From: Methylogaea oryzae
GTDB lineage: Bacteria > Pseudomonadota > Gammaproteobacteria > Methylococcales > Methylococcaceae
NCBI RefSeq assembly: GCF_019669985.1
Contig: NZ_AP019782.1
Span: forward strand, 364,501 to 428,500
Reading direction: 5' to 3'
Length of the DNA stretch: 64,000 nt
Each line of letters starts with the position of its first letter. The stretch's first letter is position 1. The translations under genes were made by a program, and so were the position numbers. The notes under the pieces were generated by a model. It saw only the letters and a program-made list of their open reading frames with translations. It was not told where the DNA came from and searched no databases. This document shows, piece after piece, positions 1 to 64,000 of the stretch.

Positions 1-283
1 GGAATATTTCCGCATTCCCCGCGACGTGCTCACCATCTGCCTGGGCAAGTCCACCTATGCGAGATGCGGCATCATCGTCAACGTCACGCCGCTGGAGCCG
101 GAATGGGAAGGCCACGTGACCCTGGAGTTTTCCAACACCACCAACTTGCCGGCCAAGATCTACGCCAACGAGGGCGTGGCCCAGGTGCTGTTTATCGGCG
201 CCGACGAGGTGTGCGAAACCTCCTACCGCGACCGCGGCGGCAAATACCAGGGGCAGACCGGCGTCACCCTGCCGAAGGCGTAG
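1..283 (+). CDS. dcd: dCTP deaminase, C-terminal part (5' end outside window)
   Basis: This is the last ~93 residues of dCTP deaminase, which converts dCTP to dUTP for dTMP synthesis in the cytosol. The reading frame is open from base 2, so the start codon lies upstream of the window. The segment GHVTLEFSN holds the glutamate that is catalytic in this family, and the C-terminal stretch [16 protein letters not shown] matches the long tail of the pseudomonad-type enzyme (~188 aa). A gap of 26 bp separates it from the following transporter gene on the same strand. Confidence 0.9.
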
Positions 284-309
284 CCCGCGCTTTCGCCCAA
301 GCCCCGCCC

Positions 310-1545
310 ATGCTGAAAAAACTCTGCGGCCAGCTGTACCTGCAAGTGCTGCTGGCGGTGGCGCTGGGCGTGTCGCTGGGCTGTCTATGGCCGGAGGCGG
401 CCGTCAAGCTTAAGCCCTTGGGCGACGCCTTCGTCAAGCTGGTGAAGATGCTCATCGGCCCCATCATCTTCGCCACGGTGGCGGTGGGCATCGCCCGCGT
501 CGGCGAAGTGCGCGGCGTGGGGCGGGTCGGCGCCAAGGCATTGTTATATTTCGAATTGGTTTCCACCCTGGCGTTGGGCATCGGCTTGCTGGTGGTCAAC
601 GTCGTCAGGCCCGGCGCCGGACTCAATGCCGATCCGGCCAGCCTGGACGCGGCGTCCGTCGCCGGCTACGCCAGCGGCGCCAAGTCGCTGGATGCGGTGG
701 AATTCCTGCTTAACATCATTCCGTCCAGCGTGGTGGACGCTTTCGCCAAGGGCGAAATCCTCCAGGTGCTGCTGTTCGCCGTGCTGTTCGGCTTGGCCCT
801 GGCCGGCATGCAGGAGCGCGGCGCGGCGGTGGTGCAGTGGCTGGAGCAGGCCAACGACGCCTTGTTCGGCGTGGTGGGCATGATCATGCGGCTGGCGCCC
901 GCCGGCGCATTCGGCGCCATGGCCTTCACCATCGGCAAATACGGCCTGGCGGCGGTGTTGTCCCTGGGCAAGCTGATGGCGTCGGTTTACCTCACCTGCA
1001 TCCTGTTCGTGGCGCTGGTGCTGGGTACCATTGCCCGCTTGCACGGCTTCAGCCTGTGGCGACTGCTCGCGCACATTCAGGAGGAAATCCTCATCGTGCT
1101 GGGCACTTCCTCCTCGGAATCGGCTCTGCCGCGCTTGATGGCCAAGCTGGAGAGCTTCGGCTGCCGGCGCGAGGTGGTGGGGCTGGTGGTGCCCACCGGC
1201 TATTCCTTCAACCTGGACGGCACGTCCATTTACCTGACCATGGCGGCGCTGTTCATCGCCCAGGCCACCAACACGCCGCTGGACCTGGCCCAGCAGCTGG
1301 CCCTGCTGGCGGTGTTGATGCTCACTTCCAAAGGCGCGGCGGCGGTGACCGGCGGCGGCTTCATCGTGCTGGCGGCCACTTTGTCCTCCACCGGCACGGT
1401 GCCGGTGGCTGGCCTTGCCCTGTTGCTGGGCGTCGATCGCTTCATGTCGGAAGCTCGCGCCATCACCAATCTCATCGGCAACGCGGTGGCGACGGTGGTG
1501 GTGGCGAAATGGGAAGGCGCGTTCCATAATCCGCCCGAACCTTAG
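310..1545 (+). CDS. dctA: C4-dicarboxylate:cation symporter (DctA type)
   Basis: A 411-residue inner-membrane carrier of the dicarboxylate/amino acid:cation symporter family, likely importing succinate, fumarate or malate. The sequence is rich in hydrophobic segments from residue ~8 onward. It contains the re-entrant loop motif [11 protein letters not shown] and the segment [14 protein letters not shown], both nearly as in E. coli DctA (428 aa). I chose ATG 310 because homology starts at MLKKL; longer frames upstream overlap dcd and are not protein-like. No clear Shine-Dalgarno is visible, so translation may be coupled to dcd. Substrate range within the family (dicarboxylate versus glutamate/aspartate) is inferred from motif likeness only. 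Confidence 0.85.
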
Positions 1546-1560
1546 AAGCCGGAGGTCGTC

Positions 1561-1962
1561 ATGGAGTTGAGGCTGTTGCGCAAGACTGGCACCGACGCAA
1601 GCACCGTCGGCGAGTTATACGTGGATGGGCAATTTCAGTGCTACACGCTGGAGCCCGTGGTGCGGCCGCTGAAGATCCAAGGCCGGACCGCCATTCCCGC
1701 CGGCCGCTATCAGGTCATCGTCAATTTTTCCCAGCGCTTCCAGCGCGATCTGCCTTTGCTGCTGGATGTGCCCGATTTCGACGGCATTCGTATCCACACC
1801 GGCAATACCGCCAAGGACACGGAAGGCTGCATCCTGGTGGGGCAGAGCAAGGCCGAGAATTACATCGGTGCAAGCCGCGCCGCGTTTGCCGAGCTGTTTC
1901 CCAAGCTGCAAGCGGCCTTGGCGGCCGGCCAAGCCGTGCATATCGATATCGTTGCGGCTTAA
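1561..1962 (+). CDS. DUF5675-like small protein
   Basis: A 133-residue protein without signal peptide or membrane segment. The pattern IPAGRY at ~45-50, GIRIHTGN at ~75-82 and DTEGCILVG at ~86-94 is what I associate with the DUF5675 family, known mostly from phages and bacterial accessory regions. A His (79) followed by Gly-Cys (89-90) recalls the H...GC active-site arrangement of L,D-transpeptidase-like folds, but this is only a motif resemblance. A good Shine-Dalgarno (GGAGG) precedes ATG 1561, 15 bp after dctA, so the two may be cotranscribed. Function unknown. Confidence 0.7.
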   Translation: MELRLLRKTGTDASTVGELYVDGQFQCYTLEPVVRPLKIQGRTAIPAGRYQVIVNFSQRFQRDLPLLLDVPDFDGIRIHTGNTAKDTEGCILVGQSKAENYIGASRAAFAELFPKLQAALAAGQAVHIDIVAA

Positions 1963-1987
1963 GCGGCGGATTGTCCGCAATTCGGTC

Positions 1988-2011
1988 CCCTCTCCCGCTG
2001 GCGGGAGAGGG
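1988..2011. repeat. REP-like GC-rich palindrome
   Basis: An almost perfect palindrome: arms CCCTCTCCCGC and GCGGGAGAGGG separated by 2 bp, followed by a degenerate partial copy (GGGAGAGGG). It sits exactly between the convergent ends of the DUF5675-like gene and prmC, the usual position for REP elements, and could also stop transcription from both sides. Only one copy is seen in the window. Confidence 0.6.
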
Positions 2012-2869
2012 CTAGGGAGAGGGCGGCAGCAACCCCAGGGTCACTCGCCCATGGCCCAACAAATCCCGGTGCGAGGCCACATCCCGATAGCCGAGGCCGC
2101 ACAGCAGCGCTTGCACCGCTTCGGCTTGATCGTAGCCGTGCTCCAACAGCAGCGCCCCGCCCGGCTTGAGGCGACCGCGCGCATCGGCGGCGATGCGGCG
2201 GATGGCGTCCAGGCCGTCCGGCCCTGAGGCCAAGGCGCCGGTTGGTTCGAAGCGCAAATCGCCCTCGGCCAGGTGCGGGTCGTGCTCGGCGATGTAAGGC
2301 GGGTTGCTGACGATCAGGTCGTATGGCAGCGGCGGCAAGCCGTCCAGCCAGTCGCTCAGGACGAATTCCACGTTGCGCGCGCCCTGCCGCTCGGCGTTAG
2401 CCTTCGCCACCGCCAGCGCCGCTCCACTGATGTCGCTGGCCCACACCCTGGCCTTGGGCCGTTCCAGGGCCACGGTGACGGCGATGGCGCCGCTGCCGGC
2501 GCCCAGGTCGGCCACCACGCAAGCTTGGTCCTGCGGGATGCGATCCAGCGCCAGTTCCACCAGCAGCTCCGTTTCCGGCCGCGGTATCAGCACGTCCGGA
2601 GTTATTAAAAACTCCCGCGACCAGAACTCGCGCGTGCCGGTGAGATAGGCGATGGGTTCGCCGGTCTGGCGGCGGGCGATAAGGTCGAGAAACAGGCTTT
2701 CCTGCTCCGGCTCCAGTTGTTTTTCCGGCCAGGCGAACAGGTAGGTGCGGCCCTTGCCCAGCACGTGCGCCAGCAGGATTTCCGCATCGGCGCGGGGTGA
2801 ATCGGAGGTTGGCGCCAGCCTTTCGGAGGCTTCGAACAACAGCGTTTTGATGACGGGCTGAGCGCTCAT
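2012..2869 (-). CDS. prmC: Peptide chain release factor N5-glutamine methyltransferase
   Basis: A 285-residue S-adenosylmethionine-dependent methyltransferase that methylates the glutamine of the GGQ motif in release factors RF1 and RF2. An N-terminal helical domain is followed by the SAM-binding loop DLGAGSGAIAV (~residues 115-125) and the diagnostic catalytic motif NPPY (SNPPYIAEHDPHL, ~185). I placed the start at ATG 2869 (MSAQPVIK); a further in-frame start 24 bp upstream gives an unconserved extension. It is the third gene of the hemA-prfA-prmC operon, 43 bp after prfA, so enzyme and substrate are made together. Confidence 0.92.
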   Translation of the reverse strand: MSAQPVIKTLLFEASERLAPTSDSPRADAEILLAHVLGKGRTYLFAWPEKQLEPEQESLFLDLIARRQTGEPIAYLTGTREFWSREFLITPDVLIPRPETELLVELALDRIPQDQACVVADLGAGSGAIAVTVALERPKARVWASDISGAALAVAKANAERQGARNVEFVLSDWLDGLPPLPYDLIVSNPPYIAEHDPHLAEGDLRFEPTGALASGPDGLDAIRRIAADARGRLKPGGALLLEHGYDQAEAVQALLCGLGYRDVASHRDLLGHGRVTLGLLPPSP

Positions 2870-2912
2870 CGGCCGCCAAGGGCGGAATGGCAAGACCGCT
2901 CCGTCATCAAGC

Positions 2913-3995
2913 TCATTCCCCCGCCAACTGCGTCAACAACTCCGCCTGGTGTTCCTGGATCAAGGGATCGATCACCGGGTCCAGGTTGCCTTCCATGATG
3001 TCGTCCAGCTTGTACAGGGTCAGGTTGATGCGGTGGTCGGTGAGGCGGCCTTGCGGGAAGTTGTAGGTGCGGATGCGTTCGGAGCGGTCGCCGCTGCCCA
3101 CTTGCAGTTTGCGGTTGGCGGCCACTTCCGCGTCCTGCTTTTCCTGCTGGGCGGAGAGGATGCGGGCTTGCAGCAGGCTCATGGCGCGGGCGCGGTTCTT
3201 GTGTTGGGAGCGCTCGTCCTGGCATTCCACCACGGTGCCGGTGGGGATGTGGGTGATGCGGATGGCGGACTCGGTGCGGTTGACGTGCTGGCCGCCGGCG
3301 CCGGAGGCGCGGTAGGTGTCGACTTTCAGGTCGGCCGGGTTGATGTCCACTTCCACGTCTTCCACTTCCGGCAGCACGGCCACGGTGCAGGCGGAGGTGT
3401 GGATGCGGCCCTGGGTTTCGGTGGCGGGCACGCGCTGCACGCGGTGGGCGCCGGATTCGAATTTGAGGCGCGAGTAGACGTCGTCGCCGGCGACGCGCAC
3501 GACGACTTCCTTGTAGCCGCCCAGCTCGCTTTCGCTTTCGTTCATCAGCTCGGTCTTCCAGCCGCGCCGCTCGGCATAGCGCATGTACATGCGGTACAGG
3601 TCGGCGGCGAACAGGGCGGCTTCGGCGCCGCCGGTGCCGGCGCGGATTTCCAAATAAGTGTTCTTGTCGTCGTTGGGATCCTTGGGCAGCAGCAGGATCT
3701 GCAGGTCCTTTTCCAGCTGCTCCTGGCGGTCCTTGAACTCTTCCAGCTCGTCGCGAGCCATGGCGCGCACGTCGGGATCGCCGTCCTGCAGCAGCGATTG
3801 GGCGTATTCCTGATCGTCCAGCACGCTCTGGTATTGGCGGAAGCACTGCACGACCGGTTCCAGCTGGGCGTATTCCTTGCCCAGGGCACGGAAGCGGTTT
3901 TGGTCGTTTTGCACGCTGGGTTCGGCCATCAGCGCGGTGATTTCCTCGAAGCGTTGCACGAGGCTTTCCAGTTTGGACAGGATGGACGGGTTCAC
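2913..3995 (-). CDS. prfA: Peptide chain release factor 1
   Basis: RF1, 360 residues, the length of the E. coli protein; it ends translation at UAA and UAG. The stop-codon-reading tripeptide PAT lies in [14 protein letters not shown] and the peptidyl-tRNA hydrolysis motif GGQ in [12 protein letters not shown]. The GGQ glutamine is the target of PrmC, encoded next. Its start is only 4 bp from the hemA stop codon, indicating translational coupling. Confidence 0.97.
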
Positions 3996-3999
3996 GGGG

Positions 4000-5259
4000 T
4001 CAGGGATTGCCTTGCAGTTTGAACAGTTCGCGGGCGGCGGCGATGAGGTCGTGCCGCTCCGTTTCGCCGGCCAGGCGCAGTTGCGCGCTGGGGGTGTGGA
4101 TGATCTTGTTGGTGAGCGTATGCGCCAGCCATTGCAGGGCCTGTTCCGGCGCCGTGCCGTTTTTCAGGCTTTGCAGGGCGCGCTCCAGCGCTTCGTCGCG
4201 CGCGGATTCGGCTTGCAGACGGAAGTCGCGGATGGTGTCGGTGGCGCCTTGGGCGCGCAACCAGGCGAGGAAGTGCTCCACCTCGCTGTCGATGATTTCT
4301 TCCGCCTGGTGCGCCGCTTCGCGGCGGGACTTGAGGCCCTCCTCGATGACGTTGCGCAGATCGTCGATGGTGTACAGGTAGACGTCGGCCAGTTGCTCCA
4401 CTTCCTGCTCGATGTCGCGCGGCACGGCTAGGTCTACCAGCAGCATGGGCTTATGGCGGCGGGCTTTGATGGCGGATTCCACGCTGCCTTTGCCGAGGAT
4501 GGGCAGTTGGCTGGCGGTGGACGACACCAGGATGTCGGCGCGGGCCAGGTGGCGGGGCAGTTCCGATAGGGAAATAGCGAAGCCGTTGAACTGGGCGGCC
4601 AGGGCGTGGGCCTTGTCGTAGGTGCGGTTGGCGATGATCAGTTCGCCGATGCCTTGTTCGTGCAGGTGGCGAGCGGTGAGTTCGATGGTTTCGCCTGCGC
4701 CGACGAGCAGCGCGGTTTGCTGGCCCAGGTCGTCGAAAATTCTTTGCGCCAGCCGCACGGCGGCGAAGGCGACGGACACCGGGCTGGAGCCGATGGCGGT
4801 GTCGGTGCGGACTTTCTTGGCGGCGGCGAAGGTGTATTGAAACAACTTGCCCAGGTGCTTGCCCAGGGTGCCGGCTTCGCTGGCGGATTGATAGGCTTGC
4901 TTGATTTGGCCGAGAATCTGCGGCTCGCCCAGGACCAGCGAGTCCAGGCCGCAGGCGACGCGGAACATGTGGCGGATGGTGCCGCTGTCGGTGTGGGTGT
5001 ACAGATGGGGAACGAATTCGTCCCGAGGCAGTCCATGATGCGTCGCCAGCCAGTCGATGAGGTGTTGCGGGGTAGCCGTGTCCGCGCCGCAATACAGTTC
5101 GGTGCGGTTGCAGGTGGAGAGGATGGCCGCTTCCTCTACCTTCACGTTGCGCACTAAGTCGAGCAGTGCGTCCTTGAGCCCGTCCGTGGGGAACGCCAGG
5201 CGTTCGCGGATGGCAACGGGAGCTGTCGTATGGTTGATGCCGAGTGTGAGTATTGCCAT
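4000..5259 (-). CDS. hemA: Glutamyl-tRNA reductase
   Basis: A 419-residue NADPH-dependent enzyme reducing glutamyl-tRNA to glutamate-1-semialdehyde, the first committed step of C5-pathway haem biosynthesis. The catalytic Cys is residue 50 in LSTCNRTE; the Rossmann nucleotide site follows ([12 protein letters not shown], ~185-196) and a C-terminal dimerisation helix region. The gene leads the operon with prfA and prmC. A sigma70-like promoter lies about 30-60 bp upstream. The divergent neighbour encodes a TPR lipoprotein, as in Pseudomonas. Confidence 0.97.
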
Positions 5260-5290
5260 TTATCGGGAAATGCCAAGTAGGCAGGATATA

Positions 5291-5319
5291 ATTCTAAGGA
5301 AAAGCGAAGGCTACTCCAA
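5291..5319 (-). promoter_or_regulatory. sigma70-like promoter for hemA-prfA-prmC
   Basis: On the minus strand, TTGGAG (5319-5314), a 17-bp spacer and TAGAAT (5296-5291) form a good sigma70 promoter. The predicted transcription start near 5284 gives a short leader of about 25 nt before the hemA ATG at 5259. The rest of the 183-bp divergent region (5260-5442) must hold the promoter for the TPR gene, but I see no convincing -35/-10 pair for it. Confidence 0.55.
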
Positions 5320-5442
5320 ATCCGTCGACAGGGTGCCGCCTGGGCGGAAGCGGTATCGAACTCTGACGGTGTCGGCGTTTTATGTTGCCAATTTCGGTAT
5401 AGTGTTGTCATTCATTCCTTACCTTATAACGGATTTTCCTAG

Positions 5443-7167
5443 GTGTTGACTCGCATCGTTGTGTACTTGCTGGCGCTGGTTGGCTTGGCGGTTTTGTCCG
5501 TCGGGTGCGCTACCGCGCTCAAGGGCGGCTTGCAGCCGGATGAACGGATCGGTAGTCCCATGTCGAGCGAGGAGGCGCGACGGGCCGATACGATGTACCA
5601 GTTGTTGGCGGGGGAAGTGGCGGGCCAGAAAGGGCAGTTTGGCGAGGCGCTGGAGTCTTATATGAAGGCCGCGCGGGACTCGTCCGACGCGCGTTTGGCC
5701 GAGCGGGCCACCCAGATTGCCTTGTACGCCAAGCAGACCGACAAGGCGCTGGATGCGGCCAATTTGTGGCTGGAGCGAGACCCGGAGAATTTGGCCGCAC
5801 GCAAAATCGTCGCCATGTTGTTGCTGAAGAGCGGACGCCAGGACGAGGCTTTGAATCAGCTGGGCGTGATCCTGCAGCGGGCTGATGCGGACGCGGAAAA
5901 CACCCTGGTGGAATTGGTGCGGTTGATCGGCCAGGAGCTATCCAAGGCGGACGCCATGCGTTTGATGGAGCAATTGGCGGAGCGATTCCCGCAGCGCGCC
6001 GAGGTTCATTACGCCTATTCGCTGTTGGCCATGGAGCAGGGCGAAGTGGCGTTGGCGCGGAGAGAGGTGGATAAGGCGCTGCGTTTACATCCGGATTGGG
6101 GGCGCGGACGCATATTGCAGGCTCAGTTGGCGGCGCGGGCCGGCGACGGAGCGAGCGCCAAGGCGATTCTGGAGCAGGCGCTGAAGGTTGAGCCGGGCAG
6201 CACCCACTTGCGCTTGGTGTTGGCCGAACAGTTGATGCGGGAAGAAAACCCCAAGGCCGCAGAACAGCAGTTCCGGCGCATCCTGCGCCAGGAGCCCGAC
6301 CACGAGGACGCGGCCTTTGGATTGTCCATGGCGCTTTTGCAGCAGCACCGCGACGACGCCGCCCGCAAGACCTTGATGCGCTTGGCCGAAGGGTCGCGTT
6401 GGTCGGCCCAGGCGGCGTATTACCTGGGCCTGCTTGAAAGTCGGCGCAAGCAATACGAGGCTGCCTTGGATTGGTTCGAGCAGGTGAGCGGAGGGGCGCT
6501 GGCGCTGGAGGCGCAGACCAATGCGGTGTCGTCTTTGGTTGCGCTGAACCGTGGCGGCGAGGCGGTGGAAAAATTGCGCCATTTGCGCAAGCAGTTTCCT
6601 CAGGAGGCGCTGCGCTTCTATCTCATGGAAGCGGAATTGCTGACCCGCGACAACGATTACGCCGCCGCGTTTGACGTGTTGACCGAGGCATTGCAGGCGA
6701 TGCCGCAGCGGCCGGAGTTGTTGTATACCCGCTCCTTGGTGGCGGAGCGCTTGGATCGCCTGGAGGTGTTGGAGCAGGACTTGAATGAGATTCTCAAGCA
6801 GAATCCTGACGATGCGAATGCCCTAAACGCCTTGGGGTATACCTTGGCCGACAAGACTAACCGGTATAGCGAGGCGCAGCGCCTGTTGGCCCGTGCCGTG
6901 GAGTTGAAGCCGGAGGATCCGGCTATCCTGGATAGCTACGGCTGGTTGCAGTACCGGCTGGGCAATTATGACGTCGCCGTAGACTATTTGCGCCGCGCTT
7001 ATGCTCGCAATCCGGATGTGGAAATCGCTGCCCATTTGGGGGAAGTGTTGTGGATAGCTGGGGAGCGGGCGGAGGCTAAATCGGTGTGGCGCAAAGCCGC
7101 CAAGCGGGCGCCGGACAACGAGTACATACGGCGGGTGATGGAGCAGTTCAAGGAAGCCTTTGAGTGA
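5443..7167 (+). CDS. TPR-repeat outer-membrane lipoprotein
   Basis: A 574-residue tetratricopeptide-repeat protein. The N-terminus has a basic residue, a hydrophobic stretch and the lipobox LSVGC (Cys ~22), so it should be lipidated; residue +2 after Cys is Ala, not Asp, which suggests outer-membrane sorting by Lol. TPR-type helix pairs run from ~residue 50 to the end, with canonical repeats near 450-540. The start codon is GTG at 5443. It overlaps lolB by one base in TGATG, matching the Pseudomonas order hemA / TPR protein / lolB / ispE. The function is unproven; a role in envelope assembly is plausible from context. Confidence 0.85.
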   Translation: MLTRIVVYLLALVGLAVLSVGCATALKGGLQPDERIGSPMSSEEARRADTMYQLLAGEVAGQKGQFGEALESYMKAARDSSDARLAERATQIALYAKQTDKALDAANLWLERDPENLAARKIVAMLLLKSGRQDEALNQLGVILQRADADAENTLVELVRLIGQELSKADAMRLMEQLAERFPQRAEVHYAYSLLAMEQGEVALARREVDKALRLHPDWGRGRILQAQLAARAGDGASAKAILEQALKVEPGSTHLRLVLAEQLMREENPKAAEQQFRRILRQEPDHEDAAFGLSMALLQQHRDDAARKTLMRLAEGSRWSAQAAYYLGLLESRRKQYEAALDWFEQVSGGALALEAQTNAVSSLVALNRGGEAVEKLRHLRKQFPQEALRFYLMEAELLTRDNDYAAAFDVLTEALQAMPQRPELLYTRSLVAERLDRLEVLEQDLNEILKQNPDDANALNALGYTLADKTNRYSEAQRLLARAVELKPEDPAILDSYGWLQYRLGNYDVAVDYLRRAYARNPDVEIAAHLGEVLWIAGERAEAKSVWRKAAKRAPDNEYIRRVMEQFKEAFE

Positions 7168-7799
7168 TGCGTTCGGCCGCCGTTTTTCGAATCCGGCGGT
7201 GGGCGCTGTCGCGCTCATTCATTCTGGCGGCGCTGCTGGTTGGGCTGTCCGGTTGTTCGTGGCTATGGCAGCCTGACGCCGTTATGCCTGGCGGCGCCGA
7301 GCGGGAGCGGCTTCGTGCGGTGTCGGGGTGGGTCATGGAGGGGCGTATCGCGGTGCGTACGCCGGAAGACGCCTGGAGCGCCAATTTGGAGTGGCGGCAC
7401 GGGGCGTCCGAGGATCGCATGGATTTGAATGGCCCCTTCGCGCAGCGCGCGGCCACTATCCGCTACAGTAAAAATTTCATTTCTTTCGAGTCCGCTGACG
7501 GCGATAGGGCCGAGTCGGGCGACCCTGAAGCTTTGTTGCGCGAACGTTTGGGGTTCGCCGTGCCGTTGGAGGCGCTGCGCCACTGGGTATTGGCCCTGCC
7601 CGCGCCGGATCAGGCGTTTACTCCTCGACGTTCTTCCGGGGGCGCGGACGTCTCCGCCGATTTCGATCAGGCCGGCTGGTCCTTGCGTTACGACGGCTTT
7701 ATGCAGGAGGGGCAATGGACGGCGCCGCGAAAAATGGTCATCCAGGGGCGTGGCGTGGTGTTGAAACTGATTGTTGATCGTTGGAGGTTTGACGGGTGA
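7167..7799 (+). CDS. lolB: Outer-membrane lipoprotein receptor LolB
   Basis: A 210-residue LolB, itself a lipoprotein that accepts lipoproteins from periplasmic LolA and inserts them in the outer membrane. A signal sequence with lipobox LSGC (Cys ~30) is followed by the LolB beta-barrel region (GRIAVRTPEDAWSANLEW). I prefer ATG 7167 overlapping the previous stop in TGATG; GTG 7164 is an in-frame alternative. It is adjacent to ispE, the conserved gammaproteobacterial arrangement. Confidence 0.9.
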   Translation: MRSAAVFRIRRWALSRSFILAALLVGLSGCSWLWQPDAVMPGGAERERLRAVSGWVMEGRIAVRTPEDAWSANLEWRHGASEDRMDLNGPFAQRAATIRYSKNFISFESADGDRAESGDPEALLRERLGFAVPLEALRHWVLALPAPDQAFTPRRSSGGADVSADFDQAGWSLRYDGFMQEGQWTAPRKMVIQGRGVVLKLIVDRWRFDG

Positions 7800-8671
7800 G
7801 CGTCGTGGGCGGAAACGGGGCGGCATGGCCTGCGCCGGGCAAATTGAATTTGATGTTGCGCATCGTTGGACAAAGACCTGACGGCTACCACTTGCTGCAG
7901 ACGGTTTTTCAGTTCATCGATTTGTGTGATTGGTTGTCGTTCGACGTAAACGACCATGGCGCGGTAGCGTTGGCTAATCCGCTGCCGGGCGTGCCGGCCG
8001 AAGAGGATTTGACCGTGCGGGCGGCGCGTCTGTTGCAGGCGGAAACCGGTTGCGGCAAGGGGGTGACGATTTCCGTCGACAAGCGTTTGCCTATGGGGGG
8101 TGGTTTGGGGGGCGGAAGCTCCGACGCCGCCACGACATTGGTTGCGCTGAACCATCTTTGGGGGCTTGGCTTGGATGCGGGGCGCTTGCAGGCCTTGGGA
8201 TTGGGGTTGGGGGCGGACGTTCCGGTTTTTGTTAATGGGGTGGCCGCGTGGGCGGAAGGTGTCGGCGAGGTTTTGACCCCTATGAACCTGCCCGAGCCGT
8301 GGTTTGTGGTGATGGCGCCGGATTGCCATGTGGCCACCGGTAAAGTATTTTCTGCGCCGAATTTGACACGTAATCGTGTTCCCATCAAAATAGAGGACTT
8401 TCCAGCGCTTTGGCAAGGTAACGACTGCCTGGAAATCGTTTCCCAGATGTATCCGCCGGTTAAGGCTGCGCTGGATGAGCTGGGGGCGTTTTCGGAGGGC
8501 GCCAAGCTGACCGGGACCGGGGCATGCGTATTTGCGGCCTTCGGGAGCGAGTCAGTCGCCGAGGAGGCGGCTCGCGCGTTGCGCGGCCGGTGGCGCTTGT
8601 GGGTTACAAAAGGGCTTAATCGCTCGCCTTTGTTGGCTCGGCTGAGCGAGAGACAGGGGCTGGAAGTTTAG
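7796..8671 (+). CDS. ispE: 4-diphosphocytidyl-2-C-methyl-D-erythritol kinase
   Basis: A 291-residue GHMP kinase that phosphorylates CDP-ME in the MEP isoprenoid pathway. The N-terminal PAPGKLNLMLRI and the glycine-rich ATP loop PMGGGLGGGSSDAATT (~residue 100) are diagnostic. The start is GTG 7796, overlapping the lolB stop by four bases. The start codon lies in GTGA, a typical coupled junction. The product feeds the polyprenyl chain made by IspB further along the window. Confidence 0.95.
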   Translation: MSVVGGNGAAWPAPGKLNLMLRIVGQRPDGYHLLQTVFQFIDLCDWLSFDVNDHGAVALANPLPGVPAEEDLTVRAARLLQAETGCGKGVTISVDKRLPMGGGLGGGSSDAATTLVALNHLWGLGLDAGRLQALGLGLGADVPVFVNGVAAWAEGVGEVLTPMNLPEPWFVVMAPDCHVATGKVFSAPNLTRNRVPIKIEDFPALWQGNDCLEIVSQMYPPVKAALDELGAFSEGAKLTGTGACVFAAFGSESVAEEAARALRGRWRLWVTKGLNRSPLLARLSERQGLEV

Positions 8672-8686
8672 GTATTGATTTTTTAC

Positions 8687-8761
8687 TGGGGCGTCGCCAA
8701 GCGGTAAGGCACGGGGTTTTGATCCCCGCATACCCAGGTTCGAATCCTGGCGCCCCAGCCA
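8687..8761 (+). tRNA. tRNA-Gln (anticodon TTG)
   Basis: A 75-nt cloverleaf with acceptor stem TGGGGCG/CGCCCCA, discriminator G and encoded CCA. The anticodon loop reads TTTTGAT, giving TTG for glutamine codon CAA. The T-arm GGTTCGAATCC is present. It lies between ispE and prs, its standard place in gammaproteobacteria. Confidence 0.97.
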
Positions 8762-8798
8762 TCTTTTTTCGAATAAATTTTGTGGTTTGAGGGAGTCG

Positions 8799-9749
8799 AT
8801 GGACGCGTCGTTCATGGTGTTTACCGGTAACGCCAATCGACCCTTGGCGGAAGGTGTGGTCCAGAAGCTGAATATGCGTCTGGGGATGTCCACCATCGGC
8901 CGTTTCAGCGACGACGAGCTGTTCGTTGAGATCGAGGAGAATGTGCGCGGTCGCGAGGTTTTCGTGATCCAGCCCACTTGTGCGCCCGCCAATGAGCACC
9001 TGATGGAGTTATTGGTGATGACTGACGCGTTGCGCCGCTCTTCGGCTGCTAGCGTCACGGCGGTAATTCCTTACTTCGGTTACGCTCGGCAGGACCGTCG
9101 CACCCGTTCTTCGCGGGTGCCGATTACGGCAAAGCTGGTCGCCAACATGATTGATTGCGCCGGGGTTGATCGTGCGTTGACCGTGGATTTGCATGCTGAC
9201 CAGATTCAAGGGTTTTTTGATATCCCGGTCGATAACGTGTACGCCTCGCCTATTCTCTTGGGCGACATTTGGCGTCAGCAGTACCAGGACTTGATTGTGG
9301 TGTCGCCCGACGTCGGTGGCGTGGTTCGCGCTAGGGCGTTGGCGAAGCGCTTGGATGATGCCGATTTGGCGATTATCGACAAGCGCCGTCCGCGTCCCAA
9401 CGAAGCTAAGGTGATGAACATCATCGGCGATGTCGAGGGGCGGACCTGCTTGTTGGTGGACGATTTGGTGGATACCGCCGGTACTTTGTGCAAAGCCGCG
9501 AAGGCGTTGAAGGAGCATGGGGCTCTGAAGGTTGTGGCCTATTGTACCCATCCGGTGTTGTCCGGCGCGGCTTTGGAAAATGTGGGTAACTCCATGCTGG
9601 ACGAGTTGGTCGTGACCGACACCATACCGTTACGGGCCGAGGCGGCGGCCTGTCCGAAAATCCGCCAGTTGAGCGTGGCGGAGATGTTGGCGGAAACCAT
9701 TCGGCGTATTGCCTTTGGTGAATCCGTCAGCTCCATGTACGTGGATTGA
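8799..9749 (+). CDS. prs: Ribose-phosphate pyrophosphokinase
   Basis: PRPP synthetase, 316 residues, making phosphoribosyl pyrophosphate for nucleotide, His and Trp synthesis. Visible motifs: [10 protein letters not shown] (ATP loop), [14 protein letters not shown], and the PRPP-binding loop [12 protein letters not shown]. The start ATG 8799 follows the Shine-Dalgarno GAGGGAG; ATG 8814 (MVFTGNAN) would be the next choice. It heads a prs-rplY-pth run. Confidence 0.95.
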
Positions 9750-9798
9750 TTGGGCCGCGCGGGCGTAAAAGTTAACAAATTCAAGTGGAGACAGTGTC

Positions 9799-10398
9799 AT
9801 GACCAGCAGTTTTGTGTTCGAAGCGGAAAACCGTTCGGGGCGGGGTAAAGGCGATGCGCGTCGCCTGCGTCGGACCAACAGGGTTCCGGCTGTGATTTAC
9901 GGTGGTCATGCGGATCCGCTGCATGTATCGCTGGATCACAACAAGGTTTTGAAGCATCTCGAGAATGATGCGGTTTATTCGCACATTTTGACCGTGCGAG
10001 TGGATGGTAAGGAAGAGACCGCTATTTTGAAGGCGATGCAGCGCCATCCCGCCAAGCCGATGGTGACGCATATCGATTTCCAGCGCGTGAGCGCGAGCGA
10101 TAGGGTGCACGTGCGTGTTCCGTTGCATTTCATTAACGAAAGCACCTCGGTGGGCGTTAAGAAGGGCGGCGTGGTTACCCATAGCATGGTGGACGTGGAA
10201 GTCGTCTGTCTGCCGCACCAGTTGCCGGAGGCGATTGAGGTGGACTTGGCCAAGGTTGGGCTGGGCGAAATCGTTCATTTGTCGGATTTGAAAGTTCCGG
10301 GTGGCGTGCAGATCGTGGCTTTGACTCACGGGGCTGAGCATGATCATCCTGTGGTGGTGATTCAGCATACGCCGGGATCGGAGTCCGAATCGGCCTGA
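9799..10398 (+). CDS. rplY: Ribosomal protein bL25, long CTC form
   Basis: A 199-residue general-stress/CTC-type bL25, longer than the 94-aa E. coli protein because it has the extra C-terminal beta domain. The N-terminal domain (ENRSGRGKGDARRLRR, VPAVIYGG) binds 5S rRNA. A Shine-Dalgarno-like GTGGAGA precedes ATG 9799. The gene lies 49 bp after prs and 15 bp before pth. Confidence 0.93.
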   Translation: MTSSFVFEAENRSGRGKGDARRLRRTNRVPAVIYGGHADPLHVSLDHNKVLKHLENDAVYSHILTVRVDGKEETAILKAMQRHPAKPMVTHIDFQRVSASDRVHVRVPLHFINESTSVGVKKGGVVTHSMVDVEVVCLPHQLPEAIEVDLAKVGLGEIVHLSDLKVPGGVQIVALTHGAEHDHPVVVIQHTPGSESESA

Positions 10399-10413
10399 TT
10401 TGGGTCCTCCGTT

Positions 10414-10983
10414 TTGGGGCTTAGGCTGATCGTCGGATTGGGTAATCCGACTACGCAGTACGCAGAAACCCGGCATAATGCCGGGTTTCGGTTTTTGGAT
10501 CTGTTAGCGGCTAGGGAAGGGCTGTCGTTCGTGCAAGAGTCCGCTATGCAGGGTATGGTGGCTGTGTGGCGACGGTCCGGCGGCACGGTGTACCTGCTGA
10601 AGCCCATGACGTACATGAATCGCAGTGGGCTCTCGGTGAGGGCGCTGGCGTCCTTTTATCGCATTGACCCGAGCGACATGCTGGTGGTCCACGACGAGTT
10701 GGAGTTCGTGCCTGGCGTGGCGCGGCTGAAGCGGGGTGGTGGGCACGGCGGTCATAACGGATTGCGAGACATTACGGCTCATCTTTCCGGCGACTTTCTG
10801 CGGCTCCGTCTCGGTATCGGGCGGCCCGTTCAGCGCGAAAGAGTCGCGTCGTACGTGTTGGAGCGGGCGCCGCTCGCGGAGCGGCAGGTGTTGGACGAGG
10901 CGATTGAGCGCTCGTTGTCGGTGTTGTCGTGGGTGTTGGAAGGCGATGTTCAGCGCGCCATGAATTCGCTGAATGCAATTTAA
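10414..10983 (+). CDS. pth: Peptidyl-tRNA hydrolase
   Basis: A 189-residue enzyme that recycles peptidyl-tRNAs released from ribosomes. The conserved GLGNP near the N-terminus and the catalytic His in ETRHNAGF (~residue 24) are present, as is HGGHNGLRD. The best start is the TTG at 10414 (MGLRLIVGLGNP); no ATG fits the conserved N-terminus, so an inefficient start codon is likely. Confidence 0.95.
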   Translation: MGLRLIVGLGNPTTQYAETRHNAGFRFLDLLAAREGLSFVQESAMQGMVAVWRRSGGTVYLLKPMTYMNRSGLSVRALASFYRIDPSDMLVVHDELEFVPGVARLKRGGGHGGHNGLRDITAHLSGDFLRLRLGIGRPVQRERVASYVLERAPLAERQVLDEAIERSLSVLSWVLEGDVQRAMNSLNAI

Positions 10984-10995
10984 TTGAAGTCGCTG

Positions 10996-11024
10996 TTGAC
11001 AGCGGACGACTCTTGGAGCAGAAT
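10996..11024 (+). promoter_or_regulatory. sigma70-like promoter for the tRNA-tuf operon
   Basis: TTGACA at 10996-11001, a 17-bp spacer and CAGAAT at 11019-11024. The predicted transcription start is about 12 bp before the first base of tRNA-Tyr at 11043. The -35 box is perfect and the -10 matches four of six, as is common for stable-RNA promoters that depend on upstream elements. Confidence 0.6.
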
Positions 11025-11042
11025 TACTTGCTCAACCGTTTA

Positions 11043-11127
11043 GGAGGGGTTCCCGAGCGGCCAAAGGGAACAGACTGTAAATCTGTCGGCTCTGCCTTCG
11101 GTGGTTCGAATCCACCCCCCTCCACCA
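11043..11127 (+). tRNA. tRNA-Tyr (anticodon GTA)
   Basis: An 85-nt class II tRNA with a long variable arm, acceptor GGAGGGG paired with CCCCTCC, and encoded CCA. The anticodon in ACTGTAAAT is GTA. It is the first of three tandem tRNAs (Tyr-Gly-Thr) upstream of tuf, the same order as in the E. coli tufB operon. Confidence 0.97.
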
Positions 11128-11159
11128 AATTTTAGAAGCGGCCCGGCTGTTTGGATAAT

Positions 11160-11233
<74 letters not shown>

Positions 11234-11266
11234 GGTTTTGTTTTGCGGGACCGCTGTAAGGTTATG

Positions 11267-11342
<76 letters not shown>

Positions 11343-11392
11343 GTTTTGGTTTTTTGTAAGCGTTTGGTGTTTGAACAACAGGGGATGGTCTG

Positions 11393-12583
11393 ATGGCTAA
11401 AGAAAAATTCGAGCGCAAGAAGCCGCACGTAAACGTGGGCACGATTGGTCACGTTGACCATGGCAAGACGACGCTGACGGCGGCGCTGACGAAGTGCATG
11501 GCGGAATTGCACGGCGGCGAGTTCAAAGCCTACGACCAGATCGACAACGCTCCGGAAGAGCGCGCACGCGGCATCACGATCGCCACGGCGCACGTGGAGT
11601 ACGAGTCCCCGAACCGCCACTACGCGCACGTGGACTGCCCGGGCCACGCCGACTACGTGAAGAACATGATCACCGGCGCCGCACAGATGGACGGTGCGAT
11701 CCTGGTTTGCTCCGCCGCCGACGGCCCCATGCCGCAGACCCGCGAGCACATCCTGTTGGCTCGTCAGGTAGGCGTGCCCTACATCGTTGTCTTCCTGAAC
11801 AAGGCCGACATGGTTGACGACGCCGAGCTGATCGAGCTGGTGGAAATGGAAGTGCGCGACTTGTTGAGCAAGTACGACTTCCCCGGCGACGACACCCCCA
11901 TCATCGTGGGCTCCGCCCTGAAGGCGCTGGAAGGCGACCAGAGCGACATCGGCGTGCCGGCGGTCAAGAAGCTGGTAGAAGCCATGGACAGCTACATCCC
12001 GGAACCGGAGCGTCCCATCGACCGCCCGTTCCTGATGCCGATCGAAGACGTATTCTCCATCTCTGGCCGCGGCACCGTGGTGACCGGCCGTGTCGAACGC
12101 GGCATCGTCAAAGTAGGCGAAGAAGTGGAAATCGTCGGTCTGAAAGACACCGTCAAGACCACCTGCACCGGCGTAGAAATGTTCCGCAAGCTGCTGGACC
12201 AAGGTCAAGCGGGTGACAACGTCGGCGTACTGCTGCGCGGCACCAAGCGCGAAGACGTGGAACGCGGCCAAGTGCTGGCAAAGCCGGGCTCGATCAAGCC
12301 GCACACCCACTTCGAAGCGGAAATCTACGTCCTGTCGAAGGATGAAGGCGGCCGTCACACGCCGTTCTTCAACGGCTACCGCCCGCAGTTTTACTTCCGT
12401 ACCACCGACGTGACCGGAGCCATCGACCTGCCGGAAGGCGTGGAAATGGTAATGCCGGGCGACAACGTCAAAGTGACGGTTAAGCTCATCGCCCCGATCG
12501 CGATGGAAGACGGTTTGCGTTTCGCAGTGCGCGAAGGCGGCCGTACCGTCGGCGCCGGTGTGGTTTCTAAGATCATCGAATAA
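11393..12583 (+). CDS. tufB: Elongation factor Tu, copy 1 (tufB position)
   Basis: EF-Tu, 396 residues, the GTPase that carries aminoacyl-tRNA to the ribosome. G1 [10 protein letters not shown]3 [11 protein letters not shown] and G4 NKADM are intact. The start is ATG. The protein is identical to the second copy at 27877-29067, and the DNA is almost identical; I found only the start-codon base, one silent base at 12124 (GAA here, GAG in copy 2) and silent changes in the last five codons. It lies in the classical tRNA-tufB-tRNA-Trp-secE-nusG context. Confidence 0.98.
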
Positions 12584-12614
12584 GCGGTAATACCGCGCAA
12601 GTGTTGGGAATGGA

Positions 12615-12690
12615 AGGTCAGTAGCTCAATTGGTAGAGCAGCGGTCTCCAAAACCGCAGGTTGGGGGTTCGATTCCCTCCTGGCCTGCCA
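12615..12690 (+). tRNA. tRNA-Trp (anticodon CCA)
   Basis: A 76-nt cloverleaf with acceptor AGGTCAG/CTGGCCT (one G-T pair), discriminator G and encoded CCA. The anticodon loop TCTCCAAAA gives CCA. It lies between tuf and secE, as in Pseudomonas. Confidence 0.96.
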
Positions 12691-12742
12691 ACCATTTTCC
12701 AATCATCGTTTTCAACGCTGGATAACACGACGGATTATACCG

Positions 12743-13126
12743 ATGACGGCGCAAGCGCAGTCTGAAACGCAGTCCACAGCATTGGATACCATTAAATCTG
12801 TTCTTGCTGTTTTGGCTATCGTTGCCGGTATAGCGGGATTTTATTATTTCTCCGAATACGGTCAGCTCTATCGTGTGCTGGGTGTTCTCGGTGCGGTAGT
12901 AGTCTCGTCGCTGTTCGGCTTTTCGACGGCTCACGGGCGCAGTTTTTTGGTGTACGCTCGCGATTCTCGCATCGAGTTGTCGAGAGTGGTATGGCCGACT
13001 CGTCGCGAAACCATGCAGGCCACCTTGTTGGTCGTTGCCATGGTGTTCGTGGTAGGTATGCTGTTGTGGTTGCTGGATATGTTCTTGCTGTGGGGGGTGC
13101 AATTGCTCACCGGGCAAGGGGGTTGA
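12743..13126 (+). CDS. secE: Preprotein translocase subunit SecE
   Basis: A 127-residue three-helix SecE of the gammaproteobacterial type. Two N-terminal hydrophobic segments lie at ~residues 18-60, and the conserved SecE core ([21 protein letters not shown]) precedes the last membrane helix. It forms the SecYEG channel with the SecY encoded at 38144-39472. It is followed after 1 bp by nusG. Confidence 0.93.
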
Positions 13127-13127
13127 T

Positions 13128-13661
13128 ATGGCGTTGCGTTGGTACGTCATACAGGCTTACTCCAATTTTGAAAACCAAGTAAAAAAATCTCTAGAAGAGC
13201 GAATTCAGCGAGCAGGGCTGGAGGAGTACTTTGGAAAGGTTTTGGTTCCCACCGAGGAAGTGGTGGAGATGCGCTCCGGCAGACAGCGTAAGAGCGAGCG
13301 CAAATTCTATCCTGGTTACGTGTTGGTTCAGATGGATCTGAACGAAGCGACCTGGCATTTGGTGAAAGACGTTCCTCGGGTTCTTGGTTTTATCGGGGGA
13401 ACGCCCGACAAACCCGCTCCAATCACTGACAAAGAAGCGGACGCGATTCTCAGTCGTGTCGAAGAGGGAGCGCACAAGCCGCGGCCAAAAATACTTTTTG
13501 AGGCGGGCGAAGTGGTTCGGGTCATCGAAGGCCCCTTCAAGGACTTTAATGCGGTCGTTGAAGACGTCAACTACGAAAAAAGCCGCTTAAAAGTTTCCGT
13601 CCTGATTTTCGGGCGTGCCACTCCGGTTGAGTTGGAGTTCGGACAGGTCGAAAAAGTCTAA
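13128..13661 (+). CDS. nusG: Transcription termination/antitermination factor NusG
   Basis: A 177-residue NusG with N-terminal NGN domain ([27 protein letters not shown]) and C-terminal KOW domain ([18 protein letters not shown]). It binds RNA polymerase and couples it to Rho or to the ribosome. ATG 13128 is 1 bp after the secE stop. The stop codon abuts a small hairpin (13661-13679) before rplK. Confidence 0.97.
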
Positions 13662-13679
13662 CACGAACTTTCTTCGTGT
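13661..13679 (+). terminator. Weak stem-loop at the end of nusG
   Basis: ACACGAA and TTCGTGT pair around a 5-nt loop starting at the last base of the nusG stop codon. Only a short T-rich run (ATTTA) follows, so partial termination or a processing stem is more likely than full termination; rplK starts 45 bp downstream. Confidence 0.35.
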
Positions 13680-13724
13680 ATTTAGGGGAGCCGCAAGGCG
13701 CTATCCACCCATTAGGAGTCAACA

Positions 13725-14156
13725 ATGGCAAAAAAAATCCAAGCTTACGTCAAGCTTCAGGTGAAAGCCGGTGAAGCGAATCCGAGTCCGCCGGTAGGTC
13801 CGGCGCTGGGTCAGCAAGGCGCCAACATCATGGAATTCTGCAAGCAGTTCAATGCTGCTACGCAGAATATCGAGAAGGGCATGCCCATCCCCGTGGTGAT
13901 TACGGTATACACCGACAAAAGCTTCACCTTTATCACGAAGACGCCGCCGGCCAGCGTGTTGCTGAAGAAAATAACCGGCATTCCGAAAGGCAGCTCCACC
14001 CCTCACAGCAACAAGGTCGGCACCGCGACCCGGGCTCAGTTGGAAGAGGTTGCGAAAATGAAGCAGCCGGATTTGACCGCAGCCGATTTGGAAGCCGCCG
14101 TTCGCACTATCGCCGGCAGCGCTCGCAGCATGGGCTTGAACGTGGAGGGGCTGTAA
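13725..14156 (+). CDS. rplK: Ribosomal protein uL11
   Basis: A 143-residue uL11 of the GTPase-associated centre. The N-terminal [20 protein letters not shown] segment and C-terminal rRNA-binding domain are standard. A clear AGGAG Shine-Dalgarno lies 7 bp before ATG 13725. It is separated by 1 bp from rplA, with which it forms the L11 operon that L1 represses in E. coli. Confidence 0.97.
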
Positions 14157-14157
14157 A

Positions 14158-14853
14158 ATGGCGAAGTTGAGCAAGCGTCAGAAAGCTATCGCGGCCAAGG
14201 TTGAACTGGGCCGTCAGTATGCCGCCGGGGATGCCTTTGCGCTGTTGAAGGAAGTCTCCAGCGTCAAGTTTGTCGAGTCGGTGGAAGTCGCCGTGAATCT
14301 CGGTATCGATCCTCGCAAGTCGGACCAGGCCGTGCGTGGCGCCACCGTGCTGCCCAACGGCACCGGCAAGAGCGTTCGCGTAGCCGTATTCGCCCAGGGT
14401 GCGGCGGCCGATGCGGCTAAAGAAGCCGGCGCCGATGTAGTTGGCATGGACGATCTGGCCGCTAGCATGAAAGGCGGCGACCTGAATTATGACGTGGTTA
14501 TCGCATCTCCCGACGCGATGCGCGTAGTCGGGCAGCTCGGCCAGGTTCTGGGCCCGCGCGGCCTCATGCCCAACCCGAAAGTTGGCACGGTTAGCCCCGA
14601 TGTCGCCGGCGCCGTGCGCAATGCGAAGGCGGGTCAGGTACGCTATCGCGCCGACAAAAAAGGCATCATCCATTGCATTATCGGCAAGGTAAGCTTCGAG
14701 CCTCAGGCTCTGACGCAGAACCTGGAGTCGTTGCTGGCGGATTTGAAGAAATTGAAACCGGCGACTTCTAAAGGTGTTTACCTGAAGAAAATCACCGTTT
14801 CGACCACGATGGGGCCTGGCCTCGTAGTGGAATTGTCCAGTCTTTCGGCTTAA
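14158..14853 (+). CDS. rplA: Ribosomal protein uL1
   Basis: A 231-residue uL1 of the ribosomal L1 stalk. The conserved segments GKLNYD-like [29 protein letters not shown] and FRADK-like [10 protein letters not shown] are present. In relatives it represses its own operon by binding the rplK leader. A 214-bp structured leader follows before rplJ. Confidence 0.97.
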
Positions 14854-15067
14854 CGCCACGAAATTTGAGGGTGCCGGTGCGCCGGTTATCGTCAAAGACC
14901 GCGGGTGCGCATGAGCGCTTAATGGCGGGAAGCCCGCGCAGACGGTCGTTCGCGCCGGTATGCCGGTAACGAGACCGATTTAGAGGGGCCGGGGTCCGCG
15001 TGACTCCGGCGTTCAAAGGAAAATGTCCGGGACAGAAATGTCCTAGACGCAAACACGAGGGTAAAAG
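14854..15067 (+). promoter_or_regulatory. Probable L10-binding rplJ leader
   Basis: A 214-nt non-coding stretch between rplA and rplJ, rich in GC inverted repeats (for example CCGGGGTCC...ACTCCGG near 14990-15018). This is where the L10-(L12)4 complex represses translation of rplJL in E. coli (Rfam L10_leader). The call rests on position, length and pairing potential; I did not build a covariance match. Confidence 0.5.
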
Positions 15068-15598
15068 GTGGCTCTGAAACTAGATGACAAAAAAGCTGTC
15101 GTCGCAGAGGTCTCAGAGGTTGCCGCTAAAGCCTATTCTGCCGTCGCTGCCGAATACAGCGGTTTGACGGTAGAGCAGCTGACCAATCTTCGTAAAAACG
15201 CGCGTAAATCGGGCGTCTATCTTCGGGTGATTAAAAACACCTTGGCTCGTAGAGCCGTCGAAGGTACCGAGTTCGAGTGCATGCGTGAAGGTTTGGTCGG
15301 ACCGCTGATTATTGCATTCTCCATGGAGGATCCGGGCGCCGCAGCACGCGTTGTGTCCGAATTCACCAAGGAAAAGGGCAATGAAAAGTTGGTGGTCAAG
15401 CTGGTGGCATTTGGCGGAAGGCTGTACGGCGCAGGCGATTTGGATCGTCTGGCTAGCATGCCGACCCGAGACCAAGCGATCAGCATGCTCATGGGCACGA
15501 TGAAGGCGCCCATCGAGAAATTCGTGCGCACGTTGGTGGCGCCGCATACCAAGATGGTTCGCACCATCGCGGCGATCAAAGACGCAAAAGCAGCATAA
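15068..15598 (+). CDS. rplJ: Ribosomal protein uL10
   Basis: A 176-residue uL10, base of the L7/L12 stalk. The start is GTG 15068, preceded by GAGGGT. The N-terminal rRNA-binding domain includes YSGLTVEQLTNLRKNARKSG; the C-terminal helix binds L7/L12 dimers. It is 50 bp before rplL and probably autoregulated through its leader. Confidence 0.96.
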   Translation: MALKLDDKKAVVAEVSEVAAKAYSAVAAEYSGLTVEQLTNLRKNARKSGVYLRVIKNTLARRAVEGTEFECMREGLVGPLIIAFSMEDPGAAARVVSEFTKEKGNEKLVVKLVAFGGRLYGAGDLDRLASMPTRDQAISMLMGTMKAPIEKFVRTLVAPHTKMVRTIAAIKDAKAA

Positions 15599-15648
15599 AC
15601 CGCTGACAGCGCAGTGCTGAACCAATCAGAATCCTAAGGAGCAAACAG

Positions 15649-16023
15649 ATGGCTATTTCGAAAGACGAAATTCTGGACGCGATTTCCAACATGACCGTGT
15701 TGGAAGTTGTCGACCTGATTTCCGCAATGGAAGACAAGTTCGGCGTTACCGCAGCCGCTCCGGTTGCTGTTGCCGCTGCAGCGGCTCCGGCCGCCGCCGC
15801 CGCCGAAGAACAGACCGAATTCAACGTTGTTATGACCAGCTTCGGCGAGAAGAAGGTTGACGTGATCAAGGTTGTTCGCGGCATCACCGGCCTGGGCTTG
15901 AAAGAAGCTAAGGACCTGGTAGAAGGCGTTCCCTCCCCGGTTAAGGAAGGCGTCAGCAAGGCAGAAGCAGAAGACATCAAGAAGCAGCTGGTCGAAGCCG
16001 GCGCTGCTGTAGAGATCAAATAA
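15649..16023 (+). CDS. rplL: Ribosomal protein bL12 (L7/L12)
   Basis: A 124-residue stalk protein: an N-terminal dimerisation domain (residues 1-32), an Ala-rich hinge (~38-52) and a C-terminal domain with the factor-binding segment [20 protein letters not shown] strong Shine-Dalgarno (AAGGAG) precedes ATG 15649. It is followed by a 269-bp leader with hairpins before rpoB. Confidence 0.97.
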
Positions 16024-16060
16024 ATCTCTGCTTCGTTACAAGCGCCTCCGTGGCGTGGCA

Positions 16061-16084
16061 GGCTGGTAGCTATAAGCTACCGGC
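16061..16084 (+). terminator. Attenuator-like hairpin after rplL
   Basis: GGCTGGTAGCT and AGCTACCGGCC pair around a 3-nt loop and are followed by TTTTA. It resembles the rplL-rpoB attenuator known from E. coli, which lets only part of the transcripts into rpoB. Confidence 0.6.
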
Positions 16085-16106
16085 CTTTTAACGTTTGTAG
16101 TTGTTG

Positions 16107-16124
16107 CGCGAACTAGCGTTCGCG
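16107..16124 (+). other. Perfect stem-loop in rplL-rpoB leader
   Basis: CGCGAAC and GTTCGCG pair perfectly around TAGC. There is no U-run, so this could be an RNase processing stem like the RNase III site in the E. coli rplL-rpoB spacer. Confidence 0.4.
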
Positions 16125-16131
16125 TTGCGAC

Positions 16132-16163
16132 GGCAACCTAACGGATGGTCCGGTTGCCTTTTT
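16132..16163 (+). terminator. Second attenuator-like hairpin before rpoB
   Basis: GGCAACC (16132-16138) pairs with GGTTGCC (16152-16158), followed directly by TTTTT. It is a typical intrinsic-terminator shape with a 13-nt loop. Together with the hairpin at 16061 it suggests staged attenuation before the polymerase genes. The rest of the spacer to 16292 shows no gene. Confidence 0.5.
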
Positions 16164-16292
16164 CCGAATTTGGGGCTGCGCTACCCCGGCCAGAAACTGG
16201 CCATTGCGCGACCGAGGACGGGGGATTTGTTGGGTCCTGGGTTGCTGCGGTTTGGCGATTCATAGCTATGTTTAACAGGTAAGGAACCGATT

Positions 16293-19200
16293 ATGGCGTA
16301 CTCTTTTACCGAGAAGAAACGTATTCGCAAGAGCTTTGGCAAGCGTCCGGAGGTGCTGGATGTCCCATACCTCTTGGCCATGCAGATTGATTCCTATCGG
16401 CGCTTCTTGCAAGCCGAGCGGACGCCCAAGCAGCGTGCGGACGATGGTTTGCATGCCGCCTTGAAGAGTGTGTTTCCCATGGAAAGCCACTCGGGTCACG
16501 CTGTGCTTGAATACGTGAGCTATCGGTTGGGCGAGCCCACCTTCGACGTGAAGGAATGCCAACAGCGCGGGGCGACTTATGCGGCGCCGCTGCGCGTATT
16601 GGTGCGCCTGGTGATCTACGACAAGGACGCGCCGGCGGGCGCCAAGGTGGTTAAGGACATCCGGGAGCAGGAAGTCTACATGGGCGAGTTGCCGCTCATG
16701 ACCAACACCGGTACCTTTGTCATCAACGGCACCGAGCGGGTCATCGTGTCCCAGCTGCATCGCTCTCCCGGCGTGTTTTTTGACCATGATCGTGGCAAAA
16801 CGCATTCCTCCGGCAAGCTGTTGTTCAGCGCTCGCGTCATTCCTTACCGCGGTTCCTGGTTGGATTTCGAATTCGACCACAAAGATTGCCTGTACGTTCG
16901 TATCGACCGTCGCCGCAAATTGCCGGTGACCGTGCTGTTGCGCGGCCTGGGCTACAACAACGAAGAAATCATCCAGAATTTCTTCGAAACGAACCGCTTC
17001 ACCATCGAAAACAACGAGTTCTGGTTGGATTTGTTGCCCGAGCGACTGCGGGGCGACATGGCGGCGTTCGACATCCGCTTGGGCGGTGAGTTGATCGTAG
17101 AAAAAGGTCGCCGCATCACGTCCAAGCACATCCGCGAGATGGAGAAAGCCGGCGTTCAGCGTATCGCTGTGCCCGAGGACTACTTGTACGGCAAGGTGCT
17201 GGCGCACAGCGTGGTTGATACGTCCACCGGTGAGGTGGTGGCGACGGTCAACGACGAAATCACGCCGGAGACCTTGCGCAAGCTGCAGGCCGCCGGCGTA
17301 GCCGAGTTCGACACGTTGTACGTTAACGACTTGGATCACGGTCCTTACGTTTCCAACGCCATGCGCTTGGACACGACCACCACGCAGCTGGAGGCGTTGG
17401 TCGAGATCTATCGCATGATGCGCCCGGGCGAACCTCCCACCAAGGAGGCCGCGCAGGCATTGTTCGAAGGCTTGTTCTTCTCCGCCGATCGTTACGACCT
17501 GTCGTCGGTGGGTCGTATGAAGTTCAATCGCCGCCTGGGCCGCGACGAAGTGACCGGCCCCGGCGTGTTGACCAAAGAGGACATCATCGATGTGCTCAAA
17601 GAACTGATCAACATTCGTAACGGCAACGGATCGGTGGACGATATCGACCACTTGGGCAATCGCCGCGTGCGTTCCGTTGGTGAAATGGTCGAAAACCAGT
17701 TCCGCGTCGGCCTGGTTCGCGTTGAACGCGCCGTGAAGGAGCGTCTGACGCTGGCCGATTCCGAAGGCTTGATGCCTCAGGAAATCATCAACGCCAAGCC
17801 GGTAGCCGCTGCGATCAAAGAGTTCTTCGGTTCCAGCCAGCTGTCCCAGTTCATGGACCAGAACAACCCGCTGTCGGAAGTGACCCACAAGCGCCGCGTG
17901 TCGGCCCTGGGTCCCGGCGGTTTGGCCCGCGAACGCGCCGGTTTCGAAGTGCGCGACGTGCACGCCACCCATTACGGCCGCGTGTGTCCTATCGAAACTC
18001 CTGAAGGACCGAATATCGGCCTTATCAACTCGTTGGCGGTCTACGCGCGCACCAACGACTACGGCTTCCTGGAGACGCCTTATCGCAAAGTCGTCGACGG
18101 CCAGGTGACGGACCAGATCGAGTTCCTCTCCGCCATCGAGGAAGGCCAGTACGTGATCGCCCAGGCGGGTGCTGCCGTGGACGAAAACGGCCGCCTGAAA
18201 GACGACTTGGTGTCTTGCCGCCACCGGGACGAATTCACGCTGTCGACGGCGGACCGCATCCAGTATATGGATGTGTCCTCCCGCCAGATCGTGTCCGTGG
18301 CCGCTTCGTTGGTTCCGTTCCTCGAGCACGACGACGCGAACCGCGCCTTGATGGGCTCCAACATGCAGCGCCAAGCGGTGCCGACCCTGCGTGCGGACAA
18401 GCCGCTGGTGGGTACGGGCATGGAGCGCACCGTGGCGAAGGACTCCGGCGTTACCGTGGTCGCCGAGCGCGGCGGCTATATCGAGGCGGTCGATGCCGGT
18501 CGCATCGTGGTTCGCGTCAACGACGAGGAAACCGAGGCCGGCGTTCCGGGTGTCGATATTTACAACCTGACCAAGTACACCCGTTCCAACCAGAACACCT
18601 GCATCAATCAGCGTCCGCTGGTGAAAAAGGGCGACGTGGTCGCTCGCGGGGACGTATTGGCCGATGGGCCTTCGACGGACATGGGCGAGCTGGCGCTGGG
18701 CCAGAACATGATGGTGGCCTTCATGCCCTGGAACGGCTACAACTTCGAAGACTCCATCCTGATCTCCGAGCGGGTGGTGCAGGACGACCGTTTTACCACT
18801 ATCCATATCGAAGAAAAGACCTGCGTGGCTCGCGACACCAAGCTGGGCTCGGAGGAAATCACCGCCGACATTCCCAACGTGGGCGAGGCGGCCCTGGCGA
18901 AGCTGGACGAGTCCGGCATCGTCTACGTCGGCGCGGAAGTGAAGGTGGGCGATATCCTGGTCGGCAAGGTCACGCCGAAGGGCGAAACCCAGCTGACGCC
19001 GGAAGAGAAACTGCTGCGCGCCATCTTCGGCGAGAAGGCCTCCGACGTGAAGGACACGTCGTTGCGCGTACCGTCCGGCATGGACGGCACCGTTATCGAC
19101 GTGCAGGTGTTCACCCGCGATGGCGTCAAGAAAGACGAGCGCGCCAAGGCCATTGAAGACGCGGAAATCGCTCGCGTACGCAAGGACTTGAACGACCAGT

Positions 19201-20372
19201 TGCGCATCCTGGAAAAGGATATTTTCCAGCGCGTGGAAAATATGCTGGTCGGCCAAGTGGCCGAGAAAGGTCCGAAAGGCATCAAGGCCGGCGGCACCAT
19301 CGACAAGGCCAGCTTGGAAACGGTCAAGCAGGAAGAATGGTTCAACATCCGTTTGAAAGACGAGGATTTGAATCAGCAGCTGGACGCCATTTCCGCTCAG
19401 GTCAAGCAGCAGCGCGAAGACATCAACCGCTTCTTCGAAGACAAGAAGAAGAAAATCGCCATGGGCGACGACCTGCCTCCGGGCGTGTTGAAGATGGTTA
19501 AGGTCTATTTGGCGGTCAAGCGGCGCATCCAGCCCGGCGACAAGATGGCCGGTCGTCACGGTAACAAGGGTGTGGTGTCTCAGATCGTGCCGGTAGAGGA
19601 CATGCCGTATCTGGAAGACGGCACCCCGGTGGATATCGTGTTGAATCCGCTCGGCGTACCGTCGCGCATGAATGTCGGCCAGATTCTGGAAACCCACCTT
19701 GGGTGGGCGGCGCGCGGTCTGGGTCACAAGATCACCCAGATGCTCGAGGCCCAGGCCAAGATCCAAGAGATCCGTCAATTCCTGGAACAGGTTTACAACA
19801 GCGGCAGCGGTCGACACGAGGATATCGCTTCCCTGAGCGACAAAGAGGTGCTGGAACTGGCCGCCAACCTGAAGGGCGGTGTCCCCATGGGCACTCCGGT
19901 GTTCGACGGCGCCGCGGAAGAGGACATCAAGGCGCTATTGCGTCTGGCGGGTTTGCCGGAAAGCGGCCAGACCTACCTGCACGACGGCCGAACCGGCGAG
20001 CGCTTCGAGCGCCCGGTCACGGTGGGCTATATGTACATGCTCAAGCTCAACCACTTGGTGGATGACAAGATGCACGCCCGTTCGACGGGGCCGTACAGCT
20101 TGGTGACTCAGCAGCCCTTGGGCGGCAAGGCGCAGTTCGGCGGACAACGCTTCGGTGAAATGGAAGTGTGGGCGCTGGAGGCCTATGGCGCCGCGTACAC
20201 CTTGCAGGAAATGCTCACCGTGAAATCGGACGACGTCAACGGCCGCACCAAGATGTACAAAAACATCGTGGACGGTAACCACACCATGGAAGCGGGCATG
20301 CCCGAATCGTTCAACGTGCTTATCAAGGAAATCCGTTCCCTCGGCATCAATATCGAGCTGGATCAGGAATAA
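16293..20372 (+). CDS. rpoB: RNA polymerase subunit beta
   Basis: The 1359-residue beta subunit. The rifampicin-binding region reads [17 protein letters not shown] ... [13 protein letters not shown] (~residues 520-550) with the wild-type S/Q/D/H/R/S pattern. The catalytic-side motifs NGYNFEDSI and [13 protein letters not shown] are present. ATG 16293 follows AAGGA. rpoC starts 84 bp downstream. Confidence 0.99.
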
Positions 20373-20456
20373 GTAATAGAGCGTCGGCAGCCCGGGCATC
20401 ACCGGGCTGCCCCCAGAAATAGCACGTGACTGCATATCCGATTAGGAGACAAGGCC

Positions 20457-24671
<4,215 letters not shown>

Positions 24672-24677
24672 GTTGAA

Positions 24678-24704
24678 GACGCCGGTTGACAGCATGCCGG
24701 CGTC
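24678..24704. terminator. Hairpin after rpoC, overlapping the str promoter
   Basis: GACGCCGG and CCGGCGTC form a perfect 8-bp stem with an 11-nt loop, 7 bp after the rpoC stop codon. No U-run follows, so it may act as a processing or 3'-end stabilising stem rather than a strong terminator. The -35 box of the next promoter lies in the loop. Confidence 0.45.
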
Positions 24705-24714
24705 AACATACAAT
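24686..24714 (+). promoter_or_regulatory. Strong sigma70 promoter for the str operon
   Basis: A perfect -35 TTGACA (24686-24691), a 17-bp spacer and -10 TACAAT (24709-24714, five of six). The predicted start near 24721 gives a ~130-nt leader to rpsL. It is the best promoter seen in the window and probably drives rpsL-rpsG-fusA-tuf and perhaps the S10/spc/alpha genes behind them. Confidence 0.75.
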
Positions 24715-24720
24715 AAGCGG

Positions 24721-24849
24721 CTATCGCAAATCCCGTGCCTCGGCGCGGGATTGGTATTAATGCTGGAGCAGGCGAGCATTGCGGCACCGTCAAGGCGGTG
24801 CGGAATATTCGGTATGACATTGGCGCAAAGGCAGAGTTCGGAGTTTTGA
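24721..24849 (+). promoter_or_regulatory. Structured 5' leader of the str operon
   Basis: The predicted leader contains two stem-loops: AATCCCG/CGGGATT (24729-24752) and GCACCG/CGGTGC (24784-24801). No leader peptide is convincing. In E. coli the known S7 autoregulation acts between rpsL and rpsG, so the role of these stems is unknown. Confidence 0.35.
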
Positions 24850-25224
24850 ATGCCCACGATTAACCAGTTGGTTCGGAAGCCGCGCACACGAAAGCTTGAG
24901 AAGAGCAACGTGCCCGCGTTGGACGGTTGCCCGCAAAAGCGGGGTGTGTGTGTACGCGTTTATACCACGACGCCGAAAAAGCCGAACTCGGCTCTGCGTA
25001 AGGTGGCGCGTGTGCGTCTGACGAACGGTGCCGAGGTGAGCAGCTATATCGGCGGCGAAGGTCACAACCTTCAGGAGCACTCCGTAGTGCTGATCCGCGG
25101 CGGCCGTGTAAAGGACTTGCCCGGTGTTCGTTACCACATCGTTCGCGGCAGCCTGGATACCTCGGGTGTGGCGAAGCGTCGTCAGGCCCGTTCCAAGTAC
25201 GGCGCCAAAAGACCGAAGAAATAA
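24850..25224 (+). CDS. rpsL: Ribosomal protein uS12
   Basis: A 124-residue uS12 of the decoding centre. Lys43 ([12 protein letters not shown]) and Lys88 ([11 protein letters not shown]) are wild type, so the classic streptomycin-resistance changes are absent. It is the first gene of the str operon, 15 bp before rpsG. Confidence 0.98.
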
Positions 25225-25239
25225 GGTTTAGGATTCGTC

Positions 25240-25710
25240 ATGTCTAGAAGAAGATTTGCTGCAAAGCGAGATATCACCCCGGATCCGCGTCACGGTAGCG
25301 AAACCCTGTCTCGATTCATCAATATGTTGATGGACAGCGGTAAGAAATCCGTCGCCGAGCGCATTGTTTACGGTGCGCTGGAGATCATGGAAGGCCGCGG
25401 CCATTCCGACTCCGTCAGTGTTTTGGGTAAGGCGTTGGATAACGTGCAGCCGATGGTTGAGGTAAAGTCCCGTCGTGTTGGCGGTGCCACCTATCAGGTT
25501 CCTGTCGAGGTTCGTCCTTCCCGTCGCACCGCGCTGGCTATGCGTTGGTTGATCGATGCCGCCCGCAAGCGCGGGGAAAAGTCCATGGCGGCCCGCTTGG
25601 CGGGTGAGATGATGGAAGCCAGCGAGAATCGCGGCACCGCAGTAAAGAAGCGTGAAGATACGCATCGCATGGCTGAAGCCAACAAGGCATTTTCCCACTA
25701 CCGCTGGTAG
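25240..25710 (+). CDS. rpsG: Ribosomal protein uS7
   Basis: A 156-residue uS7, primary binder of the 16S 3' major domain. The N-terminus [18 protein letters not shown] and the segment [12 protein letters not shown] are conserved. In E. coli it represses the str operon by binding the rpsL-rpsG spacer; here that spacer is only 15 bp, so the E. coli site cannot be conserved in full. Confidence 0.98.
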
Positions 25711-25755
25711 TTTTGGGTTTTTCGCATTCACCTGACTGAGAAAAGGTTCGCACTC

Positions 25756-27852
25756 GTGGCACGTACTACTCCGATTGAACGATATCGCAACATCGGTATC
25801 ATGGCGCACATTGACGCCGGTAAAACGACGACGACTGAGCGCGTCCTCTTTTATACGGGTGTTTCGCATAAGATCGGGGAAGTGCACGACGGTGCAGCGA
25901 CCATGGATTGGATGGAGCAGGAGCAGGAGCGTGGTATCACTATCACCTCCGCTGCGACGACCTGTTTCTGGACCGGTATGGGCGGCAACTTCCCGCAGCA
26001 CCGTATCAATATCATCGACACCCCGGGTCACGTGGACTTCACGATTGAAGTTGAGCGTTCCTTGCGTGTTCTTGACGGCGCTTGCGCTGTTTTCTGCGCG
26101 GTCGGTGGCGTAGAGCCGCAGTCCGAAACCGTGTGGCGCCAGGCGAATAAATACGGCGTGCCGCGTATCGCGTTCGTCAATAAGATGGACCGTTCCGGCG
26201 CCGATTTCCTGCGCGTCGTCGAGCAGCTTCGCACGCGCCTTAACGCGTCGCCGGTGCCGCTGCAGCTCCCCATCGGCGCAGAAGAAAACTTTAAAGGCGT
26301 CGTCGACCTCATCAAGATGAAGGCGATTTTCTGGGACGACTCCACGCAGGGCATGAAGTTCGAGGAGCGCGATATCCCGGAGGATATGGTTGACGCCTGC
26401 CAGGAATGGCACGAGAAGATGGTAGAGGCCGCTGCGGAGTCCAACGAAGAGTTGATGGAAAAGTATCTGGAGAGCGGTGAGCTTTCCGTTGCTGAAATCA
26501 AGAGCGGCTTGCGCGCTCGCACCATCGCCAACGAAATTGTTCCGGCCCTGTGCGGTTCCGCCTTCAAGAACAAAGGCGTTCAGGCCATGTTGGACGCGGT
26601 GATCGAGTACCTGCCGTCTCCCGTAGAGGTGCCGGCTGTGACCGGTATCCTGGATGACGAGAGCGAAGGTTCGCGCGCCTCTTCCGATGATCAGCCGTTT
26701 TCTGCTTTGGCGTTCAAAATCGCCACCGACCCGTTCGTCGGGGCTCTCACCTTCTTCCGCGTTTATTCCGGTGTGGTGAATTCCGGCGACACCGTATTCA
26801 ATCCGGTGAAGGACCGTCGCGAACGTATCGGTCGTATCGTGCAGATGCACGCCAACAACCGGGAAGAAATTAAAGAAGTTCGCGCGGGCGACATCGCGGC
26901 GGCCATCGGCCTGAAGGAAGTCACCACGGGCGACACGCTCTGCGATCCGAAGGAAATCATCACCCTGGAACGCATGGAATTCCCTGAGCCGGTGATCTCT
27001 GTCGCTGTAGAGCCGAAAACCAAGGCGGATCAGGAAAAGATGGGCATCGCGCTGAATAAGCTGGCCCAAGAAGATCCGTCGTTCCGTGTTCATACCGACG
27101 AGGAAACCGGCCAAACGATTATTTCGGGCATGGGCGAACTGCATCTCGAGATTATCGTTGACCGCATGAAGCGCGAATTTAACGTTTTGGCCAATGTCGG
27201 CGCGCCGCAGGTGGCTTATCGCGAAACGATTCGCAAATCGGTCGAGCAGGAAGGTAAGTTTGTTCGCCAGTCCGGCGGCCGCGGTCAGTACGGTCACGTT
27301 TGGTTGCGCATCGAACCGCAGGAGCCGGGTAAGGGCTACGAATTCGTCAATGCCATCGTGGGCGGCGTTGTGCCGCGCGAGTATGTTCCTGCCGTGGATA
27401 AAGGCATCCAGGAACAAATGCAGAACGGTGTGATTGCCGGCTTCCCTGTGGTCGACGTCAAGGTCACGATTTTTGACGGCTCTTACCACGAAGTGGACTC
27501 CAACGAAATGGCCTTCAAAATTGCCGGCTCGATGGGTTTCAAAGAGGGCGCCAAGAAGGCAAATCCCGCTTTGCTTGAGCCGATCATGAAGGTCGAGGTT
27601 GTGACGCCGGAAGAGTACATGGGCGATGTCGTAGGCGACATCAACCGTCGGCGCGGCATGATTTTGGGTATGGACGAATCGCCTTCCGGAAAGGTTGTGA
27701 ACGCGGAAGTGCCGTTGGCCGAGATGTTCGGTTACGCCACCGACCTTCGTTCCGCCACTCAAGGTCGTGCGACGTACTCGATGCAGTTTGAGAAATACCA
27801 GGAAGCGCCGGCCAATGTCGCCGATGCGGTCATTAAAAAAGCTAACAGCTAA
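25756..27852 (+). CDS. fusA: Elongation factor G
   Basis: EF-G, 698 residues, the translocation GTPase, also acting with RRF in ribosome recycling. G1 [14 protein letters not shown]3 [12 protein letters not shown] and G4 NKMD are intact. The start codon is GTG 25756. It lies 45 bp after rpsG and 24 bp before the second tuf. Confidence 0.98.
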
Positions 27853-27876
27853 GCATTTGAATCACTGAGGTGTACC

Positions 27877-29067
27877 GTGGCTAAAGAAAAATTCGAGCGC
27901 AAGAAGCCGCACGTAAACGTGGGCACGATTGGTCACGTTGACCATGGCAAGACGACGCTGACGGCGGCGCTGACGAAGTGCATGGCGGAATTGCACGGCG
28001 GCGAGTTCAAAGCCTACGACCAGATCGACAACGCTCCGGAAGAGCGCGCACGCGGCATCACGATCGCCACGGCGCACGTGGAGTACGAGTCCCCGAACCG
28101 CCACTACGCGCACGTGGACTGCCCGGGCCACGCCGACTACGTGAAGAACATGATCACCGGCGCCGCACAGATGGACGGTGCGATCCTGGTTTGCTCCGCC
28201 GCCGACGGCCCCATGCCGCAGACCCGCGAGCACATCCTGTTGGCTCGTCAGGTAGGCGTGCCCTACATCGTTGTCTTCCTGAACAAGGCCGACATGGTTG
28301 ACGACGCCGAGCTGATCGAGCTGGTGGAAATGGAAGTGCGCGACTTGTTGAGCAAGTACGACTTCCCCGGCGACGACACCCCCATCATCGTGGGCTCCGC
28401 CCTGAAGGCGCTGGAAGGCGACCAGAGCGACATCGGCGTGCCGGCGGTCAAGAAGCTGGTAGAAGCCATGGACAGCTACATCCCGGAACCGGAGCGTCCC
28501 ATCGACCGCCCGTTCCTGATGCCGATCGAAGACGTATTCTCCATCTCTGGCCGCGGCACCGTGGTGACCGGCCGTGTCGAACGCGGCATCGTCAAAGTAG
28601 GCGAAGAGGTGGAAATCGTCGGTCTGAAAGACACCGTCAAGACCACCTGCACCGGCGTAGAAATGTTCCGCAAGCTGCTGGACCAAGGTCAAGCGGGTGA
28701 CAACGTCGGCGTACTGCTGCGCGGCACCAAGCGCGAAGACGTGGAACGCGGCCAAGTGCTGGCAAAGCCGGGCTCGATCAAGCCGCACACCCACTTCGAA
28801 GCGGAAATCTACGTCCTGTCGAAGGATGAAGGCGGCCGTCACACGCCGTTCTTCAACGGCTACCGCCCGCAGTTTTACTTCCGTACCACCGACGTGACCG
28901 GAGCCATCGACCTGCCGGAAGGCGTGGAAATGGTAATGCCGGGCGACAACGTCAAAGTGACGGTTAAGCTCATCGCCCCGATCGCGATGGAAGACGGTTT
29001 GCGTTTCGCAGTGCGCGAAGGCGGCCGTACCGTCGGCGCCGGTGTGGTTTCGAAGATTATTGAGTAA
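27877..29067 (+). CDS. tufA: Elongation factor Tu, copy 2 (tufA position)
   Basis: EF-Tu, 396 residues, identical in protein to copy 1 at 11393-12583. The start codon is GTG rather than ATG. DNA identity runs from the second base of the start codon to five codons before the stop, with one silent difference seen (GAG at 28606-28608). Such sharp borders at the gene ends point to repeated gene conversion. It sits in the standard str operon place after fusA; rpsJ begins only 5 bp later. Confidence 0.98.
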
Positions 29068-29072
29068 TTGAT

Positions 29073-29384
29073 ATGGCAAAGCAGCGCATTCGTATTTCGT
29101 TGAAAGCGTTCGATCATCGTCTGATTGATCGTTCGGCGTCGGAGATCGTCGAGACCGCTAAGCGCACAGGCGCCCAGGTTTTGGGCCCCATCCCGATGCC
29201 GACTAAGAAGGAGCGGTGGACGGTATTGACCTCTCCGCACGTGAACAAAGATGCTCGGGATCAGTATGAGTTGCGTACCCATAAGCGGTTGCTCGACATC
29301 GTTGACCCGACCGATAAGACCGTTGATGCCCTCATGAAGCTGGATCTGGCTGCGGGCGTGGACGTACAGATCAAACTGAGCTAA
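29073..29384 (+). CDS. rpsJ: Ribosomal protein uS10
   Basis: A 103-residue uS10 (NusE), also a partner of NusB and NusG in antitermination. It starts 5 bp after tuf, so there is no room for an E. coli-like S10 leader with its L4-dependent attenuator; str and S10 genes appear fused in one transcript. Confidence 0.98.
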
Positions 29385-29407
29385 GCGCAGCACGGGAGCT
29401 AATTGAG

Positions 29408-30055
29408 ATGGCTATCGGTTTAGTAGGCCAAAAGTGCGGTATGACCCGCGTATTCACCGAGCAGGGAGTTTCCGTTCCTGTATCCGTGGTTCGCGTTCAG
29501 GACAACCGCGTACTGCAAGTTAAGACGCCGGAAAATGACGGCTACAGCGCTGTTCAGGTGGGCGTGGGTGAGAAGAAGGCTTCTCGTGTAAACAAGCCCA
29601 TGGCCGGACACTTCGGGAAAGCCCAGACCGGCACCGCCAAGAAAGTACTCGAATTCCGACTGGAGGAAGGCGAAGCTGTCCCGGCGCTGGCATCCGCCTT
29701 TGGCGTTGAAGTGTTTGAAGAAGGGCAAACCGTCGATGTGCGCGGTGTGACCATCGGCAAGGGCTTCGCCGGCGTAGTTAAGAGACACAACTTCGCGACG
29801 CAAGACGCGACCCACGGTAACTCGCTGTCCCATCGCGGTCATGGCTCCATCGGCCAGAACCAGACGCCGGGGCGCGTGTTCAAGGGCAAGCGCATGTCGG
29901 GCCATATGGGTGCGGTGAACTGCACTGTCCCGAACCTCACGGTGTTCGGCGTAGATAAAGAGCGCGGGCTGTTGCTGATCAAAGGCGCGATTCCCGGACC
30001 CAAGGGCGGATTCGTGGTGGTGAAGCCGGCCGCAAAAAAACGTAGAGGCAAGTGA
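29408..30055 (+). CDS. rplC: Ribosomal protein uL3
   Basis: A 215-residue uL3. The extended loop [21 protein letters not shown] contains the Gln that is N5-methylated by PrmB in gammaproteobacteria. GGGAGC precedes ATG 29408. Its stop overlaps the first possible start of rplD. Confidence 0.97.
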
Positions 30056-30057
30056 GC

Positions 30058-30672
30058 ATGAGCGTGCAAGTACCTGCAAGCGACAACGGTGGCGCGGCAG
30101 CGCAAGTCGCCGATGAAGTCTTCGGCAAGGAATACAACGAAGGTTTGGTGCATCAAGTGGTCGTAGCCTATATGGCTAAGGCCCGGGCCGGCACCAAGGC
30201 GCAAAAGACCCGCTCCGACGTTAGCGGCGGTGGCGTTAAGCCCTGGAAGCAGAAGGGCTCCGGCCGCGCTCGCGCGGGCACCAGCCGTAGCCCGTTGTGG
30301 CGCACCGGTGGTGTGACGTTTGCCGCCCGTCCGCGCGACTATAGCCAAAAAGTCAACCGCAAAATGTATCGCGCCGCGATGTGCTCCATTTTGTCCGAGT
30401 TGCTGCGGCAAGGGCGCGTCAGCGTCAACGACGCTTTGGTACCCGCCGAGCCGCGCACCAAAGCTTTCGTCGATCGTATCGGCCAAGTTGGCCGTACGCG
30501 TACCTTGATTGTTACGGAGACGATTGAAGAGAATTTGTGGTTGGGTGCACGTAACGTGCCCAACGTTGCACTCTCCACCGTGACCAGTTTGGACCCGTAC
30601 ACCTTGGTTTCAGCAGATCGCGTTATCGCTACGAGAGCGGCGCTGAAGAGCCTTGAGGAGAGACTCAAATGA
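30058..30672 (+). CDS. rplD: Ribosomal protein uL4
   Basis: A 204-residue uL4, which lines the exit tunnel with its loop [19 protein letters not shown]-type region and [20 protein letters not shown] chose ATG 30058 since AGAGG lies ~9 bp upstream; GTG 30052 is an alternative two codons earlier. Its end overlaps rplW by four bases. Confidence 0.96.
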
Positions 30673-30962
30673 ACCAAAAGCAACTGAGTCGGGTTATCCT
30701 GGCGCCGGTAATCTCGGAAAAGAGCACGTTGGCTGCTGAAAAAGGCGCTGCGGTTGTGTTTCGCGTGTTGCCGGAAGCGGAAAAGGATCAGATCCGCCGT
30801 GCTGTAGAATTGATGTTTAAAGTTGAGGTCGACTCGGTCCGTGTTTTGAACGTCAAAGGCAAGAATAAGCGCACTGGGCGTTTCATCGGCAAACGGTCGG
30901 ACTGGAAAAAAGCATACGTAAAGCTTAAGCCGGGCCACGACATCAACTTCGGTACAGCTTAA
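30669..30962 (+). CDS. rplW: Ribosomal protein uL23
   Basis: A 97-residue uL23 at the tunnel exit, the docking site for trigger factor and [12 protein letters not shown] near the N-terminus and [21 protein letters not shown] are conserved. The ATG overlaps the rplD stop, so translation is coupled. Confidence 0.97.
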
Positions 30963-30984
30963 GTTTTCACAGTAGGTTAGAGCG

Positions 30985-31812
30985 ATGGCGATTATCAAGA
31001 AAAAACCCACTTCCGCGGGCACGCGTTTTGTGGTCAAAGTTCGCACCGACGGATTGCACAAGGGCAAGCCCGTGCGTTCTCTGGTCGAGAACCTGGCCAA
31101 GAATGGCGGGCGCAACAGCGTCGGACGCATTACCGTTCGTCACCAAGGCGGTGGGCACAAGCGTCAATACCGTCTGATCGACTTCAAGCGAAACAAGGTC
31201 GGCGTAGCTGGCAAGGTTGAGCGCATTGAATACGATCCGAACCGTAGCGCCAACATCGCTCTGATCCTGTATCGCGACGGCGAGCGGCGTTACATTGTGG
31301 CTCCGAAAGGGCTGGCTGTCGGTGACGAAGTCGTTTCGGGCGATTTCGTGCCCGTTAAAACCGGCAATTGCATGCCGCTGCGTAACATGCCGGTAGGCTC
31401 CATTATTCACTGCGTCGAGTTGAAGCCGGGCCGTGGTGCCCAGCTTGCCCGTAGCGCAGGCGCTTCTGTGCAGATGGTCGCAAAGGAAGGCGCGTATGCG
31501 ACGATTCGTTTGCGTTCCGGTGAAATGCGCAAGGTTCCGGCGGACTGCAAGGGCGTGTTCGGCGAAGTTGGCAACAGCGAGCATAACCTGCGCTCATTGG
31601 GTAAGGCCGGTGCCTCCCGTTGGCGGGGAATTCGTCCTACCGTTCGAGGTGTTGTTATGAACCCGGTGGACCACCCCCATGGCGGCGGCGAAGGCCGCAC
31701 CTCCGGCGGTCGCCATCCGGTGACCCCGTGGGGTATCCCCACCAAGGGCTATAAGACCCGGCACAATAAGCGTACCGGAAAACTGATTGTTAGAAGTCGC
31801 AAAGCGAAATAA
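30985..31812 (+). CDS. rplB: Ribosomal protein uL2
   Basis: A 275-residue uL2 near the peptidyl-transferase centre. The C-terminal segment [14 protein letters not shown] holds the conserved histidine implicated in activity. The length and order (rplW-rplB-rpsS) are standard. Confidence 0.98.
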
Positions 31813-31829
31813 TTCAAGGGGAAGCGGTC

Positions 31830-32102
31830 GTGCCACGTTCTATTAAAAAAGGCCCTTTCATCGACCACCATCTGTTGAAGAAGGTGGAGGAAGCAGCGGC
31901 GTCCGGCGGAAAACGCCCGATCAAAACTTGGTCGCGCCGTTCCATGGTGTTTCCGGACATGATCGGACTCACAATCGCAGTACATAACGGCAAGCAGCAC
32001 GTGCCGGTATTGATCAGCGAAAACATGATTGGTCACAAGTTGGGTGAATTTGCACCGACTCGTACTTACAAAGGCCACCAGGCCGACAAAAAGGCCAGAT
32101 AA
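31830..32102 (+). CDS. rpsS: Ribosomal protein uS19
   Basis: A 90-residue uS19. It starts with GTG 31830 ([18 protein letters not shown]) after a GGGG-rich Shine-Dalgarno. [15 protein letters not shown] is conserved. It forms a complex with S13 in the head of the small subunit. Confidence 0.97.
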
Positions 32103-32114
32103 GGCGGGACCCAG

Positions 32115-32447
32115 ATGGAAGTTAAAGCTAAGCTCTCGTTCGCTCGCTCTTCGGCGCAGAAAACACGGCTCGTGGCTGACCAGATTCGCGGTCAGAAGGT
32201 TGAGTCGGCGCTGAACACCCTGCGTTTTAGTCAAAAAAAGGCTGCTGACATCGTCCTTAAGGTGTTGGAGTCGGCTGTGGCGAATGCGGAGAACAATGCG
32301 GGCGCCGACATCGACGAATTGAAGGTTGGGGCTATTTACGTAGATGAAGGTCCTTCGTTGAAGCGCCTTATGCCGCGAGCGAAGGGCCGCGCGAATCGCA
32401 TTCTGAAGCGTACTTGCCACGTCGTCGTAAAACTCACCGATAAATAG
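32115..32447 (+). CDS. rplV: Ribosomal protein uL22
   Basis: A 110-residue uL22 whose beta-hairpin reaches into the exit tunnel. The hairpin region [21 protein letters not shown] is standard, without the deletion known from macrolide-resistant mutants. Confidence 0.97.
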
Positions 32448-32462
32448 CCAAAGGCTCGAAAA

Positions 32463-33110
32463 ATGGGACAGAAGGTACACCCCACCGGTATCCGGCTCGG
32501 ACACGTAAGAGATTGGTCTTCCCGCTGGTATGCGGACAAGGCGAACTACGCCAAATATTTGTATCAGGATCTCAAGCTGCGCGAGTTTCTGAAAAAGAAG
32601 CTAGAACACGCCTCCGTCAGCCGTATCCAGATCAACCGTCTGGCAAACAGTGCGCAGGTTACGGTTCACACGGCGCGTCCGGGTCTTGTGATAGGCAAGC
32701 GTGGCGAGGATATCGAGCAGCTGCGTAAGTCCGTCTCCGGATTCTTGGGTATCCCTGTTCAGGTGAGTGTCGAGGAAATTCGTAAGCCGGAACTGGATGC
32801 GCAGTTGGTTGCGGAAGGTGTCGCCCAACAGTTGGAAAAGCGCATCATGTTTCGCCGCGCAATGAAGCGCGCGCTGCAGAACGCCATGCGCCTCGGTGCC
32901 GAAGGAATACGGATTAACGCTGCGGGCCGACTGAACGGCGCTGAAATCGCGCGTACCGAGTGGTATCGCGAGGGACGGGTGCCCTTGCACACCTTGAGGG
33001 CCGACATCGATTATGGCTTCGCCGAAGCGCATACCACCTACGGTGTGATCGGGGTGAAAGTATGGATCTTCAAGGGTGAAGTGTTTAACCCCGACGAACG
33101 ATTCGTTTGA
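32463..33110 (+). CDS. rpsC: Ribosomal protein uS3
   Basis: A 215-residue uS3 with KH domain ([20 protein letters not shown]) and C-terminal domain. It lies at the mRNA entry and contributes to helicase activity of the ribosome. [12 protein letters not shown] at the N-terminus sets the start. Confidence 0.98.
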
Positions 33111-33128
33111 GGGCATGGGTGAAAAGTA

Positions 33129-33542
33129 ATGTTACAGCCTAAACGCACAAAATTCAGAAAAACGCATAAAACTGTCAAGTCGGGATTGGCTGGGCGTGGC
33201 TCGAAAGTCAGCTTCGGCGAATACGGTTTGAAGGCAGTCAACGGTTGCCGTATCACCGCTCGCCAGATTGAGGCCGCTCGACGCGCGGTTTCTCGCCATG
33301 TGAAGCGCGGCGGGAAAATTTGGATTCGCGTATTCCCTGACAAGCCCATTTCGACGAAGCCGTTGGAAGTTCGTATGGGCAGCGGTAAAGGTAGCGTGGA
33401 GTACTGGGTCGCCGACATCAAGGCTGGCGTTGTGCTTTACGAGATTGAGGGGGTTAGCGAGGAAGTGGCGCGCGAAGCATTTCGTCTGGCCGCTGCCAAG
33501 CTGCCGGTCAAGACAGCGTTTGTACAGCGTACGGTGATGTAA
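33129..33542 (+). CDS. rplP: Ribosomal protein uL16
   Basis: A 137-residue uL16 that helps position A-site t[11 protein letters not shown] at the start and [15 protein letters not shown] are conserved. Its last base overlaps the rpmC start (TAATG). Confidence 0.97.
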
Positions 33543-33736
33543 TGAAAGCAAGCGAACTAAGGCAGAAAAGCGTCGCAGAACTTGACGAAATGCTCGGAGA
33601 GTTATATCGTACGCAGTTCAACTTGCGGATGCAGAAGGCAACCGGGCAGTTGAGCAAAACCCACGATGTGCGTCAGGTTCGTCGCGAAGTGGCAAGAATT
33701 ATGACTGTGCGAAAGCAGCTCGCCGAGGCAAAGTGA
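33542..33736 (+). CDS. rpmC: Ribosomal protein uL29
   Basis: A 64-residue helical hairpin protein near the tunnel exit. [18 protein letters not shown] is typical. The ATG overlaps the rplP stop by one base, and its own stop overlaps the rpsQ start. Confidence 0.96.
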
Positions 33737-33999
33737 TGAGCGAAAGCGAAAAAAAGATCCGTACCGTTACCGGCCGCGTGGTAAGCGCTAAAGGTGAGAA
33801 GAGTGTGACGGTTTCGGTGGAGCGCCTGGTTCCTCATGCGCTTTACGGCAAAATTACTCGTAAGACCACCAAGGTTCGCGCTCACGACGAGCAGGGCGAC
33901 GCTTCCGAAGGGGATTTGGTGGTGTTGACTCCCTCCCGGCCGATGTCCAAGAGCAAAAGCTGGCAGGTTTTGAAGGTTGTTGAAAAAGCCCCTGTCTGA
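33736..33999 (+). CDS. rpsQ: Ribosomal protein uS17
   Basis: An 87-residue OB-fold uS17. TVTGRVVSAKGEKSVTV and YGKITRKTTKVRAHDE are typical. The start at ATG 33736 overlaps the rpmC stop (TGATG); GTG 33733 is possible but less likely. It is the last gene of the S10 block. Confidence 0.95.
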   Translation: MSESEKKIRTVTGRVVSAKGEKSVTVSVERLVPHALYGKITRKTTKVRAHDEQGDASEGDLVVLTPSRPMSKSKSWQVLKVVEKAPV

Positions 34000-34044
34000 T
34001 CGCGAGTGGCGCTGGGCAATTAGTCGAAAGAAAAGCGAGATACC

Positions 34045-34413
34045 ATGATTCAGATGCAAAGCTGCCTCGATGCTGCTGATAACAGCGGGGCAAAGCGGGT
34101 AATGTGCATAAAGGTGTTGGGCGGGTCGAAGCGCCGATACGCAGCCATTGGTGACATTATTAAAGTCAGCATTAAGGATGCCATTCCTCGTGGCCGAGTG
34201 AAGAAAGGCGAAGTTCACAATGCCGTCGTCGTCAGGACCCGCAAGGGCATTCGCCGCCCGGATGGTTCTCAGATCCGTTTCGACGGAAATGCTGCCGTGC
34301 TGCTCGACAATAAGCTCCAGCCTATCGGTACGCGCATTTTTGGGCCGGTCACCCGCGAGCTTCGGACTGAGCGGTTCATGAAAATTATTTCGCTGGCTCC
34401 AGAAGTACTGTAA
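34045..34413 (+). CDS. rplN: Ribosomal protein uL14
   Basis: A 122-residue uL14, beginning the spc block. [19 protein letters not shown] and the C-terminal [19 protein letters not shown] are conserved. It is the contact site for ribosome silencing factor RsfS in other bacteria. Confidence 0.98.
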
Positions 34414-34429
34414 CGGAAGGCGGAAAAAA

Positions 34430-34744
34430 ATGCGTAAGATAAAGAAAGGCGATCAGGTCGTCGTTATTGCCGGAAAAGATAAGGGCAAGCGCGGCGCCGT
34501 CATGTCTGTTGATGAGCATCGCGTGTTTGTTGAAGGCATCAATGTCGTCAAGAAGCATGTTAAGCCCATGCCTGCCCGTGGCGTCGAGGGCGGTATCGTC
34601 GATAAGACGCTGTCAATTCACGTTTCTAACGTCGCGTTGTTTAACCCTGCGACGAAAAAGGCGGATCGAGTAGGTATTCGTACCTTGGAAGACGGCCGGA
34701 AGATCAGGGTTTTCAAGTCCACCAGCGAAGCGGTAGACGCGTAG
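34430..34744 (+). CDS. rplX: Ribosomal protein uL24
   Basis: A 104-residue uL24, an early assembly initiator of the large subunit. The KOW motif [16 protein letters not shown] is at residues 7-22. GGAAGG precedes ATG 34430. Confidence 0.97.
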
Positions 34745-34767
34745 TCTTAAGAGGAACACCGGACCCC

Positions 34768-35316
34768 ATGGCTAGGTTGCAAAAAACATATAATGAAGAA
34801 ATCCGCCCTGCGCTGATGACGCGTTTCGGCTATAGCAGCATCATGCAGGTGCCCCGCATTACGAAAATTACCCTGAATATGGGTGTTGGCGAAGCGGTGG
34901 CGGACAAGAAAATCCTGCAGGCAGCTATCGAAGATTTGGCGAAAATCAGTGGGCAAAAGCCGGTCGCCACGATCGCGCGCAAGTCCATCGCCGGGTTCAA
35001 AATCCGCGACGGAATGCCCATCGGTTGCAAAGTTACTCTGCGTCGCGAGCGCATGTACGAGTTTCTGGATCGCCTAATCAATGTCGCAATGCCGCGTGTT
35101 CGGGATTTCCGTGGGTTGAATCCGCGCTCGTTTGATGGTCGCGGCAGCTACTCCATGGGCGTGAAGGAACAGATTATTTTCCCGGAAATCGATTACGACA
35201 AGATCGACGCGCTGCGCGGTCTTGATATCACTATTACGACGACTGCTCGCGGCGACGAAGAGGCTCGGGCGTTGTTGGAAATGTTCAAGTTTCCTTTCCG
35301 GACCAAGAGCGAATAA
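34768..35316 (+). CDS. rplE: Ribosomal protein uL5
   Basis: A 182-residue uL5, which carries 5S rRNA into the large subunit and contacts P-site t[18 protein letters not shown] and [17 protein letters not shown] are conserved. It is 5 bp before rpsN. Confidence 0.98.
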
Positions 35317-35321
35317 TAGGT

Positions 35322-35627
35322 ATGGCTAAGAAGTCGATGAAAGCCCGCGAAGTAAAACGGGCGAAACTGGCCGACAAGCACGCTGCAAAGCGCAAAGAGC
35401 TAAAGGCGATTATCAGCAGCCAGACGGCCAGCTTTGAGCAGAAGCACGTCGCCACCGTAGCTCTGCAGAAACTGCCGCGGGATTCGTCGGCCTGCCGTGC
35501 GAGAAACCGTTGCTCCCTGACCGGGCGCCCGCATGGGTATTACCGCAAGTTCGGGCTTGGCCGTAATATGCTTCGTGCTGCCGTGATGCGCGGCGATGTG
35601 CCTGGTGTTACCAAGGCCAGCTGGTAA
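35322..35627 (+). CDS. rpsN: Ribosomal protein uS14 (zinc-free form)
   Basis: A 101-residue uS14 of the long, zinc-independent type. [19 protein letters not shown] lacks the CXXC pairs of the short zinc form. The standard place is between rplE and rpsH. Confidence 0.97.
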
Positions 35628-35669
35628 AAGAGCACCCTTCAAGCAATTGATTCAGCGAAGAATATTACT

Positions 35670-36065
35670 ATGAGCATGACCGACCCCATCGCGGATATGT
35701 TGACCCGGATTCGTAACGGCCAGATGGCCGGAAAGGCCGAGGTGAGCATGCCGTCCTCTAAACAAAAAAAGGCGCTTTGCAAGGTGCTCGCGGCTGAAGG
35801 CTACATCAGCGGTTTTTCGGCTTCCAACGAGAACGGCAAGGAACGCTTGAGCGTCACGTTGAAATACCATCACGGAGTCCCCGTAATCGAGATGGTTAAG
35901 CGCGTAAGTCGCCCAGGGCTGCGTATCTATCGGTCCAAGGACGAGTTGCCTAAGGTTATGGGTGGTCTCGGTGTAGCTGTTGTATCCACTTCTAAGGGCG
36001 TGATGACGGATCGCGCTGCTCGCGCCCAGTCCTTGGGCGGCGAAGTGATTTGTCTGGTGGCATAA
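35670..36065 (+). CDS. rpsH: Ribosomal protein uS8
   Basis: A 131-residue uS8, the autogenous repressor of the spc operon in E. coli. [17 protein letters not shown] at the N-terminus and the C-terminal [15 protein letters not shown]-type rRNA-binding loop are conserved. The spacer before it (35628-35669) is too short to judge an S8-binding site elsewhere. Confidence 0.97.
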
Positions 36066-36083
36066 GCCTTAAGGTGAGTTTTC

Positions 36084-36614
36084 ATGTCTCGGGTAGCTAA
36101 AAATCCTGTCGTATTGCCGAAGGGCGTGGAAGTGAGCTTCACTTCCGGGCAGCTTACGGTTAAGGGGCCGAAAGGGACTTTGTCTCAAGCGGTCAATTCT
36201 TCTGTGGAAATCATCGTTGACGCAGGTGTTGCCAAGGTGGCGCTGCCTTCCGACGGGAGCTCTACTCAACAAGCGGGAACCGCGCGCGCGATCCTGGCTA
36301 ATATGGTCAAGGGCGTGTCGGAGGGGTTCGAGCGTAAGTTGACCATGGTCGGCGTCGGTTACAGAGCGCAGGCAAAAGGTTCTACGGTCAGCTTGTCTCT
36401 TGGATACTCTCATCCCATCGAATTCGAGGCACCCGCCGGAATTACTGTTGAGACTCCAAGCCAAACGGAAATCCTCGTGAAGGGGTGCGATCGGCAGGTC
36501 GTAGGCCAGGTGGCCGCAAATATAAGAGCGTTTCGTGGTCCCGAGCCTTATAAAGGCAAGGGCATCCGTTATTCGGACGAAATTATTGTGCGTAAAGAAG
36601 CCAAGAAGAAATAA
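36084..36614 (+). CDS. rplF: Ribosomal protein uL6
   Basis: A 176-residue uL6 made of two homologous domains. [16 protein letters not shown] at the start and [15 protein letters not shown] near the end are typical. Confidence 0.97.
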
Positions 36615-36625
36615 AGTTTCATACC

Positions 36626-36985
36626 ATGGATAAGAAAGCGTCCCGTAGGCGTCGTGCTGTAAAGGCCCGAGCTTCCATTAAGCGCTTAGGCGCTAACCGT
36701 CTAACGATTCATCGCACCCCAAGCCACATCTACGCGCAGGTATTCAGCGCAGATGGCGCGACGGTGATGGCATCCGCCTCCACGCTCGATCCCGAGGTGC
36801 GCAAAGCTCTGGCTGGCGCGCATACGGGTAACTCGTCGGCCGCGGTGGCCGTAGGTAAGGCAATTGGAGAACGTGCAACCGCTGCTGGTGTAACCAAGGT
36901 GGCTTTTGATCGCTCCGGCTTTAAATATCATGGCCGGGTGAAAGCTCTGGCTGACGCGGCCCGCGAAGCTGGCCTTCAATTCTGA
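36626..36985 (+). CDS. rplR: Ribosomal protein uL18
   Basis: A 119-residue uL18, a 5S rRNA binder. Basic N-terminus [17 protein letters not shown] and C-terminal [19 protein letters not shown] are conserved. rpsE follows after 8 bp. Confidence 0.97.
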
Positions 36986-36993
36986 GGTTCACC

Positions 36994-37521
36994 ATGGCTA
37001 CCCCTAGAGCTCAAAGTAATCAAGGTTCCGCCGCTGCAGGCGCGGGCACCCTTCAGGAAAAATTGGTCGCGGTACGCCGCGTAGCGAAGGTGGTGAAAGG
37101 CGGCCGTGTATTTGGCTTCACCGCCCTGACGGTGGTCGGCGATGGCAACGGTCAGGTTGGATATGGTCTTGCGAAGGCGCGCGAAGTGCCGGTTGCTATA
37201 CAAAAGTCCATGGAGCAGGCCAAGAAGAACATGCGTAAGGTTCGCCTAAACGGCACGACCCTGCATCATGCGGTGACTGCGGAGTGTGGCGCGGCTAAGG
37301 TTCACATGCAGCCTGCTTCGGAAGGTACCGGGATCATCGCTGGCGGCCCAATGCGCGCTGTGTTTGAGGTTGTGGGAATTCACAACGTTTTGGCGAAGTG
37401 CATCGGCTCTAATAATCCCATCAACGTGGTTCGTGCCACGCTCGAAGGGTTGAACATGGTTCGCGACCCGAAGCAAATTGCGGCGAAGCGCGGCCTGACG
37501 GTTGAAGAAATTACGGGCTAA
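36994..37521 (+). CDS. rpsE: Ribosomal protein uS5
   Basis: A 175-residue uS5. [20 protein letters not shown] covers the spectinomycin-site loop with wild-type sequence, and [15 protein letters not shown] is conserved. It helps decoding accuracy together with S4 and S12. Confidence 0.98.
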
Positions 37522-37525
37522 GATC

Positions 37526-37708
37526 ATGGCTTCCAAATTGCGTGTGACGTTGATTAAAAGTAAGCACGGCCGCAAGGCCAGCCATCAGGCGTGTCTTATT
37601 GGTTTGGGGATTCGCAAGATCCACAACACCGTGGAAGTCGAAGACACCCCGTGCACTCGAGGCATGATTGCCAAGGTGTCCTACATGGTTCGCGTCGAGG
37701 AGCAGTGA
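37526..37708 (+). CDS. rpmD: Ribosomal protein uL30
   Basis: A 60-residue uL30. I chose ATG 37526 ([13 protein letters not shown]), 4 bp after the rpsE stop. The core [20 protein letters not shown] matches the family. The next gene starts 1 bp after it. Confidence 0.96.
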
Positions 37709-37709
37709 T

Positions 37710-38141
37710 ATGCGTCTGAACAATTTAAGAGCGGAAGAAGGAAGTCGCCCGGATCGCGTGCGTCTTGGTCGCGGGATTGGCAGTACGTTGGGTAAAACCA
37801 GTGGCAAGGGTCATAAGGGTCAGAAGGCTCGCGCTGGCGGCTACCATAAAGTCGGCTTCGAAGGCGGTCAGATGCCGCTGCAGAGACGGCTGCCGAAGGT
37901 CGGCTTCAACTCTCCCATGAAGCCTTTTTCCGCCGAGGTGCGCTTGTCGGATGTCGCTCGTCTGGAAGGTGAAGTGACCATCGCTGCGCTGAAGGATGCC
38001 GGCCTGGTTGCATCTAATGCGAAGCGCGTGAAGATCATAAACACCGGCGTGATCGCGAAAGCCCTTACGGTAAAAGGTGTTGCCGTTACTGCGGGTGCCA
38101 AAGCGGCCATCGAACAGGCTGGCGGAAAAGTCGAGGCCTAA
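37710..38141 (+). CDS. rplO: Ribosomal protein uL15
   Basis: A 143-residue uL15. The basic glycine-rich N-terminus ([20 protein letters not shown]) is typical. ATG 37710 directly follows rpmD, and secY starts 2 bp after its stop. Confidence 0.97.
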
Positions 38142-38143
38142 AG

Positions 38144-39472
38144 GTGAGCACGCCAAACCCCTTCGGCGCCGATCGCTTCGGCAAACTGGCGGAACTTCGC
38201 CAGCGTCTGTTGTTCGTGCTAGGTGCGCTGGTCGTTTACCGCATCGGCGCCCACATTCCGGTTCCCGGAATCGATTCCAAGGCGCTGGCTCTGATGTTTC
38301 AACAGCAGGGCGGCTCGATATTGGACATGTTTAACATGTTCTCCGGCGGCGCGCTGAAGCGCCTGAGTATCTTGGCGCTGGGCATCATGCCGTATATTTC
38401 CGCGTCTATCATCATGCAGCTGATGACCATGGTCATTCCGAAGCTGGAAGAGACCAAGAAGGAAGGCGAGGCGGGGCGCAGGAAGATCAACCAATATACC
38501 CGTTATGGGACGGTTGTGTTGGCGGCGTTCCAGTCGGTCGGCGTCGGTATGGCGTTGCAAAATCAGACCGCCGGCGGCTTGCCGGTGGTTTCGACTCCGG
38601 GCTTTCAATTTGTTTTTGTGACCTCGTTGAGCTTGGTCGCCGGGACGATGTTCCTAATGTGGTTAGGGGAGCAGGTCACCGAGAGGGGTATCGGTAACGG
38701 CATTTCCATCATCATCTTTGCGGGTATCGTTGCCGGCCTGCCTCCCGCTGTCGGCGGCACGCTGGAGTTGGCCCGCACGGGCGAAATGAGTCCGTTCGCC
38801 GTTATCGGGTTGTTCGTGGTCGCGGTGGCGGTGACTGCCTACGTAGTTTACGTAGAGCGGGGGCAGCGCCGCATCCAGATCAACTATCCGAAAAATCAGC
38901 ATGGCGGCCGCGCTAGCGGTGGGCAGGCGAGCTTCCTGCCGTTGAAGATCAATATGTCCGGTGTGATTCCGCCCATTTTCGCCTCCAGCATAATTTTGTT
39001 CCCGGCCACGGTGGCTAGCTGGTTTGCCAACACGGAGCACATGGGTTGGTTGCAGGATGTGGCCACTGCCTTGTCTCCGGGGCAGCCTATCTATATACTG
39101 TGCTATGCTGCTGCGATCATCTTCTTCTGTTACTTCTACACGGCGGTGGTGTTCAACACCAAGGAAACGGCCGAGAATCTGAAGAAGTCTGGCGCATTCA
39201 TCGCCGGCATTCGTCCGGGCCAACAGACCGCCGCTTACATTGACGGCGTGATGTCCAGGCTCACTTTGGCCGGCGGTATATACATTACGGCGGTGTGCTT
39301 GCTTCCGGAATTTCTCATCTTGTACTGGAATGTCCCGTTTTATTTCGGTGGCACGTCGTTGATGATTATTGTGGTTGTGGTTATGGATTTTATCAGTCAG
39401 GTCCAGTCCCATCTGATATCTCACCAATACGAGTCGCTGCTTAAAAAAGCGAATCTTAAATCCAAACGTTGA
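38144..39472 (+). CDS. secY: Preprotein translocase subunit SecY
   Basis: A 442-residue channel protein with ten predicted membrane helices. The start is GTG 38144. The plug and lateral gate regions are standard ([23 protein letters not shown]-like [15 protein letters not shown]). Together with SecE from 12743-13126 it forms the Sec translocon. Its cotranscription with ribosomal proteins is classical. Confidence 0.98.
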
Positions 39473-39506
39473 TAATCGCGGATTCGCCGCTAAGGAACGA
39501 GTAGAA

Positions 39507-39620
39507 ATGAAAGTACGCGCATCGGTAAAGAAATTGTGCCGCAATTGCAAAATTGTTCGGCGTAACGGCGTGGTTCGGGTTATTTGCGCAGAGGCCCGGC
39601 ATAAACAGCGCCAAGGTTAA
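39507..39620 (+). CDS. rpmJ: Ribosomal protein bL36 (zinc-binding form)
   Basis: A 37-residue protein, [15 protein letters not shown] onward, with a C11-C14-C27-H32 zinc ribbon, so it is the C+ type that zinc limitation usually replaces by a C- paralogue. GGAACG precedes ATG 39507 by ~9 bp. It lies between secY and rpsM as usual. Confidence 0.95.
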
Positions 39621-39661
39621 TTGGCTTCAAATTATCGCGATCGTCGCGGAGAAAAATGTAA

Positions 39662-40018
39662 ATGGCACGTATTGCAGGCGTAAATATTCCTGACCATAAA
39701 CACGTCGTGATCTCCCTTACGGCAATTTATGGGATAGGTCGTACTCGCTCGAAAATGATTTGTGAGCGCGCGGGCATTGACCCGGCTTCCAAGGTCAAGA
39801 GCCTAAGTGATGCGGAGGTGGAAACCCTGCGCGTCGAGGTTGCGAAATTCGTGGTTGAGGGCGACCTGCGCCGCGAGGTGTCCATGAGCATCAAGCGTTT
39901 GATGGACCTGGGCTGCTACCGTGGGTTCCGCCATCGTCGCGGCTTGCCTGTACGCGGTCAGCGTACGAAAACTAACGCCCGCACCCGCAAGGGGCCGCGG
40001 CGTCCGATCAAGAAGTAA
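39662..40018 (+). CDS. rpsM: Ribosomal protein uS13
   Basis: A 118-residue uS13, first gene of the alpha block. [19 protein letters not shown] and the C-terminal [20 protein letters not shown] are standard. It contacts the large subunit in bridges B1a/B1b. Confidence 0.98.
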
Positions 40019-40053
40019 TCGCGTAGATTCGCCGAACACTGGGTAACTAAAAA

Positions 40054-40440
40054 ATGGCAACAGCAGGCCGCACAAAAAAGCGCATTAAACGGGACGTTTC
40101 CGACGGGATCGCTCACATCTCCGCCTCGTTTAACAACACCATAATCACCATCACCGACCGCAAGGGCAATGCGTTGGCATGGGCTACCTCCGGTGGCTCC
40201 GGGTTCCGTGGCTCCAGAAAGAGCACCCCGTTTGCGGCGCAGGTGGCGGCGGAACGCGCTGGCGTTCAGGCGAAAGAATACGGTTTGAAAAATCTCGACG
40301 TCAGAGTGAAAGGCCCCGGCCCCGGCCGTGAGTCGGCAGTTCGTTCGCTCAACAATTTGGGCTTTAAGATTACCAACATCGAGGACGTAACGCCGATTCC
40401 GCATAACGGCTGCCGTCCGCCCAAGAAACGTCGCGTCTGA
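40054..40440 (+). CDS. rpsK: Ribosomal protein uS11
   Basis: A 128-residue uS11 of the platform. [20 protein letters not shown] and the C-terminal [11 protein letters not shown] are conserved. Confidence 0.98.
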
Positions 40441-40458
40441 TTTGGCTGGAGAGTTTTA

Positions 40459-41079
40459 ATGGCAAGATACATTGGCCCGAAGTGCAAACTGAGCCGCCGC
40501 GAAGGTACGGATCTATTCCTGAAGTCGCGCGGTAAGGCGATTGAGTCCAAGTGCAAATTGGACCAGCCCCCGGGACAGCATGGCCTGCGCAAGACGCGCA
40601 CGTCTGACTATGGTTTGCAGCTGCGCGAGAAGCAAAAGCTTCGTCGCATCTATGGTGTCTTGGAACGGCAGTTCCGCAACTACTATCAGGTCGCCGCTAG
40701 CCGCAAGGGTTCTACCGGTGAAAACCTGCTGAACATCCTGGAAAGCCGACTGGATAACGTCGTTTATCGTATGGGCTTTGCGGCCACGCGTGCGGAAGCC
40801 CGCCAGCTGGTGAGCCACAAAGGCATAACGGTAGATGGGCAAGTTATCAATATCGCTTCCTATCAGGTTGCTGCTGGATCCACTGTTGAAGTGCGCGAAC
40901 GCGCAAAGAAGCAGCAGCGGGTTATCGATGCGATGGCCTATGCCGAGCAGTATGGTCTTCCGAATTGGGTTGACGTCGAAACCGCGGCCTTGCGTGGCGT
41001 TTTCAAGAGCGCTCCGGATAGAGCAGAGTTAGGCAGCGCCATCAACGAACAGTTGGTCGTTGAGTTGTACTCGAAGTAA
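40459..41079 (+). CDS. rpsD: Ribosomal protein uS4
   Basis: A 206-residue uS4, primary 16S binder and, in E. coli, translational repressor of the alpha operon through a pseudoknot before rpsM. Here the space before rpsM is only 41 bp, so that pseudoknot is unlikely to be conserved in size. The S4 RNA-binding motif [20 protein letters not shown] is intact. Confidence 0.98.
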
Positions 41080-41099
41080 GGCTCAAACAAGGTTTACCG

Positions 41100-42101
41100 A
41101 TGCAAAATCAAGTCTGGGAGTTGCTTAAGCCGCGAGTGGTCGACATTCAGTCAGCCAAGACTCACACCGCCAGGGTGGTTATCGAGCCGCTGGAGCGGGG
41201 TTATGGGCACACGCTTGGCAGTTCGCTGCGTCGCGTACTTCTTTCCTCGATTCCGGGATGTGCGGTCACCGAGGTGCAGATTGAAGGCGTGTTGCATGAA
41301 TATGGCGCCATTGAAGGAGTTGAGCAGGATGTCATCGATATTTTGCTGAACCTCAAAAACTTGGCCGTCAGGCTGCATGGCGGAGCGAGCCAGGCCATCC
41401 TCCGGGTCGACAAGACCGGCCCCTGCGTCGTCACTGCGGCTGATTTGGTCGGCGGGCCCGACGTAGAAATCGTTAACGGCGATTTGGTGCTGGCGACGCT
41501 GAACGATTCCGGAAAGTTGAATGCGACGCTGAAGGTTGAAAAAGGCCGCGGTTACCAGACCGCGCTGAACCGTCGTGCCGCGATGGAGTCCAGCGCGGTG
41601 GGGACGCTGCATCTCGATGCCTCTTTCTCCCCCATCCGTCGCGTCGCCTATAACGTCGAGAACGCTCGTGTGGAACAGCGTACGGACCTGGACAAATTGG
41701 TCATCGATATCGAGACCAACGGCACGGTTGACCCGGAAGAGACGATCAAAGCGGCCGCCCGCATATTGGTCGAGCACCTTGCTGTGTTCGTCGAGCTGAA
41801 GGGCGAGGTGATGCCGGTATCCAGCTACGACGAGAAGCCGGAATTCGATCCGATTCTGTTGCGTCCCGTAGACGACCTCGAACTCACCGTTCGTTCGGCT
41901 AACTGCCTCAAGGCTGAGAATATCTTCTACATCGGGGATTTGATTCAGCGTACGGAAGTCGAGTTGCTGCGCACTCCGAATCTGGGCAAGAAGTCGCTGA
42001 CCGAGATTAAGGACGTGTTGGCGTCCAAAAGTCTCTCACTCGGCATGCGGTTGGAGAATTGGCCGCCGGAATCCCTTAAGGACCGTAGCCGGGCTGCATA
42101 A
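41100..42101 (+). CDS. rpoA: RNA polymerase subunit alpha
   Basis: A 333-residue alpha subunit. The N-terminal assembly domain ([23 protein letters not shown]) is followed by a linker near residue 235 and the C-terminal domain, whose DNA- and activator-contacting region reads [20 protein letters not shown]. Confidence 0.99.
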
Positions 42102-42136
42102 CCAATTAGATAGTTAAGCAAGGCAGATAAAAGAAT

Positions 42137-42502
42137 ATGCGTCACCGTAAGGCCGGAAGAAAATTTAACATGGACAGCAGCCAACGCAAGTCGCTGCTCC
42201 AAGGTTTGATGGTTTCCTTGTTTCGCCATGAAATCATCAAGACCACCCTGCCGAGGGCAAAAGAACTGCGTCGCTTCGCCGAGCCGCTGATTACGCTTTC
42301 GAAAGAAGATAGCGTATCCCACCGTCGTTTGGCATTCGCACGTTTGCGCGATAAGGAAGTTGTCGGCAAGTTGTTCAGCGATCTGGGTCCGCGTTTCAAA
42401 CAGCGCCCCGGTGGCTATTTGCGTATCCTCAAGTGCGGTTTCCGCGCCGGCGACGCAGCTCCGATGGCATACATCGAATTGGTGGATCGCAACGCGGAGT
42501 AG
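42137..42502 (+). CDS. rplQ: Ribosomal protein bL17
   Basis: A 121-residue bL17, last gene of the alpha block. [21 protein letters not shown] is typical. A strong terminator follows 20 bp after its stop. Confidence 0.98.
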
Positions 42503-42521
42503 CGAACGCTACACTGAAAAA

Positions 42522-42548
42522 AAAGCCGGCCTTGTGCCGGCTTTTTTT
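42522..42548. terminator. Bidirectional intrinsic terminator after rplQ
   Basis: GCCGGC and GCCGGC pair around CTTGT, preceded by a run of A and followed by seven T. It therefore works for rplQ on the plus strand and for the convergent HisA-like gene on the minus strand, closing the 31-kb translation/transcription block. Confidence 0.9.
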
Positions 42549-42587
42549 GTCCGTCTAAGCCTCGCAGTTTGGACAACGATAGTGCGT

Positions 42588-43271
42588 TTAGGCGTAGACG
42601 CTTAGGTTTTCCGCGGTTATGGCGCCTTGATGGAGGCTGGAAGCGATTAGGCAGGCCCATACTCCCATGTCCGCTAATTTGCTCAGATCTTCGGCGTGGC
42701 GAACGCCTCCCGCGGCGATCCAGCGATGTTGAGGATAGTGGTGCAGGTGCCGCTGTAATTTCGGCCAGTCGGGGCCGGCGCCGCTGCCGACACGCCCCAG
42801 CGTCATCAGGATGATGCGGAGCGGCCAGCTCTGCGGGGTTTCCAAAAGCTCCGACGGACCCGAGTAACGTTCGCCGAAAAAATCCAAGGAGAGAATTGCG
42901 CGGTGTTGCCACGACGCTAGCTGCCTCACGCATGCGGTGTCCATGGATTCGCTGCCCAGGATGGGGATTAGGTTCGCGGGGAGGTTTGTGGCGTTGTCGG
43001 GCCAGCCTTGGTCTACCCAAAATTCGACGCAGGGGAATTGATGGGCGAGGTGGTTGATTGCGGCGCGATTATCGCCCTGTCCGGTCAATGCGTTTAAGTC
43101 CGCCAGATATATGCAGCGGAAAGGGTAAAAGCGCAACAGGCCTTCTACGACCGCCATGGGGGCCGCGCTGTCGCACAGACGGCTCCGTAGCTCCCGGTAA
43201 TCGTCGCGTTGGCCTTTGACGGCATGAACCGCCGCCCCGTTTTTCAAATCGACGACGGGTACGACTTGCAT
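42588..43271 (-). CDS. HisA/HisF-like TIM-barrel protein of the C1-cofactor cluster
   Basis: A 227-residue protein with a HisA-like start (VVPVVDLKNGAAVHAVKG) and a late AAGGVRHAEDL loop resembling the phosphate-binding loop of HisA. It belongs with the HisA-related proteins found in methanogens and H4MPT-containing methylotrophs rather than with true HisA, since no his genes are near and several HisA residues differ. The reaction is not established. It is divergent from the ATP-grasp gene, with only 9 bp between the two start codons. Confidence 0.7.
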   Translation of the reverse strand: MQVVPVVDLKNGAAVHAVKGQRDDYRELRSRLCDSAAPMAVVEGLLRFYPFRCIYLADLNALTGQGDNRAAINHLAHQFPCVEFWVDQGWPDNATNLPANLIPILGSESMDTACVRQLASWQHRAILSLDFFGERYSGPSELLETPQSWPLRIILMTLGRVGSGAGPDWPKLQRHLHHYPQHRWIAAGGVRHAEDLSKLADMGVWACLIASSLHQGAITAENLSVYA

Positions 43272-43280
43272 TCAGCGCCT

Positions 43281-44279
43281 ATGAAAATCCTGTTGTTCGA
43301 ATATATCACCGGCGGCGGACTGGCCGGGCTGGAGCTACCGCCCGGGTTGGTGCGGGAAGGGCGCGCGATGGCGGTCTCGCTCGCCTGCGACCTGCTTTCC
43401 ATTGCCGGCGTCAGCCTCGTCGTTCCTTGGGACGGCCGCTTGCCGTTGCCGGAATACGCCGATCACCCTCGCGTTCAATTGATGCCGGTGGAGAGTGCGC
43501 TGTCCTTCCGGAACCTTTGGCGCGCGGCGTTGGAGCGATGCGACGCCGTATGGCCGATTGCGCCGGAGACTGGCGGGGTATTGTCTCACGTGTGCCGCGA
43601 CGTGGCGCAATCCGGCGTCCGGCTATTGAATTGTCCGCCTGGGGGCGTGTCGCTCGCGACGAGCAAGCGGCAAACGGTCGATCGTTTGACGGCTCACGGC
43701 GTGCCTGCCGTGCCGACTTATCGCGTCCGGGAAGTGCCGGCAGGCCTGCCCTGGCCTCGGGTCGTCAAGCCCGACGATGGGGTGGGCTGCCAAGACACTT
43801 ACGTGGTCGAGAGTCCCGCCCAGCTGGAAAACTATAGCGCGGAGGCGGCGTCCAACGACTGGCTGATACAGCCATACGTACACGGCGCTCCGCTGAGCCT
43901 TTGCGCGCTGTTCTGGCGGGGCGACGCCGCTCTCTTAACCGTAAACCGTCAATCGATGGCGTTGTCCGACGAAGGCGCTTTTCGACTCACCGGATGCGAA
44001 GTGAACGCGATCACGGACGACGTGGGACAATATTCTATGTTGACGCGACAAATCGCCGCCGCCGTTCCCGAGTTGGAGGGGTATGCCGGCGTGGACTTCA
44101 TACAGACGGCAAGCGGCCCGGTGGTGTTGGAAATTAATCCGCGTTTGACATCGTCTTATTCCGCGCTGGGGCGGGCGTTACCCTGCAACCCGGCGGCATT
44201 GATATTGAATTTGTACGAAACCGGCCGTTTGCCCAGCGTGGATGCAAAAGCCGGTCGAAGGGTGTTGGTGGATTGGTAA
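43281..44279 (+). CDS. ATP-grasp ligase, MfnD-like (C1-cofactor synthesis)
   Basis: A 332-residue ATP-grasp protein. Nucleotide-binding and metal residues appear in WPRVVKPDDGVGCQDTY (~155-170) and in VVLEINPRLTSSY (~275-288), the usual Glu/Asn metal site. The context (HisA-like, MfnF-like, pabB, MfnE-like) suggests a role like archaeal MfnD, which joins glutamate to tyramine in methanofuran synthesis; bacterial methylofuran contains tyrosine and a polyglutamate chain, so the substrate may differ. ATG 43281 (MKILLFEY) is set by homology; the gene ends 2 bp before the next start. Confidence 0.7.
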   Translation: MKILLFEYITGGGLAGLELPPGLVREGRAMAVSLACDLLSIAGVSLVVPWDGRLPLPEYADHPRVQLMPVESALSFRNLWRAALERCDAVWPIAPETGGVLSHVCRDVAQSGVRLLNCPPGGVSLATSKRQTVDRLTAHGVPAVPTYRVREVPAGLPWPRVVKPDDGVGCQDTYVVESPAQLENYSAEAASNDWLIQPYVHGAPLSLCALFWRGDAALLTVNRQSMALSDEGAFRLTGCEVNAITDDVGQYSMLTRQIAAAVPELEGYAGVDFIQTASGPVVLEINPRLTSSYSALGRALPCNPAALILNLYETGRLPSVDAKAGRRVLVDW

Positions 44280-44281
44280 GC

Positions 44282-45340
44282 ATGGCTATTGAGACGGTGG
44301 GTTGGGACATTGGCGGCGCTCATATCAAGGCGGCAGGCTTGGACCGGGACGGGCGCGTGCTGGTGGCGGCGCAGGAGGCTTGCGCATTGTGGCGAGGCAT
44401 CGGGGAGCTGGACAGCGTGCTACCGCGGGTGTTGACCGCGTTGGGCGCTACCGGGCCGGTAAGCCACGCCATCACCATGACCGGGGAGCTGGTGGATGCG
44501 TTCGCCAGCCGTAGAGCAGGCGTGCGGACGATCGTGGCGGCGTTGGAACGCTTGCTTGTCACGCGCGCCTTGATGGTCTATGCCGGTCCGCGGGGATTTT
44601 TTTTGGCGCACCAGCCGCCGGAGGACGAAATCTGCGACGCCGTCGCCTCGGCCAACTGGATGGCCACGGCCGAATTTGTCGCCAGTCAGGTAGCGTCGGC
44701 GCTGTTGGTGGACATGGGAAGCACCACGACGGACATCCTGTCGATACGTGACGGTGCCGTCCGTTATCGAGGGTATAGCGATTTCGAGCGCTTGCGGCAG
44801 GAGGAGCTGGTTTACACGGGAGCGGTACGCACGCCGCTGATGGCCGTGGCGGAACGGGCGCCTTTCGACGGCGATATGGTTTTGCTGGCGGCGGAACATT
44901 TCGCTACCATGGCCGATGTTTACCGGTTGTTGGGACGACTGCCCGAGCACGCCGATCAATGGCCCGCAGCGGACGGCGGCGCTAAAACCCCCGAGGGCAG
45001 CGCGCGGCGCATCGCGCGGCTATTGGGGCGCGATTTGGGCGACGAAGCTTTGGACGTTTGGCGCCAAGTTGCCGCTTATTTCGGCGAGCGCCAGTTGCAG
45101 AAGTTGCACTTGGCTTGCCTGAGGCAACTGTCTTGCGGACCGTTGCACGGCGACGCGCCCTTGGTGGGCGCCGGCGTCGGGCGGTTCGTGTTGCAACGCT
45201 TGGCGCAGCGCCTAGACAGGCCTTATGTGGATATAGGCGATTTGATTAACTCCGTACCCGGTTCGCCGGCTTCGCCGAGCGCGGCCGATGTGGCGCCCGC
45301 GGTGGCGGTAGCGAAATTGGCGATGCGTTTAAAATCGTGA
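44282..45340 (+). CDS. H4MPT-linked C1 transfer pathway protein (MfnF-like)
   Basis: A 352-residue protein of the hydantoinase/oxoprolinase-like group (GWDIGGAHIKAA at residues ~7-18, LLVDMGSTTTDI at ~143-154, an actin-type ATPase phosphate loop). This family follows the distribution of tetrahydromethanopterin. The archaeal relative MfnF couples the furan to the gamma-glutamyl-tyramine part of methanofuran. ATG 44282 is chosen; TTG 44273 is an alternative three codons earlier. The stop overlaps pabB by four bases. Confidence 0.75.
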   Translation: MAIETVGWDIGGAHIKAAGLDRDGRVLVAAQEACALWRGIGELDSVLPRVLTALGATGPVSHAITMTGELVDAFASRRAGVRTIVAALERLLVTRALMVYAGPRGFFLAHQPPEDEICDAVASANWMATAEFVASQVASALLVDMGSTTTDILSIRDGAVRYRGYSDFERLRQEELVYTGAVRTPLMAVAERAPFDGDMVLLAAEHFATMADVYRLLGRLPEHADQWPAADGGAKTPEGSARRIARLLGRDLGDEALDVWRQVAAYFGERQLQKLHLACLRQLSCGPLHGDAPLVGAGVGRFVLQRLAQRLDRPYVDIGDLINSVPGSPASPSAADVAPAVAVAKLAMRLKS

Positions 45341-46764
45341 CGACACCTCTGCTTAGCGAACTCCCTTATTCGGAAGACAGCGCAGCGCTGTTCACTCCTT
45401 GGGCGGAGCGCCCCTGGGCGGTTTTCCTCGACAGCGGAACGCCCCAAGGACGCCAGGGCCGCTACGACATATTGGCGGCCGATCCCTACGCCACGCTGAC
45501 CACCCGTGGCAAAGTCACGGAAATTCGCAGCGAGGGCGAGATACGCCTGTCGCCCGAAGACCCTTTCCATTTGGTCCGCGCCTATCTGGGGGAAACGGCT
45601 CAACGACAGGGCGGTTTGCCTTTTTGCGGCGGGGCGATCGGTTATTTCGGCTATGACTTGGCGCGCCGCTTGGAGGCGTTGCCGACGCTGGCGGAGGACG
45701 CAGAGCGCATACCCGACATGGTGATCGGCCTCTACGATTGGGCCGTGGTGGTGGACCATCGCGAACGCCGTTCCTGGCTGGTGGGGCAGGGCCGCGATGC
45801 GCGCACCGCGGCGCGCTGGAACGAGCTCCAACGCATTTTCAGCCAAGTGCAGACCCTGGCTTGGCAGCCGCGCGGATTCCGTGTGCTGGGCGAGGTGGTG
45901 TCCAATTTGCCGCGCGAACGTTACGCGCGGGCCTTCGAACGCATCCAGCACTACATTCGCGAAGGCGATTGTTATCAGGTGAATTTGGCGCAGCGCTTCT
46001 CGGCGCCCTGCCAGGGCAGTCCGTGGCATGCCTACCACCAGTTGCGCCGGCTCAACTGCGCGCCGTTCAGCGCCTACCTTAACCATCCTCAGGTACAGAC
46101 CCTCAGCTCCTCTCCCGAGCGCTTTCTGCAAGTCCAGGACGGCGTGGTGGAGACCAAGCCCATCAAAGGCACGCGACCGCGCGGGGCCGACTCCGCGGCG
46201 GATTTCGCCCAAGCCCAGGCGTTGCGCGACAGCCTAAAAGATCGGGCGGAAAATCTCATGATCGTGGATTTGCTGCGCAACGACCTGGGTAAAAGCTGCC
46301 GGCCCGGTTCGGTCCACGTGCCGAAATTGTTCGACGTGGAAAGCTTCGCCACCGTCCATCACCTGGTCAGCACGGTGCGCGGCCAGCTGGCCGACGGTGT
46401 GCATGCATTGGATCTGTTGCGCGGTTGTTTCCCCGGCGGCTCCATTACCGGCGCGCCGAAGGTTCGCGCCATGGAAATCATCGAGGAACTGGAGCCGAAT
46501 CGGCGCGGCATATACTGCGGTGCCATCGGTTATGTGGGGTTTGACGGCAATATGGACACCAATATCGCCATTCGGACCCTGGTTCATTCCGCTACGCCGC
46601 AGTGCCAATCCGATCACGCCATCCGCTTCTGGGCCGGCGGCGGCATCGTTGCCGATTCGGTGATGGAAGAGGAGTATCGCGAGTGCTACGCCAAGGCTTC
46701 CGCCTTGCTCACCCTGCTGCAGCAATACACGGCCAAGCCCGAGTGCGACCGTGTGGGTCGTTAA
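45337..46764 (+). CDS. pabB: Aminodeoxychorismate synthase component I
   Basis: A 475-residue chorismate-utilising enzyme. The segments ETKPIKGTRPRG, ENLMIVDLLRNDLG and PGGSITGAPKVRAMEIIEEL are the chorismate-binding core, and the PIKGT lysine is the PabB-specific residue. Its product leads to p-aminobenzoate, a precursor of both folate and methanopterin, which explains its place in this cluster. It starts with GTG 45337, overlapping the previous gene, and overlaps the kinase gene by 14 bp. No pabA is nearby. Confidence 0.88.
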   Translation: MTTPLLSELPYSEDSAALFTPWAERPWAVFLDSGTPQGRQGRYDILAADPYATLTTRGKVTEIRSEGEIRLSPEDPFHLVRAYLGETAQRQGGLPFCGGAIGYFGYDLARRLEALPTLAEDAERIPDMVIGLYDWAVVVDHRERRSWLVGQGRDARTAARWNELQRIFSQVQTLAWQPRGFRVLGEVVSNLPRERYARAFERIQHYIREGDCYQVNLAQRFSAPCQGSPWHAYHQLRRLNCAPFSAYLNHPQVQTLSSSPERFLQVQDGVVETKPIKGTRPRGADSAADFAQAQALRDSLKDRAENLMIVDLLRNDLGKSCRPGSVHVPKLFDVESFATVHHLVSTVRGQLADGVHALDLLRGCFPGGSITGAPKVRAMEIIEELEPNRRGIYCGAIGYVGFDGNMDTNIAIRTLVHSATPQCQSDHAIRFWAGGGIVADSVMEEEYRECYAKASALLTLLQQYTAKPECDRVGR

Positions 46765-47332
46765 GTTCGGCGGCAGCTTAACCCGCTCCGACGCCCTGGA
46801 AGGCTGGCTTCGAGCGCTGGCCGCCTATGGCCGTGGGCGTGTGGTGATCGTGCCCGGCGGCGGCCCTTTCGCCGACGCGGTGCGCGTCGCGCAACATTCC
46901 TTTGCATTCGGTGACCGGGCGGCGCACGCCATGGCGCTGCTTGCCATGCATCAATATGCTTGGATGCTCCAGGGCTTGTGTTCGGCGCTGTCGCTGGAGG
47001 CTGACGTCGAACGGCTGGAGTCGCGCTTGGCGCAAGGGGAGGCGGCGTTGTGGTTGCCCGATTTGCAACAGCTGGACGCCGCGGACGTTCCCGCCAGTTG
47101 GAACGTCACTTCCGATAGCTTGGCCGCCTGGTTGGCGGCGCGCTTGGGCGCAACGGACCTGTTGATGGTGAAGTCCGTCGCCGTCGCCGCCGATGCGTCG
47201 CTGGAGCGCCTGCGGGCCGATGGCGTGGTGGATGAGGCGTTCGCCGGGTACGCCCGTTCCGGCGTTTTCAAGCTGCACTGGGCGGGCCCGGCGGACAGTG
47301 GGCGGCTGTCCGAGTTATTGGACGCCGCCTGA
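46751..47332 (+). CDS. Amino acid kinase-family protein, MfnE-like
   Basis: A 193-residue protein of the aspartate/glutamate/uridylate kinase fold: VVKFGGSL (residues 3-10), IVPGGGPFAD (~33-42), NVTSDSLAAWLAARL (~118-132) and LLMVKSV. Archaeal MfnE of this family makes the furan diphosphate used by MfnF. The start GTG 46751 lies inside the end of pabB, so it should be translated with it. It is the last gene of the plus-strand cofactor run. Confidence 0.72.
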   Translation: MWVVKFGGSLTRSDALEGWLRALAAYGRGRVVIVPGGGPFADAVRVAQHSFAFGDRAAHAMALLAMHQYAWMLQGLCSALSLEADVERLESRLAQGEAALWLPDLQQLDAADVPASWNVTSDSLAAWLAARLGATDLLMVKSVAVAADASLERLRADGVVDEAFAGYARSGVFKLHWAGPADSGRLSELLDAA

Positions 47333-47338
47333 GGGCGG

Positions 47339-47360
47339 TTCGCCGTCAGCCGTCGGCGAA
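47339..47360. terminator. Stem-loop between convergent genes
   Basis: TTCGCCG and CGGCGAA pair around 8 nt in the 40-bp gap between the MfnE-like gene and the CPBP protease gene. There is no U-run on either strand, so it may be a weak or Rho-assisted terminator. Confidence 0.35.
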
Positions 47361-47372
47361 TGTCGCGCTCGA

Positions 47373-47981
47373 CTACCGCCGGTTACGCTGCGACTGCTCG
47401 GCGCGATAGCTTTGAATGACTATCCAGAAAGCCACGAAGTCGTAAAGTCCATGCACCACCATGGGCGTGAGCAGGTTGCGTTCTTCGCCGATGTCCAGCA
47501 TCACGCCGAGGTAGATTCCGGTGAAAAGGGCGAGCAGGCCGTACAGCGGGGTGACGCAGTGCAGCAGGCCGAACAGCACGTTACTTAGCATCAAACCGGC
47601 GCCCCAGCCCCAATGAGCCTCGGCCCAGGGTTGCAGGACGCCGCGGAACAATGCCTCTTCCCCCAAGCCTGCCAATGCGGCGAGCGCCAGCAGCTGATGC
47701 ACGCGGCAGGCGGCTAGTTGCGGAGCCAGGCTATCCAACAGGAAACGCCTGATTTTTGTCAGCTCCGGGTGCGGGAGTTGGTAGGTCCAGAAAAACAACA
47801 ACAGCAAGGGCAGCGTACCCAGTATGCCGTGGCTGACGGCGGAACCGTCGAAACGGAAGTCCGAGAACGGGGTGATGCCGGCGATCCAGCCCAGCGCGTA
47901 GGCGACGCCCACCAAGCCGCCTTCGAAGGCATAGGCTAGGGTTAGGAAGTTCGGGCGGCCATCGGTGCTTGGGGGTGGCAA
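47373..47981 (-). CDS. CPBP family intramembrane metalloprotease
   Basis: A 202-residue multi-spanning membrane protein of the CAAX-protease/bacteriocin-processing (CPBP, Abi) family. The glutamate pair and arginine of motif 1 are at 108-113 (EEALFRG) and the motif 2 histidine at 141 (LFGLLHC). A late GLYDFVAFW helix carries no motif 3 histidine in view other than VVHGLYD. The start is a TTG at 47981; no ATG gives a full N-terminus, so the exact start is uncertain. The target is unknown. Confidence 0.78.
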   Translation of the reverse strand: MPPPSTDGRPNFLTLAYAFEGGLVGVAYALGWIAGITPFSDFRFDGSAVSHGILGTLPLLLLFFWTYQLPHPELTKIRRFLLDSLAPQLAACRVHQLLALAALAGLGEEALFRGVLQPWAEAHWGWGAGLMLSNVLFGLLHCVTPLYGLLALFTGIYLGVMLDIGEERNLLTPMVVHGLYDFVAFWIVIQSYRAEQSQRNRR

Positions 47982-48108
47982 GTGGCTGGCTCCCTGGGTT
48001 TGCTGAAAGCGGCCGGTTGCTAAATAACCGGGCGGCTGCCCGGCGCGCGCGAGTTGTCGGCTGCGGGGCTGCGTCCGACCGACGTAGCCCCCATGTTACG
48101 CCGTCGGC

Positions 48109-48375
48109 TTATTCGCCTTCCTCTTCCTCTTCTTCATCAATGAGGGGGGGCTTGGGCGGCTGTGCCGGAGCCGTCGGGGCTTTTGCCGGCGACGGCGGGA
48201 CCGCGGCGCTGTCTTTGGGCGGTTGGACAGCCTTTGCCGGAGCGGCTTTTGCCGGCGCCGGTTTTGCCGCGTGCTTGTTCGCCGGCTTCCTTTCTCCTTG
48301 CGCTGCGGCTTGGGACGCCGGCGCATAGGCCAGCGCGGCGCCGATGATCAACGCGGCGAATTTATGTAATTGCAT
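48109..48375 (-). CDS. Small secreted Ala/Pro/Lys-rich protein with acidic tail
   Basis: An 88-residue protein with a clear Sec signal peptide (MQLHKFAALIIGAALAYA, cleavage near ASQA-AAQ), a low-complexity middle made of Ala, Pro and Lys (APAKAAPAKA-type), and an end of six glutamates (IDEEEEEEGE). The start ATG 48375 has an excellent Shine-Dalgarno GAGGAG. I do not recognise it; the composition suggests an extended periplasmic or surface polypeptide with separated positive and negative ends. It is encoded downstream of the PEPCK candidate on the same strand. Confidence 0.6.
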   Translation of the reverse strand: MQLHKFAALIIGAALAYAPASQAAAQGERKPANKHAAKPAPAKAAPAKAVQPPKDSAAVPPSPAKAPTAPAQPPKPPLIDEEEEEEGE

Positions 48376-48504
48376 GGATTTCTCCTCTGTTTGCATTGGG
48401 CGGGGAATGACGCGATAAACGTTAGCATATCCGAAGATGCGGCGGAAAAGTGCGGCCCGGCGGGCTCGGGGCCCGCGCGCGCCAGCCCCTGCGCCGCCCT
48501 TCCT

Positions 48505-51500
48505 TCAGCCTGGGCAGGCCTCCAGCAGGTCGGCCCCGATGGTGCCTTTGAGGCTCTGCAAATAAGCCGGCGATTTGATATGTTCCAGCGTCGCCTGGGC
48601 TTTTTGCAGACGGCCGGCAATGTCCATTTCCGCGGCCACGTCCTGGTGGCTTTCCTGGTCGAGGAAATGCTGGAGGTCGCTGCAGTGGCGTTGCCACAGG
48701 GCGATGTCGCGCCGCTGCTTGGTTTCCAGCCGTTGCCGGTACCAGTCGGACGCCAGCAGATAGTCCAGGGTGAACAACTCGCGGATGTCCGGGTGGCGGA
48801 CGTCTTTGCCCTGGTAGGCGCCGGTGGCCATGATGGTGAGCAGCGCCTTGAGCGGCGGGCAGGCGTCGTCGATGCTGCCGTCGTCCAGGTAGTGCTGGGC
48901 GGCTTGCTGCTGCGCTTCGACGATGTTGTTGACGCCGTCGACGAACACGGCCATGTCCTGGGTTTCCGGCTTGAGGATGGCCTCGTCCATGGCGACCGCC
49001 GGGTTGTCGAAGATCTTGCCCATGAAGGCGGCGACGAAGCGGTCGGTGATGCGGTAGCCGAGTCGGCTGGCTTGCACCGTTTTCCCTTCGTATTCGAAGT
49101 CTTCCAGTTTCTCCAAATGGCCTTCCCGGATCATGCGCTGCGGATCGCGTTCGTGTTCTTCCAGGCGCGCCCAGATTTCCGGGATCAGCAGGCTGATGTC
49201 GTGATCGACGCGGCGGTTGGGGCCGATGTAGCCGGCCGCGCTGGAGAAACCGGCGTAGCCGCTGACGATGAAGGACACCAGTGTGTTGTTGAGGTCCGCC
49301 GTGGCGCGCAGGGCGTTGAACGGCCCCTTGGTCAGGGCGCCTTCGCTGCCCGCGCCGGTGGTAGACGGCGACTTGCCGGTAACGCTGCAAATGAAGTCCA
49401 TGAACAGCTCGGGCAGTTCCTGGTAATGGATCGGGTTGAACACCGCCAGGGGGCGGATGCCCGGTTCCGGCGGGTTGTTGCGCCGGCCGGTGAGGACCGC
49501 GTTGACCGGCGTGATCAAGGCCTGATCCAACGGCACCCGGCGGCTGAGCCGCGCGCCCATTTCGGCGACATAGGTGCGCATGGGCTTCTGCAAATCCGGC
49601 CGAACCTGCAAATAGCGCGGATTCTTGCTGGGCTTGCCGCCGATCAGGCGCGGGTTGGCCGAGGACACCACGTATTGGCCGCCCTTGTCGTGGGCGGCTT
49701 GCAGCAGGTCGCGCATGGGCGCGGTGTACTTTTGGAACTCCACCACGTCCTCGACGATGTCCGCCAGCGTGTCGCCGTTGAGCGGTTCGAAGTTGGCCAT
49801 GAAGTTGCCCGGCTGCGCCATGTCGAATTCGGTTTGCTTGTCGAAACCGCGGTGGACGGCGTCGTCCGGCCGTTGGAACAGCCGGTATTCGCAGTTCTTC
49901 ACCAGCTTGACGCTGGCGTTGGAGGATTTGGGCGACAGGTTGGGGAGCACGTCGCGGCTCACCACCACCGAAGCGCTGATGTCGTCCTCCATCTGCACCT
50001 TTTCGGTGGCGATGAAGTCCTGCCGCACTTTATAGGTGTGCCAGTTGCCGTGCTTGCCCAGGCCGACGCGCAGGAAGGACGCCGCCAGTTCCCGGCCGTC
50101 CAGCTTCAGCGCATTGCCCGGCGTGCCGTTGATGATGTCGACGGACAGCCGTTTGCGCCAGTCGTCGCCCCATTCGGGCTTGTAGAAGCGCTTGATGATG
50201 AAGGCCTGGGATAGGATGCGCGGCGGAATCGTCGCCAGCCAGGCGTTGTACGCCTCGGTGTTGCTGGGAGAGGGAGTCAGCAGCTTGATGACGGAGCCCA
50301 GGCTGCGCTCGGCGCTCAGGGGTTTGCGGCTCGGGTCGCGGTCTTCGTGGCGGAATTCCGGCTTGAGCCGGTCGCTGTAATCGCGGTTGAAGATGGCGGC
50401 GACCTGGTCCATGTCGCTCTCGAACTCCTGCACGAACACCGGGCCGTAGATGACCGCGTCGTTGATGGATTTGGAAATTTCCGACTTGCCGCCGCCCGAC
50501 ACGGTGCAGGGTTTGTGGCAGAAAACCCCTTCCGCTTCCGTGCCGATCAAGCGCCAGGACGGGGCGGCGGGGTGCTTGTGCATCTCGATCTTGTAGCCGT
50601 TGGGCTGCATATAGGTCTTGCCGGGACGCAGCTTGATGCTTTGCTTGCCGGCGGCGGTATTCCAGCAGATGGTTTGGCTGCGCAAGTCCATGCGCAAATC
50701 CAGCGGCACGTAGATCAGGTCCGGGTGGTTGCGGTCGACGGCATAGCCTTCCGGCTGCACGTCCATGACCGCGCCGTAGCGCTGCACCATGGCTTCGAAG
50801 GAATAGGTTTCCGGATTTTGCCGCGTGCGGATGTCGGCGCCGAATTCGTCGCCGTGGTTGTGGCGCGGGAAGGCCAGGGCGCCGCCGGCATGCTCTTCTT
50901 CCGACAGCCCGAACAGGTTGGCGGCGTAGCTGATTTGGGTTTTGACTTCCTTTTTGCAATAGCCGTAGTAGTTGTCGGCCAGGACCGTGACGATAACGCC
51001 GTTCATGTCCCGCGCGGTGATTTTGAAGGCGTTGCCGTTGTTGTAGCGCTCGTCTTCGTTTTGCCAGCACATGCCGTCGCGGCGTTGGCGCTCGGTGGCT
51101 TGGTCGTAATGGGGCAGGCCCAGTTCCTTCTTGGTCATCCGCGCCAGGTGGGGGGCGAGGATGATGCAGCCGGTGTGGCCGGTCCACCGTTCCACGTCCA
51201 GGGCGGCGTCGTGTTCCGGCAGGTAGGGGTTGCCGGCGTTGCCGAAGATGCTTTCCAGAAAGTCCAGGTTGCTGACCAGGTTGCCCGGCGCGAAGCAGCG
51301 GACTTCCATGCTTTTTTCCGGCTGCACCGACGGGATTTCCGGGCATACCACCGGGCGCAGCAGCAGGGAGACGAACAGCTTGGCCTTGCGTTCCTCGTTG
51401 GCGGTAAAGGGCAGTTGCAGCAATTCATCCGGCGGGTTGAGGGCCCTGGCCAAGAGGCGGGCGAAGGCGAGTTTGGGCACGGACTTTTTGTCGCCCGGTA

Positions 51501-51969
51501 CCGGCAAGCCGCCCTCGGCCACGTGGAACGAGCCCTCGGTGGTGCGGCGGTCGTTGGCCGGGTTGTGCAGGATGCCCTGGCGCACGCGGTAGCTGGAGAC
51601 GATGTCGGAGGTGAACACGTCGCTGTCGGACGGCAGGGACAGTTCGCGCGCCACGCCGTAGCGGTCCAGCACCAGGCTGTTGCTGGGCAGCCGCACGCGG
51701 CCTTCGTCGCCCAAGTCTTGCAGGTAGCCGTCGAGGAACGCCTGGATGCGCCGGTCCACCGGACACAGGTAGTTGGTCAGCAGGCGATTTTTTTCCCGGT
51801 AGCTTTTCAGCAAATCCTGGGCGATGGACATGAATTCGTGGTCGCCGGCGTGCGCGGCCGGTTGCCCGGTGGAGGACAGCTTGAGGTTGATGTAAAGCTG
51901 CAAACGCTGGCGTTCGGCTTCCGGGTCTTGCGGCTTGGCGCCGAGGCCTAGGGATTTTTCGATGTTCAT
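48505..51969 (-). CDS. Probable pyrophosphate-type phosphoenolpyruvate carboxykinase
   Basis: A 1154-residue cytosolic protein without signal or membrane segments. The length and the P-loop-like SGGGKSEISKS at ~485-495 are features I associate with the PPi-dependent PEPCK described from Propionibacterium and Entamoeba, which converts oxaloacetate and PPi to PEP and phosphate (or the reverse). Other GTP-PEPCK motifs are not obvious, as expected for this divergent group. ATG 51969 (MNIEKSLGL) is the likely start. PPi-linked sugar metabolism is common in methanotrophs. The assignment is from memory of the family and should be treated as probable. Confidence 0.6.
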   Translation of the reverse strand: MNIEKSLGLGAKPQDPEAERQRLQLYINLKLSSTGQPAAHAGDHEFMSIAQDLLKSYREKNRLLTNYLCPVDRRIQAFLDGYLQDLGDEGRVRLPSNSLVLDRYGVARELSLPSDSDVFTSDIVSSYRVRQGILHNPANDRRTTEGSFHVAEGGLPVPGDKKSVPKLAFARLLARALNPPDELLQLPFTANEERKAKLFVSLLLRPVVCPEIPSVQPEKSMEVRCFAPGNLVSNLDFLESIFGNAGNPYLPEHDAALDVERWTGHTGCIILAPHLARMTKKELGLPHYDQATERQRRDGMCWQNEDERYNNGNAFKITARDMNGVIVTVLADNYYGYCKKEVKTQISYAANLFGLSEEEHAGGALAFPRHNHGDEFGADIRTRQNPETYSFEAMVQRYGAVMDVQPEGYAVDRNHPDLIYVPLDLRMDLRSQTICWNTAAGKQSIKLRPGKTYMQPNGYKIEMHKHPAAPSWRLIGTEAEGVFCHKPCTVSGGGKSEISKSINDAVIYGPVFVQEFESDMDQVAAIFNRDYSDRLKPEFRHEDRDPSRKPLSAERSLGSVIKLLTPSPSNTEAYNAWLATIPPRILSQAFIIKRFYKPEWGDDWRKRLSVDIINGTPGNALKLDGRELAASFLRVGLGKHGNWHTYKVRQDFIATEKVQMEDDISASVVVSRDVLPNLSPKSSNASVKLVKNCEYRLFQRPDDAVHRGFDKQTEFDMAQPGNFMANFEPLNGDTLADIVEDVVEFQKYTAPMRDLLQAAHDKGGQYVVSSANPRLIGGKPSKNPRYLQVRPDLQKPMRTYVAEMGARLSRRVPLDQALITPVNAVLTGRRNNPPEPGIRPLAVFNPIHYQELPELFMDFICSVTGKSPSTTGAGSEGALTKGPFNALRATADLNNTLVSFIVSGYAGFSSAAGYIGPNRRVDHDISLLIPEIWARLEEHERDPQRMIREGHLEKLEDFEYEGKTVQASRLGYRITDRFVAAFMGKIFDNPAVAMDEAILKPETQDMAVFVDGVNNIVEAQQQAAQHYLDDGSIDDACPPLKALLTIMATGAYQGKDVRHPDIRELFTLDYLLASDWYRQRLETKQRRDIALWQRHCSDLQHFLDQESHQDVAAEMDIAGRLQKAQATLEHIKSPAYLQSLKGTIGADLLEACPG

Positions 51970-52156
51970 TTTTCTAGTTGTTGTGGGCTGGCGTTGCCAG
52001 GTTGGTTGAACAGGCATGAACCTCAAGGGCTCAGTGGGCGGGCGAGCGGAAAACGTCCTGCGTCGGCCGCCGCCAACGGTTTGCGGCGCAGGAAGGATAC
52101 ACAGTCGATATCGCTATGCAACATGGGTGTCGGCGGATACGGCGGAGCGAAGGGGG

Positions 52157-53281
52157 TTACACCAGTACCAGATTGTCCCGATGGATCAGCTCGGGTTCGT
52201 CCACATAGCCCAGCAGTTCGGCGATGCGATTGCTCGGTTGGCGCAGGATCTGGCGGGCTTCGTCGCTGCCGTAGTTGGTCAGGCCGCGGGCGATTTCGCG
52301 GCCCTGCGGGTCGCGGCAGGCCACCAATTCGCCGCGCTGGAAACTGCCCTCCACGGCGATGACGCCGATGGGCAGCAGGCTGCGGCCGGCTTCCAGCAGG
52401 ACGCGCGCCGCGCCTTCGTCGAGAGTGAGGCTGCCTTTGACTTGCAAGCGGCCGGCCAGCCAGCGCTTGCGCGCCGCCAACGGCTCCAGGTCGGGCACCA
52501 GGAACGTGCCGACGTCCTCGCCGCCCATGACGCGCGTCAGTATGCCTTGCGCCGCCCCGGGGGCGATGACGGTGGCGGCGCCGGAGCGGCCGGCCAGCTT
52601 GGCGGCGCTGACCTTGGTGGACATGCCGCCGCGTCCCAGTCCGCTGCGGCTGCCGCCGGCCATTTCCAACAAGCCCGGCTCGTTGATATTGGCCTGGCTG
52701 ATGAGCTTGGCGTCGGGTTTCAGGCCCGGATCGGCGTCGTACAAGCCGTTTTGATCGGTGAGGATGATGAGCAGGTCCGCTTCCACCAGGTTGGCCACCA
52801 GGGCGCCCAGGGTGTCGTTGTCGCCGAAGCGGATTTCCTCCGTGGCCACCGTGTCGTTTTCGTTGATGACCGGCACCACGCCCAGCTCCAGCAGAGTCAG
52901 CAGGGTGCTGCGGGCGTTGAGGTAGCGCTGCCGGTCGGACAGGTCCTCGTGGGTCAACAGCACCTGGGCGGCGTGGAAGCCGTGCTGCTTGAACAGCGAT
53001 TCGTAGGTTTGGATCAGGCCCATCTGGCCCACCGCGGCGGCGGCCTGCAGTTCGTGCAGGGTTTGCGGGCGGCTGCTCCAGCCCAGGCGGCTCATGCCCT
53101 CCGCCACGGAGCCGGAGGATACCAGCACCACCTCTTTGCCGCTTTGGCGCAGTTGGGCGATTTGCGCCACCCAGCCGCCGATGGCGGCCTGATCCAGGCC
53201 GCGGCCGCCACCGGTCAACAGGGAGCTGCCGATTTTGACGATGACGCGGCCGGCGTTGGGAAAGTCGGTTCTGTTTTTCAT
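52157..53281 (-). CDS. proB: Glutamate 5-kinase
   Basis: A 374-residue enzyme for the first step of proline synthesis. The kinase domain ([50 protein letters not shown]) is followed by a C-terminal PUA domain (~residues 280-365). It lies 18 bp downstream of obgE, the usual rplU-rpmA-obgE-proB order of many proteobacteria. Confidence 0.97.
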
Positions 53282-53299
53282 GTAAACGTCTCCGCCGTC

Positions 53300-54426
<1,127 letters not shown>

Positions 54427-54478
54427 AGTTAAAGACGGTTGGGAACCATCGACGGCGGCGACCGGCGCCGCGCGCCGG

Positions 54479-54736
54479 TCAGCCTTGAACGATGCTGACG
54501 AATTTACGGTTCTTGGCGCCTTTGACGATGAACTGCACCCGGCCGTCGGTGAGTGCGAACAGGGTGTGATCCCTGCCCAGGCCGACGTTGACGCCCGGAT
54601 GGAAATGGGTACCGCGCTGACGCACGATGATGCTGCCGGCCTTTACTTCCTGGCCGCCGAACATCTTGACGCCAAGTCGCTTGGATTCTGAATCGCGGCC
54701 GTTACGGGAGCTGCCGCCCGCTTTTTTATGAGCCAT
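54479..54736 (-). CDS. rpmA: Ribosomal protein bL27
   Basis: An 85-residue bL27 whose N-terminal tail [15 protein letters not shown] reaches the peptidyl-transferase centre. It lies 18 bp after rplU. Confidence 0.97.
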
Positions 54737-54754
54737 TGCTACACCTCAGTTGAA

Positions 54755-55069
54755 TTAGTTGGCGGAAATTCCGGTGATCAGCACTTCCGTATAATGCTGG
54801 CGATGACCCGCCTGCTTCATATGGTGCTTACGACGGCGGAATTTCACGATCTTTACTTTGTCGTGGCGGCCATGGCTACGCACCGTTGCCGTCACTTTGC
54901 CGCCCTCGATATAGGGCTTGCCCACTTTTACCCCGGCGTCGGAGGACACCAGAAGAACCTTATCGAACTCCACGGTCGCACCGTCTTCCGCGTCGAGCTT
55001 TTCGATCTTGAGGTAGACACCGTTCTCTACCCGATATTGCTTGCCACCTGTTTTAATCACCGCGTACAT
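54755..55069 (-). CDS. rplU: Ribosomal protein bL21
   Basis: A 104-residue bL21 beginning [14 protein letters not shown] and ending with the rRNA-binding [16 protein letters not shown] set the start at ATG 55069; an open frame runs further upstream but is not conserved. A good promoter lies about 45-70 bp upstream. Confidence 0.97.
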
Positions 55070-55111
55070 CAGCGCACTCCACGAAGGCCACTTTGGATCA
55101 AAGAATAAATC

Positions 55112-55140
55112 ATTGTAACTTTCCGTTTTTTTTGGGTCAA
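55112..55140 (-). promoter_or_regulatory. sigma70 promoter for rplU-rpmA
   Basis: On the minus strand, TTGACC (55140-55135), a 17-bp spacer with a run of eight A, and TACAAT (55117-55112). The predicted leader to rplU is about 35 nt. Confidence 0.7.
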
Positions 55141-55148
55141 TGCGCGTA

Positions 55149-55154
55149 TATAAT
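55149..55154 (+). promoter_or_regulatory. Possible -10 element for ispB
   Basis: A perfect TATAAT, 90 bp before the ispB ATG, lies just beside the -35 box of the divergent rplU promoter. No good -35 is found at 16-18 bp spacing, so it may need an activator or be fortuitous. Confidence 0.3.
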
Positions 55155-55243
55155 GCGCCGCTTGCCAAAGCGGGAAAAACTGCCCCGCGACGCGCCAAAC
55201 AACGGCGAAAGCCGGTCATGACCGATCCCATGCACAACAGCCG

Positions 55244-56266
55244 ATGAGTTCGTCCACTTCTTCCAATCACGCGAAAAGCGTGGCCGGCGACAGCCAAGCG
55301 ATGTTCGCCCAAGTACGCGATATGGTGGTGGAAGAGTTGCGCGCCACCGACGGTTTGATCCTGGAGCGGCTCAGTTCCGACGTGGTGCTGATCAACCAGA
55401 TCGGCCACTACATCGTCGGCAGCGGCGGCAAGCGGCTCCGTCCGCTATTGCTGTTGCTGGCGGCCAAGGCCATGGGCTACAAAGGTCAGCACCACGTTAC
55501 GCTGGCGGCCGTCATCGAATTCATCCATACCGCCACCTTGTTGCACGATGACGTGGTGGACGAGTCCTCCCTGCGGCGCGGCCGCAATACGGTGAACGAC
55601 TTGTGGGGCAACGCCGCCAGCGTGCTGGTGGGCGATTATTTGTACTCGCGCTCCTTCGAGATGATGGTGACGGTGCAGAACCTGCGCATCATGGAGATTT
55701 TGTCCCGCACCACCACGGCCATTGCCGAGGGCGAGGTGCTGCAGCTGTTGAATTGCAACAACGCCGCCACCAGCGAAGACAGTTACCTGCAGGTCATTTC
55801 GCGCAAGACCGCCATTTTGTTCAGCGCCGCCGGCCAGCTGGCGGCTGTGCTGACCGGCGCCGAGCCGGCGGTGGAGCAGGCCATGTCGGCTTACGGCCAG
55901 CATCTGGGGATTGCGTTCCAGCTCATCGACGATGTGTTGGATTACAAAGCCGATCCGGAAGACCTGGGCAAAAACCTCGGCGACGACTTGGCCGAAGGCA
56001 AGCCCACCTTGCCGTTGATCTACGCCTTGCAGCAAGGCAGCGAGGAGCAGGCCGTGGTGTTGCGCAAGGCCATCGAGGAAGGCGACCGCGATGCTTTCAA
56101 CGATGTTTACGCCATCATTCAGGCGACGGACGCGATCGCCTATACCGAGCGGCGCGCCAAGGAAGAGGCGCAGAAAGCCGTGGAGTGCCTGGGATGTTTG
56201 CCCGCTTCGGCAGAGAAAGATGCAATGATTACGCTCGCGGGCTTTTCAATTGCACGCAATTACTAG
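55244..56266 (+). CDS. ispB: Octaprenyl-type polyprenyl diphosphate synthase
   Basis: A 340-residue trans-prenyltransferase that makes the quinone side chain. The two aspartate-rich motifs are [10 protein letters not shown] (~residue 105) and QLIDDVLDY (~residue 230). It is somewhat longer than E. coli IspB (323 aa) owing to a short Ser-rich N-terminus; a later start is possible. The divergent arrangement with rplU-rpmA is conserved in gammaproteobacteria. Confidence 0.93.
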
Positions 56267-56272
56267 TATAAT
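56243..56272 (+). promoter_or_regulatory. Promoter for tRNA-Pro
   Basis: TTTTCA, 18-bp spacer and perfect TATAAT (56267-56272), overlapping the ispB stop. The expected start near 56279 is 6 bp before the mature tRNA 5' end. Confidence 0.5.
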
Positions 56273-56284
56273 GACGGTTCATTT

Positions 56285-56361
56285 CGGGGTGTAGCTCAGC
56301 CTGGTAGAGTACTGCTTTCGGGTAGCAGGAGTCGGAGGTTCAATTCCTCTCACCCCGACCA
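56285..56361 (+). tRNA. tRNA-Pro (anticodon CGG), island insertion site
   Basis: A 77-nt cloverleaf with acceptor CGGGGTG/CACCCCG, discriminator A and encoded CCA. The anticodon loop TTCGGGT gives CGG. Its 3' 45 bp are repeated exactly at 63511-63555, so this gene is the attachment site of the island; the tRNA remains intact. Confidence 0.97.
56317..56361 (+). repeat. attL: 45-bp direct repeat within tRNA-Pro
   Basis: The 45 bp from the anticodon loop to CCA are identical to 63511-63555. Identity stops at once on both sides (preceding T versus A; following TTTTT versus AAAAC). This is the hallmark of tyrosine-integrase insertion at a tRNA 3' end. Confidence 0.93.
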
Positions 56362-56383
56362 TTTTTAAGGTCATTTCAGTACG

Positions 56384-57273
56384 TTAGAAGCCCCTCTCAG
56401 CAGGGGCTTTTGCTTTTTTGGGGCAACGTGAAATCACGTTCCCATCCAGCACGTCTACCGCGCTTTTCAACGTCACCGGCGACAGGTGGGCGTAGACCCG
56501 ATCCGTGATCCTTATATCGCTGTGGCGCAGCAGGCTAGAAACGGCCTGTATCGGCACGCCGGCTTGTACGAGCCAGCTCCCGAAGGTCCGCCGCAGGTCG
56601 TGCGGGTGGACGTCGTCTAGGCCCGCCGCTTTCACGGCGCTGGCGAATCCTTTCTTGATGCTGGCGATCCGTTCGCCCTCCTTATGAAGTCGGGCAAGAT
56701 GCCTCGCCTTGGGCACTTTCTCCGCCGCCCGGATCAGCGCCGCCGCTTCCGCATGGGTGAGCCAGCGCGCCCGTGGGGCCGGTTTCTTGAGCTTGCCACC
56801 GCCGAAGGGGTTGGGAATGTCCCATTCCAGTTCACGTTGCGCCCAGTTGATGGCGGCCCGGAGCAAGCAAATCTCCTTATTGATCGTCGCAGCGCCCACT
56901 CCCTCGCCCTGGTCAGCGTGGTCAGCTCTCGCCCGGTGAACGCCGGGTAAAGCTGTTTGGCGCTGAACAAGTCCCGTTCGTGGCTGCGCTTTTCCTTGCT
57001 CGGCCCTTCCAGGTAGGCCAGCACCAGGTCATCGAAGGTCCGGCCGGCCGGCTTAGGCGGCTGGGGTCCGGCCCTTCGCTCGTCCGCCGCCGTTACGATC
57101 CAGCCGGCGCGGACGGCTTTTGCTCGCTCCTTGCGCGGGTCTTCGTCGCGTCGAATGCCAGTAGAGCGCCTAGCTGGCTTGCTGCGTCCGTCGATAAAGG
57201 CGGCCCACCAGTATGGCGAGTCCGGCCTTTCGAAGATTCCATCGTGGTCCCGTTGTTTCTTGCGTTTTGGCAT
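56384..57273 (-). pseudogene. Tyrosine integrase with internal deletions and a frame break
   Basis: The gene starts well (ATG 57273, Shine-Dalgarno AGGAG, MPKRKKQRDHDG) and reads through the N-terminal and part of the core-binding domain to about GRELTTLTRA near 56902. The frame then shifts, and the continuation GAATINKEICLLRAAINWA is in another frame down to the stop at 56384. The C-terminal part also jumps from AEKVPKARHLA directly to a GERIASIKKGF segment, which omits the region that normally holds the first catalytic Arg and the Lys. HPHDLRRTFG (His-x-x-Arg) and the Tyr in DRVYAHL remain. It cannot be an active recombinase as written. Confidence 0.85.
56390..56421 (+). terminator. Hairpin after tRNA-Pro and integrase end
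   Basis: AGCCCCT and AGGGGCT pair around CTCAGC and are followed by TTTGCTTTTTT. It can terminate the tRNA-Pro transcript now that the original terminator lies beyond the island. Confidence 0.65.
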
Positions 57274-57644
57274 GCGCCTTTCTCCTGTTCGTGCACAGCC
57301 TGCCCTACACGCTCATCATCATGTGCGGGCTGCATATGCTTGGCTACGTCGGCGCGGACGCTTTCTGCCGGCACGCGGACCAAGCGCCGCACTTTCACCG
57401 TGCGCAGTTCGCCGGCCTGGATCATGCGGCGCACCGTGCCCCGGCAGTGGGCATCATTCAGGCCGGTAAGGGTTGAAAGCTGGCTTGACGCCAGGTCGTC
57501 GGCCTTCTTGTTGAAGCCGTAGATCTTGCGGATCAAGGCAAGCACCACCTTGAGCTGCCGCTTGGAGAACGGAAACATCAGGATAGCGTCCAACAGTTCG
57601 TTGGCGATACGGATATAACCATCTTCGGTCTGCGGCGACGCCAT
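57093..57644 (-). pseudogene. Truncated phage replication protein O-like gene
   Basis: Residues ~6-80 (YIRIANELLDAILMFPFSKR, VVLALIRKIYGFNKKADD, LSTLTGLNDAHCRGTVRRMI) match the winged-helix N-terminal domain of lambda-O-like replication proteins. After about residue 105 the sequence loses resemblance and overlaps the integrase start in another frame for 180 bp, so the real gene was probably cut off and fused to downstream DNA. ATG 57644 is 2 bp after the stop of the small XRE gene. Confidence 0.65.
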
Positions 57645-57646
57645 GG

Positions 57647-57853
57647 CTAGGCGGCGTTGTCCAGGGGCTCGTCGGCCAGCAGTTCGGCCGGCTTTACCCC
57701 CAGGGCGCGGGTCAGACGGCGCAAAGTGCTGATGATGGGTACGTCCACGTTGCCGGCCTCGATTCGACTGACGTAGGACTGATCCAGGCCAGCCAGCGAA
57801 CCTAGGTGTTTTTGGCTGTAGCGGCGCGACTGCCGCAGTTCACGAATTTTCAT
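57647..57853 (-). CDS. Small XRE-type regulator
   Basis: A 68-residue, single-domain Cro/C1-type helix-turn-helix protein: MKIRELRQSRRYSQKHLGSL, then AGLDQSYVSRIEAGN as HTH, and PIISTLRRLTRALGV. A strong Shine-Dalgarno GGAGGTGT precedes ATG 57853. Its size fits a phage Cro-like repressor or a restriction-modification controller protein. It is divergent from the second XRE gene across a palindrome. Confidence 0.85.
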   Translation of the reverse strand: MKIRELRQSRRYSQKHLGSLAGLDQSYVSRIEAGNVDVPIISTLRRLTRALGVKPAELLADEPLDNAA

Positions 57854-57876
57854 AGACACCTCCGAAAATGTCCTTT

Positions 57877-57903
57877 GGTCATTATCAAGCAAAGTAAATG
57901 ACC
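57877..57903. promoter_or_regulatory. Candidate operator between divergent XRE genes
   Basis: GGTCATT and AATGACC form a perfect 7-bp inverted repeat with a 13-bp spacer, centred at 57890 in the 65-bp gap between the two XRE genes. Position and spacing suit binding by one or both regulators. Confidence 0.5.
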
Positions 57904-57918
57904 CCAAGGCATAATGTG

Positions 57919-58293
57919 ATGATGGACATGAAAACACTTGGCGAGCGCATCAAGCGCGCCCGCGAAGAGCGGCGGCTAACGCAAAAACAGCTTGGCGAAA
58001 TGGTCGGGATCGACCAGGCTCACATTTCGCGCCTGGAGCGCGGGGAAAAAGGCATGGCCATCGACAGCCTGGCGGCCATCGCCAAGGCGTTGCATGTCAG
58101 CCTGTCGGACATCATGGAAGATGCAAAGGAAGGCGCGGACGCGGCGCGCACCAGGGATGGAATCAGCGACGAGGCGATGGAGTTCGCCAAGGCCTTCGAC
58201 TCGCTGCCGCCCAACCAGCGCGCCGCGCTCCGACAAGTGGCGAAAGCGCTTGTGGATGCGGCTGAAGAACAAAGGGGCGTGAAGGGTGGGTGA
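57919..58293 (+). CDS. XRE-type repressor
   Basis: A 124-residue protein with N-terminal helix-turn-helix (LGERIKRAREERRLTQKQLG, IDQAHISRLERGEKG) and a short C-terminal helical extension (AMEFAKAFDSLPPNQRAAL) as in small phage-like repressors. ATG 57919 has AAGG 9 bp upstream; ATG 57922 or 57928 are also possible. It ends 6 bp from the convergent vsr stop. Confidence 0.83.
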   Translation: MMDMKTLGERIKRAREERRLTQKQLGEMVGIDQAHISRLERGEKGMAIDSLAAIAKALHVSLSDIMEDAKEGADAARTRDGISDEAMEFAKAFDSLPPNQRAALRQVAKALVDAAEEQRGVKGG

Positions 58294-58299
58294 AGTGCT

Positions 58300-58716
58300 C
58301 TATTTGTCACTCCCGTGCAGAATTTCTCCCAGCACGGCCTCCAACTGTGGCTCCAAAATTTCGCATTCCCAAAGGATTATCACCTTCCATCCAGAGCGCT
58401 GGAGCGCCTCCACATGCGCCTTATCCCTTTCCTGGGTTTTTCGCAACTTGGGCCCCCAATACGATTCATTCGATGCAGGCACCCTCGCATATCGACACCC
58501 TGGATGTTGATGCCAGAAACACCCATGCACAAAAATTATTGTCCGATATTTCCTAAGCACAATATCTGGCTTGCCAGGCAACTCTTTCACATGAAGTCGA
58601 TAGCGCAAGCCAGCCTTGAATAGGCACGAACGAACGAGGTGCTCTGGCTTGGTGTTTTTATGCTTTATGGCCCTCATTATTTTACTACGGACAATCGGCG
58701 AAACCTTATCTGCCAT
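58300..58716 (-). CDS. vsr: Very-short-patch mismatch repair endonuclease Vsr
   Basis: A 138-residue Vsr that nicks next to T:G mismatches formed by deamination of 5-methylcytosine. The catalytic Asp51 (LPGKPDIV), His64 (FVHGCFWH) and His69 align by number with E. coli Vsr, and the zinc-binding Cys/His residues (GCFWHQHPGC) are present. Vsr usually lies beside its cytosine methyltransferase; here the methyltransferase is 3.2 kb away on the other side of the large methylase gene, on the same strand. Confidence 0.92.
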   Translation of the reverse strand: MADKVSPIVRSKIMRAIKHKNTKPEHLVRSCLFKAGLRYRLHVKELPGKPDIVLRKYRTIIFVHGCFWHQHPGCRYARVPASNESYWGPKLRKTQERDKAHVEALQRSGWKVIILWECEILEPQLEAVLGEILHGSDK

Positions 58717-58776
58717 CTAGAGATTCTCGTCAATAACCGCCCTTAAGCAGTCAGTTACCTTTCCGCCAAAACGAAA

Positions 58777-61700
58777 ATGAAAACAACGGCTAAAACTCTA
58801 GCACAGTCCGTAACCACTATCACTGCAAGCAGCCAGAACGAGACACAGCTTAGACATGAAGTCGAAAATGCTCTCGAAAGCGCTTGCAATGCGCTATCCA
58901 TCCCGTGGACGCCGTTTCAACTTGACCTCGCGGTAAAGGGTAGCGGGAAAACAACAAAGTTTGTTGACGTGGCTCATGGCGCCGTGGTTATCGAATACGA
59001 GCCGCCCAAATCTTTTCGAGGATCTGTAGGCCACAAACTCCGCTATGCCCGGAAACAAGCTGAGGAGTATGCAGAGCTCCTCGCCCACGAAGAAGGCCGG
59101 TCATTAGGTGAGTACGTGCTCATTGCGTGGGATGGAGCCCATATCAATTTCGGTCGTTTTTCCCACAGCAAACCGAATTGGGAGACGCCGGTTCCATTTG
59201 ACCCCGCGGCAGCGGAACGCCTTTTGAGCGAACTAAGGAACAATGGCGTACCGCTTGTTCACCCCAAGCTGCTATCAACACTTGTTGGGCCAGAGTCAGA
59301 TTATGGCAAGGACTTGATTCCGCTCTTATTCGATGCGATTTGCAAGGCAGAATCAGCAACCGCCACAACAAAAACAAAGCTGCTATTTACCGAATGGCAG
59401 CGCTTATTCCGGCAGGTCATTAGCTTCCAGCCAGACGCGATGAAAGCGCTTCTTCAGCGTCAGACGGTTTCGCACGACGAGGATTACCAATCAAATCCCC
59501 CGGCGTACCTGTTCGCACTGCACACATATATTGCCTTACTGGCAAAGATCATCGCGGCGTGTGCTCTTCCCAACCCGAGCCAGGACGTACGTGATGCTTC
59601 AGTGCCGACTGCTGATCGCATCCAATCACTAGAGTCTGGCGATCTCTTTGAGGCAGCCGGCATCTCCAACATGCTAGCCGGTGATTTTTTCTCCTGGTAT
59701 TTTGACGACTCCAATTGGGATCGCTTTGAGGCGCCCATACAGTCCCTTCTTTCTCGTCTTGCTGGCGTTGACTTTGACGTGAGCAAGAAAGCCCCGGAGA
59801 CAACACGCGATCTCTTTAAGGGCATCTACGAGAGCTTCATCCCTCGCGCGTTGAGACACGCACTAGGCGAGTTTTATACCCCTGACTGGCTCGCCGAACA
59901 TGCCTTAACCACGCTAGGATGGCCTGAAGACGCGCAACTCCTTGATCCGACGTGCGGATCGGGCACATTCCTTTTGGAGGCCGTGCGGCGACGGCTAGCA
60001 AAGGGCGCTCCGGACAGTGCCGAGCGCCTTCTTCAAGGCATTTATGGCATTGATCTGAATCCTTTGGCAGTCCTTGCGGCCAAAGGGTCCCTTGCCGTAT
60101 TCGTGGCCCCATATCTCGATGCAGAAAATCCTATTCGTCTCCCTGTATATCTTGCCGACGCCATTATCCCCGCCACAAAAGAAGGCGATGGCTTTTTCGA
60201 GCACACATTACAGACGGAATTTGGCAACAAGCCGTTCAGGGTGCATGAACGCTTATTGCGGCAAAAAGATTTCTATAAGTTCTTCGCCAGGATGCGCGTG
60301 TTGGTAGACGCTGACAGATCGCCGGCTGAGATCGCCGACGTACTCGCAGCTGAGTTTCCGCACTTGCATCTGCAGGGTGAGGAATTGGGGGCCATTCTCC
60401 AGACCGTAACCACCCTAGTAGAGCTGCATCAGAATGGCTGGAATGGCATTTGGTGTTCCATCATCGCGGAACGGTTTGCTGCGGCTGCCATCCCCACTGT
60501 CACTTTCATCAGCGGCAACCCGCCTTGGATCAAGTGGAGCCATCTTCCGCCGGACTACGCACAAATTATTAAGCCTCGCTTCCAATCTTATGGCCTGTTC
60601 AGCGATGATGCATGGGTAGGGGGAATCGAATCGGACATATCGACAGCCGTACTTTATGTAGCAGCGGACAGGTACCTTGCCCAAGGCGGCACCCTTGGTT
60701 TCTTCATCACCGGAACGGTATTTACTACAGAATCTAGCGAAGGGTTTCGCCGGTTTGTCCTCAAGAGCAGCAATATACCCCTGGGGGTTAAATCGGTAGA
60801 GGACTTCCGTGCAATTAGTCCGTTCGACGACGTATCTAATCATCCGACGCTCATCGTCGTTGAGCGCGATAAGCCAACGACTTTTCCAGTACCTTATCGT
60901 GTTTGGTCCGCGAAAGATGCGTCGGGCCGAAAGCTTCGGTCCTTTAGCGATGCCAGTTCATTTCTTGGCGTCGCGGAACACGTGGACCATCTTGCCTATC
61001 CCATTCCTGGGGGTGACCCTGGCCGTCCTTGGCTAGTGGGAACGGCACATGATCACACGGTCTTCGAGAAGGTTTTTTCACCTGCACTTGGTAAACCGCA
61101 GTATCAAGCGAGAAAGGGGGTTACAACTGATCGGAATGGGGTCTTTTGGGTTCACGTGCTGGATCGAACATCGCCTACAACGGTTACGATACAAAATGCA
61201 GCGGAAATTGGCAGAACACAGGGCATCCAAAAAAAGACAGGCCTCGTGGAGACCGAACATGTGTACCCTTTGCTTCGTGGACGCGGCGTTTCCTCGTTTT
61301 GTGCGGTGCCCGACCCTGATCTAAGGATGCTTATTCCCCAAAAGGGCATGCATGGGGACCCTAATTTGGTTCTGAGCCACCCAAAAACCTACAAGTTCCT
61401 GAAGGCCTTCGAGCAAGTGCTCGAAGGACGGTCAAGCTACAAGCGATACCAGAAGAAACAAGGCCATCCTTTTTATTCGCTTTGGAGCACTGGGACATAC
61501 ACTTTTTCCGAGTATAAAGTCCTTTGGCGAGAAATGGCCGGAAGCAGCTTCGCCGCCGCATATGTCGGTTCTATAGACGATCCGATCCTTGGAAAGCGTC
61601 TAGTTATTCCGGACCACAAGCTTTATTTCATCCCAGTCCAAACCGAGGATGAAGCCGCTTATCTAACAGCATTCCTTAACACACCTACCGTGGCTAAGGC

Positions 61701-61902
61701 GGTATCTAGATATGCAGCCGCCCTGCTAAGCCTTGGTGTTAGTGTCGTCGAATATTTAAATATTCCGAGCTTCGATAAGAGCAATGCCAGGCACATGAGC
61801 CTGAGCACGCTAGGAAAGAGCATTACGGGCAGGGGCGATGGAGCAACCGCCGAGGAAATGGATGAGCTAGATAAAACCGTGCAGGCGATCTTGGACATCT
61901 AA
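58777..61902 (+). CDS. Eco57I-like DNA methylase / type II restriction-modification enzyme
   Basis: A 1041-residue protein. Residues ~25-125 look like a nuclease-type domain (KFVDVAHGAVVIEYEPPK, a PD-(D/E)xK-like Asp and Glu pattern). The N6-adenine methyltransferase core follows: motif X GEFYTPDWLAEHAL (~361), SAM motif I DPTCGSGTFLLEA (~390) and catalytic NPPW (~582). The C-terminal third, with LYFIPVQTEDEAAYLTAFLN, resembles TaqI-type target-recognition regions. It could be a bifunctional type IIG enzyme or the restriction partner of the nearby C5 methyltransferase. Start ATG 58777; codons are more AT-rich than in core genes. Confidence 0.8.
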   Translation: MKTTAKTLAQSVTTITASSQNETQLRHEVENALESACNALSIPWTPFQLDLAVKGSGKTTKFVDVAHGAVVIEYEPPKSFRGSVGHKLRYARKQAEEYAELLAHEEGRSLGEYVLIAWDGAHINFGRFSHSKPNWETPVPFDPAAAERLLSELRNNGVPLVHPKLLSTLVGPESDYGKDLIPLLFDAICKAESATATTKTKLLFTEWQRLFRQVISFQPDAMKALLQRQTVSHDEDYQSNPPAYLFALHTYIALLAKIIAACALPNPSQDVRDASVPTADRIQSLESGDLFEAAGISNMLAGDFFSWYFDDSNWDRFEAPIQSLLSRLAGVDFDVSKKAPETTRDLFKGIYESFIPRALRHALGEFYTPDWLAEHALTTLGWPEDAQLLDPTCGSGTFLLEAVRRRLAKGAPDSAERLLQGIYGIDLNPLAVLAAKGSLAVFVAPYLDAENPIRLPVYLADAIIPATKEGDGFFEHTLQTEFGNKPFRVHERLLRQKDFYKFFARMRVLVDADRSPAEIADVLAAEFPHLHLQGEELGAILQTVTTLVELHQNGWNGIWCSIIAERFAAAAIPTVTFISGNPPWIKWSHLPPDYAQIIKPRFQSYGLFSDDAWVGGIESDISTAVLYVAADRYLAQGGTLGFFITGTVFTTESSEGFRRFVLKSSNIPLGVKSVEDFRAISPFDDVSNHPTLIVVERDKPTTFPVPYRVWSAKDASGRKLRSFSDASSFLGVAEHVDHLAYPIPGGDPGRPWLVGTAHDHTVFEKVFSPALGKPQYQARKGVTTDRNGVFWVHVLDRTSPTTVTIQNAAEIGRTQGIQKKTGLVETEHVYPLLRGRGVSSFCAVPDPDLRMLIPQKGMHGDPNLVLSHPKTYKFLKAFEQVLEGRSSYKRYQKKQGHPFYSLWSTGTYTFSEYKVLWREMAGSSFAAAYVGSIDDPILGKRLVIPDHKLYFIPVQTEDEAAYLTAFLNTPTVAKAVSRYAAALLSLGVSVVEYLNIPSFDKSNARHMSLSTLGKSITGRGDGATAEEMDELDKTVQAILDI

Positions 61903-61932
61903 TCTTCTCGTGTCACAGGCAGAGCCACGCAT

Positions 61933-63099
61933 CTACAAGGCTAGCGCGAGCTGCTCCGCCATGGGGCGCCGCTCGGTCCGCACAGAAACGAGCCCTTTCC
62001 CAGAAATAAGGTGTTCCAAAACGACTTTAGCAAGAAGCGGCGGCACCGCATTGCCTATTTGCTTGAATTTCGATTCCACCCCCCCTTCGGGCTCAAAGCC
62101 TTTTGGAAAAGTCTGAATCCTGGCGCATTCCCGCCAGGAGAGGCGCCTAGGGGTTTGCAGCACTGGTCGCTCTGGGTGGTTCCGCGTATGCTCATACTCG
62201 TCACTGAAATCCCACTTCTGCTTCCAGCCATCGGCTAGGTTGGACCAAACCAGCTTCATTACGGGACTCGCAGGATGCAGTGTCACGTGCCTCCAATTGG
62301 CAACGATCGTATAAGAAGGCCCATCCCAAGGAGCCTTCCGATTCCGGGACATGTAGTACCACGACATATGACCATCTGGATCGTGGGGGCGCTCATAGAA
62401 CTCACCAACAGGCCAGAGAGGCAAGTCCTTTATAACCTCACCGTGGGACGTGTACGGCAGGAGGTACGGCTGTTTTGGCGTCGCTTTTCCGTGGGTTTCT
62501 TCTGGAAAGTTAAAGACTTGCCCAAGGTCTTTTCTTACACCAACGATAAAGAGCCTTTTTCTAGCCTGCGGCACCCCATATTTTCTAGCGTCGCATAGCT
62601 GCGCGGTAACATGGTAGCCATGCTTCCCGATTGCCCCAAAAGTCTTAATTTGTTCTTCCAAAAAATGCCCTTTCTTTAGCTGCTGAAGACCGGAGACATT
62701 CTCAGCAAGAAAGTATTTTGGCTCAACAACTTCCAAGCACCTGGCAAACTGGCGGTATAAGTTTGTTCGATGATCATTTTCCGGGTCCCTATTCCCACCC
62801 ATAGAAAATGACTGACACGGATACCCTCCTATCACTAAACTGGCTTTAGGGTAGGCCTTCAAGACAGAAACATCGCCTTCATAGACATCCGTATCGGGGA
62901 AATATCGACGAAGGGTTGAACAGCAATCCTGGTCTATGTCGTTTGCAAAGATGATGTCAGCCCCGGCAAGCTCCGCTCCGATATCCATCCCTCCGCAGCC
63001 GGAGAAAAGAGATATGGTTGGTATGCCCCCGAGCCTTCGCCCCGGCTGAAATGCAATGTCCGGCGGTGTCGTTGGCGTTATTTCGTTGAAGTCTGGCAT
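61933..63099 (-). CDS. DNA (cytosine-5)-methyltransferase
   Basis: A 388-residue C5 methyltransferase. Motif I SLFSGCGGMDIG (~30-41), catalytic Cys95 in GGYPCQSFS, motif VI ENVSGL and motif X QIGNAVPP are all intact, so it should be active. I start at ATG 63099 (MPDFNEITP); the open frame upstream is not conserved. It is convergent with the Eco57I-like gene (30 bp between stops). The recognition sequence cannot be read from the sequence. Confidence 0.92.
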   Translation of the reverse strand: MPDFNEITPTTPPDIAFQPGRRLGGIPTISLFSGCGGMDIGAELAGADIIFANDIDQDCCSTLRRYFPDTDVYEGDVSVLKAYPKASLVIGGYPCQSFSMGGNRDPENDHRTNLYRQFARCLEVVEPKYFLAENVSGLQQLKKGHFLEEQIKTFGAIGKHGYHVTAQLCDARKYGVPQARKRLFIVGVRKDLGQVFNFPEETHGKATPKQPYLLPYTSHGEVIKDLPLWPVGEFYERPHDPDGHMSWYYMSRNRKAPWDGPSYTIVANWRHVTLHPASPVMKLVWSNLADGWKQKWDFSDEYEHTRNHPERPVLQTPRRLSWRECARIQTFPKGFEPEGGVESKFKQIGNAVPPLLAKVVLEHLISGKGLVSVRTERRPMAEQLALAL

Positions 63100-63120
63100 G
63101 GTAGAGCGTTTCTGCCTGCT

Positions 63121-63255
63121 ATGAAGTGGCGACAGTTGAGTGTAATGGTGCGACACGGCAACTATGCGGCCCAGAAGCACGAGCGCAACCACGACCTCAA
63201 GAAAGAGGCCCGCACGGAAGCCTCGGGGCGGTTCGCTGCCACATGTGTGCGATAG
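63121..63255 (+). CDS. Small unassigned ORF near attR
   Basis: A 44-codon frame, MKWRQLSVMVRHGNY onward, basic and without recognised domain. It may be the remnant of a larger island gene. The region 63256-63510 between it and attR holds no gene I can support. Confidence 0.15.
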   Translation: MKWRQLSVMVRHGNYAAQKHERNHDLKKEARTEASGRFAATCVR

Positions 63256-63430
63256 AAAACATGCGCTATTTTCGCACAACAAGGGTCCGATCCAACCAAG
63301 CCCAACCGGAAAGGCCCGCGAAACCTGGAGACCCAGAGCCACTTACGGCTGGCTCTCCTAAGTCACGAGCAGCTTGCCTGGCTGCACGTGAAATCGATCG
63401 TGAAACACCACCGTCCCTTAGCGGCATTTC

Positions 63431-63448
63431 CTGGCAACTTCTGGCAAC
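63431..63448. repeat. Tandem CTGGCAAC repeats beside attR
   Basis: CTGGCAAC occurs twice, starting at 63431 and 63441, exactly one helical turn apart and about 65 bp inside the island end. Such direct repeats can be arm-type sites of an integrase, but this is only positional inference. Confidence 0.3.
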
Positions 63449-63510
63449 AATTCGCGCGGGCAGGCTGCGCAAGTTTTTGATTACAAGCCGCTTTCCCTGC
63501 GCCCCGTGGA

Positions 63511-63555
63511 TTCGGGTAGCAGGAGTCGGAGGTTCAATTCCTCTCACCCCGACCA
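63511..63555 (+). repeat. attR: 45-bp copy of the tRNA-Pro 3' end
   Basis: Identical to 56317-56361, from the anticodon loop to CCA. The 5' half of the tRNA is missing here, so it is not a functional tRNA gene. Confidence 0.93.
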
Positions 63556-63564
63556 AAAACCCAA

Positions 63565-63598
63565 AAAACCCGACGCCGGTTACGGTGTCGGGTTTTTT
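63565..63598 (+). terminator. Original tRNA-Pro terminator, displaced by the island
   Basis: AAACCCGACGCCG pairs with GGTGTCGGGTTT and is followed by a run of seven T. It begins 9 bp after attR and was presumably the terminator of tRNA-Pro before island insertion. Confidence 0.8.
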
Positions 63599-63634
63599 TA
63601 TGTTCGGCGTATACCCATCGTTTGCGTTTTGATG

Positions 63635-63664
63635 CGGCTGCGGGCTGCGGGCTGCGGGCTGCGG
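63635..63664. repeat. 7-bp tandem repeat (GGGCTGC)
   Basis: About three to four copies of GGGCTGC in a row in the non-coding gap between the terminator and phoU. It looks like a slippage-prone short repeat; no function is evident. Confidence 0.7.
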
Positions 63665-63734
63665 GGAAGGGGCCGGCTATTGGCGCGGCCGGCGCAGCGC
63701 CCGCCGCGAAAGCGGGCGAGCGCAGGGAAGCGGG

Positions 63735-64000
63735 CTATTCGCCCTTGAGGTCTTTCTGGACCTGGTCCAGGCTGATGTGGCGGATGTCCTTGCCCATGGC
63801 GTAATAGATGACGTATTCGCAGATATTGCAGGCGCGGTCGCCGATGCGCTCCAGGGAGCGGGCCGACCACATGATGTCCAGGCAAACGGGGATGGAGCGC
63901 GGATCCTCCATCATGTAGGTGATTTGCTGGCGCAGGATGCTTTCGTATTCCGCGTTTGCCACCTTGTCGTCCTGCACCACGCGAAACGCTTGTTCGACGT
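63735..64000 (-). CDS. phoU: Phosphate-signalling protein PhoU, C-terminal part
   Basis: The last ~87 residues of PhoU, open to the right edge of the window (its 5' end is beyond 64000). PRSIPVCLDIMWSARSLERI and GDRACNICEYVIYY contain the second conserved PhoU helical motif with its metal-binding E(R)IGDR pattern. PhoU links the Pst transporter to PhoR/PhoB phosphate control. Confidence 0.88.
   Translation of the reverse strand, partial: VEQAFRVVQDDKVANAEYESILRQQITYMMEDPRSIPVCLDIMWSARSLERIGDRACNICEYVIYYAMGKDIRHISLDQVQKDLKGE

What the first reader, a model, noticed from the sequence alone, without database searches (positions are those of the whole stretch)
56317..63555. 7.2-kb island in tRNA-Pro(CGG) bounded by a perfect 45-bp repeat
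The repeat covers the tRNA from anticodon loop to CCA, and identity ends sharply on both sides. An integrase relic lies directly inside attL. This fixes the borders of an element whose only intact payload is DNA modification/restriction and two regulators.
Basis: seen in the sequence. Interest (0 to 1): 0.65.

Follow-up and report, generated by a model that had tools for sequence, protein, structure and literature searches.

The report
Decayed tRNA-proline island carrying restriction genes
A 7.2-kb stretch of foreign DNA sits in a proline tRNA gene of a methane-oxidiser-family bacterium, brought in by an integrase that is now broken, and carries genes that modify and probably cut DNA; this is an ordinary kind of genomic island.

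Summary
A 45-nt direct repeat (45/45) covers the 3' part of tRNA-Pro(CGG), anticodon loop to CCA, at 56317-56361 and again at 63511-63555, with 7,149 bp between. It is a textbook tRNA-targeted island. A tyrosine-integrase relic points at the tRNA, broken by a frame change and a net loss of 73 residues that in intact relatives hold the box-I arginine. A RepO/excisionase-like ORF and two XRE regulators follow. The lower-GC cargo (49-52%; flanks 62-63%) is Vsr, a type IIG-like N6-methylase/nuclease and a HaeIII-like C5 methylase. The same integrase family follows tRNA-Pro in 10 of 27 testable relatives' loci; three relatives have a same-contig partial tRNA copy downstream. The one held congener lacks the second copy, the IIG and the C5 methylase. 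Two corrections. The predicted empty site (56361 joined to 63556) was not found: the congener's tRNA-Pro is followed by a terminator homologous to the one inside the island's left end, then panC, so that test is inconclusive. And the IIG nuclease motif reads E-x-E where homologues read E-x-K. New member of a known kind; low interest.

The parts
56285..56361 (+). tRNA-Pro(CGG), regenerated target gene
   Evidence: ARAGORN; 77/77 identical in congener G001
56317..56361 (+). attL core, 45-nt 3' part of the tRNA
   Evidence: exact repeat
56385..56412 (+). terminator-like hairpin just after tRNA-Pro; overlaps the end of the integrase relic; homologous to the terminator after tRNA-Pro in G001
56384..56899 (-). 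integrase relic, C-terminal frame; a net 73 residues missing inside
   Evidence: PF00589; alignment to four intact integrases
56884..57273 (-). integrase relic, N-terminal part in another frame (ORF 56734-57273; homology covers at most its first 130 residues)
   Evidence: blastp to four intact integrases; hmmsearch
57093..57644 (-). ORF with a RepO-type N-terminal domain followed by an excisionase-like stretch
   Evidence: PF04492 75.2 bits, over its cut-off; TIGR01764 27.2 bits, E 3.7e-6, just under its cut-off of 28.8
57647..57937 (-). XRE-family regulator 1
   Evidence: HTH_31/HTH_3
57898..58293 (+). XRE-family regulator 2
   Evidence: HTH_3 2.5e-14
58300..58716 (-). Vsr mismatch endonuclease
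   Evidence: TIGR00632 154.5 bits, over its cut-off; DNA mismatch endonuclease structure 1cw0, E 7e-30
58777..61902 (+). type IIG-like protein: N-terminal D64-x8-E73-x-E75, then N6-adenine methylase (DPTCGSGTF at 390, NPPW at 581)
   Evidence: PADLOC REase_MTase_IIG 662.6 bits; alignment
61933..63099 (-). C5-cytosine methyltransferase; HaeIII-like, PADLOC DruM2 model 569 bits
   Evidence: (scanned as the longer ORF 61933-63342); start placed at the Met at 63099
63454..63459 (+). GCGCGG motif of the right arm, 57 nt from the core
   Evidence: same motif 59 nt from the core in G018, G010 and G025, absent there in G006
63511..63555 (+). attR core, displaced tRNA-Pro 3' fragment
   Evidence: exact repeat
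63576..63591 (+). terminator-like hairpin beyond attR, possibly the tRNA gene's original terminator
   Evidence: role inferred

Best explanation
A tyrosine-integrase element entered tRNA-Pro(CGG) by recombination in the anticodon-to-CCA part of the gene. Its own copy of those 45 nt rebuilt the tRNA (attL), and the original 3' part was pushed 7.2 kb downstream (attR). The repeat, the integrase sequence and the recurrence of such integrases at the same tRNA are shown; the recombination event is inferred. The integrase is now dead and the excisionase looks truncated and joined to a RepO remnant, so the element should not be able to excise with its own enzymes (inferred from the lesions). The remaining function is most likely DNA defence: a type IIG-like enzyme that would methylate adenine at its site and may cut unmodified DNA, a HaeIII-like C5 methylase that would protect its own site, and Vsr that would repair T:G mismatches from deaminated 5-methylcytosine (function inferred from families). 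The lower GC of the cargo suggests that it joined the integration module separately.
For: Exact 45-nt repeat ending at CCA and a complete tRNA at the left copy. Integrase sequence oriented towards the tRNA. Of 29 relatives' tRNA-Pro loci fetched, 2 were too short to test; 10 of the other 27 match the same integrase family within 1.5 kb, 5 of them nearly full length. The model was built from six of these loci; with each left out in turn, five still match and L025 does not, so L025 is not counted. G018, G010 and G006 have partial tRNA copies downstream on the same contig and strand, 3.3, 13.7 and 85 kb away. GCGCGG at -57 here and at -59 in 3 of 4 other right arms. IIG and C5 methylase absent from G001. 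Vsr 49.2%, IIG 52.4%, C5 methylase 52.3% GC against 63.2% (46000-56284) and 61.6% (63556-64000) in the flanks; whole window 59.1%.
Against: No clean empty site was found. The terminator after tRNA-Pro in G001 matches the hairpin inside the island, which a single simple integration does not explain without a further step. 17 of 27 testable relatives' loci, the congener among them, show no such integrase within 1.5 kb. In the window, the 10-nt repeat shared by left and right arm is near chance (16 of 300 shuffles as good); G018 gives no support (182 of 300); only G010 is clear (21 nt, 0 of 300). GCGCGG was picked by eye and occurs 8 times on the + strand and 2 times on the - strand in the island.
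Confidence: 0.9

Rival explanations
1. Two or more elements came in succession. The int/RepO/XRE part and the low-GC restriction cargo are remains of different islands merged by deletion, and the shared terminator is the scar of an older element in the genus ancestor.
For: GC step between the int-RepO part (62.0%) and XRE part (60.3%) and the cargo (49-52%). In 2 of 4 relatives' loci with a second tRNA copy (G025, G006) more integrase sequence follows that copy, as in tandem islands. The terminator is shared with G001. G001's next gene, panC, is far from tRNA-Pro or on another contig in 10 of 10 other genomes examined.
Against: Only two exact 45-nt copies exist here; no internal third copy marks a join. 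No integrase match follows the second copy in G018, in G010 or in the 1.5 kb beyond attR here. Cargo swapping inside one element would give the same GC step.
Confidence: 0.3
2. The hairpin at 56385-56412 is the native tRNA-Pro terminator, and the left end of the element was later lost, fusing the integrase end to it.
For: G001 has the homologous terminator directly after an identical tRNA with no integrase behind it. The hairpin type is rare: 7 pattern matches in G000 and 5 in G001, both strands counted.
Against: Integration places the native downstream DNA beyond attR, not at attL, and a terminator-like hairpin does stand beyond attR. The relic's tail after the last aligned residue (16-19 residues) is about as long as in four intact relatives (16-17), and its coding part ends 26 nt beyond the tRNA against 18, 18, 18 and 23 there, so it looks collinear with an intact integrase end.
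Confidence: 0.25
3. The repeat is a chance or non-site-specific duplication of a tRNA fragment without an integration event.
For: None beyond the lack of a clean empty site.
Against: Fragment ends at CCA, same orientation, 7.2 kb, integrase at the tRNA end, same tRNA used in relatives.
Confidence: 0.02

Closest known systems
tRNA-gene genomic islands as catalogued by Islander (PMC4383910; abstract and passages read)
   Same: Complete tRNA plus displaced 3' fragment in the same orientation, 2-200 kb apart, integrase sequence inside; the repeat starts at the anticodon loop (Islander's table counts 2083 islands with an anticodon-centred attP site and 3919 islands in all).
   Different: [quoted passage not shown] here the integrase gene is broken.
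Type IIG restriction-modification enzymes (PADLOC PDLC03630; plasmid 'N-6 DNA methylase' genes)
   Same: Match over residues 9-1015, 662.6 bits; methylase motifs DPTCGSGTF and NPPW present.
   Different: Nuclease motif is E-x-E instead of the E-x-K of 8 homologue rows; one other genome (G145) shares E-x-E.
M.HaeIII-type C5 methyltransferases / PADLOC DruM2
   Same: Match to M.HaeIII 1dct over residues 28-360, E 1.4e-42; DruM2 model 569 bits.
   Different: No other gene of a Druantia system was recognised among the 7 island proteins scanned.
Vsr very-short-patch repair endonuclease
   Same: Full length and over the NCBIfam cut-off.
   Different: Here separated from the C5 methylase gene by the IIG gene on the opposite strand.

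Membership tests
tRNA-targeted genomic island (Islander criteria) | tRNA gene and a fragment of it, 3' fragment downstream, same orientation | tested here: met
tRNA-targeted genomic island (Islander criteria) | length 2-200 kb | tested here: met
   spacing 7194
tRNA-targeted genomic island (Islander criteria) | contains or overlaps an integrase open reading frame | tested here: met
   ORF 56384-56899 is over the PF00589 cut-off
tRNA-targeted genomic island (Islander criteria), putatively active | intact integrase gene | tested here: not met
   two frames and a net 73 residues missing, with the box-I arginine segment; so it is filed as a decayed island of this kind, not an active one
tRNA-targeted genomic island | empty site in relatives | tested here: inconclusive
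   only one held congener, with different downstream synteny
Type IIG restriction-modification enzyme | N6-adenine methylase motifs | tested here: met
Type IIG restriction-modification enzyme | N-terminal PD-(D/E)xK nuclease motif | tested here: inconclusive
   D-x8-E-x-E; homologues D-x8-E-x-K
Type IIG restriction-modification enzyme | cuts and methylates a specific site | not testable with these tools
   needs biochemistry or a methylome
Druantia type II | other Druantia genes beside the methylase (gene set recalled) | tested here: not met
   only the methylase matches DruM2 among the 7 island proteins scanned

The most novel reading that the evidence does not exclude
Vsr, the IIG-like enzyme with an E-x-E nuclease motif and the HaeIII-like methylase act as one defence unit, the IIG gene having moved between the methylase and Vsr genes on the opposite strand, and the island is kept for that unit after losing mobility.
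Probability: 0.1. Interest if true: 0.4.

Novelty: new member of a known kind. Interest (0 to 1): 0.2.

Why it matters
It gives a mapped, immobilised restriction island at a tRNA gene that several Methylococcaceae-family relatives use as an integration site, with intact and broken integrases to compare at the same site. Beyond that it is ordinary.

Tried and rejected
Clean empty site: none recognised. The 77-nt tRNA was searched in 61 genomes, the own one included; the DNA after the tRNA was compared with the window for the 29 relatives' loci that were fetched, and the right flank matched none of them within the 1.5 kb held. A genome-contig scan for the exact 45-mer gave a single stretch, the congener's contig; a viral-contig scan gave none. 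The own genome may be left out of those two collections.

Cargo relatives: nothing confirmed in genome contigs or viral contigs for the IIG protein. Counting the own genome, the IIG protein is found at E<=1e-30 in 2 of 369 class genomes, 3 of 398 phylum genomes and 3 of 38 family genomes; the C5 methylase in 1 of 369 (own only, E<=1e-80) and 3 of 38 (E<=1e-60). In five plasmid records inspected, of 72 with a match, no vsr or C5 methylase is annotated within 5 kb of the IIG gene (that gene table is incomplete), and tblastn at E<=1e-3 found neither in those five loci nor in the loci of G677 (two), G804 and G145. The G145 contig ends just after the gene, so one side is unseen there. A conserved vsr-IIG-methylase unit is thus not supported.

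Arm-type repeats as proof that both ends belong together: weak in the window. L025 as a tenth-plus-one integrase locus: dropped after the leave-one-out check. Tandem integrases beyond the second tRNA copy: first read by eye in four relatives, borne out in two. A Druantia reading was rejected. Literature: two searches, listings only (11 of 11 papers, 10 of 1,224), except PMC4383910, of which I read the abstract and passages; no listed title names this island, which is no claim that none is in print.
Full report
What was checked. The 45-nt repeat is exact: 56317-56361 and 63511-63555, spacing 7194. The left copy is the 3' part of a complete tRNA-Pro(CGG) at 56285-56361. The neighbouring bases differ on both sides of both copies.

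Where it is. The window lies in a 4.02-Mb single-contig genome. The one held congener (G001) has the tRNA on a 48,807-base contig, the same length as the only contig hit by the exact 45-mer, from a MAG titled Methylococcaceae bacterium DP16D_bin.30. I take them as the same record; the family name for the window rests on that.

Integration module. The integrase matches PF00589 in its C-terminal part. Against four intact integrases next to the same tRNA in other genomes (loci L013, L016, L017, L029), the relic lies in two frames. Its C-terminal frame skips from residue 204 to 282, 204 to 274, 189 to 265 and 197 to 274 respectively; allowing for the query residues between or shared by the pieces, the net loss is 73 residues each time. 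The skipped stretch holds TGMR(R/K)GE and QKNGK in the relatives, which I read (recalled motif knowledge) as the box-I arginine and the beta-strand lysine. The ORF at 57093-57644 carries a RepO-type N-terminus (PF04492, over its cut-off) and, partly overlapping its end, an excisionase-like stretch matching profile positions 15-44 of 49, slightly under the cut-off. A deletion could have joined the two; that is inferred.

The site in relatives. Of 61 genomes searched, the own one included, 55 match the tRNA query at E<=0.001, and the 30 best places were fetched, the window's own among them. Of the 29 relatives' loci, two were too short to test and three others hold only 0.7-1.2 kb after the tRNA. 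Ten of the 27 tested have this integrase family within 1.5 kb downstream: nearly full length in L008, L013, L016, L017 and L029, partial, broken or cut in L004, L005, L006, L015 and L018. The search model was built from six of these loci; in leave-one-out tests five matched again, and L025 did not and was dropped from the count. G018, G010 and G006 have partial tRNA copies 3.3, 13.7 and 85 kb downstream on the same contig and strand; G025 has one on another contig than its tRNA. The repeated part starts at query position 33 in G010, G025 and the window, 32 in G018 and 26 in G006, so the upstream edge is similar but not the same in all. Beyond the second copy, integrase sequence follows in G025 and G006 but not in G018, G010 or the window. 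In G018 an ORF that I recognise as RpoD and then one that I recognise as DnaG follow (names recalled, no family search). In G000 that rpoD-region DNA is at 3.67 Mb, so gene order differs here.

The congener. G001 has an identical tRNA (77/77) and no 45-nt second copy, and neither the IIG protein nor the C5 methylase at the thresholds used; Vsr was not searched there. After the tRNA comes a terminator whose alignment to the window's 56376-56421 scores 45. Of 5,000 simple shuffles none reached it (maximum 25), and the tails of 27 other relatives score at most 25. Beyond the terminator there is no significant similarity: 355 of 1,000 shuffles scored as well. Then comes panC, which in 10 of 10 other genomes examined lies far from tRNA-Pro or on another contig. 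G001's phoU is on another contig. So the predicted empty site is neither found nor excluded, and the left border is known only to 56362-56434.

Cargo. Vsr is full length by the NCBIfam model and aligns to a solved mismatch endonuclease (1cw0). The IIG-like protein matches a PADLOC IIG model over residues 9-1015 and has both methylase motifs. Eight homologue rows (seven distinct proteins: L093 and L098 come from records of the same length and read alike) show D-x8-E-x-K in the N-terminal nuclease; the window and G145 show D-x8-E-x-E. E-x-E is known from BamHI (recalled), so loss of cutting does not follow. The G145 copy is itself broken. The C5 methylase resembles M.HaeIII along residues 28-360, and two phage records with a relative at 42% identity annotate it as a BspRI methylase, so GGCC is a plausible target (BspRI and HaeIII sites recalled), not a shown one. 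GC is 49.2, 52.4 and 52.3% for the three cargo genes against 62.0 and 60.3% for the int-RepO and XRE parts; the whole window has 59.1%.

Age. The attR copy has no change in 45 nt although it is no longer part of a gene, which points to a fairly recent insertion although the integrase is already broken (inference; 45 nt is a small sample).

Verdict. A confirmed, ordinary tRNA-targeted island with a dead integrase and a restriction/modification cargo.

Noticed in passing
window 58777-61902, residues 64-75 of the protein: The nuclease motif of the IIG-like protein is E-x-E; eight homologue rows have E-x-K and one related genome (G145) shares E-x-E.
   Followed up: partly
window 57093-57644: ORF joining a RepO-type N-terminus to an excisionase-like stretch, overlapping the start of the integrase relic.
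   Followed up: partly
L005 (G026), downstream of tRNA-Pro: A second integrase relic with the same kind of damage, a frame change and a missing middle, but at different positions, so decay at this site seems to recur.
   Followed up: no
L073 (G006) and L074 (G025), beyond the second tRNA copy: Integrase sequence follows the second tRNA copy in these two, suggesting tandem islands; not found in G018 or G010.
   Followed up: partly
L069 (G001 contig C265), about 4350-4465: A second stretch similar to part of phoU lies beyond the phoU gene in the congener.
   Followed up: no
L103 and L104 (viral contigs): Two neighbouring C5-methylase ORFs with a vsr match on the same stretch, strong in L103 and weak in L104.
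   Followed up: no
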